Below are positions 1 through 54,907 of a stretch of 54,907 bases of DNA, one piece after another (the stretch's first letter is position 1; each line of letters begins with the position of its first letter). Position numbers and translations under genes: made by a program. The notes under the pieces were generated by a model that saw nothing but the letters and a program-made list of their open reading frames with translations, had not been told where the DNA came from and did not search any database. This stretch comes from Planctomycetaceae bacterium. GTDB lineage: Bacteria > Planctomycetota > Planctomycetia > Planctomycetales > Planctomycetaceae. The stretch spans positions 1-54,907 of the forward strand of contig CANJQC010000017.1 in the NCBI GenBank assembly GCA_947476295.1. Direction: 5' to 3'.

Positions 1-2
1 AG

Positions 3-128
3 TCGATCCGAGCCGACTTTTCTCGTGTGTCGGTGAAGCAGATGCGAACATGGGTCGAAAGAAATCTGGGCACTACGCTCGCGTCCACGCGAAAGGCCGC
101 CTACGCTGAGTTCAAATCCGCCGCATGA
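3..128 (+). CDS. C-terminal end of an unknown protein (5' end outside window)
   Basis: One frame is open from the left edge to TGA at 126-128 and gives 41 residues ending AYAEFKSAA. The peptide is basic and amphipathic (RADFSRVSVKQMRTWVERN), as expected of a helical C-terminus. I cannot assign a family from this fragment. The two other forward frames stop within the first 110 bases, so this is the only frame that could carry a gene entering from the left. It may still be chance. Confidence 0.45.
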   Translation, partial: SIRADFSRVSVKQMRTWVERNLGTTLASTRKAAYAEFKSAA

Positions 129-569
129 TCATTTACAAACTAAAAACCTCATTTTGACGCCGTTCATCAGGCCAGCGTTCATCCGGATCTGCTTCGCGGA
201 GAACGCCCAAAACCAGCGACTGTTTCATATCTCTTTTACCACTCCCGTCAAACAAGAACTTGTGCGATCTGAGTTATACGGCATCGCTGGAATTGACTCT
301 AGGGAGTCTGCGGACAGCACTTTTTCGTTCCCGATAGCGGCGAAATTCCAAGAGGCTGTGTAGTAGCGTTTTCAGGAACGTGACTCTCCGAGTAGCCTGC
401 GATTCCTGTAGTTTGGACATTCATCTCCGAACCCTCGCCAGAAGGGGCCCAGCGGGCGTAAGATCCCCGTCCTACAACAGCGTTTGCTTCGACGCCGTGT
501 CTTGGCGATGCGACGGACATGAGTGCCCATGCTGAATGCGAACATTCAACTGTGCGTGACGCTGGATAA
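129..569. other. Intergenic stretch, nothing recognised
   Basis: The only reading frames here are short (about 70 codons), overlap each other on opposite strands, and show no domain-like sequence or ribosome binding site. I see no terminator or promoter I would defend. Confidence 0.4.
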
Positions 570-1733
570 ATGATGACGGAGAATTTTCCGACTGTGCCTA
601 CGGTCTGGGTGCTGATCTTTGATCAGTATCCTGAGGATGCTGCGTCTAGGGAATCGCGGGATTCGCATTGTACCGGAGGGCTGACACCCACCGCTCACCA
701 GGGAAGTGAAAACGCGTTTGATCGGCTTGATCTGGAATCAACGTGTTTTGAGCAATTCCTGCTGCAGGATGTGCGTAGCGAGATCAGGACCGACGACGTC
801 TTTGGCGGCGAGTCCGCGTTCATGAATCTGTCCGAAGCGATAACTGCGGCCGGCCAGACAGCAAGTCTTGTCAGCCTGACGGCAGACGGTGCTTCTATCA
901 CAGCACATGCTGACTGCAACGTGATCGAATCATCTATGCGTCGTTGTCGTATGCCATTGAACGCAGTGGAGAGCCTGGACTGTCGCAACGTTGATCAGGT
1001 GAATTCTGTTGTTGGCGGATCCAGTAACGTCGATCTGGCGTTTTCGGCCAGTCTGGTGTGGATGGAAGCGAATACTTTGTCGACGACAAACTCGGTAACG
1101 GCGGCGAAGCAGATGCTGGATTTTGTATTCAGTCGGCTGCAATCTCGTTCAGTGCAGGAAGAGAAATGCCCCGTACTGATGGTGACTTTTCGCCGTGGCG
1201 ATGATCTTATCGTTCGCGAGCCATTGCAGTCCGGGATCGCAGAGAACCGCATGCACGTGCCATTGTGGATCAGGCCGAATGCCGGTCATGCGTGTCGCGT
1301 CCAAGCGTTGTCAGGCAGTTTTGATTTGCTGCCGACGATCGCAACATTTCTGGGCAGTACAGCCGCGTCGGATGAAGCGAGCCCGCTGGCGGTTGCTCAG
1401 ATTGCAGATTCGTCGGAACGTGTGATCGCCGCCGCACCACCGCTGTCGTCAGAACCTCGTAGTCTGGCGTTCCTTTGCGGAGCGCCGCAGGTGTGTCCGG
1501 ATCGACTGCTCAAGCTGCGCGGCGACGAATGGAAAGCCGCGAGAACGGAGGGCTTTTTGCTGGTCATTATGGACAGCAATCCATCAGCATCCGAAAAAAC
1601 CGAAAGCGACGGTGACGAATCCGAAGAACCGTCCCGTCGCCTGTTTGTGAAACCCGAGGATCGATTTAATGTCAATAATGTGAGTGGAACTTACGCGACC
1701 GTTGCCGATGAACTTGTGCGGCTACTCAAATGA
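570..1733 (+). CDS. Degenerate sulfatase-like (alkaline phosphatase superfamily) protein
   Basis: The 387-residue protein keeps the C-terminal half of a sulfatase. Residues about 228-265 (VPLWIRPNAGHACRV, then GSFDLLPTIATFLG) match the segment in which sulfatases read VPLIIRWPG...DLLPTLLDLAG. The end (about 317-387: RGDEWKAARTEGFLLVI, LFVKPEDRFNVNNVSG) matches the conserved sulfatase tail (RxxxWKYI..., LYDLxxDPxExxNL). The N-terminal C/S-x-P-x-R formylglycine motif is not found, nor an obvious metal-binding DD pair, and there is no signal peptide. It is therefore probably not an active sulfatase. This is a family call from motif resemblance; a catalytically dead or regulatory role is inference. 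The start is the first ATG of an ATGATG pair, with a weak ribosome binding site. Confidence 0.55.
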   Translation: MMTENFPTVPTVWVLIFDQYPEDAASRESRDSHCTGGLTPTAHQGSENAFDRLDLESTCFEQFLLQDVRSEIRTDDVFGGESAFMNLSEAITAAGQTASLVSLTADGASITAHADCNVIESSMRRCRMPLNAVESLDCRNVDQVNSVVGGSSNVDLAFSASLVWMEANTLSTTNSVTAAKQMLDFVFSRLQSRSVQEEKCPVLMVTFRRGDDLIVREPLQSGIAENRMHVPLWIRPNAGHACRVQALSGSFDLLPTIATFLGSTAASDEASPLAVAQIADSSERVIAAAPPLSSEPRSLAFLCGAPQVCPDRLLKLRGDEWKAARTEGFLLVIMDSNPSASEKTESDGDESEEPSRRLFVKPEDRFNVNNVSGTYATVADELVRLLK

Positions 1734-1786
1734 CAGCAAGAATCAGGAGCGTACTCGCCTGCAGTCGGTTGTGCCACAAAAGTCGC

Positions 1787-2350
1787 TCACGGACTGGCAG
1801 GCGTCTTACTATCGTCCGCTATCACTTGGTCATACACGACATAGCCACCGATGGCTGCAACTGCTGCTGCTGCCGCCGTTCCCGCTCCGATTCCGCCGCC
1901 TCCAGCCGCTCCAAGTGCCCCCAAAGCGCCTTGGCCGCGAACCGTTTCCTCATCGACGACGAGTGCGATATTCTCAATAGCTGCCGGTGGAGCGGAATTC
2001 GTACCCCAAAGTCGGACAGCCTGCCGTGTTGATCCTGCTTTGACGACATGCGCTCCATTGCGAAGTCCCTTGAAAGAGAATTCGCCCTGATCGTTGCTTG
2101 TTGAATTCGCTACAACTTTGCCTTTATGCAGCACGCTGACTTCAACACCGGCAATCGGCTGAGCAGCTGTATTCAGAACGGTGCCCTTGAGCAGTCCGTC
2201 ACTATTCAGGACAACGTCAGAAGAACGGATCTCAGTCGGTTCTCCTGCGATCAGCGATAAACCGGCACAAAGCAATCCTGTGAGGAGAAGGCAAGTACCG
2301 TTTCGCAATGAATTCGCAATCAAATTGCGCTGCAACTTAAATTTCATCAT
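1787..2350 (-). CDS. Exported protein with carboxypeptidase regulatory-like domain
   Basis: The 187-residue protein starts at the ATG pair at 2345-2350, just downstream of a GAGAGA stretch. Residues about 1-33 form a signal peptide (basic start, then CLLLTGLLCAGLSLIAG). Residues about 50-110 (GTVLNTAAQPIAGVEVSVL...NDQGEFSFKGLRNGAHVVKAG) are a carboxypeptidase regulatory-like beta-sandwich of the kind found in many exported planctomycete proteins. The C-terminus has a Gly/Ala-rich hydrophobic stretch (GALGAAGGGGIGAG..., then AIGGYVVYD) that could be membrane-embedded. An upstream GTG/TTG-type start would add 41 residues that do not look like a signal peptide, so I reject it. Substrate or partner is unknown. 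Confidence 0.72.
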   Translation of the reverse strand: MMKFKLQRNLIANSLRNGTCLLLTGLLCAGLSLIAGEPTEIRSSDVVLNSDGLLKGTVLNTAAQPIAGVEVSVLHKGKVVANSTSNDQGEFSFKGLRNGAHVVKAGSTRQAVRLWGTNSAPPAAIENIALVVDEETVRGQGALGALGAAGGGGIGAGTAAAAAVAAIGGYVVYDQVIADDSKTPASP

Positions 2351-2743
2351 CGCCAATCTCTCTCTAGAGCTGATCAAGGAAAGCTTCCTCAAAGCTTGAT
2401 CGACAGGGACGGCGTGAGTCTCGCACTGAAATTTGCAGGCCCTGGACTGGTTTGGCAACTCCGGAGTCAGCATCGTCGTATTGTAAATCCTGTGCCTGAT
2501 GAACGTGCCAGTCAGATTATGCCGGTTTTTCTCTTTTCGACCTTAAATCGCTGGGTAGATTCTCAATGGAACGCCGTCTGCTATGATCGTGGCGTTGATT
2601 TGAGATGGACACTGATGTCCGTCGAGCCTTGGTGACCAACTCAAACGAATAGTGAACTTTAGCCTAGACATGAATTACTAGGCTACGGGGGCTGTTGCTT
2701 ACGTTATTCAACAGAATCGGCCAGAACGGGTCGGGGAAGATTC
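2351..2743. other. Divergent intergenic region upstream of the MoxR operon
   Basis: This region separates the minus-strand exported protein from the plus-strand MoxR operon and should hold promoters for both. A TATGAT hexamer at 2582-2587 could be a -10 element for the operon, but I see no matching -35. The open frame of about 80 codons here has no recognisable features. Confidence 0.35.
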
Positions 2744-3799
<1,056 letters not shown>

Positions 3800-4715
3800 A
3801 GAGATCGCGAGGATCTCGCGATTAGAGCTGCGAGCACGCCGAGTCGTCGAGGGGTTCGTCTCAGGTTTGCACCGCAGTCCCTACTTTGGTCAGTCGCTGG
3901 AGTTTCTGCAGCACCGTGAATACGTGGCCGGGGACGACCTGCGCCGTATTGACTGGAAACTTTGGTCGCGTTCCGACCGCTACTATCTGAAACAGTACGA
4001 AGAGGACACAAATGTCCGCGTAGCGATGGTCGTCGATGGCAGCGAATCGATGCAGTTCGCGACGGGAGCGATGTCGAAATTTGATTACACCCGCACGGTT
4101 GCCGCCGCCGTCGCAATGCTGGTGCTGAAACAGCACGATTCTGCGGGTGTTAGCGTCTTCGATTCCACAATCCGCAGTCAGATTCCCGCCAGTAGCCGCA
4201 ACAACCATCTGCAGGCGATCATGGCGGGACTTGAAGTGCAAACCGCAGGCGGAAAAACAGACATTTACGGAGTGCTGCGGCGTGTCAATGAGTCGCTGGT
4301 CCGGCGAAGCATCGTCGTGCTGATGTCCGACTTGTTCTGCCCGCGTGAAGAACTCTTTAAGGGACTCACTATGTTACGGCAGCGCGGCCACGAAGTGATC
4401 GCTCTGCATATTATGGATGACGAAGAACTCGATTTCCGTTATTCCGGCACGCTGCGTTTTGAAGGATTAGAAGGTGGTGGCAATCTGACGTGTGATCCAG
4501 CTGCACTTCGCGCCGGCTACATGCAGGCTCTTGAACGCTTTCTCGACACCATCCGCCGACGCTGTGCCGGAAGCGGCGTTGATTATAAACTCATTCGAAC
4601 AAGCGACAACCTCGATGCCGCGTTAGCGCATGTGCTGATGCAAAGACTGAAACGCCGATAACCATATTGCAAATGATCAATGACTAAGTCGCAATGCCCA
4701 ATGAATCTCGCACAG

Positions 4716-4752
4716 CTGAATCCTGAATCCTGAATCCTGAATCCTGAATCCT
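4716..4752 (+). repeat. Heptamer tandem repeat, five copies of CTGAATC
   Basis: Five perfect head-to-tail copies of CTGAATC, plus two bases of a sixth, lie immediately before the ATG at 4759. The array replaces the normal ribosome-binding-site position of the next gene. Slippage would alter the spacing between the DUF58 and BatA-like genes. Confidence 0.9.
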
Positions 4753-4758
4753 ACCCCC

Positions 4759-7077
4759 ATGTCCTCATATTCGCAGTTCTTCCTCAATCCGGCCTACGTG
4801 CTGCCGGGGGCTGCGCTGTTGTTGGTGCCGATACTGATTCATATCCTTAGTCGGCTGCGATACAAGAAAGTGCGATTCGCAGCGATGGAGTTTCTGCTGG
4901 AAAGCGAAGAACTCAATCGACGCCGCATCGTTCTGGAGCAGTTACTGCTGTTACTGTTGCGAATTCTGGCCGTGCTGCTGATTGCATTGTTGATCGCTCG
5001 GCTGGTGCTTGACCCAAGTCGCCTGTTGATGTTGCGTGGAACCAGTATACATCATGTGGTGCTCTTGGATGATTCGCTTTCCATGCGAGATCGGGAAGGC
5101 GACGCGACTGTCTTTCATGAGGCATTGCAGACCCTTGAGAATATGCTGGTGGAGGGTAGCCGACAGCGGGGTGCATCGCGCGTTACGATATTGTCCATGA
5201 CCGATCCTCGACGGCCGATCGTTTCCGATCGAATCCTCGACCCCGCTTTCGTGCAGGAAATTCTGCCACAAATTCGCAATCTGACATGCTCATGGCGGGC
5301 TGCGTCACCTGTCGATTCTGTCAACGCTGCCAAAGATATCCTGGCCGCTGACGGCAGTGCGGCACCGCAGGTGCATGTCTTGACCGACCTGCGTGCCACG
5401 GACTGGAATAATCGTCCAGAAGTCGTTGCGGCGCTGGAATCGTTGAAGGCAATAAAAGCGTCAGTGGATCTGATCAAGGTCGTGAAAGGCATGCGGTCCA
5501 ACGTGGCTGTTCGGCAGTTGAACGCTGAAACTTTCGCCGTCGCGCAAGGCGTGCCGTGGCGGATGACGCTGACGCTGCAGAATCACGGCTTACGAAGAGT
5601 CGCGGGGTTGCGTGGCACGGTCTTGCTGGACGGCGCATCGCTTCCGGGAAGAATTCTGATTCCCGACATTGAGGCAGGGGCTGAGTTGCAGGTTTCGCAT
5701 GACATCGCATTTGATTCTGAGGGCCGTCATCAGGTTGAGGTCCGCCTGGAAGATGATGCGCTGCGTGAAGACAATCGCCGGTTCCTGGCGGTTGATGTCA
5801 CAGAACGTCGGGTGATTCTGATCATCGATGATGAAGGTCAGCAGGACGATGCGTCGTTTGTGGCGGCGGCATTGAGTGCTGATCCGTCGTTGACGGGACT
5901 AACAAGTGAGGTTCGAGCGTCGCAGACACTGCCTGCAACGAACCTGAAGAAGTACGATTGCATCTACCTTCTCAATGTGCGCGATCTCCCGGCGGATACG
6001 ACTCTGCTGCTGGCCGAGTATGTTCGCAGTGGTGGTGGGGTTGCGTGGTTTCCAGGCGAGCAGGCGAATGTGCAATGGTATTCCGAAACGCTGCGGGATC
6101 CGTCGTTGAAACTGTTTCCGGCACCGATTGGAACTGTCCATCAGATCGATTCAGGAAATGGTTCGACTGACGACAAAAATCTTTTCGTCACGCCGGTGTT
6201 CGAAGTTCATCCGATTTTTATGGTTTACAATTCGCCCGACAGTCCGTTTTCAGACACTGTACAGATCGCTCGCTGGTTGCAGGTCACGGACAATTGGAAA
6301 GCAGACGACTCTGAACGGGCCGATGGTGTGCGAACGTTGATGCGACTGAAGACAGGTCAGCCGGTGGCGTTTGAACATACGATCGGGAAGGGCAGGGTGC
6401 TGACGTTTCTCATGGGTGCCGGACGTCGCTGGAGCAACTGGCCGGTCGCCCCTGCCGCGCCCGGGTACGTGGTGACAAATTTGCTGATTCATCAATTCTT
6501 GCAGCGTCCGATTGAGAGCGTCGAATTGCGCGAATTATCTGGATCATTGCGTCTGAAATGGCCGATCAGTCGGTTTACAGAAAGTGTCGAAGTTTATCTT
6601 CCGGAGGCTGGCCCGAATGATGAACCAGTCGCTGAGACGTTTGTGCGACTTCAGGCAACCCTCTTGAAGAATGATGACAGCGGTGCGACGGAACCATCGA
6701 CGGCGAGAGAGGAGACATCGAATCCACGGGGAAAGACCACTGAGCCGGAACTGGCAGTGACGATCACGCCGGCAGAGCGACCGGGAATTTACCGCGTGCG
6801 TCGGTTTGATCTGGAAGGAAGGGTCGATGATACCGTAATTGCACTCAACGTACCCACGTCCGAAAGCGCACTGGCGATTGCCGATCAGGAACAAATCACG
6901 AGCCAGACGATACTGGATCATGTGCGAATCCTAGACGCGAATTCGGCCAGCTCACTTGGTGGTTCAGTAGTTGGTCGCGAGCTGCGCTGGGTGCTGCTGG
7001 GATTGCTGATTGCGACACTCGTTGCCGAACAACTGCTCGCGTTGCGTCTAAGCTACCATCCGGAGGTAGCGCGATGA
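4759..7077 (+). CDS. BatA/VWA-domain membrane protein
   Basis: The 772-residue protein begins with a BatA-type N-terminus: one membrane segment (LPGAALLLVPILIHILSRL), the RYKKVRFAAMEFL block, and a second membrane segment (residues about 55-85). A VWA domain follows with MIDAS motif DDSLS (about residue 102). The middle (residues about 355-470, RRVILIIDDEGQQDDASFV... YVRSGGGVAWFPG) has the look of the class-I glutamine-amidotransferase-like fold common in planctomycete BatA relatives, with no catalytic cysteine that I can see. A single membrane helix closes the protein (WVLLGLLIATLVAEQLLAL). Stop and next start overlap as ATGA. The role is unknown; the operon context suggests an envelope complex served by the MoxR ATPase. 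Confidence 0.9.
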   Translation: MSSYSQFFLNPAYVLPGAALLLVPILIHILSRLRYKKVRFAAMEFLLESEELNRRRIVLEQLLLLLLRILAVLLIALLIARLVLDPSRLLMLRGTSIHHVVLLDDSLSMRDREGDATVFHEALQTLENMLVEGSRQRGASRVTILSMTDPRRPIVSDRILDPAFVQEILPQIRNLTCSWRAASPVDSVNAAKDILAADGSAAPQVHVLTDLRATDWNNRPEVVAALESLKAIKASVDLIKVVKGMRSNVAVRQLNAETFAVAQGVPWRMTLTLQNHGLRRVAGLRGTVLLDGASLPGRILIPDIEAGAELQVSHDIAFDSEGRHQVEVRLEDDALREDNRRFLAVDVTERRVILIIDDEGQQDDASFVAAALSADPSLTGLTSEVRASQTLPATNLKKYDCIYLLNVRDLPADTTLLLAEYVRSGGGVAWFPGEQANVQWYSETLRDPSLKLFPAPIGTVHQIDSGNGSTDDKNLFVTPVFEVHPIFMVYNSPDSPFSDTVQIARWLQVTDNWKADDSERADGVRTLMRLKTGQPVAFEHTIGKGRVLTFLMGAGRRWSNWPVAPAAPGYVVTNLLIHQFLQRPIESVELRELSGSLRLKWPISRFTESVEVYLPEAGPNDEPVAETFVRLQATLLKNDDSGATEPSTAREETSNPRGKTTEPELAVTITPAERPGIYRVRRFDLEGRVDDTVIALNVPTSESALAIADQEQITSQTILDHVRILDANSASSLGGSVVGRELRWVLLGLLIATLVAEQLLALRLSYHPEVAR

Positions 7078-9728
7078 GTGAGCAAAGTTTTCCGTTTTCC
7101 GTTTTCCGTTTTCAGGGGTTGAGCCTCGGGTTTCAGGCTGCGGGTATGGAATCGGGGAACTCAAAATCGACCGAGAATCCATCATCGCCTGCCGCCACCG
7201 GAATGGAAGTCGCGTCACAGTCATTCCAAACCACGGAGTTGGATCTGCCGGTATCGACCGCCGGCATTCTGATGCTCCTCGGAAGCGTCACAGTACTCAT
7301 CGCGTTGACAGTTCGTACGGCGTTGCGGGATTCGCGATTTCTGACGAGGCGAAATCGAGCCGTCCTGTTGATTCCGCGTATTCTGGTGCTGGCTCTAGTG
7401 CTGCTGATTGTGCTCAATCCTCAGCGACGCACGCAGTTGGGTCGCGTTGAAAGATCACGAGTCGGTATATTGCTGGACACATCACTGTCAATGGCATGGC
7501 CCGCTGCCGATCCGGTCGCGTTAACTACTGCTACGACTGATAGTCCGATCACACCAGCCAAATCCGATACCCGGGCCGATGCTGTAGTGAGGTCATTGAT
7601 TGCATCCGGGGTTTTAACGGAACTCAGCAAAAGACACGCAGTGTCGGTTTACACGTTTGATTCATCGCTTGCAGGTCCGTGGGCGATCCTTTCTGAAGAC
7701 GCTGTTCGTTTTGTCGAAGTCGATGCGGGTGATCCCGACGCCATTGCAACACCCACCGGCAACACGACGACAACCGTATCACTTGATGAGCCCACGCACT
7801 CTGCTGTCGGCACGATTTCAGATCCAGCGGCGATGGTGCAATGGAAAAAGATCATTCAACCTCGCGGTTCGGAAACTCGGATCGGCGAATCGCTGTATCA
7901 GTTGATCGGTCAGATTTCCGGCAGAACGCTGAGCGGCGTGGTGGTAATTTCCGATGGTCGATCCAACACTGGTCTGGATGTGGAACCTGCGAGGGTAAGG
8001 GCAGAACGATCAGGAACTCGATTGATTACGATTGGCGTTGGCAGTCAGAAACCGCAGATGAATCTGTGGGTTGCCGGGATGCAGAGCCCCACCGACGTGC
8101 ATCAGGGGGATCCATTCGATATCACCGTGATGCTGCAGGGGACGGCTTCGCGTGGCCAGCAGGCCATCGTACGACTGTTCGAACAGTCGTCGAACGGGGA
8201 TGGCAAAGATCGGCGACAGATTGCTGAGAAAACAATTGAGCTGGGAGATGATGCGATTCCCGCGTCTGTTCGATTTAGTCAGGAACTGAAGGTGCCGGGC
8301 AAGTATGACTTTTTGGCTCGGATTGAATCCCCTGCGGGCAAGTTAGAGATGACGCTCGATGACAACGAGCGCCGGCGGACGATCGAAGTAACTGATCGAC
8401 GCATGAAGGTACTGGTCATTTCCAGCGGGCCTATGCGCGATTATCAGTTTGTCCGCAACACCCTGTTTCGTCACAGCGGTGTCGAATCCGACGTCTGGCT
8501 GCAGTCGGTGACTGATGAAAATATCGGCTTCGTTTCCCAGGAAGCCAAAAAGCTGCTGACAAAATTTCCGGCGACAGAAGCCGAACTGTTTGAATACGAC
8601 GTGATCGTCGCGTTCGATCCGGACTGGAGCCGACTTTCGGCGGAGCAACAGACGTTTCTAAACCGCTGGGTTTCAGAACACGCCGGTGGGCTGGTGGTGG
8701 TTGCCGGTGAAATTTTCACACCGAGGCTGGCTCAGGAGCCTGAAACGTTTCGCGATATCAGCGTGCTATACCCGGTTCTGCTGAATCGGATGGTGCCGGA
8801 GCTTCAGCTGAGTCAGCGCGCCGATGAACCGTGGCCGATTACGTTGACACTGGAAGGCCGCGCAACGGAGTTCCTTAAGATCGCGGATGAGACGGGTAAT
8901 GCCAGCGTGGATCTGTGGCAGACGTTCAAAGGGATTTATCGGTCGTATCCTGTTCGCGGCGTGCGCGGCGGTGCGGTCGTGCTGTTGGAGTATGGTAACC
9001 CCAGAGCCAGGACAGAATTTGGACAGCCACCGTTCTTGGCGTCGCAGTTTTACGGGACAGGACGCACGATCTTTATTGGTTCAGCAGAGACATGGCGATT
9101 GAGGGAAATCTCACCTCAGGGCCATCAGCGATTTTGGACCAGCCTGATTCGCGAAGTCGGACAGGGACGTCGCAGTCGTGGCAACGCACGTGGTCTCTTA
9201 TTACTGGATCGGACTGAAGTCGCGCCGGGGCAACCGGTGAGCGTGAGAGCCCAATTGTATGACGCCCGATTGCAGCCACTGATTACCGAATCTGTGCCAC
9301 TGACGATTGTGGATGCTGAAGGCCGCACGCTGACTGTGCCTGATCGATTGTCTGGCGACAGTCGCGGGGCAGGGCAGTACGTTGCCAGTTTTCGACCACC
9401 TGCACAGGGAACCTATCGAATATCAGTACCAGTGCCGGAATCAGCCGACGTGCTTCAGGCCTCGATCGATGTCGTGCTTCCGAATCTAGAATCGCAGAAT
9501 CCGACTCAAAACACTGAGCTGCTGACCAATTTAACGAAGGACACCCAAGGACGTTATCTGGGGATATCAGATCTTGCAACTCTGCCAACGCTGCTGCCTG
9601 ATCAAAGCCAACCTGTAGTTATAGATGAACAACTGCGAACGTTGTGGGATCGCAGCTGGCTGATGTTTTTGATGGTCGGCCTGCTGGCGTTCGAATGGAT
9701 CATGCGTCGGGTGTGGCGATTGAGTTGA
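7074..9728 (+). CDS. Large VWA-domain membrane protein with amidotransferase-like region
   Basis: The 884-residue protein has two N-terminal membrane segments (about residues 60-80 and 98-118). A VWA domain follows with MIDAS DTSLS (about residue 138), later GVVVISDGRSNTGLDV. Beyond that is a beta-sandwich-like stretch (TDVHQGDPFDITVMLQG) and an amidotransferase-like fold (VISSGPMRDYQFVRN... WVSEHAGGLVVVAGE). A terminal membrane helix (WLMFLMVGLLAFEWIMRRV) is the last element. It is the last gene of the MoxR operon and pairs with the preceding BatA-like protein. The ATG at 7074 overlaps the previous stop; translation from there reads through a TTTTCCG repeat, so a start at the ATG at 7146 is also possible. 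Confidence 0.88.
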   Translation: MSEQSFPFSVFRFQGLSLGFQAAGMESGNSKSTENPSSPAATGMEVASQSFQTTELDLPVSTAGILMLLGSVTVLIALTVRTALRDSRFLTRRNRAVLLIPRILVLALVLLIVLNPQRRTQLGRVERSRVGILLDTSLSMAWPAADPVALTTATTDSPITPAKSDTRADAVVRSLIASGVLTELSKRHAVSVYTFDSSLAGPWAILSEDAVRFVEVDAGDPDAIATPTGNTTTTVSLDEPTHSAVGTISDPAAMVQWKKIIQPRGSETRIGESLYQLIGQISGRTLSGVVVISDGRSNTGLDVEPARVRAERSGTRLITIGVGSQKPQMNLWVAGMQSPTDVHQGDPFDITVMLQGTASRGQQAIVRLFEQSSNGDGKDRRQIAEKTIELGDDAIPASVRFSQELKVPGKYDFLARIESPAGKLEMTLDDNERRRTIEVTDRRMKVLVISSGPMRDYQFVRNTLFRHSGVESDVWLQSVTDENIGFVSQEAKKLLTKFPATEAELFEYDVIVAFDPDWSRLSAEQQTFLNRWVSEHAGGLVVVAGEIFTPRLAQEPETFRDISVLYPVLLNRMVPELQLSQRADEPWPITLTLEGRATEFLKIADETGNASVDLWQTFKGIYRSYPVRGVRGGAVVLLEYGNPRARTEFGQPPFLASQFYGTGRTIFIGSAETWRLREISPQGHQRFWTSLIREVGQGRRSRGNARGLLLLDRTEVAPGQPVSVRAQLYDARLQPLITESVPLTIVDAEGRTLTVPDRLSGDSRGAGQYVASFRPPAQGTYRISVPVPESADVLQASIDVVLPNLESQNPTQNTELLTNLTKDTQGRYLGISDLATLPTLLPDQSQPVVIDEQLRTLWDRSWLMFLMVGLLAFEWIMRRVWRLS
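7088..7113 (+). repeat. Heptamer tandem repeat, 3.7 copies of TTTTCCG
   Basis: Three perfect TTTTCCG units and a partial fourth lie just inside the annotated 5' end of the last operon gene and encode FPFSVFRF. A 7-base period shifts the reading frame each time a unit is gained or lost, which suggests either that translation starts downstream or that the N-terminus is slippage-prone. Confidence 0.85.
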
Positions 9729-9840
9729 GTGAAGTTTCGCGACTCGCGGCGAATGTAGACATTTATGTCCGTCGGATGGCCAGACTACATGGTCTAAGTG
9801 AATGATGCTGATTAAATTCACCGTTGTGATCGACTCGCCC

Positions 9841-9938
9841 TTAATCATAATCCTACTCTTAATCGCAATCGGTTCGTAACGCCTGATTTTTCCGGTGCAC
9901 TCGACGGAACAAGGGAATAAGACTAGGAGTAAGAATTC
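9841..9938. repeat. Inverted arrays of degenerate hexamers between convergent genes
   Basis: 9841-9870 reads as five consecutive hexamers of form NNANTC (TTAATC, ATAATC, CTACTC, TTAATC, GCAATC). 9915-9938 reads as four hexamers of the reverse-complement form GANTNN (GAATAA, GACTAG, GAGTAA, GAATTC). The two arms are an imperfect inverted repeat (11 of 14 positions between 9851-9864 and the complement of 9921-9934). It lies between two convergent genes, where a bidirectional terminator would be expected. Confidence 0.5.
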
Positions 9939-9969
9939 ACCTGCACGAAGAGTCGTGACGCCTAGGTGG

Positions 9970-10776
9970 CTAAACCACTTCTTCAATCACCGGATTTGTC
10001 AGACGCCCGATGCCGTCGATCTCAATGGTAACTTCATCACCCGGCTTCAGAAATACGGGAGGTGTTCGAGCCGCACCGACGCCGTGAGGCGTTCCCGTCA
10101 GAATGACTGTGCCCGGTGCCAAAATTGTACTGGCACTGAGGAATTCAATGAGTGTCGGAACATCAAAAATCATGTCGTTTGTATTCCAATCCTGCATCGT
10201 ATTGCCGTTCAGGATCGTGCGGATCTGCAATGTGTTGGGATTCGGAATCTCGTCGGCTGTCACGAGACAAGGGCCAAGCGGGCAGAACGTCGCAAACGTC
10301 TTCCCACGACACCATTGACCGCCGCCGCCTTCCTTTTGCCAGTCACGAGCACTGACATCGTTGGCACAGCTGTAACCAAGCACATGCGACAACGCATCGG
10401 CCCGGCTGACGTTGTGGCAGTGCTTGCCGATGATTACGGCGAGTTCGCATTCGTAGTCCACTTTGTCGCTGCGAAGTTTACGCGGCAGCACGATGGGATC
10501 ACCTGGATTCTGGACGGCGGTCGCTGTCTTCATGAAGAGGACCGGATGCGGCGGAATAGCTTGCTTGCCTTCTTCGGCGTGCCTGCGATAGTTCAGGCCG
10601 ATGCACAGGATGGCGGCTGGTTCCAGCGGTGCCAGAATCTTTGTAGCGACGACTGTTTGACCGGTCGGCGTTAGACCGTCGAACAGACTTCCCTGCAGTC
10701 GTTCCAGAGAACCGTCCGCGTTCTGGTTGGCAAAGCAGACATCAACATCGCTGGACTGGATTCGGACAATTCTCAT
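9970..10776 (-). CDS. Fumarylacetoacetate hydrolase family protein
   Basis: The 268-residue protein belongs to the FAH family (2-hydroxyhepta-2,4-diene-1,7-dioate isomerase/hydratase or acylpyruvase type). The core starts at CIGLNYRRHAEE (about residue 58). The metal ligands are the acidic pair in DYECELAVIIGK (about 113-124) and the Asp of ANDVSARDWQ (about 140). The conserved ILTGTPHGVG is near residue 228. These enzymes cleave or isomerise beta-diketo or oxo acids in the cytoplasm using Mg2+ or Mn2+. The exact substrate cannot be told from sequence. ATG is preceded by a good AGGTGA ribosome binding site. No pathway neighbours are present. Confidence 0.92.
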   Translation of the reverse strand: MRIVRIQSSDVDVCFANQNADGSLERLQGSLFDGLTPTGQTVVATKILAPLEPAAILCIGLNYRRHAEEGKQAIPPHPVLFMKTATAVQNPGDPIVLPRKLRSDKVDYECELAVIIGKHCHNVSRADALSHVLGYSCANDVSARDWQKEGGGGQWCRGKTFATFCPLGPCLVTADEIPNPNTLQIRTILNGNTMQDWNTNDMIFDVPTLIEFLSASTILAPGTVILTGTPHGVGAARTPPVFLKPGDEVTIEIDGIGRLTNPVIEEVV

Positions 10777-10903
10777 TAGGTCACCTGTGACTGAAGTTGT
10801 AAAGTCGAAATCTGTATCTATTCGGGATCGACGGATTTCAATCCGGCCGAATAGGCAGCGTAGCGACCTTCACTCAGATGCAACAGCGTCTCAAGGCAAT
10901 ACC

Positions 10904-10952
10904 CAAAAAGTCGAAACGCTCCGGACCAACTTGCGAAGGCTCGGAGCGTTTC
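10904..10952 (-). terminator. Intrinsic terminator of the small exported-protein gene
   Basis: An 11-bp perfect stem (10913-10923 with 10942-10952, GAAACGCTCCG and its complement) is followed, on the minus strand, by a CTTTTT run at 10904-10909. It sits 34 bases past the stop codon of the minus-strand gene ending at 10986. Confidence 0.75.
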
Positions 10953-10985
10953 TCGTGGGGAGTTTTCTGTTCTTGCCAAGCGTGA

Positions 10986-11612
10986 TCAGCGATTGATCAA
11001 TCGTTCGGGGAAGACATGGATCGGTCGTTTAGCCGAATCTGACGCTGCAACAGGCTCAGTTTCGTAAAGTGGTTGTTCAAAGACATCCCGTGTCTGGTAT
11101 CCGATCGGACGCACAGCACTCACAGGATAAGCATTGTTGGGGCGTCCCGGATCCGGATAACTCTGAGTTGGGTACGCCTGTGTCGAATATTGCTGTTGTG
11201 GATTCGCTTGAGCCGGATAGACCTTCGAAGGATAACCTGGCATTTGAGAATTCTGCGTCTCATGCTGATTGCTGGAATGCAGATCGCCTTCCAGGTAACT
11301 GGCGCGATAGCGATTCCAGAACTGCTGCGAGTATGGCATTCCGTGAGTATGGCCCCAGGACTGCGCGAGTTGTGCCTGAGCGAACACATGGCGGTAATTG
11401 TAAGGACGGAAGCTGGAAAAGCCACCGTAAGAAGGCACGCGCTGGAAGTGGCCATGCAACCAAGGATCCTGCTGATCGTACGGGTAGAGTTGCACGCCGT
11501 CACCGGCCGAAATCGTGTTCCCATATTCAATGCCGGGGGATCCGACCTGTGCCTGGGCGGAACCTGTTATTATTGCGCCGACAAGAAATACAAACAAAGA
11601 TGTCCAACGCAT
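10986..11612 (-). CDS. Small exported protein rich in Tyr, Pro and Gln
   Basis: The 208-residue protein starts at the ATG at 11610-11612, directly behind a strong GGAGGGAG ribosome binding site. A longer frame upstream lacks this and is rejected. It has a clear signal peptide (WTSLFVFLVGAIITGSAQA, cleavage after AQA). The mature part is rich in Y, P, Q and S with loose YP-containing repeats (YPSKVYPAQANP, YSTQAYPTQSYP, about residues 128-155). No known domain is seen. It is probably a periplasmic or cell-surface low-complexity protein. A terminator follows, so it is monocistronic. Confidence 0.75.
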   Translation of the reverse strand: MRWTSLFVFLVGAIITGSAQAQVGSPGIEYGNTISAGDGVQLYPYDQQDPWLHGHFQRVPSYGGFSSFRPYNYRHVFAQAQLAQSWGHTHGMPYSQQFWNRYRASYLEGDLHSSNQHETQNSQMPGYPSKVYPAQANPQQQYSTQAYPTQSYPDPGRPNNAYPVSAVRPIGYQTRDVFEQPLYETEPVAASDSAKRPIHVFPERLINR

Positions 11613-11952
11613 AGACTCCCTCCAGGGCAGTAGACATAACATTCGGTCTGGTGACGTTTCGACGCCGCGAAACAACAGACCTGCAAACTGATCCATGTGT
11701 AAGATCGGTTCCATGGAAAGACAGGCCCTTGATGAAATCTGGAGAAACGACAGCTTCCGTCAACTCAACGCATCATGCATATTTCGAACGGACCGACCGT
11801 CATATTTTATCTTTCGGTTCTTGATTGGTGAATCCTCTGGTCGCAGGCTGCTTTTGCGTGTAGATCATTCATAGCCGCGGTCCGAGCTGTCATGGGCCAC
11901 GCACGTTTCACCCTAGCGACAGCATCGATGTCCCTGATACAGGAAGATTTGA
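11613..11952. other. Divergent promoter region between two exported-protein genes
   Basis: This 340-base gap separates two divergently read genes, both for small exported proteins, and so must contain their promoters. I could not identify convincing -35/-10 pairs, operators or a further gene. Confidence 0.4.
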
Positions 11953-12411
11953 ATGATACGCATTAAAACACTGTTTTCGGCACTCTCCGCTGTCGTGTGT
12001 CTTTTCGGTTTTGCATCGACGCAGGCTGGACTGCTCGGTTGCGGTTGTTCGCGTGCTCCGGTGCATCATGCACCCATGATTTATACTTCACCTGAAGTGG
12101 ACGAATGCTGTGAATGTGCTGTTGGCGTGCCGTCCTGCAGTGGAGTTGGCGGGGTCGGTGGTGGAGTGGCTCATCCGGGCAGTTTGTACGGATCAGCGGG
12201 TTTTTACGACCTTGGCTATGCTGGTGAATTCGGTCATGGTTACGGCGGTCGGTATTACGGGAGTCCAGATCCTCGCAGTTTCGAGAGTGGTTTTGAGAGC
12301 CTGCCAAACATGAATGGCGGTGGAGTCCACCATCGTCTGTCATTTCACAGCTACCGGCGTCCGTGGGCTCATCCGGGCATCGCCGACAATAATATCAATA
12401 TTGTCTGGTAG
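11953..12411 (+). CDS. Small exported Gly/Cys/His-rich protein
   Basis: The 152-residue protein begins with a signal peptide (IKTLFSALSAVVCLFGFASTQA). The mature protein has clustered cysteines (LLGCGCSRAP, DECCECAVGVPSC; about residues 29-57), then a Gly/Tyr-rich middle, and ends INIVW. The Cys and His content suggests metal binding or disulfide cross-linking, but there is no recognised domain. The start is supported by CAGGAAG upstream. It has its own terminator at 12451. Confidence 0.78.
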   Translation: MIRIKTLFSALSAVVCLFGFASTQAGLLGCGCSRAPVHHAPMIYTSPEVDECCECAVGVPSCSGVGGVGGGVAHPGSLYGSAGFYDLGYAGEFGHGYGGRYYGSPDPRSFESGFESLPNMNGGGVHHRLSFHSYRRPWAHPGIADNNINIVW

Positions 12412-12450
12412 GCCGAGGATTGCTGACCGATCTGCATATAGTAAAGTTAA

Positions 12451-12481
12451 GCGGCATCACGGGAAACAGGATGCCGCTTTT
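12451..12481 (+). terminator. Intrinsic terminator
   Basis: A perfect 8-bp stem GCGGCATC/GATGCCGC (12451-12458 with 12470-12477) with an 11-base loop runs straight into TTTT. It ends the gene that stops at 12411. Confidence 0.88.
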
Positions 12482-12765
12482 CATTTGGCATGCCTGCGAA
12501 AACCGTGCTGATTGGTCCAGCTTACTCAATCCGTTCAACTCACCTGGCGGAAACAGAATCTGGCGGAATGAAAGAATTCCGAACGCACCGGATAGGAAAG
12601 TCGGGCCGATAGATACTCGGCAACCTGGTCTTTGCAGCCGCCGAAGAGCAGCCGTCAAAGCTTTCTCAGTAAGGATTACTGCAGCAAGGTGGAAGTGACG
12701 AAAGAAGGGTGAAGAAGAATTCTGTGCGAGTTCTTCGATGATGTGACACGGAAGGAGCACGTCGA

Positions 12766-14853
12766 ATGTCAGCCGATCACGCCGGTCCGGGTTTGTGTCT
12801 GAAAACTTGGTGTCGCCATTTTCGAGCGAAGACGCTTCGGCAGATGTTGTCAGTCGCTATTGCCCTGTCGACTCTGGCCCAGGGAACTTTGTTCGCCCAG
12901 CAGAATTTAGAATATTCTACTGAATTAAACGGGTCGATCCGCCCGGTCCAGATGCAGAGACTGCAACTGGATACACCCTCAGTGACGGACCCGGCAATTT
13001 CAGGTCAGGTGGACGCCATCCACAGCCCGAATGTTGATCGCCTGCTGAAACCACAGTATCACCTAGAGCTGGAAAAACGTCACAGCCAACTGTTGATGAC
13101 GAATCGTAATATCCGCCGAATCGCGGTGACCGATTCAACTGTCGCCAACTATGTTCAGTATTCTCCGACGGAAGTCAGCGTCGTGGGAATGGAACTTGGC
13201 AAGACGGACATGACATTCTGGTTTGAAGACGAAGAGATGCCTTCAATCTACGAAGTTGCGGTAGTTAACGATGCCGGCCTTGAAGAACAGAGGACGCTGG
13301 ACTTCGGACGGCTGGAACGAACTCTAAAAAAACTTTTCCCGAATTCACAGGTCGCGATTATTCCCGTCGGCACACAGGTCTTGGTTCGTGGTATCGCCTA
13401 CGACGGCGAAGAAGCTCAAAATATCCTGCAGATTGTCCGCGCCGAAGTGTTTCGTACACTTGGACGATTCAATAATCTTGGAGATCAGGGTGGTCTGAAC
13501 AACTTCGCTCAGGCCGGAAACTTCGGCGGCGGTCTTGGTGGCGGTCTTGGTGGCGGAGGAGGCCAGAACACTGGTTTTCGCGACATCGTGATCAATGAGC
13601 TCACTGTCCCCGGCGAATATAACGTGATGATGCGAGTCATCGTTGCGGAAATCAATCGCTCCCAGATGAGGAACTTTGGCCTAGACTGGGCGGTCGAATT
13701 CAATAATGCACGGCACGCCGTCGGCGCAAACCTGGGCGGCGGTGTAGGTTCAACCCTAAGCGGCATTTTTGAAAATGGCGAAATCTTGGTACTGGTCCGA
13801 TGGCTGCAGTCGAATGGTACGGTCAAGCTGCTGGCGGAACCAACTGTGACCTGTATGAGCGGCACGTCTTCAAGTATTCTGGCGGGTGGTGAATTTGCTG
13901 TACCGACGATTATCGGTCTGGGCGGTGGTCAGGCGACATCGTTTCGAGGCTTCGGAACCAGCTTGGTTGTAACGCCGACTGTGATGGACCGAGACCTCAT
14001 TCGACTTCAGGTTGTTCCTGAATTCAGCGAGATTAATAACAACAATTCTGTCAACGGAATCCCCGGTACGAACGTCAAGCGAGTTCAAACAACTGTGGAA
14101 CTTCGAGAAGGTCAGACCTTTGCGATCGGCGGATTACTCTCGCGGCAGGAACTGACTAACGTCAGTCGCATTCCGCTGCTGGGTGACATTCCGTACGTCG
14201 GACCAATACTGTTCCAGTCCAAGAAGGCGTCCGAAGTCGAGACGGAGTTACTGGTTCTTGTGTCACCAGAAATTGTCCGTCCAATGGAACCGGATGAAGT
14301 GCCCCCGTTGCCAGGCTTCAATCACACGCATCCAAACGACCACGATCTGTGGAAGTTGGGGCGTACAGAAGGTACGCCTGATAACAACGTGTATCAGGTG
14401 GGTACTGTTGGAAGTGGTTCACTTCACGGGGTACCTGTTGGATACAGCCAGTTCAACCCACCGGTTGGTCTGGGAGCGGGTTCATACTCCGGCGGTGGCT
14501 TGGCCGTGCAGAGTGGTTCACCATTCGGCGGTGGGACACAGTACGCTGCCCCGATGCCGCCACAGCCTGACTACTCAGTACCGCAACCGGCTCCAAACCA
14601 GGGATATCAGCAATACCAGTCGGCTCCGCAATATCAGTCACCTCCACAGTATCAGGGATCTCCGCAGGGCGGAATGCCTCAAGTACCACCGGTGCCACAG
14701 AACTATCCGCCACAGAGTCGCATGATGGGCCCTTCGAACCAGAACGGTCATGCTTCTGCAGAACCGAAGAAGTCGTTCTTCCGACTGCCTAGATCGAAAA
14801 ATTCGCAGGCACAGGTTAAGCCTGTTGGCTGGACTCAGCCTGCGAAGAAGTAG
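12766..14853 (+). CDS. CpaC/RcpA-type secretin (pilus or type II secretion outer-membrane channel)
   Basis: The 695-residue protein has a long signal region ending near LFAQQ. A CpaC-type N-domain lies at about 84-168 (HSQLLMTNRNIRRIAVTDST... VVGMELGKTDMTFWFED), followed by a BON-like segment (about 185-225). A Gly-rich linker is at about 253-267. The secretin domain is at about 275-505, with the hallmark tail TVELREGQTFAIGGLL and IPLLGDIPYVGPILF then ELLVLVSPEIV. The last 185 residues are Pro/Gln/Tyr-rich low complexity. Secretins form gated outer-membrane rings for Tad-type pili or type II secretion. The two following genes (OmpA-like and TPR lipoproteins) fit a Tad-like outer-membrane set. 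A strong GGAAGGAG precedes the start. Confidence 0.93.
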   Translation: MSADHAGPGLCLKTWCRHFRAKTLRQMLSVAIALSTLAQGTLFAQQNLEYSTELNGSIRPVQMQRLQLDTPSVTDPAISGQVDAIHSPNVDRLLKPQYHLELEKRHSQLLMTNRNIRRIAVTDSTVANYVQYSPTEVSVVGMELGKTDMTFWFEDEEMPSIYEVAVVNDAGLEEQRTLDFGRLERTLKKLFPNSQVAIIPVGTQVLVRGIAYDGEEAQNILQIVRAEVFRTLGRFNNLGDQGGLNNFAQAGNFGGGLGGGLGGGGGQNTGFRDIVINELTVPGEYNVMMRVIVAEINRSQMRNFGLDWAVEFNNARHAVGANLGGGVGSTLSGIFENGEILVLVRWLQSNGTVKLLAEPTVTCMSGTSSSILAGGEFAVPTIIGLGGGQATSFRGFGTSLVVTPTVMDRDLIRLQVVPEFSEINNNNSVNGIPGTNVKRVQTTVELREGQTFAIGGLLSRQELTNVSRIPLLGDIPYVGPILFQSKKASEVETELLVLVSPEIVRPMEPDEVPPLPGFNHTHPNDHDLWKLGRTEGTPDNNVYQVGTVGSGSLHGVPVGYSQFNPPVGLGAGSYSGGGLAVQSGSPFGGGTQYAAPMPPQPDYSVPQPAPNQGYQQYQSAPQYQSPPQYQGSPQGGMPQVPPVPQNYPPQSRMMGPSNQNGHASAEPKKSFFRLPRSKNSQAQVKPVGWTQPAKK

Positions 14854-14962
14854 GGTCGTACGCAGTGATCCATCGGACGCCGTCCGGTATGTGTTCTCTC
14901 CAACTTCAATGAACAAGTTTTCCACCCTCCCGGCACCCTGGGTGCGGACAGGAAGAGTGACC

Positions 14963-15646
14963 ATGAACCTTCTACGATCTTCTTTTCGAGCGAAATTAAT
15001 GCTGCTTGCAGCCTGCGGGCTGACCGGCGGATGCAGTTCGACCACACCGTCCTGCTCAAGCAGCTGCGATTCGTGCTCAACATCCTGCGGGTCATCATGT
15101 GATACAGGATCTTGTGATGCAGAATGCTCAACCTGCGGCTGTCACTGGTGGAATCCTTGCAGCTGGTGCTGCGGGTCAGCGGCCTCCAGAATGCAGGTTC
15201 CCGATGTGCTGCCGCTCGGATCAGTTACGCGTGCTCACTGGCATGCGATGCAAACCAACGGCGAAGCTGCGGACTTCGTGATGTATCGCAACGAGTTTGT
15301 GGACAATTCCTCGGAATTGAGTCCCTACGGTCGTGATCACATTGCAGAGATTGCAGCCAGAATGCCGTCAACACCGTTCCCGGTCATCGTGCAACGTACG
15401 CTAAACAATGCTGATCCGGAACTGGATCAGGTTCGACGCGACATCGTGGTGCGAGTCCTGACTGATCTCGGCAATCAGGACGCCAATCAGCGTGTTGTTG
15501 TATCGCAGCCCTACAGCAACGGCCTGAACTCAATGGAGGCCGAACAGGACTACGGTCGATTCCGTCGAATCCGCGGCAACGGAAACAACGGTGGTGGTGG
15601 CGGTGGTGGCGGTGGTGGCGGTGGTGGCGGTGGTGGCGGATTCTAA
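14963..15646 (+). CDS. OmpA-like lipoprotein with poly-glycine tail
   Basis: The 227-residue protein starts at the ATG at 14963, eight bases after GGAAGAG; frames further upstream lack a signal sequence. The N-terminus is a lipoprotein signal (KLMLLAACGLTGGCSS, two possible lipobox cysteines). It is followed by a remarkable Cys/Ser-rich stretch (about residues 26-65, CSSSCDSC, CGCHWWNPCSWCC). Residues about 110-205 (FVDNSSELSPYGRDHIAEIA... RVVVSQPY) look like an OmpA/MotB-type peptidoglycan-binding domain with weak similarity. The protein ends in 17 consecutive glycines and Phe. It lies 109 bases after the secretin and before a terminator, so the two may be co-transcribed. Confidence 0.78.
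   Translation: MNLLRSSFRAKLMLLAACGLTGGCSSTTPSCSSSCDSCSTSCGSSCDTGSCDAECSTCGCHWWNPCSWCCGSAASRMQVPDVLPLGSVTRAHWHAMQTNGEAADFVMYRNEFVDNSSELSPYGRDHIAEIAARMPSTPFPVIVQRTLNNADPELDQVRRDIVVRVLTDLGNQDANQRVVVSQPYSNGLNSMEAEQDYGRFRRIRGNGNNGGGGGGGGGGGGGGGGGF
15590..15640 (+). repeat. Nine-base tandem repeat GGTGGTGGC encoding poly-Gly
   Basis: Five perfect GGTGGTGGC units (15593-15637), with an extra GGT before and GGA after, encode 17 glycines at the protein's C-terminus. The unit is a multiple of three, so length changes stay in frame. Confidence 0.9.
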
Positions 15647-15684
15647 GCGGCCAAGCTTCACATGAAATGCAAATAATGCCTCAC

Positions 15685-15714
15685 GCAGCTCCCTCAACGG
15701 GGAGCTGCTATTTT
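15685..15714 (+). terminator. Intrinsic terminator
   Basis: A 9-bp stem (15685-15693 with 15100-range partner at 15700-15708, GCAGCTCCC paired with GGGAGCTGC) with a six-base loop is followed by TATTTT. It lies 39 bases after the OmpA-like gene. Confidence 0.85.
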
Positions 15715-16011
15715 GTAGCCTGACTCTCCTATTCGAGTTCCCCTCCAGCGGTTGCGGCGACTCCTCAGGATCCGAGTGCTGACGTATCGAGGCTCGCCGC
15801 CTAGAGTCAAGCGACTGGTAACGCAAAAAACGCAACGAATACCGGCAGATTCTGCCGAAGGGGTGCCGAATTTCGTCTCGACACGAAAACCGGAAATCCA
15901 GTAAAATTCGTCCGCCTGTCTGAACGCTCGTCGTTCTCCTCTCTGTGGTCGCCATGTTTCTCAACAAGGCGCTGCATCCTGCCTCTTACAATCCCGCCAG
16001 GAGACCTGATC

Positions 16012-17979
16012 ATGTCAGGACGTCGGTGGATCTTCACTCTGCTCGCCGCAGTTCCAATTTCAGCAACCGGATGTCAGGTCGATGGCGGTGCCAGGACGAT
16101 GTGGAATCCGTTTGTTCGTGCTGACAAGTCCGACGCAATGGGCGATGAACAGCTTCCAAAATTTGTCCGCAGGGTGACGGAGGGCGAAAATGAAGAATCA
16201 AAACGAATGGAAGTGCCGATCGCCGCAAGTCGCGTCCAGGCTCTCATCGCCGAAGGGCAACGCGCCTTGCAGGAGAATCGTATCCCCGATGCCAAACTTG
16301 CCTACAATGAAGTGCTGCAGTTCATTCCTGACGACCCTACCGCACATCACGGCCTGGCGATGGCAGCAGATTTGACGGAACAATGGGCGGAAGCTGAAGA
16401 CCATTACCGACAAGCACTTCGATCGCGCCCCCGTGATGCCAATCTACTCTGTGACATTGGATACTCGTATCTGCTGCAAAACCGATACAGTGAAGCTTCC
16501 AGCTATCTGTCGCAGGCAATTGAAATCAATCCAAATCATGAAAACGCGCATACCAATCTGGCACTCCTAGATGTGCGGCAGGGAAATCGCGAAGCCGCCC
16601 GCGAACGTCTCACCCGCCGCTTCGAGAATGCCGCAATGGTGAATCAGATTCTCGCCGCGCTGGAATCGCAGACTGCGTCCAGAACCGCCACAAGTCCAGC
16701 CGCGACGGCACCGGTGGTGCCTGAGAATGCGTCGTTCCAAGAGATCCGCGAACTTGCCAATCGCGAACGAATTGCCGCCGAAAAACGCCGCGCAGTACTC
16801 AACGTTCCTGTCGTTCAAAACGCTGTCGTCAGTCCTGTCATCGCTGCCAGTGACTCTAGCATTCCAGGTCACTACGATAATTCTGATCCACTCGGAACTA
16901 GGCAACAATCGAATCGATTTGCGGGATCAAACGTCGATCCGGCAACGGCAGGGTTTCAGCCAACCGGAAACTATCCCTCAGGAAATATTGCGTCCAACAC
17001 TGTCGTTCAGACGCCGTCGATCGTCCCTGCTCAATTTGGCGGCACTCCGGGGACGTCATCCCGGACAAATCCATTGGCAGGCAATCCGAACTTCGCTCCT
17101 GCCTATGCAAACACTGGAACAACAGCAGGATCATTGAATCCGCCGTTTTCCGCAAATTCTGGTACACCCAGCAACAATCAGCAGCCAGTTGCAGCCAGTA
17201 ATTTTTCGCCACAGGTCGCAAACGCAGCAGCAAGTTCGGGCGGCGTGATTGCCGTTCGTCCCAGTGGATCTTTTCAGCCACCGACTCAGGGTGTCAGTTA
17301 CGGACAGCCGTTCGGTTTCGGTCAGCCTCCGATTGAAACAGCCAGCTTCCAAAACAACGGCAATGTTGCCGTACCTGTTGGAAATACGTCCTACGGCAAC
17401 GCGGCGTACGGAAACATGCCCGGCGGCCCACCTGTAGCGCATATGCCTAGCCAACAGAAACCAAACGCAGGGCAGAATAATTCGCATGTCCAGCTTGACG
17501 GTCTGAATGCCGGTCCTGGATCCCTCTTTCCGATTGGCCAGGGATCAGACGCTCAGGACGGACAGCTGCGCATGGGAAATGTGAGTTCTCCCGGAAGCAA
17601 CTCCGTGATCAACGGTGCAATGTACGGTCAGCCAGTCTCGACTTTGCCATCTCAGGAATGGATGATGCAACAGCAAGGGCAGATTCACCAATTGCATTCA
17701 CAACAACCACAACCCAATCAGAATGGTCAGGGATATTCCGGTCAAGGCTACAGCAATCAAGGCGGCGCGAATCCACAATACACCGGCAACATCCCGCAAG
17801 GTTCTTCGTACGGAAACACTGGAAGCACAACCGCATTGCGTTCCGATAATCAGACTCAACCTGTCAACCCACTAGCAACTTACGAGAATCAACTGCGACA
17901 ACTCGACAACCAATACAACAATAGTCTCCAACAGCTCGACCGCAACGCTTCAGGTGCCGTGCCTCGAGCACAGTATTAA
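16012..17979 (+). CDS. TPR lipoprotein with long low-complexity tail (TadD-like)
   Basis: The 655-residue protein starts after AGGAGACC. It has a signal sequence ending ISATGC, a plausible lipobox. Residues about 75-205 hold at least three tetratricopeptide repeats (ALQENRIPDAKLAYNEVLQFIP, EQWAEAEDHYRQALRSRP, NRYSEASSYLSQAIEINP). From about residue 270 onward the protein is Asn/Gln/Ser/Gly/Pro-rich with no fold apparent. TadD-type TPR lipoproteins assist Tad pilus assembly or secretin placement; the secretin two genes upstream supports this. A terminator separates it from the OmpA-like gene, so it has its own promoter. Confidence 0.82.
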   Translation: MSGRRWIFTLLAAVPISATGCQVDGGARTMWNPFVRADKSDAMGDEQLPKFVRRVTEGENEESKRMEVPIAASRVQALIAEGQRALQENRIPDAKLAYNEVLQFIPDDPTAHHGLAMAADLTEQWAEAEDHYRQALRSRPRDANLLCDIGYSYLLQNRYSEASSYLSQAIEINPNHENAHTNLALLDVRQGNREAARERLTRRFENAAMVNQILAALESQTASRTATSPAATAPVVPENASFQEIRELANRERIAAEKRRAVLNVPVVQNAVVSPVIAASDSSIPGHYDNSDPLGTRQQSNRFAGSNVDPATAGFQPTGNYPSGNIASNTVVQTPSIVPAQFGGTPGTSSRTNPLAGNPNFAPAYANTGTTAGSLNPPFSANSGTPSNNQQPVAASNFSPQVANAAASSGGVIAVRPSGSFQPPTQGVSYGQPFGFGQPPIETASFQNNGNVAVPVGNTSYGNAAYGNMPGGPPVAHMPSQQKPNAGQNNSHVQLDGLNAGPGSLFPIGQGSDAQDGQLRMGNVSSPGSNSVINGAMYGQPVSTLPSQEWMMQQQGQIHQLHSQQPQPNQNGQGYSGQGYSNQGGANPQYTGNIPQGSSYGNTGSTTALRSDNQTQPVNPLATYENQLRQLDNQYNNSLQQLDRNASGAVPRAQY

Positions 17980-18139
17980 GTTTCACCCGTCACATATTTG
18001 CACGGTGCGAGAATCACTGTGGCTGGCCACTGAGTTGCTGGGATTTTCGCCACGCCACGCAGATCCGCTGTAGTGCTGACAATTCAGCCCTGCGCCAGCA
18101 ACTTCTGCATCTGGGGAGAAGCCTGAGGCCGAAGGCCTT

Positions 18140-18280
18140 GGACTGCGGCAGCCTGCTGCCGCTTTCGTGCTCGCGGCCTGCTGCGGCATTTGGGATCGGG
18201 CATGATTTTTGGCTCGAGCCCCGTCAACCGGTCGGCCAGCAGGCGGGCTGGTGAAAGCGGCAGCAGGGCTGCCGCACTCC
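18140..18280. repeat. REP/BIME-like inverted palindromes
   Basis: 18140-18166 and 18253-18280 are the same ~27-base sequence in opposite orientation with one mismatch and one indel. Each is itself a hairpin with a perfect 7-bp stem GCGGCAG/CTGCCGC. This is the layout of a BIME made of two inverted REP elements. It lies just upstream of the RAYT transposase remnant, as expected of RAYT-mobilised REPs. Confidence 0.75.
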
Positions 18281-18325
18281 AAGGAGCGTTGACGTTTCGG
18301 AGGCGGAGTCAACATACTGGGCAGC

Positions 18326-18734
18326 ATGAACATGGAGCCAACACTTCCCACCGATGAAGACTGCTCGAAGGGCACATGCGACTGGCCGCACGCTCCGCCA
18401 CATCGTTTGCAGTCGGCGGGGGTCTATATCGTCACGGCAAGGGCAGCGGAGGCACGGCACCTGCTTGCAGCAGATAAAAAGAAGGACTGGTTTCAGGACA
18501 AGCTCCACGAACTCGCCCAAGAGTTTGGCGGGAAGCTTCACCCATCAGCGGATCTACCTGGCGCGACTGCATTATGTGCATCAGAACGCCGCGCATCACA
18601 AACTGGTTGGAATCGGATCCGATTGGAAATGGTGCAGTGCTCACGCCTTCAAACAAGCCGTGACTCCTGCGTAGCTGAAGACGATTACCAGTTTCAAATT
18701 CGACGAGATCGCCATGAAGGACGGTGACACGTAG
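18326..18734 (+). pseudogene. Decayed REP-associated (IS200-like, RAYT) transposase
   Basis: The first part (about 18370-18535) reads WPHAPPHRLQSAGVYIVTA then WFQDKLHELAQEFGGKL, the typical RAYT N-terminus. The frame then changes, and from about 18537 another frame reads THQRIYLARLHYVHQNAAHHK and DWKWCSAHAF, the typical C-terminus. An in-frame TAG at 18672 is followed by the remaining family tail (TSFKFDEI). The segment that should lie between the halves, including the catalytic HUH (HYH) motif, is gone, about 55-60 residues by comparison with the family. The gene cannot make an active Y1 transposase. Confidence 0.82.
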
Positions 18735-18775
18735 TGGCAACGTCAGCTTTCGATGAGGCGAACCGGTCCCTTCCT

Positions 18776-19300
18776 TCATTGTTTCCCGAGATCGTTCTGC
18801 AAGACGACTAAGACGGAGAATCCTTCAAATCGCACCGTCACCGCATCGCTTGACTCAGCAGATTTCTTCATGATCGCACGCCCTTCCTCAACCCGAACGA
18901 CTCGCTTTCCAGCAGCAATTAAAGCATTGGTTTGTTCAAGACCGAAAAACGATAGTTCGCCGATGGTACTAAAGCGAAGTCCAACTTCGACGAGTTCCTC
19001 AGGCATCGTTTGAACTGGTCCTTCGGAGTCTTTTTTCTTCAATGCAAGCTCAATTTGTTTACTCCAGTCACGGAATCCGAGTACCGTTGCCTTTGCGTGC
19101 GAACCAATCGGCGGAAAATCGTCCGGCGTGCGAAACCCGTCTTGATGCATCCGCACTCGTTCGATGATTCCAATCAGCCCTGATGTTCCCAATGTTACTA
19201 ATACGCCAAACGGTGCGTGTTGAACGATGCAGCAATCCACAGTCGTTCCAACTTTAATTTCGGCTTTGGCGTTATTCCATTTATTGAGGCTATTGTCCAT
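18776..19300 (-). CDS. S1-like OB-fold protein, putative immunity partner of the RHS tip
   Basis: The 174-residue protein starts at the ATG at 19298-19300, inside the last 11 bases of the giant RHS gene and six bases after GGAGG. A longer frame upstream runs through RHS coding sequence and is rejected. Residues about 15-85 (VGTTVDCCIVQHAPFGVLVTLG, GLIGIIERV, GSHAKATVLGFRDWSKQIELALKK) match the S1/OB-fold pattern. The C-terminal half (about 90-174) is a second, unassigned beta-rich part (RVVRVEEGRAIMKK, VTVRFEGFSVLVVL). There is no signal peptide, so it is cytoplasmic. Position and coupling to a polymorphic-toxin-like gene suggest immunity; that role is inferred. Confidence 0.75.
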   Translation of the reverse strand: MDNSLNKWNNAKAEIKVGTTVDCCIVQHAPFGVLVTLGTSGLIGIIERVRMHQDGFRTPDDFPPIGSHAKATVLGFRDWSKQIELALKKKDSEGPVQTMPEELVEVGLRFSTIGELSFFGLEQTNALIAAGKRVVRVEEGRAIMKKSAESSDAVTVRFEGFSVLVVLQNDLGKQ

Positions 19301-19650
19301 GAAGCCTCCGAATAGCATTGTTAAGAACGTCGAATTCGCTATGCGGAATTGGTATTTCGATAAACCTGGGGTCAGATATATATGGAACCTCAAGGGGTCG
19401 GATGCGGGCGTCGTAGATGGCGTTTGGAATCTGGACCTCCAACACACTTTGCCCGTAGTGTGTCGCATACTCCTCGGCCAACTGTCGCTCTTTGGCGAAG
19501 TAAGCTCGCAGGTCACCTTCTGCAAAGTCATGCGGATGAAACCCATCGACTAATAGCTTTTGACCCTTGCCCGGTTGGGGGGCCTTAAAAATGCTCTGAG
19601 ATCCATCCTTTTGTCCACGCCCCCAACCAAACGCCCCATACCCGGTCTGA
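19290..19650 (-). other. C-terminal tip of the RHS protein, possible ADP-ribosyltransferase-like toxin
   Basis: The last ~120 residues contain GQKLLVDGFHPHD, then LRAYFAKERQLAEEYATHYG, then VLEVQIPNAIYD. The order 'exposed His/Gly turn, YFAxxxxxAxEYA, beta strand LEVxIP' is reminiscent of ADP-ribosyltransferase-type toxin tips. I cannot assign a family firmly and cannot point to a catalytic Glu with confidence. Its position after the RHS core and before a coupled small gene is the argument for its being the effector. Confidence 0.4.
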
Positions 19651-22600
19651 ATCGAGCCTACTTCGTCCGCCCAGAGTGCCCGCCCGGTTGATGCAAAAAC
19701 GTTTCGAGACTCTTCAAACACCTTTGCAAGTCGGACTTCGCTTGCAAATTCGCCAGCCACTCCTCCGGTTGCCCAAGTCATCATTTCGGTGGCATACATC
19801 AGTCTTGCTCTTCCTGGATCACGATCCGGATCATACCCGGATGTGCGGTAGGCCGCGTAGTTCTGCTGCATTTGCCCGTGTCCCATGCGATCCAGGGTGG
19901 GGTCACTTCTCTGATCGTTCAGGAGAGACATCCCTGCGCCGAATGCACTGAATGGGTCCAAGGCTGTGGTGAACAAATCATCGACACGTGACGCCGAGTT
20001 GTATTCGCCAAAACTGGAATAGTACACGTCCTTGTTCATGGCGAGGAGCAGGGCAGTGTCTACTTCCTGCATGAACGACATTGCTCCGAATGAATATATG
20101 TCCGCAGTTTCGACTACCTCAGCGAATCGCTGTTTGTCACGTTCGTGGGCGGTAGCCATTCCGTCAGATCCATACATATAGTCCTCGGATTGACTTCGGT
20201 CGTACTCCTTTGTCGCTGCGAGCTGTTTTCTAAGGTAGTTGGCAGTATCCCGTCTGCCCGCTTCAATTGCCTTTTCAATGTCACGCTCCATGTCTGCGTA
20301 AACGTTTGCGCGACTCTTGACTGGGCCATTCCATATTTCCTCGTACGCCAGATGGTCCATGAACGCAGCGACTTCTGCTTCGAGCGGAGTGAGCGTGCGA
20401 CCGACTCCTGCTTCATGTAGCCTTTGCTCCGCTATTCGCACATCCCCAAAACCATCCGGGTTGTATCCTGCCTGCTCAATATTTCGAGCTTGGGCGGCCA
20501 CCGCTGGCGTAGGCCGCAGCGCCTCAAGCGTGGTTCGCACAGTCTGAGCCGCCATCACCGCTTCAGTACCAGTGTTCCAAACTCCGGCCGCGATGCTCAG
20601 CGAACGCAGGGCTTGTTGCAACCCACGGTCGCCGGTACTGGTGACGGAGGCACCGCCGACGGCGAGGTTGAGGCCAACGCCGAAACGGGTGGCGGTGGAG
20701 GCTTGGGTGTTGAACAGGGTGCTGCCGTGGTTGACGCCGAGGTTTGTGACATGTAACAGGCTCGACAGTGTGCCGTCGCCGATGTATTTGCCGGAAGCGA
20801 TTTCATAGCCGGAAGTGAGTCCTGCAGCCGCACTGGCGGTTCTGCCCAGCGTCCAATATTTTGCGGACGTGATTGAACCCGTTGAGCCAGTCGGCAAGTT
20901 GCCGTAGAATCCACCGGTCACGGCGGCGGCGGCACCGAGGAATCGACTGAATGTGCCGTCACCGATCTGATTGCCGGAAAACACTTCGTACGAGTTCACC
21001 GCTCCGGATGCAAAGCCCAGCGAACCGGCGACGAGGCCCATGCCAGCTAAGCCGCCAAATGCCAGGGCGCCGCCGGATGCAATCGTGCCTGCAACCAGCA
21101 GACCTTTCTGGATATTGCCGTTGTCCCACTGCTTTTCGACAAAATCGCCGACGTCTTCGAACGCATTGCCAATCTGCTTAGCCGTATGACTCAGCCATGA
21201 CAGTCCGCTCGGGTCCGTCAGGTTCACAGGATCATTCGCTGAGTAGCGGGTCAGGTTCGTATCACCGGCGCCAAACCGCAACGGGTCTTCACCGATGAAT
21301 TCACCAGCCACCGGGTCGTACCAGCGGGCTCGCGCGTAGTACAGTTGGCTGTCAGCATCCCATGCGAGTCCGCTGAAGAACTGGTCATAGTCAACAGCGG
21401 CACCCGTTTGCGACGTGATCTTTCCGAAGCTGTCGAGCTTGCGATGATCCAGGTTTACGGCCGCCGAGCTGATTACATCGCGAGCTGTCCCCGTCCGATC
21501 TTCCAGCGGCCACAGGACTCCGCTGAGTACCGTCTGATCGGCAAACACCTGATCCAGAGACGTGCCATCGAAGTATTCATGCTGAATGGCTCCGGCGGTG
21601 TCCATCATGGCCAGCAGTTGATCGCCATCCCAGACATAGTTCTCGGACACGACTGCCTGTCCCGGGACGGTCAGCTTTTTGTTGATCCGATTGCTCGAAT
21701 CGTCATATGTGTACTCAACCGTCTTCGCCAGTGTGGACGTTCCGCTGACAGGCGCGTTATAGAACTCAACCTTCGTGAGTTGATTGCGATGGTCCCATGA
21801 GTACTGCACGTACGCGCCGGTCGCTGCACCGCTGACGAGAGTAGTGCGGCGTGTCACATTGCCGTTGGCATCGTACTGCCATGCATACGTGCCATCGTTC
21901 AGAACACGATTGCCTTTGCCGACAACCGTGGAACCCACAATCCTATTCCCCGTCTTGTCATACGCATAAGCTTCGCTGGTGCCCTGAGTTTTAGTACTCG
22001 ATGTCAACTGGCCATAGGCGTCGTATTCGTCCGTGCTGGTTCCGTCGAGCGACGAGGTTTCCTGCAACAGGCGATCGTCGGCAAAGTACGTGTACTGGTA
22101 CGAGATGGGCAAACTGCCGGACGGCGCGGGCTTCGTGTGCGTGATTGATTGCAGTCGTCCGGCTGAATCCTGCACAAAATCCGTTTTCACCACAATTGTG
22201 GTCTGTGTCAAATCCGAATACCGAGTGATGGTCTGCAGCGAACTGTCGGCTCGGTAATCGAGTTTCGCCGACTTGTTCTGCCAGTTCGGAAAGTTTGTTG
22301 ATGCGGTCTGCGACAGTTTGGTGAGTCGATTTAGATAATCGTACTCCGTGTAGTTTGTGGTAACCGTGATCAGAGACGCACCGGCACCCGTCTGCTGAAC
22401 TCGCTGCGTGCGATTCCCGAACGCATCGAACTGATACGTAAGCTTCGCAGCCGACTGGCCGGGCGTGGTGACGGTGTCGTACACGATGACACGATCGAGA
22501 TCGTTGAGTACCAGCGACGTCAGGCTGAATAACTGGCCTGTCGCCTGATTTCGCTGCTGTGTCCACCACAGACGATTATAGTTGTCGTACCAGTTTTCAA

Positions 22601-25600
22601 TTTGTGAGACAAAAGCCACGTTCGTGCCGCTTGGCTGCAGCCATTGTTCGTGCCGCACATTGTCTAGGTTGTCGCGCACATACTGCGTCCGGTAACCTCG
22701 CCGATCCGTGATCGCTGCGACATTTCCCACCAGGTCGAATTCGTAGACGATTGAGAGTCTGTTCGGATCGGTCTCCGAAACCATGTGGCCTTGTGCATCA
22801 AACTGCCAGCGAGTGGTGTTGAATGATGCATCCGTCAACAGGATTTGATTGCCATTGTTGTCGTAAAGGTATTGCGTGATTCCGCCGTTGGCATCAATTA
22901 CAGAGGTGACTCGGTCCAGACGATCGTAGCGATTGACGGTGGTGTTGAAAACGCCGGCAGACGACAGAACGGCAGACAGCGGATCTGGTTTTCGCCGTGT
23001 TTGCGTCATGGCTGCGTTGCCGGCAGGATCGTAGACGTACCGAGTTTCCGACGGAATTTTGTCTGCCGTTGCGCCACCGACAATGCCATCCGGGTCGGCT
23101 CCGACGATTCTGACCTGGCGATCCAGATCGTCGTAGAAATACGTTGTGACGCGCAGAAGCGGATCGGTGCTGGTAATCAGGCGTCCGACCAGATCGAAAG
23201 TGTTCACGCTGACCGGCCCGCCGATGATCGCTCCAGTCTGAGGATTCTGTGACTGCGTCTGCACCAGCCGGTTCAGCATGTCGAATACGAACTTCGTGAT
23301 CTCCTGCGGTGCCCCGACGGCTGTGGACGTGGAAGTGACGGTGGTTTGGTTGCCGACTTTGTCGTAACCATAAATCGTGACCGACTGTGCCGCTCCGCTG
23401 GTTGGAGCGGGCAACGTCGTTTTGGTGACACGATTCAGATAGTCGAATTCGTTCTGCGTGATCCGGTTCATGCCCGCAGTGATGTAGTCCGTCGTCATCA
23501 GCACATTTCCGACCGCATCGTATGAAAACAGTGTTGTCGGTCGGACTCGCCCCAGCCCAACGCCGTCAGGGTCCGGCAGTTGTTCCTTTGTTTTGCGGTT
23601 GAGTCCATCGTATTCATAATTGGACGTCCGACCCGCTGCGTCTGTGGTTGCAACCATGTTCCCGGCAAGGTCATACGCATACAGAATCACCGGACGTCCG
23701 AGCCGATCATTGGGACTGGCATCCGGCAGCGTCATTGATTTCAATCGATTGAGCTGGTCGTATTCATAGTCTGTGACATTGCCCATCGCGTCGGTCGAAC
23801 GGATCTTGTTGCCAGCGATATCGTAGACCACCGTGCTGGTCGGGGCGGCCAGTGAATCCTGCAGATCAGGATCCGCCTGGGTGAGTGAGATAACTCGATT
23901 TCGCGTGTCGTAGGCCGACACGGTCTGTCGGGCCAGCTGATCGGTGGTTGACAAGAGATTGCCCAGCACGTCGTATACGGATGTCATTAGCGGTGCGGGC
24001 AGCGGTCCCTGAAGTCCGTCCGGATCAGGCGACGTGGTGGTCAAAGCACGATCGAGCAGGTCGTACGTCTGCGTCGTGATTCGCCCCAGCGGATCGATCG
24101 TGGCTGCCAGATTTCCCGCTGTGTCGAAGCGGAACCGCGTGACGGGATTTGTGTCGTTGACGTTTGTCGTCGCTTTAGGAGCAATCTGAGTGATCTTGCG
24201 ATTGAGTCGATCGTATTCAAACGTTGTCGTGCGTCCTTCGGCATCCGCCGCCGTCAGGACATTCCCGAGGAGGTCGTACGTTTGAGAGGTCAGTGTCTGA
24301 TCAGCCAACTGTTGAGTAGTCAGCGTCTGACCATCGGGAATGCGTTCACCACGGATGGCACTGCTGAGCGGTCGATTCAGGGCGTCAAAGGTCTGAACGG
24401 ATTCTGTCCAGACTTCGACGTTGCTTGCGTTGCGACTGACAAGAATCTGTGTCTTGTAAAGGTTTCCCGCAATGTCATAAGCAAACACGGATTCCGGACG
24501 TGTGATTCCGGAACCCGGCACTGGCGAAATTGTGCGAATCAGCCGGTCAAGGTTGTCGTATTGCGATTCGGTGACGCCACCACGCGGATCTGTCACGGAC
24601 TTCACGTTACCAAACTGATCGTAAGTCGTGGTCGTCGTGGGCCGACCGTAGCTGTCAGCGGCTGCCTGCTGCACCTTGATCAGCTGGTTCCAGCTGTTAT
24701 AGCTGTAATCTGTGGAATTGCCGCGAACATCTGTCGTCCGCGTGGAATTCCCCGCAAGGTCGAACCACGTCTGTGTGACGGCCCATCCAGTATCATCCTG
24801 AACGGCAGTAAGGACAACGCGATTCAGTGCGTCATATTCGAAGCGCGTGACATGTCCGAGAGCATCAGTCTGGCGGGCCAGGTTTCCGTTGATGTCATAG
24901 ACGACAGTCACGGAAGCAGCGGTTTCGAAATCGTTGGTAAAAGGGTCCGGACTGGTGGTCCGCATCAGCCGGTTTAGATTGTCGTAGGCAGACGTCGATT
25001 GACGGCCCAACTGGTCAGTGACGCGAATCACATTGCCGACGGCATCAAACTGTGTTTCACTTGTGAGAGCCCGCAGCCCCGACCATTCCGCACCGTCCGG
25101 ATGCGGCGACACGGTGAAAACCGTACGTCCCAGGGCATCGTGTTCAAAGTTTGTGGATCGGCCCAGAGCATCAGTAGACTGCTTGACGTCGCCGAACAGA
25201 TCGTACGTTGTCATCGACGTCGGGCGAGCTGTGCCTGTGCCATTGGCGACGGCTGGTAACTCGGATTTGATCAGCAGGTTCCGTGCATCGTACGTGTAGT
25301 TTGTCGTGCGGTTCAGAGCGTCTGTCGATGCCGTTAGATTTCCGGCAGCATCAAAAGACCATTGCAGGACAGGTGAACGGACACCGTTGCCGAGAATGTT
25401 ATCCGGGTCCGGCAGCGTAGTTTTTGTCTTCAGATTCTGCGAGTTGTATTCGTGAACTGTTCGCCGATCATCTGTAGTGAGCGACGGATTACCCTTGTCG
25501 AGTTCTTCGAGCAGATTTCCGAAGGCATCAAATGTGAATGTCATCACCAAACCGACGAGCGCGCCGTTTCCGTCTGGATCCGCCTGTGTGGTCGAAATCA

Positions 25601-28600
25601 CCTGGCCGAACATGTCACTCCGGGAGACCGTGACACGTTGCAACGGATCTGTGGCTGTCGCGATATGCCCGAGCGCGTCGTACGTCCATGACCATACTGG
25701 GCTGGCAACAACAACCGTCCCTTCGGCACCTGAGGAAACCGATGACATGGCCGGGGCGGTCTTCTGAATAATGCGATTCAGCGTGTCGAACTGAAATGTG
25801 GTCGTGTTACCTGCGGGGTCGGTGGCTGCAATGACATTCCCGGCGGGATCGTAGGCCGTCGTGGAGAAGGGCATGACGATCTTCGCAACGACGGCGAGTG
25901 ATGTCGATGATTCCACAACGCTGACCGCTGGCAGCACCTGCCGCACAGTGCGATTCATGTTGTCCAGCAAATTGAGTGTGCTGCGGCGGGACGCATCAAT
26001 CGTTTCGACCATGTTGCCAGCCGGATCGAAGGTCACGCGCGTTACAAAGCCCACTGCGTTCTGAGATGCCACAGCACGACCGAGAGTGTCAAATGACGTC
26101 TTGCTGATTCTGGCCACTTCGCCGGACACAGGAGCCGTCGGTTCACCATTGGCGTCCCGCAGCACAGCCTGACTCGCGTTGAGGGAATACGGCGTTTCGA
26201 GAACCTCAACGACTCGTCCCATCTTGTCGCGTCGCATCACACGCGAGATGCCTTTAATGTCGGTCGCCCCGGCATACGGCAGTGCTTCGAACTGCAGGCC
26301 GCCCGCCAGGTCGTAGCCGAACTGCGTCCTAGCGCCTCGCACATCGGTAGACGTCGTCAGCAACATACCGAGTGAATACGACTTCGATGAAATATTCTGT
26401 GCCGCGTCCGTCCCGGAAACAGCCTTGTCACGGAAGTCGTACGCGGTTGATGCAATCCGCTTTCGGGTGGCATTCACGGTGTCGCTCTCCGCTCGCGTCA
26501 CAGTGGCGTCCGTCAACGTAGCAATGCTTGCCGCTGTCATCAGAACCGGATCGGGGCGCAGGTCGATACTGTCGAGCCGTTCCTGATTTCCGTTGGCGTC
26601 GTAGAAGATGTGATCGACACGCACTTTTGCGCGGACAGTAGTGCCGTTCGTCGTCGTTGTCGTTTCGAAAAGTGTCTGCACCGGCTGGTGTTGGGCGTTG
26701 AATGTCGTGGTCACGACACCCATAGCCGTTTCGACCAAATTCTGATTTCCGAATGCGTCGTACCCGTACGTCGTGATGTTGCCAGCGGCGTCCGTGGTCT
26801 TCGATAAGCGTCCTGCCAGGTCATACTTGTAGCGAATTTCAGAACCGAGTTCATCGAATTCACTGACCAGATCACCTTTCGCGTTGTAGACAAGTGCTCG
26901 CGTCGTTCCGTTCGCGAAGATCGTCTGCGACAATCGGTTCAGGACGTCATAGACAAAAACAGTTTTGTTGCCGTTCGCATCAATCTGAGCGGCGACAGTT
27001 CCGTTTGCGTTGTACTCGACAGAGGTAAATGTGCCGTCAGGACGGATTTCCCGCAGCACTCGACCGGCATTGTCGTATGAGTAGCGGTAGATCGAACCGT
27101 CCGAATTGATACGACGTTCCAGCAGGCCATTCTGACCGTACAGGTACTGCGTCCGCAGAGCGGCGCCGGCGATGTATGGATCCGGCGACAGAGTTTCGAG
27201 CAGACGTTTCAGTGGATCGTATGCAAAGTTCGTACTCGGCTGGAGAATACCGTTCTTGTCGTAGTCTTTGACATAATCGACGCTGCCAGTGTTATCGCGC
27301 ACGGACGCATCCGAACTAACGGTTGTCAGCACTCCATTCGCGAACTTTCGGTGATCGACAACCTGTGGATTTCCGAAAACATCGTAGCCCAGACGATCAA
27401 ACTTTGTGGAATGCCCCTGCGCGGAGGTTATCTCCGCCACAAGGCCCTGTGCTGTGTAGGTGTACGACGTGGCGTTGGAAAGTGCGTCTGTGGACGTGGC
27501 AAGGCCACCCTTAACCCCGCCGCTTCCTGTCAGATCAAAGTAGATATTCGTAAGGATGCGTCGCAGCGTCCCGTTTGCAGATTCTTCATCGATCGTGGCC
27601 ACCTGGTTGTAAACTGGATGGTACGTCATGATTTGTGAAATTGCGGCAGCGTCCGTGTGCTTTGTTGCATTTCCCTTTGCGTCATACTGCCAGCTTTCAG
27701 AACGACCATTTGTGGCCGTTGTCTTCGCGACTTGCCGGACGTTCGCAGCCATATCATAGATCGTTCGTTCGCCGCTTTGTGAAATGGATGTCACCAGATC
27801 ACCAAAGTCCGAGAACTGGTTGGTCGTCACATAACCAGCCGCATCGACAACCGACGTGAAACGGTCATATGCGTTGTAGATGAACCTGGATTCTCCGCCT
27901 TCCGCATCACGAATACTCCGCAGGCGTCCGTTGCCGTAATACTCGAATGTCGTCGCAAAAGCCGTGCCCGTATCCGTTGCATCTCCCGCATATCCGGACG
28001 CCGATTTCATTAGATGTTCGAGTCGATCTCCTCGCTGCGGCGTTTGAATCGTGCCGATTTTCTCGTACCAAACATAGTGATATCGGGACAGGGTTGACGC
28101 GAGCTGCACTGCCGCTCCGGTTCCTGAATTTTCTGACACTTTGACATGGCTGAGATGACTTCCTGCATCATAAGAATAATCCCAAATCCGCGTTCCCGAA
28201 ATCCCTGCGACTGGTGCGATACCAGTGGATGATGCAGGTATCTCAATTCGCGTGATCAGGGCATTGGTGTACGTGAATTTTGCCAGAATTCTTCCCGCCG
28301 GTGCAGCATCAATGATCTGCGTGATTCGTGTCGGAACTGCAGCATCCCGCTGAATCAGCATTTTGTTTCCAAATCGATCGGCAATAGAGATCAAAAGCGC
28401 TTTGGTCTGGCCAGCCTGTCGAATGGCCTGCGTGTTAAAGTCCTGGAACCCGTAGACCGAGCCATCCGCCATGACGACTTCGTAAAAATCGCCATATGAC
28501 AGCGTGGGTGCTACGCCCCCATCAAGGCGACGCACGATGACTCCCGGGATGTTAAGAGGGCTGTCATAGTCAGCGGATAGTGCGGTCTTAGTTCCGTTGG

Positions 28601-31600
28601 GAATGAAGATCCCCGTGGAGCCGTCATCTCGTCTCCATGCAATCGAGGTCGCTTCACCTTTGCGACTGCCATTGATGTTGACTGGCACCGTGATTTGACC
28701 GAAGCGATAATTCTTCTGAAACGAGTAGGCTGCCGCGTCAGTGATTGTCGTAATATCCAGTTGCTGCGAGAAGGCGCTCGACCACCCGCTCCCAAAATCC
28801 CCGAGATTACTGACATTCACAATACTGTCAGTAGAACCAACGTCACTCCTCGACGAAGTCCATGTCCGAGTCAACGGAATCGACATTCCAGGGATCGACA
28901 GTGTAAAGTCGGTGTCGGATTTTCGAAGAATGCCCTGATAGCCGTCTGGTGCTGCGCCGGAATTCTGCAATTGAGAGAAATCTGCCGACAACGCTCCGCC
29001 TTCAGCGTCGGTTATTCCACCGTGCAGTACCCGACCATTCACCGTTGACGCCATCAGCGATTCAATGATCGGCGTAGTACCCGAATAGTTTTCGTGCAGC
29101 CAAGCAACACCCGTCCATGTTCCAATCGACTCGATCGATGTCGAGACAGTCACGACTCCACCAGCGTTCAACTGGTCATTGATAAGCGTGTAGGCCGCAC
29201 CCTGATACCCGGTTGTCGCCAGACCAAGGATACTCGACAAAGTCACTCCCGCCGGAATGGAGCCCCATTCATCGAAATATGTACTCCCCGCGGCTTTCGT
29301 CAACCTTCGCACAGTGTGGCCATTCAACCGTGCCTGAGAAAGCAGCGTTAAAGCGGAGGTCGCAGGTTTGTCGGAAAGTTCTGAGAGCAATTCATGTTCA
29401 CCTGCCGACAATTCGGCAAGTGTCAACAATGCACGAGACTGCTGAACTGCATCCGATTGGCTTACGGCACCACCATTGCGAGGAACGTAGAGCAGCTTTC
29501 CGATTGGGAAGTCAACGGTCATGTCTTTGGGGCGAATGAAGTAGACGGAGTCGGGCTGAATCACAAAAGACCGCCCCGAAATTAATCCCACACTCACCGA
29601 AGGTCGTACCAGAATCGAATTTGTCAGCTTTGCAATTTCGTTTTCAGTCTGTTCACTGGTCATCAACAACCGCGAGGCTGAGTATGAGAGCGTCTGCCGC
29701 GTAATTTCCGATGTGTTGTACCCATACGCGAGGTAGTCGTTCCCGAACGCACCACCTAACACGGGAATCTCATCATAAGCGTCGGCAAGTTGGTCACTAA
29801 GGTTGGCCACATCCGTCGCCGAGTACTGGCCGGCCCCAAGAACGACCTGTGACGAATATCCCGGCACAAGTGCAAGAATCTGGGTCTCCGGAGCGCTGCC
29901 GGGAGTTTGGCGAACATCAACCTGCAGTCGCACCACTCCGGACGGAATTGAGAGCGAAGTTCCATAGTCAACGCCGTTAATCTTCAGACTCCCTTGTCTC
30001 CCCATTCCATCTGTCCAGACGACAATATTTTTTCGGGACAGTTCAGCGATTCTGGTGGGGATCAGCAGACTTCCACCCGGCGAGCCAGCTACCCGCTGCG
30101 CGATGCTTCCATCGAGTGCTATAAAACTGAATGTGATGGTTTGAAACTCTTTGGGGTTCCAGCTTGGAGATGGCAAAGAGTCCGGCGATGTTGATGCCAC
30201 CAAGGAAACAGGAACAGTCGGCTGAGTAGTTTGTATGATCGTTCGCGTTTGACCAATTGCATTTGCGCCCGCTCGCACTGACGGATCGGCACTGTGAAGT
30301 TTCTGATTGATCATCCAGTCCAAGGGGCTTGCGGTCGCAACATGTGTACCCGTGAATTGGATATTATCGAGGTAGTGGTGACCGGCACCGCCAGTATAGA
30401 TTCCGAACCGCCCGCCCGCTGGATTGGTTAAGAGAGTAGCGACGAGTTTTCTTTTTTGAGTCGTGCCCGCACTGTCTCGCCATTGAACAAACGCGGTGAG
30501 TACGCTGCCATCAATTGTGAGTTGGACACTGCACGGCACCAAGCCACTAACAGCTACTGGTGAAAACGCAGGCGCATCGGTCGGATTTTGAGTTGCTGTG
30601 ACGCCATTGAGAGGCAGAGTGCTCGTCCCTACTCGATCATAGAGCTGTGGTTCCTGCGACAAACCACCAGACCAACTAACCCCTACTTCATAGTTGTCCG
30701 TCGCTCGGGCGAAGACGCGAAAGTCCTGAGCCGCAGCACCATTCACCGCTTGAGCAAAAATGCTGGAAGAGAGCGTTCCATTAACCGCAGCCTCATCAAC
30801 AAACATATTCGTCGGATTGGAATGACTGGTCAGTATCTTATAGTCATCGACAGATCCCAACTTCGGCCATGTCGGATCGGTTACCGCAATCGCGCCTCCG
30901 GAGCTGACCTTCAACTCAGTTGGAATGGAAGCCAGATTGTAGTCAGTGACGGCGCCTCCAGCGTCAAAGTCCGCCGAAAAAGAATTCGTCACCGGATTCA
31001 GGTAGGCGTTCAGATCCGTGGCCGTGAGCGGCGCAGTGGCGATCTCCGAGGCTGGAGCGAGTGACGCTTTGAGTGCCGAATTTAGATCAACCCAGCCCAG
31101 TCCTGTTGCTGTCGGCAGCCATGCACGAAGCCATGCATGATCGATCGTGATCGGATCCGCATTGACCAGCGGGGTTGGATTTAAACCGGCCTGTAAAAAA
31201 TAGTCGATAGGAATCGTCTCGGTCGTCAGCCAACTCTTGACCTGGTAAGCATTCAGCCCCATTCGACCTGTCACGTACTCAGTTTTCGTGAGCGTGTCAT
31301 TTGCGATCAGCGTTCCCAGCAGGTTCGTCTGATCCCATGCATTGCCGGATTTGGTGGACAGTGTGCCGTCCGCACCCTTCTTCAAGCCGCGATAGGCTTC
31401 GAATTCAATCGTGTTGTGAACGAGATGAAATGCCTGAAGCACCGACCGCGTGCGATAGTTGTAGTCCGAGACAACGACACCGGAATCCTGAAGTTGAATC
31501 GCCCACGGAGTTGTTGGATTGACTTCCCAGACTGTCGGAGTGCCAAAGCCAGCCGCGCTGGCCCGCGCCACCACCGATTTTCCGCTGCCATCAAATCCCA

Positions 31601-34600
31601 CGAGATCCGGACGGCCATCGCTGTTCATGTCCACGATGGCCGTGTTGCCTGGCATACCGCTGACTGCAGGCCACGTCACCCCCCCTGCGGAATCCTGAAA
31701 CGAATTTTCACGCGAGAACACAGCACGCAGGCTGGATCCCACCCAAGCAACAATATCTTCTTTGCCGTCAGCATCAAGGTCGGCTACTAACGATGTTGCA
31801 CTGACATTCGCCTGCAAAAGAAATGCGGGCGCTGCCCAGGTCTGAGTCAGAAACGACGTGCCCGTCGAGATACTGGCGATCCACTGACCCGTCATATTAT
31901 TTTTGGCAATTATGTCCTTGCGGCCGTCACCATTGACATCAATCGCTGTTTGCCGCGAATAGACGTCATTGGTGCCAGAACTCAAGTTAAAACTAAACCC
32001 CGATGTCCATACGGTTTGTTCAAAAGACGTGCCCGTCGAAAGTGCTACTGCCCATTGCTGACGGACAGAATTGTATGCCGCAATGTCATCGCGGCGATCG
32101 CCGTTAAAGTCTCCTGCCAGGTAATTCTGCCACGCCGATGTATTTGCTGGAGGTATGCCGGTTGTTGTGGTAATCCCATACCCTTCCGACCACTGAGAAA
32201 CTCGACCGTTGACACTGGTCCTGACAAAAACTGTGTATTCACCAGCAGCCAGTGCTGCGAGGGACTCCGTGAAACTTGCCACTGTATTTTCGACTGCAGA
32301 CCGCGTGATCGTCGAAACCACGCGAGGATAGCTGGTAGCCGCTTCATTAAGCACAACCTGCAACTCGTAGGTTCGAAGGGCGTTTGAATTGGGCGACGAG
32401 ACTGCGTTCCACGAGAGAACGCTGACCTGCGAATCCCACGCCAATACGGGCAGGTCTGGATTGAGCAACCCAGTCACCGGAGTGGTAATTTTTTCGAACG
32501 CGCCGGACGTGCCCGATCGCATCACCGACCAAATGCCAGCACTCATGTCTGGCTGAACAAGATCATCGCGTCCGTCCCCGTTGAAATCGCCTATCAACAA
32601 TGGCGCGCTGGACTGACTTGAAATAAAGTCAGAAAAATCGCCAGTCCCGTTCGCATTCCATGTGCTCGATGCCAGTGCCGTGGAGTTGTTGATGGAAACT
32701 GTTAATTCACCATTGGATAAATTCCGTTTGACAAGATCTAGATTCCCATCGCCGTCAAAGTCACCGCGAAATGGTCCCGCCACGTTTGGTGCGGATGTCG
32801 TTTGAGCTGCTCCAGGGGCTTGCAGCGTGTTGACTCTGTTGCCATCAAAATAGAACACCGGGCCGTTCGCCCAGCTCGGTGCAGACGCTGGAGTCGTATG
32901 TGGTCCCACATCAATTCGATAAAGACCAGGGGCGAGACCCGCATGGACCGCATACGAATTTCGAGTCGCCGAACTTGACGCGACGAAATACTGTTCTCGA
33001 AGTACTTCCGCTTGTGGTTGCTCGACACGCATAATACGAATATCGGCGAGGCCTGACTGGGTGCTGTCCCATTCGACGACAGGTGCCTGAGATTGATTTG
33101 AGAGAGAAATATGCAGCAAGTCTGGTATCGGAAGGTTCAATTGAGCGGGAATGATGAATGGAATTGCCGCAGACCAGTTACCAAATAGAGCTCCGGAAGA
33201 ATCCCGTGAGATATACCAATAGACGTATGAACCAGCTTCCAGCGGAGCATGATGCACATAACTGTTCGCCGGCACGTTCACACTCGGGAAGCACTGCGCC
33301 GTTTCAGTGCCGGGAATGGACAAATCCTGTTTGGCAACCCAAAGGTCATACGACGCTGCTCCCGATATACTTGGCCATGTGAATTGTGGTGCCTGATTCT
33401 GGGTAGTTCCCGTCGGACCAGCAGCAACGATAAAGTCAGCAGACGAACCGGAAATAATCAGATTGTTCGCAAGAGTTGCCTCGACCCAGCCATAATAAGT
33501 TCCTGCGGCAAGGGACACATCATGCGCATAAAATGATCGCGTCAGCCCGACCTTATCGACGACAGCCACCTGCGATGCGGCTATGGTCTTGTCGATAATC
33601 TTGACGCGATAAGAAACGGCAGTGGCATATGCAGTCCACTCAATCCGAGGCAGCCGCACGTCGGAGCCTGTGCTCAGCACGACGGAAATTGCAGGGGTCT
33701 TTGATACTAGGAACTGCGCAGCATTGGACCACACTCCCACTTTGCCATCTGAGTAGACCGGTCTCACCCATGTCTTGTATGTGGCTCCCGCAGCGAATCG
33801 ATTATCCAGACTAAAGAATTCCCCTTGACGGAATTCGCGAGCCAATGAGGGTTGGGCTGTGAAACTCCCTGTCGCCATACGATCAATCCATACATCGTAC
33901 CGTGTCGCACCGTTGACGCGCGCCCATAACACCTGTGATCCGCTGGCTCCCTGAACAAAGGTCGGTGGCGTCGGTTTGTAAGTTGTCGAAGTGACCTGGA
34001 AGTTGCCAGTTATCACAGACTGAAGTGCAACAGACGCATTCAATGTGTCAAATGATTTGATTGTCACGTTGTAGGTGCCCAACGGCAGAAGCGGCGGCGA
34101 GAAGCTTGTGACTCTTGTTCGCTCCTGGAACACAATGGTTCCTGCAGTGGACTTAAGTGTAATCTCGTAGGTGTCGGCCCAACCAACGGCATTCCATACG
34201 ATCGCCGAAACTCCGTTCACTTGTGCGCCTACAGGACTGGCTGAAATCTGTGGCCGATACGATGTCGATGATATAGTGAACGGTAATGCCACGCTCCACG
34301 CAAGCGGCTGGTCTGTTGCATCATATCCCCGCACTCGGGTGCTGTAGTTGCCAGCGGCCAGAAATCCACTTCGGTATTCCGTTCCGGCCACTGATGCTGT
34401 GGTTGTTGCCGTCCCCGAAATCTCGACGTCATAGCGGACTGCTGTCGGAACGGGACTCCACGACAGGAATGAACCTTGTCCAATGGTTATCGAAGTACTG
34501 TTCCAGACAGGGATAAATGAGTCTAAGCCAACGACAGAAAAGTCCATCGGGGCCGACCAGATGTTCGGTGGCCCATTCAGATCACCCACCCAGACGCGGT

Positions 34601-35300
34601 AATCACCAGTCGCCAGATTTCCTTCGTAAACTCCACCCTGCACTGACCTTGGTGCCAAGTCGGCAATCTGCAGATATTGGGCGGGTGTGCCGGACTTCTT
34701 TCCTATCCAAACATAATACGAATTGACACCGGGCAGTACCGTCCACGACAAAGAAACAGCCGAGCTGACAACTGGAGAATTCGGAGTATTGTACCCGACC
34801 AGTCGCTGACCAGAAATTCGCAATAGTTGAGGCGTTACCTGTGAGATAACAAACGTATTTGTTGTCTGCGTGGAAACACTTCCGTCCAGGCCACGCGATA
34901 CAAGCGAGACGGAATACGATCCGGCCGGGAGTGGCTCGGTGATCTTATACGTTTCCAATTCGCCCGGTGTGGAAGCGGCGGACAATGCCGTTTCGTACAA
35001 GACATTCTCCGCACCACCGCCAGCAATTCCGGTTCTGGTGACAGTCATGTCGAAACTCGCCGCTGGACTTTGTTGCGGCTGTACCCACTGAACGGTCACT
35101 GCGGCAGCTGTGGTTCCGCTATTGACCAGCAATGACACTGGCGGCTGCACAAGCAACTGCCGCTCCTCAAGGGTCTCGCAACTGTGTGAATAATCACTTC
35201 GATGCCGGAATTGCCTTCGATGCGATGCACGCACAAGGGACTTGCTGAACCGCAAAACGTTTCGAAGGCCCGCAAGAAATTCGCTTGACGTCTGTGCCAT
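19290..35300 (-). CDS. Giant RHS/YD-repeat protein, candidate polymorphic toxin (5336 aa)
   Basis: The start is the ATG at 35300; a TTG two codons earlier is possible. Domains in order, with approximate residues: N-terminus with the CETLEERQLL motif of planctomycete secreted proteins (about 45-52); fibronectin-like beta-sandwich repeats (55-830); six FG-GAP-type calcium-binding-like repeats (GDFDGDGNLDLV, GDFNGDGRDDLV and similar; 840-1240); a transglutaminase-like remnant (DHAWLRAWLPT...GWVDLNSALK, about 1385); a LamG-like region (1500-1650); an RHS entry module (about 2115-2190); dozens of YD/RHS repeats (to about 4650); the RHS core end (EFIGEDPLRFGAGDTNLTRYSANDPVNLTDPSGL region, to 4703); and a 630-residue C-terminal region with a hydrophobic Gly/Ala part and a variable tip. 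RHS shells encapsulate and release a C-terminal toxin. No PAAR or VgrG marker is seen, so the export route is unknown. Confidence 0.93.
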   Translation of the reverse strand: MAQTSSEFLAGLRNVLRFSKSLVRASHRRQFRHRSDYSHSCETLEERQLLVQPPVSLLVNSGTTAAAVTVQWVQPQQSPAASFDMTVTRTGIAGGGAENVLYETALSAASTPGELETYKITEPLPAGSYSVSLVSRGLDGSVSTQTTNTFVISQVTPQLLRISGQRLVGYNTPNSPVVSSAVSLSWTVLPGVNSYYVWIGKKSGTPAQYLQIADLAPRSVQGGVYEGNLATGDYRVWVGDLNGPPNIWSAPMDFSVVGLDSFIPVWNSTSITIGQGSFLSWSPVPTAVRYDVEISGTATTTASVAGTEYRSGFLAAGNYSTRVRGYDATDQPLAWSVALPFTISSTSYRPQISASPVGAQVNGVSAIVWNAVGWADTYEITLKSTAGTIVFQERTRVTSFSPPLLPLGTYNVTIKSFDTLNASVALQSVITGNFQVTSTTYKPTPPTFVQGASGSQVLWARVNGATRYDVWIDRMATGSFTAQPSLAREFRQGEFFSLDNRFAAGATYKTWVRPVYSDGKVGVWSNAAQFLVSKTPAISVVLSTGSDVRLPRIEWTAYATAVSYRVKIIDKTIAASQVAVVDKVGLTRSFYAHDVSLAAGTYYGWVEATLANNLIISGSSADFIVAAGPTGTTQNQAPQFTWPSISGAASYDLWVAKQDLSIPGTETAQCFPSVNVPANSYVHHAPLEAGSYVYWYISRDSSGALFGNWSAAIPFIIPAQLNLPIPDLLHISLSNQSQAPVVEWDSTQSGLADIRIMRVEQPQAEVLREQYFVASSSATRNSYAVHAGLAPGLYRIDVGPHTTPASAPSWANGPVFYFDGNRVNTLQAPGAAQTTSAPNVAGPFRGDFDGDGNLDLVKRNLSNGELTVSINNSTALASSTWNANGTGDFSDFISSQSSAPLLIGDFNGDGRDDLVQPDMSAGIWSVMRSGTSGAFEKITTPVTGLLNPDLPVLAWDSQVSVLSWNAVSSPNSNALRTYELQVVLNEAATSYPRVVSTITRSAVENTVASFTESLAALAAGEYTVFVRTSVNGRVSQWSEGYGITTTTGIPPANTSAWQNYLAGDFNGDRRDDIAAYNSVRQQWAVALSTGTSFEQTVWTSGFSFNLSSGTNDVYSRQTAIDVNGDGRKDIIAKNNMTGQWIASISTGTSFLTQTWAAPAFLLQANVSATSLVADLDADGKEDIVAWVGSSLRAVFSRENSFQDSAGGVTWPAVSGMPGNTAIVDMNSDGRPDLVGFDGSGKSVVARASAAGFGTPTVWEVNPTTPWAIQLQDSGVVVSDYNYRTRSVLQAFHLVHNTIEFEAYRGLKKGADGTLSTKSGNAWDQTNLLGTLIANDTLTKTEYVTGRMGLNAYQVKSWLTTETIPIDYFLQAGLNPTPLVNADPITIDHAWLRAWLPTATGLGWVDLNSALKASLAPASEIATAPLTATDLNAYLNPVTNSFSADFDAGGAVTDYNLASIPTELKVSSGGAIAVTDPTWPKLGSVDDYKILTSHSNPTNMFVDEAAVNGTLSSSIFAQAVNGAAAQDFRVFARATDNYEVGVSWSGGLSQEPQLYDRVGTSTLPLNGVTATQNPTDAPAFSPVAVSGLVPCSVQLTIDGSVLTAFVQWRDSAGTTQKRKLVATLLTNPAGGRFGIYTGGAGHHYLDNIQFTGTHVATASPLDWMINQKLHSADPSVRAGANAIGQTRTIIQTTQPTVPVSLVASTSPDSLPSPSWNPKEFQTITFSFIALDGSIAQRVAGSPGGSLLIPTRIAELSRKNIVVWTDGMGRQGSLKINGVDYGTSLSIPSGVVRLQVDVRQTPGSAPETQILALVPGYSSQVVLGAGQYSATDVANLSDQLADAYDEIPVLGGAFGNDYLAYGYNTSEITRQTLSYSASRLLMTSEQTENEIAKLTNSILVRPSVSVGLISGRSFVIQPDSVYFIRPKDMTVDFPIGKLLYVPRNGGAVSQSDAVQQSRALLTLAELSAGEHELLSELSDKPATSALTLLSQARLNGHTVRRLTKAAGSTYFDEWGSIPAGVTLSSILGLATTGYQGAAYTLINDQLNAGGVVTVSTSIESIGTWTGVAWLHENYSGTTPIIESLMASTVNGRVLHGGITDAEGGALSADFSQLQNSGAAPDGYQGILRKSDTDFTLSIPGMSIPLTRTWTSSRSDVGSTDSIVNVSNLGDFGSGWSSAFSQQLDITTITDAAAYSFQKNYRFGQITVPVNINGSRKGEATSIAWRRDDGSTGIFIPNGTKTALSADYDSPLNIPGVIVRRLDGGVAPTLSYGDFYEVVMADGSVYGFQDFNTQAIRQAGQTKALLISIADRFGNKMLIQRDAAVPTRITQIIDAAPAGRILAKFTYTNALITRIEIPASSTGIAPVAGISGTRIWDYSYDAGSHLSHVKVSENSGTGAAVQLASTLSRYHYVWYEKIGTIQTPQRGDRLEHLMKSASGYAGDATDTGTAFATTFEYYGNGRLRSIRDAEGGESRFIYNAYDRFTSVVDAAGYVTTNQFSDFGDLVTSISQSGERTIYDMAANVRQVAKTTATNGRSESWQYDAKGNATKHTDAAAISQIMTYHPVYNQVATIDEESANGTLRRILTNIYFDLTGSGGVKGGLATSTDALSNATSYTYTAQGLVAEITSAQGHSTKFDRLGYDVFGNPQVVDHRKFANGVLTTVSSDASVRDNTGSVDYVKDYDKNGILQPSTNFAYDPLKRLLETLSPDPYIAGAALRTQYLYGQNGLLERRINSDGSIYRYSYDNAGRVLREIRPDGTFTSVEYNANGTVAAQIDANGNKTVFVYDVLNRLSQTIFANGTTRALVYNAKGDLVSEFDELGSEIRYKYDLAGRLSKTTDAAGNITTYGYDAFGNQNLVETAMGVVTTTFNAQHQPVQTLFETTTTTNGTTVRAKVRVDHIFYDANGNQERLDSIDLRPDPVLMTAASIATLTDATVTRAESDTVNATRKRIASTAYDFRDKAVSGTDAAQNISSKSYSLGMLLTTSTDVRGARTQFGYDLAGGLQFEALPYAGATDIKGISRVMRRDKMGRVVEVLETPYSLNASQAVLRDANGEPTAPVSGEVARISKTSFDTLGRAVASQNAVGFVTRVTFDPAGNMVETIDASRRSTLNLLDNMNRTVRQVLPAVSVVESSTSLAVVAKIVMPFSTTAYDPAGNVIAATDPAGNTTTFQFDTLNRIIQKTAPAMSSVSSGAEGTVVVASPVWSWTYDALGHIATATDPLQRVTVSRSDMFGQVISTTQADPDGNGALVGLVMTFTFDAFGNLLEELDKGNPSLTTDDRRTVHEYNSQNLKTKTTLPDPDNILGNGVRSPVLQWSFDAAGNLTASTDALNRTTNYTYDARNLLIKSELPAVANGTGTARPTSMTTYDLFGDVKQSTDALGRSTNFEHDALGRTVFTVSPHPDGAEWSGLRALTSETQFDAVGNVIRVTDQLGRQSTSAYDNLNRLMRTTSPDPFTNDFETAASVTVVYDINGNLARQTDALGHVTRFEYDALNRVVLTAVQDDTGWAVTQTWFDLAGNSTRTTDVRGNSTDYSYNSWNQLIKVQQAAADSYGRPTTTTTYDQFGNVKSVTDPRGGVTESQYDNLDRLIRTISPVPGSGITRPESVFAYDIAGNLYKTQILVSRNASNVEVWTESVQTFDALNRPLSSAIRGERIPDGQTLTTQQLADQTLTSQTYDLLGNVLTAADAEGRTTTFEYDRLNRKITQIAPKATTNVNDTNPVTRFRFDTAGNLAATIDPLGRITTQTYDLLDRALTTTSPDPDGLQGPLPAPLMTSVYDVLGNLLSTTDQLARQTVSAYDTRNRVISLTQADPDLQDSLAAPTSTVVYDIAGNKIRSTDAMGNVTDYEYDQLNRLKSMTLPDASPNDRLGRPVILYAYDLAGNMVATTDAAGRTSNYEYDGLNRKTKEQLPDPDGVGLGRVRPTTLFSYDAVGNVLMTTDYITAGMNRITQNEFDYLNRVTKTTLPAPTSGAAQSVTIYGYDKVGNQTTVTSTSTAVGAPQEITKFVFDMLNRLVQTQSQNPQTGAIIGGPVSVNTFDLVGRLITSTDPLLRVTTYFYDDLDRQVRIVGADPDGIVGGATADKIPSETRYVYDPAGNAAMTQTRRKPDPLSAVLSSAGVFNTTVNRYDRLDRVTSVIDANGGITQYLYDNNGNQILLTDASFNTTRWQFDAQGHMVSETDPNRLSIVYEFDLVGNVAAITDRRGYRTQYVRDNLDNVRHEQWLQPSGTNVAFVSQIENWYDNYNRLWWTQQRNQATGQLFSLTSLVLNDLDRVIVYDTVTTPGQSAAKLTYQFDAFGNRTQRVQQTGAGASLITVTTNYTEYDYLNRLTKLSQTASTNFPNWQNKSAKLDYRADSSLQTITRYSDLTQTTIVVKTDFVQDSAGRLQSITHTKPAPSGSLPISYQYTYFADDRLLQETSSLDGTSTDEYDAYGQLTSSTKTQGTSEAYAYDKTGNRIVGSTVVGKGNRVLNDGTYAWQYDANGNVTRRTTLVSGAATGAYVQYSWDHRNQLTKVEFYNAPVSGTSTLAKTVEYTYDDSSNRINKKLTVPGQAVVSENYVWDGDQLLAMMDTAGAIQHEYFDGTSLDQVFADQTVLSGVLWPLEDRTGTARDVISSAAVNLDHRKLDSFGKITSQTGAAVDYDQFFSGLAWDADSQLYYARARWYDPVAGEFIGEDPLRFGAGDTNLTRYSANDPVNLTDPSGLSWLSHTAKQIGNAFEDVGDFVEKQWDNGNIQKGLLVAGTIASGGALAFGGLAGMGLVAGSLGFASGAVNSYEVFSGNQIGDGTFSRFLGAAAAVTGGFYGNLPTGSTGSITSAKYWTLGRTASAAAGLTSGYEIASGKYIGDGTLSSLLHVTNLGVNHGSTLFNTQASTATRFGVGLNLAVGGASVTSTGDRGLQQALRSLSIAAGVWNTGTEAVMAAQTVRTTLEALRPTPAVAAQARNIEQAGYNPDGFGDVRIAEQRLHEAGVGRTLTPLEAEVAAFMDHLAYEEIWNGPVKSRANVYADMERDIEKAIEAGRRDTANYLRKQLAATKEYDRSQSEDYMYGSDGMATAHERDKQRFAEVVETADIYSFGAMSFMQEVDTALLLAMNKDVYYSSFGEYNSASRVDDLFTTALDPFSAFGAGMSLLNDQRSDPTLDRMGHGQMQQNYAAYRTSGYDPDRDPGRARLMYATEMMTWATGGVAGEFASEVRLAKVFEESRNVFASTGRALWADEVGSIQTGYGAFGWGRGQKDGSQSIFKAPQPGKGQKLLVDGFHPHDFAEGDLRAYFAKERQLAEEYATHYGQSVLEVQIPNAIYDARIRPLEVPYISDPRFIEIPIPHSEFDVLNNAIRRLHGQ
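21195..21340 (-). other. RHS core boundary (conserved C-terminal RHS motif)
   Basis: This stretch encodes YYARARWYDPVAGEF, then GEDPLRFGAGDTNLTRYS and NDPVNLTDPSGL, the hallmark that ends RHS repeat shells and marks autoproteolytic release of the C-terminal domain in characterised RHS toxins. Everything on the minus strand below about 21195 is the variable C-terminal part. Confidence 0.85.
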
Positions 35301-35463
35301 ATGCAAACGCTCACATGAAAGGACTCAGCCTGATCATTCCATTGGCACATTCAAAGCACCCAGCGTTCCCAACTGGACTCGAATTTCAAAATTATCAATC
35401 GCCCCGGAACTTACAAGGAATCAAGCCAGCGTAAATAAGCTAATTCGGCGCTATTTAAAGAAA

Positions 35464-35492
35464 TTGACAGAGACGAGTAGGGGCACTATACC
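35464..35492 (+). promoter_or_regulatory. Sigma-70-like promoter pointing into dnaA antisense
   Basis: A perfect TTGACA at 35464-35469 is followed after exactly 17 bases by TATACC at 35487-35492. It lies in the 248-base gap between the RHS gene and dnaA, both on the minus strand, so transcription would run antisense across the 3' end of dnaA. No credible plus-strand gene follows. It could be chance, and planctomycete promoter rules are less certain. Confidence 0.35.
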
Positions 35493-35548
35493 CATATGCC
35501 CCAAAATGTTTTTACCAATACACCGCCGATCCTCAACAAAGTCCGTCA

Positions 35549-37150
35549 CTATCCAGCCAGTGTCATCAATCGTTGTTCAAGTTCATCGATGAGTTCGCCA
35601 AAGGTGCGACCGGTGCAGGAAGTGGGAAGTTCGAGGGCTTCGCCTCTTGTTACCAAGTCGTTGACTTTGCGTTCTGCTGCGACGACTGTGCTATGGTCTC
35701 GACCGCCGAAGTACATGCCGATCTCGCGGTACGCGGACTTTGTCATCCGACGCGACAGAAACATGGCCACCGCACGGGGCAGGGCAATGGCTTTTCTTCG
35801 GGACGCTGAACGAAGATCGGCAGCTGTCACGCCGAACGCATCGCACACGATTTTTTCAACATCACTGATTCGCACTAGGCGTCGGCATTCGTCTGCCATC
35901 TCGCCCAGAACTTCACGGGCGACGGTGAGCGAAATACGGCGCCCAGTCAAGGCAAACTGGCCTTCCAGTTGGTTGATTGCACCCTGGAGTTCGCGTGTGT
36001 TGCGGCGACAGCGGCGGACGATGTAATCGAGCGCCTCATCCGAAAACGCAGCCTTCGTTCCCAGCACCATTGATCGCACAAGTTTGTGCCGCGTCTTTTC
36101 ATCTGGTGCTTCAACGCGACAAACCAATCCGCTGACGAATCGAGTTGTCAATTCTTGACGATGTTTGGTAAGCATTCTCGGATGCCGGTCGGACGACACG
36201 ACAACCTGACCGCCGTGTTCGATCACCTGTACGATCGTGTGCAGGAATTCTTCCTGGGTCGCACGCTTGTTGTCCAGAAACTCGATGTTGTCGATCAGCA
36301 GTACATCGACGTTGCGAAACCGTTGCCGAAATGACGGGACCGTACGAGATGTCAGCGCGGATGTGAAATAGTTGGTAAAGGCTTCACTGGTAAGGTAAAT
36401 AACGTTCTTTGTCTGATGCTGGCGACGTGCTTCCGTATAAATGGCTTCCAGCAAGTGTGTCTTGCCGGTCCCCGTTCCGCCGTGAATGAACAGCGGATTG
36501 TAGCGTTCGCCCGGCGAGGCTGAGACTTGTCGTGCGGCAAGTGATGCAAGGTCGTTGCATTCGCCCGACACAAACGAATCGAAACTGCGGAACTTACGGC
36601 GGTTTTTCGGCAGCGTTAATGATCCCGGACGATCCAATTCAGACGACGGCTGCGAAGGAGTGTTCGTGCGTTTTCGAGTCGATGATGAACCAGTCGCTCC
36701 AATTGCTAAGTCCCCGTTCTTCTGATTTGCAGCAGGGGTTTCAACGCTTGGCGTGGATTCACTTGCGAACGCAGTCGCTGACTCCACCAGCAGCAATTCA
36801 TCCACTTCCAACTGACAGGATGCAGACGGCCCCAGCACAAGCTGAGCTGCTCGGTTCAGTGCGGAACGGAATCGGCGAAGTAGCCAGTTGAGGATAAACG
36901 GATTGGCGACGTATACGACGAAGCGGTCACCGGAGACTTCAAAGCGAGTTCGTTCATGGAACCAGTGTTGAAAGTTCTGTTCACCTATGTCGTCGCGAAG
37001 CGAAGCGAGAAGTGCGGTCACAGAATCGTATTTGCGGTGTTCGACTGCTTCCGTCAGATTATCGTCATAAGCCTTGTCCGAATCTGGCTGCGCAGGGGCC
37101 AGCTTGATGGTAGAAGTTGGAATGTCGTCGTGACTCTCGGGCTGCGCCAT
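35549..37150 (-). CDS. dnaA: Chromosomal replication initiator protein DnaA
   Basis: The 533-residue protein has all four DnaA domains. Domain I is at about residues 35-110 (IGEQNFQHWFHERTRFEV, FILNWLLRRF). A variable linker is at about 110-185. The AAA+ domain has Walker A GGTGTGKTH (about 223), Walker B LLIDNIEFL (about 284, N where most have D) and sensor SSDRHP. Domain IV has the DnaA-box signature FGGRDHSTVVAAERKV (about 480). It binds DnaA boxes and opens the origin. The ATG at 37150 has an upstream GGGAGGGG; a GTG six codons earlier is an alternative. The usual partner dnaN is not adjacent. Confidence 0.97.
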   Translation of the reverse strand: MAQPESHDDIPTSTIKLAPAQPDSDKAYDDNLTEAVEHRKYDSVTALLASLRDDIGEQNFQHWFHERTRFEVSGDRFVVYVANPFILNWLLRRFRSALNRAAQLVLGPSASCQLEVDELLLVESATAFASESTPSVETPAANQKNGDLAIGATGSSSTRKRTNTPSQPSSELDRPGSLTLPKNRRKFRSFDSFVSGECNDLASLAARQVSASPGERYNPLFIHGGTGTGKTHLLEAIYTEARRQHQTKNVIYLTSEAFTNYFTSALTSRTVPSFRQRFRNVDVLLIDNIEFLDNKRATQEEFLHTIVQVIEHGGQVVVSSDRHPRMLTKHRQELTTRFVSGLVCRVEAPDEKTRHKLVRSMVLGTKAAFSDEALDYIVRRCRRNTRELQGAINQLEGQFALTGRRISLTVAREVLGEMADECRRLVRISDVEKIVCDAFGVTAADLRSASRRKAIALPRAVAMFLSRRMTKSAYREIGMYFGGRDHSTVVAAERKVNDLVTRGEALELPTSCTGRTFGELIDELEQRLMTLAG

Positions 37151-37780
37151 GCGCCCCTCCCTCTTCACCAGCGCGCAGCTCCGCCACAGACAAGTACGGT
37201 GTCTTTAGCGAAAGCACGCGGCTTGCGCAGGCACTCCATCGCTCGTCGCCACTGGGGCAGGGCGGTGCTTACAGACTGGCTTGTAGTAACAGGTTTGTTC
37301 ACGGACGATTGCAGAATTCGTCCGCAAGTACTCACTCACTCAACGGGCGGCGATGTTAACCGCGCGTGACGAAGTGTCAAACGACGTTGGCAGAATTTTG
37401 ATCACGTATTTCGACTTCAAAACGCTAAGTGATTATGGCCCAACACTCTGCGCATACAGAATCCCTGATCGAACTATTTTTGATCAAACGAACGCTTTTC
37501 GTTTGACACATTTTTGTGGGAAAATCAGTTTTTGGTGACGACCGCCCCGGGGCAGTCAGGCGGCGTCAGCCCACCCGGCCTGATCACGGCGTCACGTTGA
37601 TTGAACTCACATCCCGCCCTTGTTCAAGGATCTTCGATTTATCATTGTCCTGTTCATGAGGCGATGTCCAAGGCGTTCACATCAAGCTGCTTGCGGCGAT
37701 CTGTGCAGAAACGCAGTGGTTTTGCGTTCTGTGGCGATTCGATATACTTATCGGAACTCAGGTTAAAGGAGTATCGCGGA
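37151..37780. other. Divergent dnaA/pcm intergenic region
   Basis: This 630-base gap includes an AT-rich part (about 37380-37540). It contains a 9-bp perfect inverted repeat TCAAACGAA/TTCGTTTGA (37484-37492 and 37498-37506), partly overlapping a TTTGATCAAA palindrome (37479-37488). A single weak DnaA-box-like TGTGGGAAA follows at 37516. No cluster of good DnaA boxes is present, so I do not call an origin. The palindromes could be operators for dnaA. Confidence 0.4.
37721..37748 (+). promoter_or_regulatory. Possible promoter of the exported isoaspartyl methyltransferase
   Basis: TATACT at 37743-37748 lies 32 bases before the ATG at 37781, with a weak -35-like TTTGCG at 37721-37726 (16-base spacer). 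The ribosome binding site AAAGGAGT follows at about 37765-37772. Confidence 0.35.
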
Positions 37781-39010
37781 ATGATGTCCAGTTACCGAAG
37801 ACGAATGTTTGTTGTCGCGAGTGCCACGTTGGTTTTGTGCGCCATGATCGCACCCGCGCTGGCGCAATCGCAGCGTGTTGATGAAATGCGTTACGACATG
37901 GTGACGGCTCACATCGAAGCTGAAGGCATTACCAACAAAGCGGTGCTTAACGCCATGCGCGCGGTGCCGCGGCACGAATTTGTACCGTCCGCACAAAAGG
38001 CACGAGCTTACGAAGATCTGGCACTGCCGATCGGACATCAGCAAACCATATCACCTCCATATATAGTCGCCTACATGACCAATGAGCTTGATCCGCAAGC
38101 AAATGATCGTGTTTTGGAAATCGGCACGGGAAGTGGTTACCAAGCATCAATTCTGGCACAGATTGTCAAAGACGTCTATACGATCGAAATCGTATCGCCG
38201 CTCTCGAAGCAGGCGGAAAAGCGAATGAAGGACCTAGGCTACACGAACGTGCATTGCCTCGACGGTGATGGTTTCAAAGGCTGGCCGGAGCAAGCTCCCT
38301 TCGACAAAATCATAGTGACATGTTCGCCCGAAAACATTCCCCAACCGCTCATCGATCAGCTCAAAGACGGCGGTCGCATGATCATTCCTGTTGGCGAACG
38401 TTATCAGCAGTCCTTCCATCTGCTTGTCAAAGAGAACGGGGAACTGAAAGACGAACGGCTGGCATCAACACTCTTCGTTCCGATGACCGGAATATCCGAA
38501 GAACGGCGGCGCGTGCAGCCTGCCCCGGACCACCCGCAAGTCGCCAACGGTTCGTTTGATCTCGATGAAAACGAAGACGAAAAACCCGACGGCTGGCACT
38601 ATCAGCGTCAAACCAGCATGTGTGCCGATTCGCCGATGGACGGCAAGTACTGTCTGCGGTTTGAAAACAATGATTCCGCCCTAATTTCGCAGGCGCTGCA
38701 GGGTTCCGCCATTAATGGACGAACCGTGGGAACACTGCACCTGACTTACTGGGTGCGCTGCACCGGCATCGTGCCGGGCAGAGAAATTTCGGAACAGGCG
38801 GCTTTAGTGGTACATTTTTACGATAACATTCGTCGGGAAGTCGGCACTGCGGTGCTTGGGAAGTGGCGGGGCAGTTTTGGTTGGCAGAATGCAAAATCGA
38901 CGGTCGTTGTGCCACCCAGTGCGAAGGAGCTGATCCTTCGCATCGGATTGAATGGTGCTCAAGGCCGGTTGGATCTGGACGATTTGCAAATGACGGCGGT
39001 CAAAAGGTAA
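37781..39010 (+). CDS. pcm: Exported protein-L-isoaspartate O-methyltransferase with C-terminal extension
   Basis: The 409-residue protein starts at the ATGATG after AAAGGAGT. It has a signal peptide (RRRMFVVASATLVLCAMIAPALA, cleavage near residue 28). Residues about 35-245 are a PCMT domain (AVPRHEFVPSAQKARAYED; SAM motif VLEIGTGSGYQAS at about 112; IIVTCSPENIPQPL; GGRMIIPVG). The enzyme methylates isoaspartyl residues of damaged proteins using SAM. Residues about 260-409 are an extra beta-rich domain (NGSFDLDENEDEKPDGWHYQ, RLDLDDLQM) with the pattern of carbohydrate-binding jelly-roll modules. SAM supply outside the cytoplasm is unexplained. Confidence 0.9.
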   Translation: MMSSYRRRMFVVASATLVLCAMIAPALAQSQRVDEMRYDMVTAHIEAEGITNKAVLNAMRAVPRHEFVPSAQKARAYEDLALPIGHQQTISPPYIVAYMTNELDPQANDRVLEIGTGSGYQASILAQIVKDVYTIEIVSPLSKQAEKRMKDLGYTNVHCLDGDGFKGWPEQAPFDKIIVTCSPENIPQPLIDQLKDGGRMIIPVGERYQQSFHLLVKENGELKDERLASTLFVPMTGISEERRRVQPAPDHPQVANGSFDLDENEDEKPDGWHYQRQTSMCADSPMDGKYCLRFENNDSALISQALQGSAINGRTVGTLHLTYWVRCTGIVPGREISEQAALVVHFYDNIRREVGTAVLGKWRGSFGWQNAKSTVVVPPSAKELILRIGLNGAQGRLDLDDLQMTAVKR

Positions 39011-39078
39011 AGCAGTGATGATCTCTGCGCTCGACCGGGACGAAACTACTTGGTCTTCGACCACGGGTGAAACAATTT

Positions 39079-41280
39079 ATGAGACTAGTGCAATTAGTTT
39101 TTCCCGGCGTTATGCCTGGCCTGATACTGTTGTTCGTGGCCTGTCAACCGACATCCGGCGATGACCTGGGCGAAGCTGTTCAGGTTGCCATTCGAAAGGT
39201 CGAAGCCTCGATTGTTCGTTTACGTGTAATTGGCGGTGAACAATCCATCGATGGCGATGCTGTACGATCACTTGATACCACCGGGATCGTGATTTCTGAG
39301 GATGGCGAAATTCTGACAAGTCAGTTTGCACTGGAAGGAAATCCTGAAGCTGTGCTTATCGAAGACCAATCCGGCAAGCGAACGAATGCGACGATCCTAG
39401 CTACGGACAGTGTCCGACGTATCGTGTTGCTAAAGGCAAAGGACGGTCGCTGGACGCCTGCAGTGACCGATCACCGCCATTCTGTCGAGGTTGGGCATTC
39501 GGTTGAAGTCGGGCAATGGTCGATCGCGTTGGGGCGATTTTACGCGGCCGAATCAACAAGTGTTTCCGTGGGCATTATCAGCGCTTTGAATCGCATTCAT
39601 GGGATGGCAATTCAGACCGATGCAAAAGTGTCGCCCGTCAACTACGGGGGACCGCTCGTCACTTTAGATGGCAGAATCGCCGGCATTCTTGTTCCGCTGT
39701 CGCCTCGCGGCGGCGGTTCGGTCACTTCGGGAATTGAATGGTACGATTCCGGAATTGGTTTCGCGATACCGCTTAAAGATGCGCTAGCGTCCGCTGAAAA
39801 GCTTCGTTCCGGCCAGAATCTGAAGCCGGGCAGAAGCGGCATTCGGCTGGTTTCCGCTGGAGCATTTGATGCAGACGTTGTGATTGATCAAGTCCTACCG
39901 GGAGGTCCTGCGGAGCGAGCCGGACTGCTCAAGGGAGATCGGATTCTGGCGATTGATGGTCAGATCGTGGAACGTACCAGCGTTCTGATGGAATCACTCG
40001 CAACGTACTATGCAGGAGATTTAGTCACGATGACGATTCAACGCGGCAACGAAAAAATGACAACGACTGTTGAATTGGTGGAATCGCTGCCGCCAGTGTC
40101 GCAAGGGTATTTGGGACTGTTGCCCATTCGACTTGCGAATGAGGACAAGGCGTCGGAGGTATCAGCTGATGCGACAGGGAAAGATGTGGCCAAAGACCCC
40201 GACAACAACGAAGACCGTGAGGAACCGTCGCTAGATGCCCCTCGTATCAAGCTGCCCGGAAATCTGCAAGAGACCGATGAGGCCGATAAAGATGCTGGTG
40301 ATTGGGTCCCATTAATTGTTGTCAATGATTCGCCCGCTGCTGCAAAAAACGTCCCGGCGAGAATTGAAGTCCTGTCGCTTAACGCCGCACGTACAACATT
40401 GCTCGCTGAGATAGCAGTTGCGGTCGATGAGCTCGTTCCGGGATCCGTGGCCAAGATCGAGTATCGTGTCTCCGGTGAAACAACAACGCAGACGGCAGAG
40501 ATCACGGCCGCCACTCGACCGGAAACCGTCGTTGCATTGTCCGACGTCGTACTCAAACAGATCCAGAAATCGCGCACCTTATTGGGTGCGAAAAATGCAG
40601 TCTCTGTCGATATCGAGAGTGCAGGGGTTTCGGTAGACAAGTCCGAAACGACGCCATCAGCAAATGACGTAGTCCGTCGCGAATTTAACTTTGCTGAACG
40701 CGGGCGTTGTGTCGTCCTGTCATCACCGCATTCAAGTCCCGTGATGCCTGGCATGATCATCCTGCTGTCGGCGCATGACACGAGCGAAGAAGAAATCGTG
40801 CGTAGCTGGGGTCCTGTGCTGAAGTCCCATTGTCTGACGGTGGCCATTCCGCGGAATGTAGAATCCTCACCGTTGACGTTGGACGATATTCCGCTGGTGA
40901 TGACAACAACTGGAGCGCCAGTCTCAAGATCCGGAGCCGACCGGGATCGCGTTGTCGTAGTTGCTGATCACTCCCAATCATCACTGGCGTGGCAATGTAC
41001 ATTCGGCGGACCATCGACAATTCGTGGTATCGCGCTGACGGATGGCTGGTTTTCCAGTTCTGAAATTCAGAATGCCGAAGGGTCAGGGCTCTCCGTTCTG
41101 TTGCTCAATCAGGCTCAGGGGACTCAGCCGAAGGCGCTGCGCGAGCTATGCCAAAAATCACTGACGGATGCTGGCGTCTGGGCACCGCTTCCAGCGGCGT
41201 CCGATGCAACAGACGATATCGACGAGAATCGAGCTGTGAGGTGTATTGCCGACTGGTCACTGCTGATGCGGTCGTTCTGA
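39079..41280 (+). CDS. Pseudo-HtrA (trypsin-like, PDZ) lipoprotein with hydrolase-like C-terminus
   Basis: The 733-residue protein starts at the ATG behind GGGTGA; a GTG four codons earlier is an alternative. It begins with a lipoprotein signal (LILLFVACQ). Residues about 25-225 have the trypsin-2/HtrA layout but all three catalytic positions differ: the His segment reads ILTSQFAL, the Asp segment DSVRRIVLL, and the Ser segment NYGGPLV where active members have NSGGPL. A PDZ domain follows (about 249-334, LPGGPAERAGLLKGDRILAI). Residues about 540-725 resemble an alpha/beta hydrolase (CVVLSSPHSSPVMPG; VVVADHSQSSLAWQ in the nucleophile position, lacking the usual GxSxG glycines). It is probably a binding or scaffold protein at the membrane. 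Confidence 0.8.
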   Translation: MRLVQLVFPGVMPGLILLFVACQPTSGDDLGEAVQVAIRKVEASIVRLRVIGGEQSIDGDAVRSLDTTGIVISEDGEILTSQFALEGNPEAVLIEDQSGKRTNATILATDSVRRIVLLKAKDGRWTPAVTDHRHSVEVGHSVEVGQWSIALGRFYAAESTSVSVGIISALNRIHGMAIQTDAKVSPVNYGGPLVTLDGRIAGILVPLSPRGGGSVTSGIEWYDSGIGFAIPLKDALASAEKLRSGQNLKPGRSGIRLVSAGAFDADVVIDQVLPGGPAERAGLLKGDRILAIDGQIVERTSVLMESLATYYAGDLVTMTIQRGNEKMTTTVELVESLPPVSQGYLGLLPIRLANEDKASEVSADATGKDVAKDPDNNEDREEPSLDAPRIKLPGNLQETDEADKDAGDWVPLIVVNDSPAAAKNVPARIEVLSLNAARTTLLAEIAVAVDELVPGSVAKIEYRVSGETTTQTAEITAATRPETVVALSDVVLKQIQKSRTLLGAKNAVSVDIESAGVSVDKSETTPSANDVVRREFNFAERGRCVVLSSPHSSPVMPGMIILLSAHDTSEEEIVRSWGPVLKSHCLTVAIPRNVESSPLTLDDIPLVMTTTGAPVSRSGADRDRVVVVADHSQSSLAWQCTFGGPSTIRGIALTDGWFSSSEIQNAEGSGLSVLLLNQAQGTQPKALRELCQKSLTDAGVWAPLPAASDATDDIDENRAVRCIADWSLLMRSF

Positions 41281-41473
41281 TTTGCCATAAATACGGAGCT
41301 TGTCGCTCGGCATTTTCTCGGCAGGTTACTTCAACTATACTTCGCCTGTGATTGGCGGATCAGGCTAGAGGGCTCTGCCGGCACACCTGCCGATACCAGA
41401 CCTAAGGAGGCAGGGCAGGGCGATTGCAATCCGCCGTCCAGAATCTTTACCTATCCAGCGTCAGGCAGACCAG

Positions 41474-41944
41474 ATGAGCAGTTCAGATATTAATATCTCT
41501 TCCTCTCTCGTCCTCATTGCGGACGACATTCAGCAGAACCGTGAATTGCTGGAAGCGTACTTGGCTGATGAAGGCTACGAAATTTTGATGGCATCAGATG
41601 GCCAGCAAACGATGCAACTGGTCGATCGGCATCAGCCGGATCTAATTCTGCTGGACATAATGATGCCGCGCATGAGTGGCTATGAGGTCTGCTCACAAAT
41701 CAAAGGCGATTCGGCTCGCCAAGGAATCCTAGTGCTGATGGTGACAGCTCTGAACGAAGCCGGGGATATTGAAAAAGCCGTTAACGCTGGCTGCGACGAC
41801 TTTCTCACCAAGCCGGTGAATCGCCTAGAGCTCCGCACGCGTGTGCGTTCACTGTTGAGAGTTCGTCATCTGGCGAACGAACGTGATCGCCTTCTCGCTT
41901 ACCTTGAAGAAATGGAACACCGCATTCTGCGCGGTGATGGCTAA
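41474..41944 (+). CDS. Single-domain response regulator
   Basis: The 156-residue protein is one receiver domain (residues about 11-130). The acidic pair is in LIADDIQQNR, the phospho-acceptor Asp in LILLDIMMPRMSGYEV (about 60), the Thr in MVTALNE and the Lys in FLTKPV (about 116). A short helical tail follows (RHLANERDRLLAYLEEMEH) that may form a coiled coil. There is no output domain and no histidine kinase nearby, so it must pair with a distant kinase. Its last 8 bases overlap the next gene. A TATACT hexamer at 41336-41341 could be its -10. Confidence 0.92.
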   Translation: MSSSDINISSSLVLIADDIQQNRELLEAYLADEGYEILMASDGQQTMQLVDRHQPDLILLDIMMPRMSGYEVCSQIKGDSARQGILVLMVTALNEAGDIEKAVNAGCDDFLTKPVNRLELRTRVRSLLRVRHLANERDRLLAYLEEMEHRILRGDG

Positions 41945-43211
41945 AAAAATGTCTAACCAAGAAGTTGATCTTTCAACCGTTGTCGAAGCATCTCAGCCGG
42001 ATAGCGATTTTGTCGAGGTCATCGTGCGCAATCGACGGGCTCAACCGTTCTTCGGTCGCCATCCGTGGGTTTTCGTCGGTGCCGTCGATCGCGTCAATGG
42101 GATGAAGTCGGAGGACGTGCCGCCGGGAACGATTGCGAAACTCGTCAATTCCGAGGGGCGTTTCATAGCATGGGGGCTATACAACCCGATCAGTCGCATC
42201 GTGGCTCGGCTTTACTCATGGCAACTGGAACGGCCGCTGGATGCAGCGTTCTGGCAGTCGACGATTCATCAGGCCGTCGAATCGCGCCGCGAAATGTTTG
42301 ATCTCAATTCTCCAAACACAGGTTGTCGACTCGTTTTCAGCGAAGCCGATGGCTTATCCGGATTGACGGTGGATTTCTACGGCGGTTACCTGCTGGTTCA
42401 GTTCACGAGTCTGGCTCTGTTCCTGCATCGCAATGCCATCCTGACGGCGCTTCAGACCGAGGTGAATCCAAGAGGAATTTGGCTGCGGACTGAAAAAGGA
42501 ATGCGTGAAGCTGAAGGTCTGGATGTCGTTGATGGATTGCTGTCGGGACACGAACCTCCGCGACCTTTGTTCATCGGCGAATTCGGTATCAACTACGGCG
42601 TCGATGTGCAACAGGGGCAGAAGACCGGATGCTATCTTGATCAGCGTTATAATCGCCTTGCTGCCAGTCGGTATTTGAAAGGAGCGAAAGTACTGGATGC
42701 GTTCTGCTTTTCCGGAGGTTTTGGAATCACAGCGTTAAAGCTTGGCGGCGCGGCTTCAGTTCTGGGAATCGATTCATCTGAGTCCGCGTTAGAGCTGGCG
42801 AAGGCCAATGCCGAACTTAACGGCGTCGCCGATCGTTGTCAATGGCGACGAGACGATGTGCGGCCCGCGTTGGAGGCGATGGCAGGGCAGGGCACGTTGT
42901 TTGACGCCGTGATTCTGGACCCGCCGCGAATGGCACGAACTCGCGGCGGTATGGATCGAGCGATCAACGGCTATGTACGTCTGAATCACCTGGGTCTACA
43001 GGTGCTGAAGCCCGGCGGTATTCTTGTCACTTGTAGTTGTTCGGGTCTTGTGAGTCGGGATGAATTTCAAGAAATGCTGGCTGAGGTGGCTCGCCAGACC
43101 GGTCGCGACATTCAGGTTTTGGAAAACTGCGGTCAGCCCGCTGATCATCCCGTCCGCGTCACATGTCCCGAAACAGAATACCTGAAAGTACTCATCTGCC
43201 GCGTGAGTTGA
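41937..43211 (+). CDS. RlmI-like class I rRNA (cytosine) methyltransferase
   Basis: The 424-residue protein has an N-terminal PUA-like domain (about 20-95, RAQPFFGRHPWVFVGAV... EGRFIAWGLYNP). The RlmI/YccW central region contains YGVDVQQGQKTGCYLDQR (about 220). The SAM-binding motif is LDAFCFSGGFGI (about 253). The catalytic-region motifs are VILDPPRMA (about 326) and VTCSCSGLV (about 362, catalytic Cys). The enzyme methylates a cytosine in 23S rRNA in E. coli; the exact target here is unknown. The ATG at 41937 overlaps the response-regulator stop; ATG at 41949 is the alternative. Confidence 0.9.
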   Translation: MAKKMSNQEVDLSTVVEASQPDSDFVEVIVRNRRAQPFFGRHPWVFVGAVDRVNGMKSEDVPPGTIAKLVNSEGRFIAWGLYNPISRIVARLYSWQLERPLDAAFWQSTIHQAVESRREMFDLNSPNTGCRLVFSEADGLSGLTVDFYGGYLLVQFTSLALFLHRNAILTALQTEVNPRGIWLRTEKGMREAEGLDVVDGLLSGHEPPRPLFIGEFGINYGVDVQQGQKTGCYLDQRYNRLAASRYLKGAKVLDAFCFSGGFGITALKLGGAASVLGIDSSESALELAKANAELNGVADRCQWRRDDVRPALEAMAGQGTLFDAVILDPPRMARTRGGMDRAINGYVRLNHLGLQVLKPGGILVTCSCSGLVSRDEFQEMLAEVARQTGRDIQVLENCGQPADHPVRVTCPETEYLKVLICRVS

Positions 43212-44573
43212 TTACTTCGTACTGAGCAGGTCAGCCAGAACGTTTTCCAGATCTTTCAGTCCCTGAGCGGCATCGACTTCATAATATCCCGCGTGATAGT
43301 GAGCTACTTTGCCGTTTGCATTCAGCACAATCCACAGCGGCAGCTGTCCGCGCGTGTCGCGAGGATCACCGAAATTTTTCAGCAGAGTACCATCGTCGTG
43401 TCCGATCGGATAACTCAGATTCATAAACTCCGACAGCTTTCGAACTGAACGGCGACCACGTTTGAGATTCTCTTTGTTCTGCAGATCCGGATTGGTACTC
43501 ACGCCGACGACAGTCAAATTCAACTTTTTTTTCTGGTTGAACAGGAATTCCAGATATCCTGTTTGACCGTAAGGCTCAGAGAGAGGTGTGTCCCGATAGT
43601 CCCAGAAATGAAGGATCACTGTTTTCCCTTTGAGATTTCCCGATTCGAGCGTCCCACCATCGAGCAGCGACAGGATGAATTGCGGCGAATCTGAATTCAT
43701 TAGCTCCGAGGCGCGGTTTGCTGTAGATGCCAACCGTTTCTGTTGTTGGGCAACGTCTGATTTCATTTGCCGCACCAACATTTCAAGCGGCGTACCGGTG
43801 GCGAGCGCGGCTAATCGATCCGAAGCAGCTACGACATCTGCAATCTGCCGCGCTGACAGTTCGCTCAAATGGGCGTCGGGACGTCGTTTCAGAGTTGTTT
43901 GCAATGCCAGAAGTTCGTTTTGCAGTTCGTCGATCTTGTCGGATGCAGCCTGTTCCAATGATTTGACGGATGATCGCGCAAGCGTCAGTCGAAACTGATC
44001 TCCCTGGCCCATGAAAACATCTGCTTCCGCGCGAAGTGTGATGCCGGTTGCTGCATCCGCTGTTAATGTCTGCCGCAGGCCGCGAGGTTCACGGGCTTCC
44101 ACGATCCATGCCGGGACATTGTTGACCGAGCGTTGTTCGATTGCCGTCATGTGCCAGCCGCCTTGTTCCCATGTCGCATCCGGCTCGACGCCTGTCGGCA
44201 ATGCCACGACAAACGGAGGCAAACCAATCATATACGCATGACCGTCATAATCATAGACCAGATGCGGCTGGACAGCATCCGCTCCGACTGCAGGGCCGGT
44301 GCGACCAAAACTGTCGGACCACGGACATCCATGGCGAGCATCATCGATGACGTGAAAGAAGTGGGTTTCATTCTTCGTCAGCAGCTGCACTTCAAATCGT
44401 CGCAGAATATTTCCGTCGTCATCGCCGGGTTGGATGAGCGATCCTGCGAACATAGAGTGTTGGGCGGAATCTGCCGCAGATGCGACTAGAGTCGATGCCG
44501 CACAGACCAGTCCCACGACAATTGCGTCACGAACGAACTGGTTGATAGGACGATTGGAGAACTGCAGCGTCAT
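43212..44573 (-). CDS. Exported thioredoxin-fold (TlpA/redoxin-like) protein without active-site cysteines
   Basis: The 453-residue protein starts at the ATG at 44571-44573 and has a signal peptide (AIVVGLVCAASTLVASAA). Residues about 30-190 are a beta-rich exported domain. Residues about 200-300 are helical, possibly coiled coil (KSLEQAASDKIDELQNELLAL). The C-terminal redoxin domain (about 305-453, LKGKTVILHFWDYRDTPLSEP... VVGVSTN... LPLWIVLNANGKVAHYHAGYY) keeps the fold. Where TlpA has WCxxC it reads WDYRDTP, so it cannot do dithiol chemistry. The function is unknown, perhaps structural or peptide binding. A longer upstream frame (47 codons) has no leader and is rejected. Confidence 0.82.
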   Translation of the reverse strand: MTLQFSNRPINQFVRDAIVVGLVCAASTLVASAADSAQHSMFAGSLIQPGDDDGNILRRFEVQLLTKNETHFFHVIDDARHGCPWSDSFGRTGPAVGADAVQPHLVYDYDGHAYMIGLPPFVVALPTGVEPDATWEQGGWHMTAIEQRSVNNVPAWIVEAREPRGLRQTLTADAATGITLRAEADVFMGQGDQFRLTLARSSVKSLEQAASDKIDELQNELLALQTTLKRRPDAHLSELSARQIADVVAASDRLAALATGTPLEMLVRQMKSDVAQQQKRLASTANRASELMNSDSPQFILSLLDGGTLESGNLKGKTVILHFWDYRDTPLSEPYGQTGYLEFLFNQKKKLNLTVVGVSTNPDLQNKENLKRGRRSVRKLSEFMNLSYPIGHDDGTLLKNFGDPRDTRGQLPLWIVLNANGKVAHYHAGYYEVDAAQGLKDLENVLADLLSTK

Positions 44574-44803
44574 AGAAACGACTTTCAAAAGAACATTTGG
44601 AGGGCAGGGTACTATCACATTCGACCATTTTTCACGATGCTGGCACGCCACAAGCCGTTCGGATCCGGAATATGCGCACGACGGGACTATGCCAGATCGT
44701 GCCATTATCCACAATTCAGCGACGGATACAGGTAAGCCAGAAATGCTGTCGAACCGAGTCCAGAATTCTCTCCACCGACCTGCCGTAAGTTGGCAGTTTC
44801 GAC

Positions 44804-44834
44804 TTCACCCCCCCCCTGTCGCTCCGCGTATACT
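44804..44834 (+). promoter_or_regulatory. Promoter candidate with C9 tract in the spacer, upstream of the kinase
   Basis: TTCACC (44804-44809) and TATACT (44829-44834) are separated by 19 bases, and the region between them starts with a run of nine C (44808-44816). The -10 lies 35 bases before the kinase ATG. Length change in the C run would alter the -35/-10 spacing. Confidence 0.4.
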
Positions 44835-44869
44835 TTGGAGAGTCGCGGAAAACGCGGCGTTATCTTATC

Positions 44870-46411
44870 ATGGACGGTGGACCGAACAATTTCGGACCGC
44901 CGGATACTTTCGTGAACCAGAATCGTGCGGGGGACAGACTCGTGAGCGAAAATAAAAACTTGATCGGTGGCTACGAGCTCAAGAACTGTGTGGCGACCGG
45001 TAGTTCCACTCAAATCTGGGAAGTAGCTCAGGTGGGCTCCACCGTGCCCTTTGCCATGAAGTTGCTCCATCCGGAGTCGTTGAAGGATCCAGAGGCAAAG
45101 AACGTTTTGAAGCACGAATTCAAAGTTGGGGCATTGTTTGAACATCCGACGTTGGTGCGGTTTCATAAGTTGGAGATGAACCGTGATCACGGCTTCATCA
45201 TCATGGACTATTTCCGCGCGCCAAGCCTCAAGACACAGATCTCCGCCAATCTTCCGGAAACTCAATCCTGCCTGAAAAAAATTGTGGAAGCGATGTGCCA
45301 GGCATTTGTTCACATGAACGAAAAAGGCTGGCTGCACCGTGATATTAAGCCTGACAACGTCCTAGTGAATAAAGCCGGTGAAGTGCGAGTGATAGATTTC
45401 TCTCTCGCCACGCGAATCAAGAGTGGGGTGATGAAACTAGTCGCTGGCAAACAGAAGAACATCATGGGCACGCGGACTTATATTGCACCGGAAATTATCC
45501 TGAAGAATTCGCCGACCCCGCAGTCAGATATTTATAGCTTGGGCGTTACGATCTATGAAATAGCAACGGGGTCTCCCCCGTTCGCAGGTTTGAATCCCAA
45601 TGATTTACTGGTGAAGCATCTGAGTGAGTCCCCTGCGCCGCCTTCGACTGTCAATCTCAACGTCACACAGGAACTAGATGCAATCATTCTAAAAATGTTG
45701 GCCAAGAAACCTAAAGATCGCCTAGCTGACATGCGGGAAGTTATGTCGCTCGTTAGAAATATTCGCTGCTTCATAGAAGATCCAGCTGACTTATATGCGC
45801 GAAAACTTAAGGAAATGAAGGCTAATGATAGTCAAGGGGTCGATAAGCGACTCGACAGCCGTGCGGATGCCGATCGCGTTTCGCGAGGATTGGCGGCACC
45901 GGCAAAGCCGAAGAATGGTAAGCGTTTGACGGCACCGATCGGAGAAATGGAAGCCGTGAAAAAAATCGGTGCGAACCCCGCGCCGTCGGCAACGCCTCAA
46001 CAGGCACCTAGCATGATGCCACAGATGCCGTATGGGATGCCGGGCCAGCCGATGCCCGGCATGATTTATCCCGGCATGATGCCGGGCCAGCCGATGATAA
46101 TGCCCGGTATGCAGCCTTACCCGGTGCAAATGACTTTTGGACAACAGATGATGCCGACCGGAATGATGCTGGGCCAGGTTCCGATCCAACCGCAATCCAC
46201 CCAGCAGCCGATGCAACAGCGGTCAGTTCCACAACCGCCAACTCACGCACTAGAAGCCGCCAACCCAGCACCGGCGCCGCTTGTTCAAGTTCCACCAACG
46301 CAGAAAACGGTACTTTTGCCGTTGGAGCGACGCATGCCGATTTCCGCAGCGCAGGATTCGGACGTTGATCCGGATCTGGAATTCATGACCGAATTGCCGG
46401 ATATCACATAA
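44870..46411 (+). CDS. Cytoplasmic Ser/Thr protein kinase with Met/Pro/Gln-rich tail
   Basis: The 513-residue protein has a Hanks-type kinase domain (about 33-295). The elements are a glycine loop (ATGSSTQIWEV), ATP-binding Lys in FAMKLL (about 64), catalytic loop HRDIKPDNVLV (about 155), magnesium-binding VIDFSLA (DFS instead of DFG, about 177), and GTRTYIAPEI. From about residue 375 to 475 the tail is built of M-P-G-Q motifs (MPYGMPGQPMPGM, MMPGQPMIMPGM). No transmembrane helix is seen, unlike most PASTA or PknB kinases. GTG at 44942, with GGGGGA before it, is an alternative start that would remove 24 residues. Confidence 0.92.
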   Translation: MDGGPNNFGPPDTFVNQNRAGDRLVSENKNLIGGYELKNCVATGSSTQIWEVAQVGSTVPFAMKLLHPESLKDPEAKNVLKHEFKVGALFEHPTLVRFHKLEMNRDHGFIIMDYFRAPSLKTQISANLPETQSCLKKIVEAMCQAFVHMNEKGWLHRDIKPDNVLVNKAGEVRVIDFSLATRIKSGVMKLVAGKQKNIMGTRTYIAPEIILKNSPTPQSDIYSLGVTIYEIATGSPPFAGLNPNDLLVKHLSESPAPPSTVNLNVTQELDAIILKMLAKKPKDRLADMREVMSLVRNIRCFIEDPADLYARKLKEMKANDSQGVDKRLDSRADADRVSRGLAAPAKPKNGKRLTAPIGEMEAVKKIGANPAPSATPQQAPSMMPQMPYGMPGQPMPGMIYPGMMPGQPMIMPGMQPYPVQMTFGQQMMPTGMMLGQVPIQPQSTQQPMQQRSVPQPPTHALEAANPAPAPLVQVPPTQKTVLLPLERRMPISAAQDSDVDPDLEFMTELPDIT

Positions 46412-46714
46412 TTCTCGAGAGACTATCGCAATTTGCGTAGTCGCCAGCAAACTGCCTGTTCCTCAAAAAGAATGCATTATTCATATGTATACTATTGCTG
46501 GCAGTTCGGATTTCTGGCGTTTCGCCCTTATTTTGCACAAAGTGCCTGTGTTTCGCGACCAGATTCATTAGCGGCATTTTCGCGAGCCCGCAAATCCCGT
46601 AAAATTTCGAGCCGCTGATTTTGGTGAACCTTGTTTTATCGTTATTCGTGCGAATCCTGCCAAGACGCTTCGCAGGGTTCGTCCTTCTCTCTGTTGCCGT
46701 TTTGGGTCAAGTTC

Positions 46715-47692
46715 ATGGCTGCGTTACATCAGTTACCGTTTGAAAAGCCGCTGTACGAATTGGAAGAGCGACTTTTGAAGCTCGAATTGCAGCAGGATCC
46801 CACTTCCCCCGAAAAGGAGATCATGCGGCGTATGCGGGTTGAGTTGACTCAAATGACCCGTGAGCGCTACGCGAATCTGGACCCTTGGCAGACCGTTCAG
46901 GTCTCTCGCCATCCTGACCGGCCTCAAACGCCTGACTATCTGGAACTGGTTTTTGACGAATTCGTCGAATTGCACGGCGACAAGACGTTTGGCGATGATC
47001 GTGCTATCGTGACAGGATTTGCGCGGCTTGCAGGCCGGAAAGTGATGCTTGTCGGGCATCAGAAAGGTCGCAACCTGAAAGAACGAAACGAATGCTGTTA
47101 CGGATGTGCTCATCCCGAAGGCTATCGCAAAGCCATGCAGAAAATGGAAATGGCCAGCCGCTACGGTCTGCCTGTCATTTGCCTGATCGATACACCCGGC
47201 GCGTATCCGGGGATTGGCGCAGAAGAACGCGGTCAGGCCTACAACATCGCCGTCAACCTGCGTGACATGTCGACGCTAAAAGTCCCAATTGTCTGCGTCG
47301 TGATCGGCGAAGGCGGTTCCGGCGGTGCTTTGGGGATCGGTATGGGAGACCATGTTGCCATGCTGGAATTCGCATACTATTCAGTGATCAGTCCGGAGGG
47401 CTGTGCAGGTATTCTGTGGAAAAGCTCCAAGCACGCCAACAAAGCTGCCAAGGCCCTGCGGTTCACCAGCAAAGATCTGACTCAACTGGGTGTCATCGAT
47501 GATGTAATCCCGGAGCCGCTTGGCGGTGCCCATAGAGACCACTTCAAGATGGCCACGACCCTGAAGGCTCGATTGATAGAATCGCTCCAGAACCTGGAGA
47601 ATTTTTCGATCCCGGACTTGCTCGAACGCCGCTACCAACGCTACCGCAGAATCGGCGTCTTTCACGAAGACGGATCAGCCGCTCCAGTGTGA
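46715..47692 (+). CDS. accA: Acetyl-CoA carboxylase carboxyltransferase subunit alpha
   Basis: The 325-residue protein matches AccA length and layout: an N-terminal coiled part (FEKPLYELEERLLKLELQQ), RPQTPDYLELVFDEFVELHGD, and the crotonase-like core (GLPVICLIDTPGAYPGIGAEERGQA region at about 160-185; IGEGGSGGALGIG at about 205; YYSVISPEGCAGILWK). With AccD it transfers the carboxyl group from biotin to acetyl-CoA, the first step of fatty acid synthesis. The segment usually reading FGMPHPEGYRKA here reads CCYGCAHPEGYRKA, adding a cysteine cluster. The ATG at 46715 gives the normal N-terminus; ribosome binding site weak. accD is not nearby. Confidence 0.96.
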   Translation: MAALHQLPFEKPLYELEERLLKLELQQDPTSPEKEIMRRMRVELTQMTRERYANLDPWQTVQVSRHPDRPQTPDYLELVFDEFVELHGDKTFGDDRAIVTGFARLAGRKVMLVGHQKGRNLKERNECCYGCAHPEGYRKAMQKMEMASRYGLPVICLIDTPGAYPGIGAEERGQAYNIAVNLRDMSTLKVPIVCVVIGEGGSGGALGIGMGDHVAMLEFAYYSVISPEGCAGILWKSSKHANKAAKALRFTSKDLTQLGVIDDVIPEPLGGAHRDHFKMATTLKARLIESLQNLENFSIPDLLERRYQRYRRIGVFHEDGSAAPV

Positions 47693-48149
47693 TGTCGGCG
47701 TAGGGCTGACGAGAGCCGGATTGCCACACTTTCAAGTTTTTTAAGGTCGGGGGCTCGGTGCTCGTAAGTCGCATTTGACCTATGCGACTTGATCAGTGAA
47801 ATTGAGGTCGGGAGTAACAGAGGCCACGGCGATTTTCCGGCTGCCGCAGTTGTCAAGTTGGCCAGCGATTGACCGCCAATCAATCATGGCGAAATCGCCA
47901 TCGCAGTCGCGATTCTGGATGAGTGAACATCGCTCGCATGAATCAGTTTGGATTCTCTATCAGTGCATCCCCAACACTTGAGGACCACCCAGCGAAAAAC
48001 CATGCTTAACGTCCGATAATGTCTGTTATGTTAACTTAATCACCAAGAACACCAGTTTTTTAGGAAAAAATACTGCCGCGCTGGCTTGCATCACGCTGCT
48101 TGACCCGTCTCGACATCGATTAATTGCCTGTGTTCCTTAACGTGCTTAC
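47693..48149. other. Convergent intergenic region between accA and the CvpA-like gene
   Basis: Apart from a hairpin at 47766-47790 I see no gene or element in these 457 bases. The only open frame (about 60 codons) has no features. Confidence 0.4.
47766..47790. terminator. Perfect hairpin, possible bidirectional terminator
   Basis: AAGTCGCAT and its exact complement ATGCGACTT (9-bp stem, 7-base loop) lie 74 bases after accA, between convergent genes. There is no T run on either side, so intrinsic termination is uncertain; an operator or Rho-independent pausing site is equally possible. Confidence 0.4.
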
Positions 48150-49388
48150 TCATCGCATCGCTTGACTCAATCGAGTTCGCAAGTCCCGATCCAGACGGTC
48201 CAGCGAGATGTTGGCTCGACTGAGTTGTCGCACAATTCGATCGTCAATTCGAGTGTTCACATCGGTACCGGGATCCGGGTCACTGTTGAGACCCATCGAA
48301 TCGGCGTGCCAGTCCTGCAGAACCCGCCGTTGAACGTCACTCGGAACCCCCGCGAGATGCTGTTTGGACTTTGCGATAATGTCGTTTCGATGGCTATAAA
48401 TCCCGGCGATTTCGTCCAGCAATGAGGACTCCTTCTGACCGAGCTGCGTCGAGGTCGATGATACGGCACCGCCCTGCCTGTTTTCGCCAGTCGATCCGCT
48501 CAGAAAGTCGGTCAGAATCGCCCCGGCATTCTGTGGCACCGACTCGCTTAACTGGTTCAACAATCGCTGTTTCTCATCTGCTGATGAGTTTCGCAGGATG
48601 TCCATCGCCTTTTCGTTCAGACTTTGCCGCAGACTCGTTGGCACCTGACTCAACAGATCTTCCAGTGACGGTTCTCCTTCGCTGAGCGAAGTACCGCCAG
48701 TTCCTTTGCCGCCTGTCGATGATCCGCCTCTCAGTCCGTTGGGAAAAAGGCCAGACAGGTCAAAGCCACTTCCGCTGTTCGTTGCGGAGCCGGTCGGAGA
48801 TGAGTGCGATCCGAAGGTTCCGGCTTCAGAAGGCGTCGCTCCGCTCAATTCATCCGTTTGAGGTTGCAGTGACTTATTGAAGTTGTCGATGACGTTTCGA
48901 ACGGTCGGGACGGCGTTTTCGGGAAGCAATGGAATCAGGTATCGGGAATTGTGTAGAATGATTGCCGCTGCATAGCCGGAATAAGTCTGGCTCACAATAT
49001 TCCGCATCGGAGGGGACATAGTGATCGCAAAGAACATGACCGTCATGCAGATGACGACTCCTTTGACGAACCCCAGAATCCCTCCAAGGTGCCTGTCAAA
49101 ATCGATGATCCTTGCCTTCGCCATCCAACTGCTCAGAATTCCCGCAACAACAAACGACACGCCACACAGTCCGACGTACACCGCGAGCATCGCCAGCCAC
49201 TGTTTCAACGGCGGATCGACACCAATCATCGGTTCGATCGCAGGAGCTAGGGTGCTGGAAAACTTGAAGCACAACAACAGCGCAACGACCCACGACAGTT
49301 GCGAAAGCAACCCGCGCGATGCACCTCTGACAGCGCAGTAGAGCAAAATAGCTAACACGACTATATCGACAATACTGTGCGAGGTCAT
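48150..49388 (-). CDS. CvpA-family membrane protein with long soluble tail
   Basis: The 412-residue protein starts after AGGAAGG. Residues about 1-135 form the four-helix CvpA domain (SIVDIVVLAILLYCAVRGASRGLLSQLSW start; FDRHLGGILGFVKGVVIC). CvpA proteins in enterobacteria support colicin V production and envelope integrity. The remaining ~250 residues are unusual for the family: a Gly/Ser-rich linker (about 195-230) and helical segments (PTSLRQSLNEKAMDILRN; RVLQDWHADSMG; SRANISLDRLDRDLRTRL). It is the last gene of a minus-strand run thiO-dtd-cvpA. Confidence 0.88.
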   Translation of the reverse strand: MTSHSIVDIVVLAILLYCAVRGASRGLLSQLSWVVALLLCFKFSSTLAPAIEPMIGVDPPLKQWLAMLAVYVGLCGVSFVVAGILSSWMAKARIIDFDRHLGGILGFVKGVVICMTVMFFAITMSPPMRNIVSQTYSGYAAAIILHNSRYLIPLLPENAVPTVRNVIDNFNKSLQPQTDELSGATPSEAGTFGSHSSPTGSATNSGSGFDLSGLFPNGLRGGSSTGGKGTGGTSLSEGEPSLEDLLSQVPTSLRQSLNEKAMDILRNSSADEKQRLLNQLSESVPQNAGAILTDFLSGSTGENRQGGAVSSTSTQLGQKESSLLDEIAGIYSHRNDIIAKSKQHLAGVPSDVQRRVLQDWHADSMGLNSDPDPGTDVNTRIDDRIVRQLSRANISLDRLDRDLRTRLSQAMR

Positions 49389-49554
49389 TGCCTGCCTTCC
49401 TGGACCTGTTTAGTACCGGCAAATGCGATTCAGAAGTATAGGAGGGCTGCGGCACTGAGGGAAAGAGCGTTTTCGGGACGTGTGATGATGTGCCTCAACC
49501 GTAGGTCTTTCGGCAATTTTTTGCCGGATGATTTCTTGACCTGTTGGCCGAATA

Positions 49555-49998
49555 CTACTTTCGGCTGTCGAGCAACAATGTCACTGGACCGTCGTTGAGC
49601 AGGCGGACGTCCATGTGAGCCTGAAAGGTGCCGGTTTCTACGGGAAATCCCAGTCCTTTCAGTTCCGCAGCAACACTTTTGTATAAAGCATTGGCTTTTT
49701 CGGGGCGAGCGGCTTCGACAAAACTGGGGCGTCTTCCTTTGCGACAATCGCCGTACAGTGTGAATTGACTCACCAGCAGCACAGAACCGCCGACGTCTGC
49801 CAAGGCCAGATTCATCATGCCTTCGGAGTCTTCGAAGACGCGCAAGCCCGCAATCTTGCCGGCGATCCAGATCACTTCCTCCTGTGTATCGTATTCAGCG
49901 ACTCCCAGCAAAACTAAGAACCCGCGCTGAATTCGGCCCACGACGACGCTGTCTACGGTGACGGACGCTTCGGCCACACGCTGAATCACCGCTCGCAC
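49555..49998 (-). CDS. dtd: D-aminoacyl-tRNA deacylase
   Basis: The 147-residue protein matches Dtd over its full length. The starting MRAVIQRV is canonical and is read from a GTG. The two catalytic signatures are SQFTLYGD (about 78-85) and NDGPVT near the C-terminus (the Gly-cisPro type motif reads GPV). Dtd hydrolyses D-amino acids from mischarged tRNA. The gene starts 37 bases after thiO stops and lies before the CvpA-like gene, suggesting one transcript. Confidence 0.97.
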
Positions 49999-50035
49999 AG
50001 CACGACTTTCAAACGGGAACCTTGCAGGGCAGGGC

Positions 50036-51202
50036 TCAGGTGATCATGGAAGAAAAACAGCTTAACACCCCCGCCAGCGCCGCGGTGGATCGCGAGGAAA
50101 ATCGATCTACGGACAATCCATCCAGCGAAATCCGGGGTGTCTCGCCCAGCATCAGATCCGCTAGGATCGTTCCGGTTGCGGGTGACATCTGCAATCCCGA
50201 TCGAAAGTGCCCCGCACCGATAAACACGTTGGAAAATCCTGGCACAGGTCCCAGCAAAGGCAATTCATCCGGAGATCCTGGTCGCAGTCCGGCCCATGTA
50301 TTCACAACTTCGGCATGCGCGAGTGAAGGCACCAGTGATTTTGCAAAGTCGAGCAATCCAGCGACGCCTTCCGTCGTTGTGTGCTTTGCAAAGCCCGCGT
50401 GTTCTTCGGTTGAACCGATCAGGATCAATCCATCACGTCGCGGTACCAGGTAACGTCGGCCTAGTTCAACCACGCATCGAAACGGCTGCGCCGGCAATTG
50501 GAGCTGAACGATCTGACCTCGCACGGGTTTGACGGGAATCGAAAACCCAAGAGACAGCATCAGCGACGCTGACCAGGCTCCGACAGAAAAACAGATGCGA
50601 TCAAAATGCAGCGTGCGTGCATCAACCCGCACTTCTGAAATGCGACCGTCGTTTTGACGGATATCCAGTGCGTGAGCATGTTCCAGAATCTCAACGCCGC
50701 GCTGCAGACACGCGGCTTTCAACGCTTTCAGATAACGCGGGTTTCGCACCTGAGCGAAGTCCGGCAGAAAGATCGCATTCTCGAAGCGAGCATCCATGTC
50801 TGCCACATGCTGCTGGACTTCATGTGCGGATATGCGTTCGACTCGAATGCCTTCCGCCTGCCATTGCGCGTTGTGCTGGCAAAATTCATCCTGTTGATCA
50901 TGTGAACAGACTTCGATTGCCCCGCAGATGTGGTAACCGGTATCAATTCCTGTTCTGTCAGCCAGGTCGGCAGCAAACTCCGGCCACAGCGCATGACTGT
51001 ACGAACGCAGTCGGGCTTCTGGTGTGACGGCACTGGCAGGATTGCCGGGCGGCAACATCCCAGCTCCGGCCCACGACGCTTCGCGTCCCACCAGTTGTCG
51101 ATCCAGCAACGTGACTGACACGCCGCGTTCCGCCAGCTTCAATGCGGTCGTCAGCCCAACGACACCGGCACCAACAATCAGAATCTCAGAATGGACAGAC
51201 AT
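50036..51202 (-). CDS. thiO: FAD-dependent glycine oxidase (ThiO)
   Basis: The 388-residue protein has an N-terminal Rossmann FAD site ([21 protein letters not shown], residues about 6-26) followed by [13 protein letters not shown], typical of ThiO. The C-terminal block has [18 protein letters not shown] (about 315-332) and [18 protein letters not shown]. ThiO oxidises glycine to iminoglycine for the thiazole of thiamine. Other D-amino-acid oxidase relatives cannot be wholly excluded because no thiamine genes are adjacent. The ATG at 51202 is chosen; a TTG codon directly before it is unlikely. Confidence 0.88.
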
Positions 51203-51213
51203 CAAGGTTCCAT

Positions 51214-51303
51214 TTATTTCACCAGGGCCATGGGCAGGTTTGGGCTTTGGGGATTCACTTTGACCGTCTGAGCGGCTGGGGAAATGATCAGGTCGATCCC
51301 CAT
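51214..51303 (-). CDS. Possible 29-residue small protein
   Basis: An ATG lies one base after the stop of the PQQ-propeller gene, behind GGGAGCAGG. It opens a 29-codon frame (GIDLIISPAAQTVKVNPQSP..., ending MALVK) that stops 11 bases before the thiO start. Good ribosome binding site, tight coupling and full use of the gap argue for it; short length and no known family argue against. Confidence 0.3.
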   Translation of the reverse strand: MGIDLIISPAAQTVKVNPQSPNLPMALVK

Positions 51304-51304
51304 T

Positions 51305-52543
51305 TTACCTGCTCCCAATACAGTAAAGTGTTTCCTTCCGCCCTGCCCCGTCGCCCCTAGCCGCTCGGATAAACAACTGACCGTCCACCGCAGCGAAGGA
51401 CGCAAACGCAGAATCACCCAGTTGATTTTCGGCGAGCTGTTCATATTTGTCAGGATTTGTTTTGAACGCCCAGGTTGTTCCCGCTTCATTGGTTGCGAAG
51501 ATGGTGTCTCCGACGATCAGCGGCGATGCCGACACCGGGCCGCTCAGTCGTTGCTTCCACATTTCCTTGCCGGTCTGTGCATTCCAGCAATAGGCGATGC
51601 CGTTGTCGGCGAAGGCGTACAGATAACCTTTGTGGACGACCATGGACTGTTCGTAACACTTCACCTTGTTCTTCCAGGCAACTCCCGAGCCGTCGGCTTT
51701 CACAGCGACTGTCTCCGGATCCGGATAACCACCGCTGGCGAAGATGAGATCACCTTCCCAAATGCAGGTGCCACACGTTGCCATTGTGAGACACGGCGTG
51801 CTCCAGAACGGCTTACCACTTTCTGGATCATACGATGCGATCTTATGGGTTCCGCTTAGCAGCAACTGATCGTGGCCTGCGATGCTTGCAACGATCGGTG
51901 ATGACCAGTTGAGCATTTTTTCGCGTTGCTGTTCCCATGCAACATTGCCATCGGAGATTTTCAAAGCTTTGAGCCATGCGATGGTGTCGCAATCTCCCGA
52001 GATGATCAGTTTGTCCCTATAGATCGTTGGCGATGCGGCATAACCGTATTCATAAGCTTTTGGGCGAAATCCGCCGACCTCTTTTCGCCAAACAATCTTG
52101 CCTTTCATATCGAGGGCAACGGCTTCGATTTTCTCGTGATGGCAGAACGTCGCAAACACATGCTTTCCATCTGTCGCGGCGGTTGGCGAGGCGTGTGTGT
52201 TCTTGTCGTGAGTTCGTGGAAAACCTCCTTGACTTATCGTTGTCAACCACAGTTGCTTGCCCGATCTACGATCAAACGCGATCACGGCCTGAGTTTGGCC
52301 TTGATCATCCGCGCTACACAGCACGATGGTGTTGCCCGTGATGACGGGTGAGGCATGGCCGCGACCAAGAATATCCACCTTCCAGATTACATTTTTTGTT
52401 TCGCTCCATTCTGTGGGAACGCCCTGCTCTGCTTCTGCCACATTGTTATGATTCGGCCCGCGCCACTGCGTCCAGTCTTTAGCCTGCGCTGTAGATGACA
52501 AAAGCAAGACACAAACCAAACTAGTGAAGAAACGCTTTGGCAT
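51305..52543 (-). CDS. Exported PQQ-binding-like beta-propeller protein
   Basis: The 412-residue protein starts at the ATG behind CAGGAG. It has a signal peptide (FFTSLVCVLLLSSTAQA). The mature protein begins DWTQWRGPNHNNVAE, the usual start of planctomycete PQQ-like propellers. Blades are seen as repeated strands ending in GKxLW or similar (FDRRSGKQLWLT, ISDGNVAWEQQ, ESGKPFWST, WNAQTGKEMWKQ). It shows no dehydrogenase catalytic residues, so it is probably a binding or scaffold protein in the periplasm, not a PQQ enzyme. The gene leads the minus-strand run upstream of thiO. Confidence 0.92.
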   Translation of the reverse strand: MPKRFFTSLVCVLLLSSTAQAKDWTQWRGPNHNNVAEAEQGVPTEWSETKNVIWKVDILGRGHASPVITGNTIVLCSADDQGQTQAVIAFDRRSGKQLWLTTISQGGFPRTHDKNTHASPTAATDGKHVFATFCHHEKIEAVALDMKGKIVWRKEVGGFRPKAYEYGYAASPTIYRDKLIISGDCDTIAWLKALKISDGNVAWEQQREKMLNWSSPIVASIAGHDQLLLSGTHKIASYDPESGKPFWSTPCLTMATCGTCIWEGDLIFASGGYPDPETVAVKADGSGVAWKNKVKCYEQSMVVHKGYLYAFADNGIAYCWNAQTGKEMWKQRLSGPVSASPLIVGDTIFATNEAGTTWAFKTNPDKYEQLAENQLGDSAFASFAAVDGQLFIRAARGDGAGRKETLYCIGSR

Positions 52544-53036
52544 CGAAAAACTCCTGAGTTAACAAACGACCGGACCACGGCAGCAAGTGTACCGGAGCGA
52601 TAATTGTCGCGGCCACAGTGACAACGTCAAGGGATGGGGGAACATTCGATGCCACGGCGGTCAGGCGTGACCGTTTAGCCTATACGCCATCGGCGTGATT
52701 ACCGCGCATGGTGCGTTCATGGATCAACCAACAGTCAGTGCCTAGCGGAGATGCAATTGGCCGATGCGTTCTTAGTCGGCGAGGGTCATTCGTGATGGAC
52801 ACTGCTCTCACGCCGTTGGCATCTCATCGTACCACACATCTTCGCTGAGGCTTTTGAGAACGGCTCATCCCCCACAAGCTGTTGGTTAAAACACGATATT
52901 TCCCAGCGGGAGTGAGTTTCGAGAGTTGTCTCATCTTGTGGAGTATGAATTTTGTGAGCCATGCCTCAGAAGGTTCTCACAATCCAAACTAGTCCTAAAC
53001 CAAGCGTAGTCTGAACGTGGGAAAGTTGTAGAAAGA
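52544..53036. other. Intergenic region, nothing recognised
   Basis: About 490 bases upstream of the propeller gene and left of the IS remnant. No open frame with domain content and no hairpin followed by a T run was found. It should contain the promoter of the propeller gene. Confidence 0.4.
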
Positions 53037-53110
53037 CGAAAACCTCCGGCTTTTTTCGGTGTTTCTTGAGTATTCACAATCAACGAACATCGGCAAACAG
53101 GAGGTTTTCG
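53037..53110. mobile_element. Left end of an IS1380-like element: 11-bp inverted repeat spanning the transposase ribosome binding site
   Basis: CGAAAACCTCC (53037-53047) and its exact complement (53100-53110) flank about 52 bases. The right arm contains GGAGG, the ribosome binding site of the transposase GTG at 53112. The transcript could fold to hide the site, as in several IS elements that limit read-in translation. Confidence 0.55.
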
Positions 53111-53111
53111 A

Positions 53112-53464
53112 GTGAAGCTAAATCTACTGCAAAAGTTATCTCGACGCGAGCGTCGAGTCATGAACTGCGTCGAGTCATGAACAGAATCGACAAAGCAAAC
53201 TGGAGCGGTCAGTCACCGATGATTTCTCCGCCGGCTATCCAATATGAGCTGGCCGACAGAATTCAGACCATCGGTGCAGGTGGACTCGGAGTGATTCAGC
53301 AGATGGTGAAGCAACTCGGTCTCGCCAAGGACATCAATCGCATTTGTCCGATCTTCAAGATGCATCTGCCGTACAGTGAAGCCGATCATGTGCTGAACAT
53401 TGCCCTCAATCTGCTCGCTGACTTCAGCCCTCTACTCCGCCGTGTATACCTCACAGATCCGTGA
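53112..53464 (+). pseudogene. IS1380-family transposase remnant, frameshifted and truncated
   Basis: From the GTG at 53112, behind GGAGG, translation gives KLNLLQKLSRRERRVMN and then stops at 53178. Removing one copy of a 17-base duplication restores a frame that continues RIDKANWSGQSP, IQYELADRIQTIGAGGLGVIQQ, and HLPYSEADHVLNIALNLL, the N-terminal region of IS1380 transposases. The frame ends at about 53464, missing the catalytic DDE core. The remnant ends 40 bases before the 3' end of the DUF1501 gene. Confidence 0.78.
53151..53182 (+). repeat. 17-base tandem duplication inside the transposase remnant
   Basis: CGTCGAGTCATGAAC occurs at 53151-53165 and again at 53168-53182, two bases apart, so 17 bases were duplicated. 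This is not a multiple of three and causes the frameshift. Confidence 0.92.
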
Positions 53465-53503
53465 GGCCGATCCAACAGACGAGTGTTTTGTTCATTGGTT
53501 TGC

Positions 53504-54907
53504 TCAACCAAACAACGGCAGCACGGGATTGCCGCCGTACAGGCCGTGCGGGCGGCCAGTAAGGTCGTTCAGTGTTGTTGCGGAAGGAACGCCGAGTGCG
53601 TGCAGCATTGTGGCGACGAGGTCGCGGGGCGACATGGGATTTTCTGATGGGTGTTTAGCGATTTCGTCGCTGGCGCCGTAAATTGCACCGCCCTTGATTC
53701 CGCCGCCAGCCATTAGTCCGCTGTAACAAAATGGATGATGTTCACGGCCTGCACTGCCCTCCGAAATCTGTGGGCGACGACCAAATTCGCCGACCCAGAC
53801 AACCAGTGTGTCATCGAGCATTCCACGGTCGCGCAGATCAGTCAGTACGACCGCCAGAGCCTGATCGGACGGAGGAATCAGATCGTTCTTCAGTCGATTG
53901 AAGTTGTTGCCGTGCGTATCCCAGAAATTCTGCCCATCGTTATGCCAGTTGACTGACACAAACGGAACGCCGTGTTCGAGTAGTCGTCGGGCCATTAATA
54001 CACACTGGCCGTGGATATTGCGACCGTAGCGGTCTCGGGTGGCAGAATCTTCTGCGTTGAGATCAAACGCCTTGCGAACCTGATTGGAACTCAGCAGACG
54101 AAACGCCTGCTCCTGCTGCGACGTCATGCCCAGTGTCGAAAGTTCTGCCATTGCCTGCTGTTGGCGATCGATCGATGCAAGCAACGCGCGACGATGATCA
54201 AGTCGAAGCGTGTCCAGCCCATCCAGCAACTCTAGGGCAGGCACAGACCAGTTCGGCTGACTTGGATCGCCTGTGACCAGCATCGGATCGGCAGACGGTC
54301 CCAGCCAACCGGCTGACTGTCCCGGAGATTCACCTCCCGGAGCTGCCGGATGAAATGTCTTCCAGGGCATCGTGACGCTTGAAGGCATCCCGGCAGGCGC
54401 AACGCGGAACTTCGACAACAGCGACCCAAGCTGTGGGGAATCGTCTCGACTGGGCGGTGCGGCGTCGCTCTTATTGACAGGTGGAAGCTGTCCAGTCATC
54501 GCCGTATGCGCACTGCTCAAATGCGCTGGATCGTCATGATTCAAGGAACGGATCACAGTCACCAAATCTGTCAGCGGAGCGAGGTTTCGGAAGTGTTCGC
54601 AGATCTGCAGGCCAGACGTCGCGGTTGCGATCGAAGAGAACTCACCTCGCACTTCTTTCGGTGCGTTGGGTTTCGGGTCCAATGTGTCGAGCTGACTTGG
54701 GCCACCCCACATAAACAACAGCAGGCAACGTTTTGCTTTTCCAAACCCCGGCACCTGACTTGCCACTGGCACAGAGTCTCTGGCCAGTGTTTGCGAGAGA
54801 GCCAGCCCAGAAAACAGTCCCGCAGTTCCAGCAGACAGGACGGCGCGCCGATTTACCCTCGCATGGCGCGAACACAGTCGTTCGGCGGCACGCAGTCGCG
54901 CAGCGAA
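53504..54907 (-). CDS. DUF1501 protein with twin-arginine leader (5' end outside window)
   Basis: The frame is open to the right edge, giving 467 codons before the stop. The left-most translated part includes RHARVNRRAVLSAGTAGLFSGLALS, a twin-arginine signal (RR plus hydrophobic stretch), so an internal GTG at 54772 is not the real start. The DUF1501 core is clear: KRCLLLFMWGGPSQLDTLDPKP (about residue 58), VTVIRSLNHDDPAHLSSAHTAMTGQ, and later VVWVGEFGRRPQIS and REHHPFCYSGLMAGGGIKGG. DUF1501 has a sulfatase-like fold and is abundant in planctomycetes, usually beside cytochrome-containing DUF1549/DUF1553 partners, which would lie beyond the window. Its biochemical role is not established. Confidence 0.93.
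   Translation of the reverse strand, partial: FAARLRAAERLCSRHARVNRRAVLSAGTAGLFSGLALSQTLARDSVPVASQVPGFGKAKRCLLLFMWGGPSQLDTLDPKPNAPKEVRGEFSSIATATSGLQICEHFRNLAPLTDLVTVIRSLNHDDPAHLSSAHTAMTGQLPPVNKSDAAPPSRDDSPQLGSLLSKFRVAPAGMPSSVTMPWKTFHPAAPGGESPGQSAGWLGPSADPMLVTGDPSQPNWSVPALELLDGLDTLRLDHRRALLASIDRQQQAMAELSTLGMTSQQEQAFRLLSSNQVRKAFDLNAEDSATRDRYGRNIHGQCVLMARRLLEHGVPFVSVNWHNDGQNFWDTHGNNFNRLKNDLIPPSDQALAVVLTDLRDRGMLDDTLVVWVGEFGRRPQISEGSAGREHHPFCYSGLMAGGGIKGGAIYGASDEIAKHPSENPMSPRDLVATMLHALGVPSATTLNDLTGRPHGLYGGNPVLPLFG

What the first reader, a model, noticed from the sequence alone, without database searches (positions are those of the whole stretch)
18776..35300. Giant 5336-residue RHS protein coupled to an S1-fold gene: candidate polymorphic toxin-immunity system
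The RHS shell ends in a canonical core, followed by about 630 variable residues, and the stop codon overlaps the start of a 174-residue cytoplasmic protein by 11 bases. Gene order, coupling and architecture are those of RHS toxin plus immunity. Size, FN3 and FG-GAP parts and the planctomycete N-terminus set it apart from proteobacterial RHS proteins.
Basis: partly seen in the sequence, partly recalled or inferred. Interest (0 to 1): 0.75.

Follow-up and report, generated by a model that had tools for sequence, protein, structure and literature searches.

The report
ART-fold Rhs toxin with S1-like immunity
A planctomycete makes a giant surface-type protein whose last hundred residues look like a small ADP-ribosylating poison, and the overlapping gene next to it looks like its antidote, built on a domain like those of ribosomal protein S1; the same poison-antidote pair also turns up in streptomycetes and cyanobacteria.

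Summary
In detail: a 5336-residue RHS protein (19290-35300, minus strand) whose stop overlaps a 174-residue gene by 11 bases. The toxin-immunity reading is supported. A same-genus ortholog shares the shell to about residue 4925; beyond that its tip and next gene are unrelated, so about 410 residues vary, not 630. The toxin is the last ~103 residues: no Pfam or NCBIfam match, and an AlphaFold model (pLDDT 88.7) resembling ADP-ribosyltransferases (ART), Rhs toxins RhsP2 and TreX included. The small gene's first half is a ribosomal-S1-type domain. The pair is conserved: in 48 further tip loci from cyanobacteria and Streptomyces, all 48 have an S1-like gene beside the tip (44 at E<=1e-3, four weaker, to 0.14), against 5 of 264 control ORFs. 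In Streptomyces the tip ends RHS proteins; in cyanobacteria it is mostly a free-standing ~120-residue gene under purifying selection, like a toxin-antitoxin module. The 174-residue protein is a fusion; its second half is a separate gene elsewhere. ADP-ribosylation, target, toxicity and binding are inferred. Since phage T4 ModB, an ART, modifies S1 domains, a decoy role for the immunity protein is testable but unproven.

The parts
19290..35300 (-). Giant RHS polymorphic toxin gene, 5336 aa
   Evidence: Open frame without stops; 5368-aa ortholog in a same-genus genome, 37-67% identical in 150-residue bins up to aa 4950, except one bin aligned over only 54 residues at 31%
35151..35171 (-). N-terminal LEERQLL motif (aa 44-50), resembling the planctomycete export-type N-terminus (name LEPR-XLL recalled, not returned by a call)
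   Evidence: Read; LEARQLL and LEQRQLL near the N-terminus of the two same-genus orthologs; no NCBIfam match above cut-off
31599..31781 (-). FG-GAP_3 repeat, best of 5 stretches (aa 1174-1234)
   Evidence: Pfam PF13517 E 3.4e-17 for aa 1-1767
21201..21434 (-). RHS-associated core (TIGR03696)
   Evidence: 64.7 bits, cut-off 32.5
20526..21203 (-). Post-core region conserved with the shell (aa 4700-4925)
   Evidence: blastp 58% identity from aa 4654 to about 4945 against the ortholog; 59-67% in 150-aa bins
19602..20525 (-). Variable linker / pre-toxin region (aa 4926-5233)
   Evidence: No convincing match in the ortholog tail; no Pfam, NCBIfam or PADLOC match
19293..19601 (-). ART-fold toxin tip (aa 5234-5336)
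   Evidence: Family profile match 5234-5335; model pLDDT 88.7; listed structure matches nearly all ART-superfamily
19290..19300 (-). 11-base overlap of toxin stop and immunity start
   Evidence: Sequence ATGGACAATAG
18776..19300 (-). Immunity gene, 174 aa, two domains
   Evidence: model pLDDT 86.7, pTM 0.51, low-confidence linker at 92-97
19025..19300 (-). S1-like immunity domain (aa 1-92)
18779..19000 (-). Second domain (aa 101-174), a stand-alone gene elsewhere
   Evidence: 71-aa gene after the S1 gene in L028; 72-aa gene in an Oscillatoria plasmid toxin array, hhalign probability 98.5, E 2.9e-15 for that one comparison

Best explanation
The locus is an RHS polymorphic toxin with its immunity gene. 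The shell, with an N-terminal LE-x-RQLL motif shared with its orthologs, is expected to be exported and to hold or display the C-terminal tip; the tip (aa 5234-5336) is a small ADP-ribosyltransferase-fold toxin that would enter a competing cell and use NAD+ to modify an essential target. The overlapping gene makes a protein whose S1-like domain binds and blocks the tip in the producer and its kin. Shown: shell conservation with tip swapping (one complete ortholog), the ART fold by prediction, the S1 fold by prediction and profile, and the near-universal pairing of tip and S1 gene in the loci examined from three phyla. Inferred: export, delivery, NAD+ use, target, toxicity and direct binding.
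Confidence: 0.83

Rival explanations
1. Decoy model: the tip modifies an S1/OB-fold component of the translation or RNA-decay machinery, such as ribosomal protein S1, and the immunity protein is a target mimic that occupies the toxin.
Against: The Arg that ModB modifies in S1 loops does not appear among the conserved positions of the immunity family; immunity proteins can block active sites without mimicking the target, as RhsI2 does (PMC11833690, passages read).
Confidence: 0.2
2. RNA model: the tip ADP-ribosylates RNA and the S1-like protein protects by binding RNA or the toxin's RNA site.
Against: Diphtheria-type protein ARTs rank as high or higher by VIA; an RNA-shielding antidote is hard to reconcile with general protection (inference).
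Confidence: 0.2
3. The RHS protein is a structural or adhesive surface protein, its C-terminus is not toxic, and the small S1 gene is an unrelated RNA-binding regulator that happens to overlap.
For: S1-domain genes occur without tips in planctomycetes; no experiment shows toxicity.
Against: Tip swapping, the tip on other carriers and as a free gene, and S1 partners in 48 of 48 loci.
Confidence: 0.04
4. The pair is at heart a toxin-antitoxin module that acts inside its own cell; the RHS-fused copies are captured modules or remnants.
For: 28 cyanobacterial loci carry the pair as two small genes, with no run of RHS motifs in the upstream stretch held (up to 1.5 kb; a loose pattern hit once each in 4 of 29 loci); dN/dS about 0.1 for both. 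The free cyanobacterial tips form one clade in a tree of 43 tips.
Against: In Streptomyces and in this window the tip is in frame at the end of an RHS protein, and this shell swaps tips; the tree is rooted at midpoint only.
Confidence: 0.15

Closest known systems
RhsP2-RhsI2 of Pseudomonas aeruginosa (Rhs ART toxin on RNA)
   Different: 8% identity; RhsP2 is a type VI effector and RhsI2 occludes its active site (passages); whether RhsI2 has an S1 fold was not tested
TreX-TriX of Xenorhabdus bovienii and Tre23-Tri23 of Photorhabdus laumondii
   Different: Tre23 rides on a PAAR/VgrG type VI effector; no PAAR found here
ParT-ParS and RES-Xre toxin-antitoxin pairs
   Different: Other antitoxin types (recalled, not tested)
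Polymorphic toxin catalogue of Zhang et al. 2012 (PMC3482391; passages seen)
   Same: Carrier plus swappable tip plus immunity gene; several Tox-ART clades and numbered Imm families
   Different: The terms S1 domain, S1-like, OB fold and ribosomal protein S1 do not occur in the held text (first 300,000 of 357,715 characters)
Phage T4 ModB
   Same: An ART linked to S1 domains, as substrates (PMC10468400, passages)
   Different: There S1 is the target; here an S1-type protein is the presumed antidote

Membership tests
RHS polymorphic toxin | RHS/YD repeats ending in an RHS-associated core | tested here: met
RHS polymorphic toxin | Conserved shell with a C-terminal tip that differs between close orthologs | tested here: met
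   one complete ortholog; a second (G117) is cut at the contig end and says nothing about the tip
RHS polymorphic toxin | Immunity-type gene directly downstream, changing with the tip | tested here: met
   Different small gene in G126; same-type S1 gene with same-type tip elsewhere
RHS polymorphic toxin | Tip toxic, immunity protective | not testable with these tools
   Needs expression
Type VI Rhs effector | N-terminal PAAR domain | tested here: not met
   No PAAR match in aa 1-3600, Pfam E<0.1
ADP-ribosyltransferase superfamily | ART fold | tested here: met
   Model pLDDT 88.7; by title and recall 49 of 50 Foldseek rows listed (exception: a CNFy fragment, row 47) and 50 of 50 VIA rows listed are ARTs; scores are moderate
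ADP-ribosyltransferase superfamily | Catalytic triad (H-Y-E or R-S-E type) | tested here: inconclusive
   Near-invariant K5239, Y5267, E5315 in fitting strands; Lys instead of His/Arg; no residue-level structural alignment was available
ADP-ribosyltransferase superfamily | NAD+ binding and transfer | not testable with these tools
   Needs assay
S1 / OB-fold domain (partner) | S1 fold and sequence profile | tested here: met
Known Pfam, NCBIfam, PHROGs or PADLOC toxin family (tip) | Match to any model | tested here: not met
   Window tail, L027, L031 and L049 tips: none in the libraries each was given to; the G020 tip had only its HINT part matched in Pfam and a chance-level PHROG (E 0.3)
Type II toxin-antitoxin module (cyanobacterial form) | Two small adjacent genes without a carrier | tested here: met
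   27 of 48 loci L043-L090 have a tip ORF of 100-170 codons; toxicity and regulation untested

The most novel reading that the evidence does not exclude
A trans-phylum family of miniature ART toxins whose common antidote is a borrowed ribosomal-protein-S1-type domain acting as a decoy of the toxin's own target: the toxin ADP-ribosylates an S1-domain protein of the translation or RNA-decay machinery, and the immunity protein is an unmodifiable copy of that target. The same pair is used as a delivered weapon on RHS shells and as an internal toxin-antitoxin module in cyanobacteria.
Probability: 0.2. Interest if true: 0.82.

Novelty: new variant of a known kind. Interest (0 to 1): 0.62.

Why it matters
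If true, it adds an ART toxin clade that matched no model in the libraries searched and a type of immunity protein (a ribosomal-S1-type domain) not named in the held text of the catalogue searched; gives planctomycete RHS giants a concrete toxin-immunity pair; and shows one module used both as a delivered RHS tip and as a free two-gene module (tip matches in 40 of 388 cyanobacterial-class genomes sampled). The immunity fold also offers a direct clue to the target.

Tried and rejected
Rejected: that the whole 630-residue tail is variable. Rejected: a deaminase hint before the core (Pfam E 0.013, below cut-off) as noise inside the RHS repeats. Rejected: bL17m matches of the tip profile among PDB sequences (E 0.14 and 0.18). 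Weak phage terminase hits of the tip (E 0.04-0.3) not followed. Led nowhere: two viral-contig scans (no relative); PHROGs; tip search over 392 genomes of the phylum with a two-row profile (the window's own genome only); full small protein against plasmids (four weak places, one followed). Foreign base composition as evidence of capture: third-position GC of the tip is 0.524 against a mean of 0.586 for equal windows, with 22% of windows as low, so no support. Literature searches found no paper describing an S1-type immunity protein (search listings; passages of PMC8195603); subscription papers and preprints are not held. PMC9409239 was seen in passages only. For the residue counts, of 55 tip rows 11 with E above 1e-20 (truncated, broken or divergent) and one duplicate were dropped, and the window was added (44 rows). 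The 48 loci are those the tool fetched among its best matches; some of the 44 and 21 places had no locus or repeat earlier loci. L043-L090 were not used to build the S1 profile; L035-L042 repeat loci or genomes that were, and were left out of the 48. Two pairs of the 48 have identical tip ends. The 5 control ORFs with an S1 neighbour were not looked at one by one. For this check of the report I added.

Full report
Observation. The minus strand holds one open frame of 5336 codons (35300 to 19290) without stops, and its stop codon lies inside the start of a 174-codon gene, 18776-19300, with an 11-base overlap. The frame carries FG-GAP repeats, 14 and 16 RHS-repeat stretches in two adjoining pieces and one RHS-associated core. 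FN3 was not found by Pfam in aa 1-1767. The held assembly, 252 contigs and 99% complete, has no second RHS core and no second match to the tail or the small gene.

Tip swapping. Of 170 genomes of the order, five matched the stretch between FG-GAP and RHS repeats, three of them strongly: the window's own and two of the same genus. One (G126) has a complete ortholog of 5368 aa; the other (G117) is cut at a contig end. Up to aa 4950 the shell is 37-67% identical to G126 in 150-residue bins, apart from one poorly aligned bin, and the ~225 residues after the core are among the most conserved. Homology stops at about aa 4925-4945. G126 then has an unrelated tip and, overlapping or abutting its stop codon, a small gene unrelated to the window's. 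That other tip matches the end of a hemagglutinin-repeat protein of Candidatus Bandiella (39% identity over 63% of the 106-residue query, E 3e-8), which again overlaps a small gene. This is the signature of a polymorphic toxin, and it trims the variable part from about 630 to about 410 residues.

The tip family. The last ~100 residues match an RHS C-terminus on a Streptomyces globisporus plasmid (42%, E 5e-15) and a PT-HINT-linked domain in a same-family genome whose contig carries an array of HINT cassettes with different tips. A seven-row profile then matched 40 of 388 genomes of the class of the Leptolyngbya record and 20 of 392 of the genus of the Streptomyces record, fragments included. 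Nine Streptomyces tip-bearing frames and one cyanobacterial frame (L046) were scanned, and all ten carry the RHS-associated core. Of the 48 loci L043-L090, 27 (all cyanobacterial) have a free-standing tip ORF of 100-170 codons and 19 a long fused frame; one is shorter and one has no tip ORF.

The partner. In the S. globisporus plasmid the ORF that starts at the RHS stop, absent from the gene table held (which is incomplete by design), is S1-like. The same holds in six of the seven scan loci; the seventh (L034) keeps only the start of the tip beside what reads like a transposase, and the rest of the tip, on another contig of that genome, has the S1 gene (L039). With a profile of nine partners, 42 of the 48 further loci have an S1-like ORF at E<=1e-3 beside the tip by the position filter; two more have one that the filter missed (L084, L085), and four have weaker ones (L090 0.0015, L086 0.016, L087 0.024, L043 0.14). 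In 38 of the 45 loci measured the spacing is -4 to +5 bases. Among 264 other ORFs of at least 100 codons in these loci, 5 have such a neighbour. The reverse is looser: of 11 loci matched in relatives with the window's small protein (L003-L013), none has a tip ORF.

A fused immunity protein. Residues 101-174 are a second domain. In the Pirellulaceae MAG it is a separate 71-codon gene right after the S1 gene; on Oscillatoria plasmid pOSC7112.01 it is a 72-codon gene in an array with a giant Ig-domain protein, HINT, Imm5 and AHH genes. It is present in nine of 170 genomes of the order, the window's own included; in the other eight it starts proteins of about 270-285 residues, with TPR repeats in the two scanned, and a microbial PARG gene lies upstream in the two loci scanned for it. 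It may be a second immunity or adaptor unit; this is inference.

Free-standing form. For 29 free-standing pairs (28 cyanobacterial, one Pirellulaceae; two have identical tip ends) median dN/dS is 0.116 for the tip and 0.093 for the partner, over the 79 of 406 pairs with usable dS. Upstream genes mostly differ from locus to locus. In a tree of 43 tips, rooted at midpoint, the free cyanobacterial ones form one clade, and the window's tip groups with the Pirellulaceae and RHS-fused cyanobacterial ones. Tip and partner distances correlate (r 0.96 over 43 loci), as co-inheritance predicts.

Mechanism. Most likely: the giant shell displays or delivers an ART toxin, and the overlapping gene gives immunity by binding it. 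Binding, target and delivery are not shown. RhsI2 blocks RhsP2 by covering its active site (PMC11833690, passages), which is the default expectation. The choice of an S1 domain is suggestive, because T4 ModB, an ART, modifies S1 domains (PMC10468400, passages); a decoy is possible, though the Arg used by ModB is not among the conserved positions of the partners.

Verdict. It is a new variant of a known kind.

Noticed in passing
window 18134-18286: A ~150-base element with about 33-base inverted ends just after the immunity gene; related copies (77% and 80%) on two other contigs of the genome and a partial one on a third. MITE- or REP-like.
   Followed up: partly
window 12766-14853: A secretin gene with a pilus-type N-terminal domain lies about 4 kb from the immunity gene on the other strand; whether it has to do with export of the RHS protein is unknown.
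   Followed up: no
window 35549-37168: DnaA gene directly upstream of the RHS gene on the same strand; no DnaA-like gene was noticed by eye in the 8 kb upstream of the G126 ortholog.
   Followed up: no
L024 (G020 contig 125): Array of PT-HINT cassettes with near-identical carriers and different tips, perhaps a tip-switching store.
   Followed up: partly
L099 and L100 (and by eye L096-L098, L101, L102): The second domain of the immunity protein, in a longer protein, sits downstream of a microbial PARG gene (PF10021, E 2e-49 and 1e-48 in the two scanned), an ADP-ribose remover.
   Followed up: partly
L030 6958-7284: A second S1-type partner gene without a tip beside it, an orphan-immunity candidate.
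   Followed up: no
L027 4309-4578: S1-type partner ORF on a Streptomyces globisporus plasmid that is missing from the gene table held.
   Followed up: yes
L093: Oscillatoria plasmid with a 22-kb Ig-domain protein gene followed by an immunity and toxin cassette array.
   Followed up: partly
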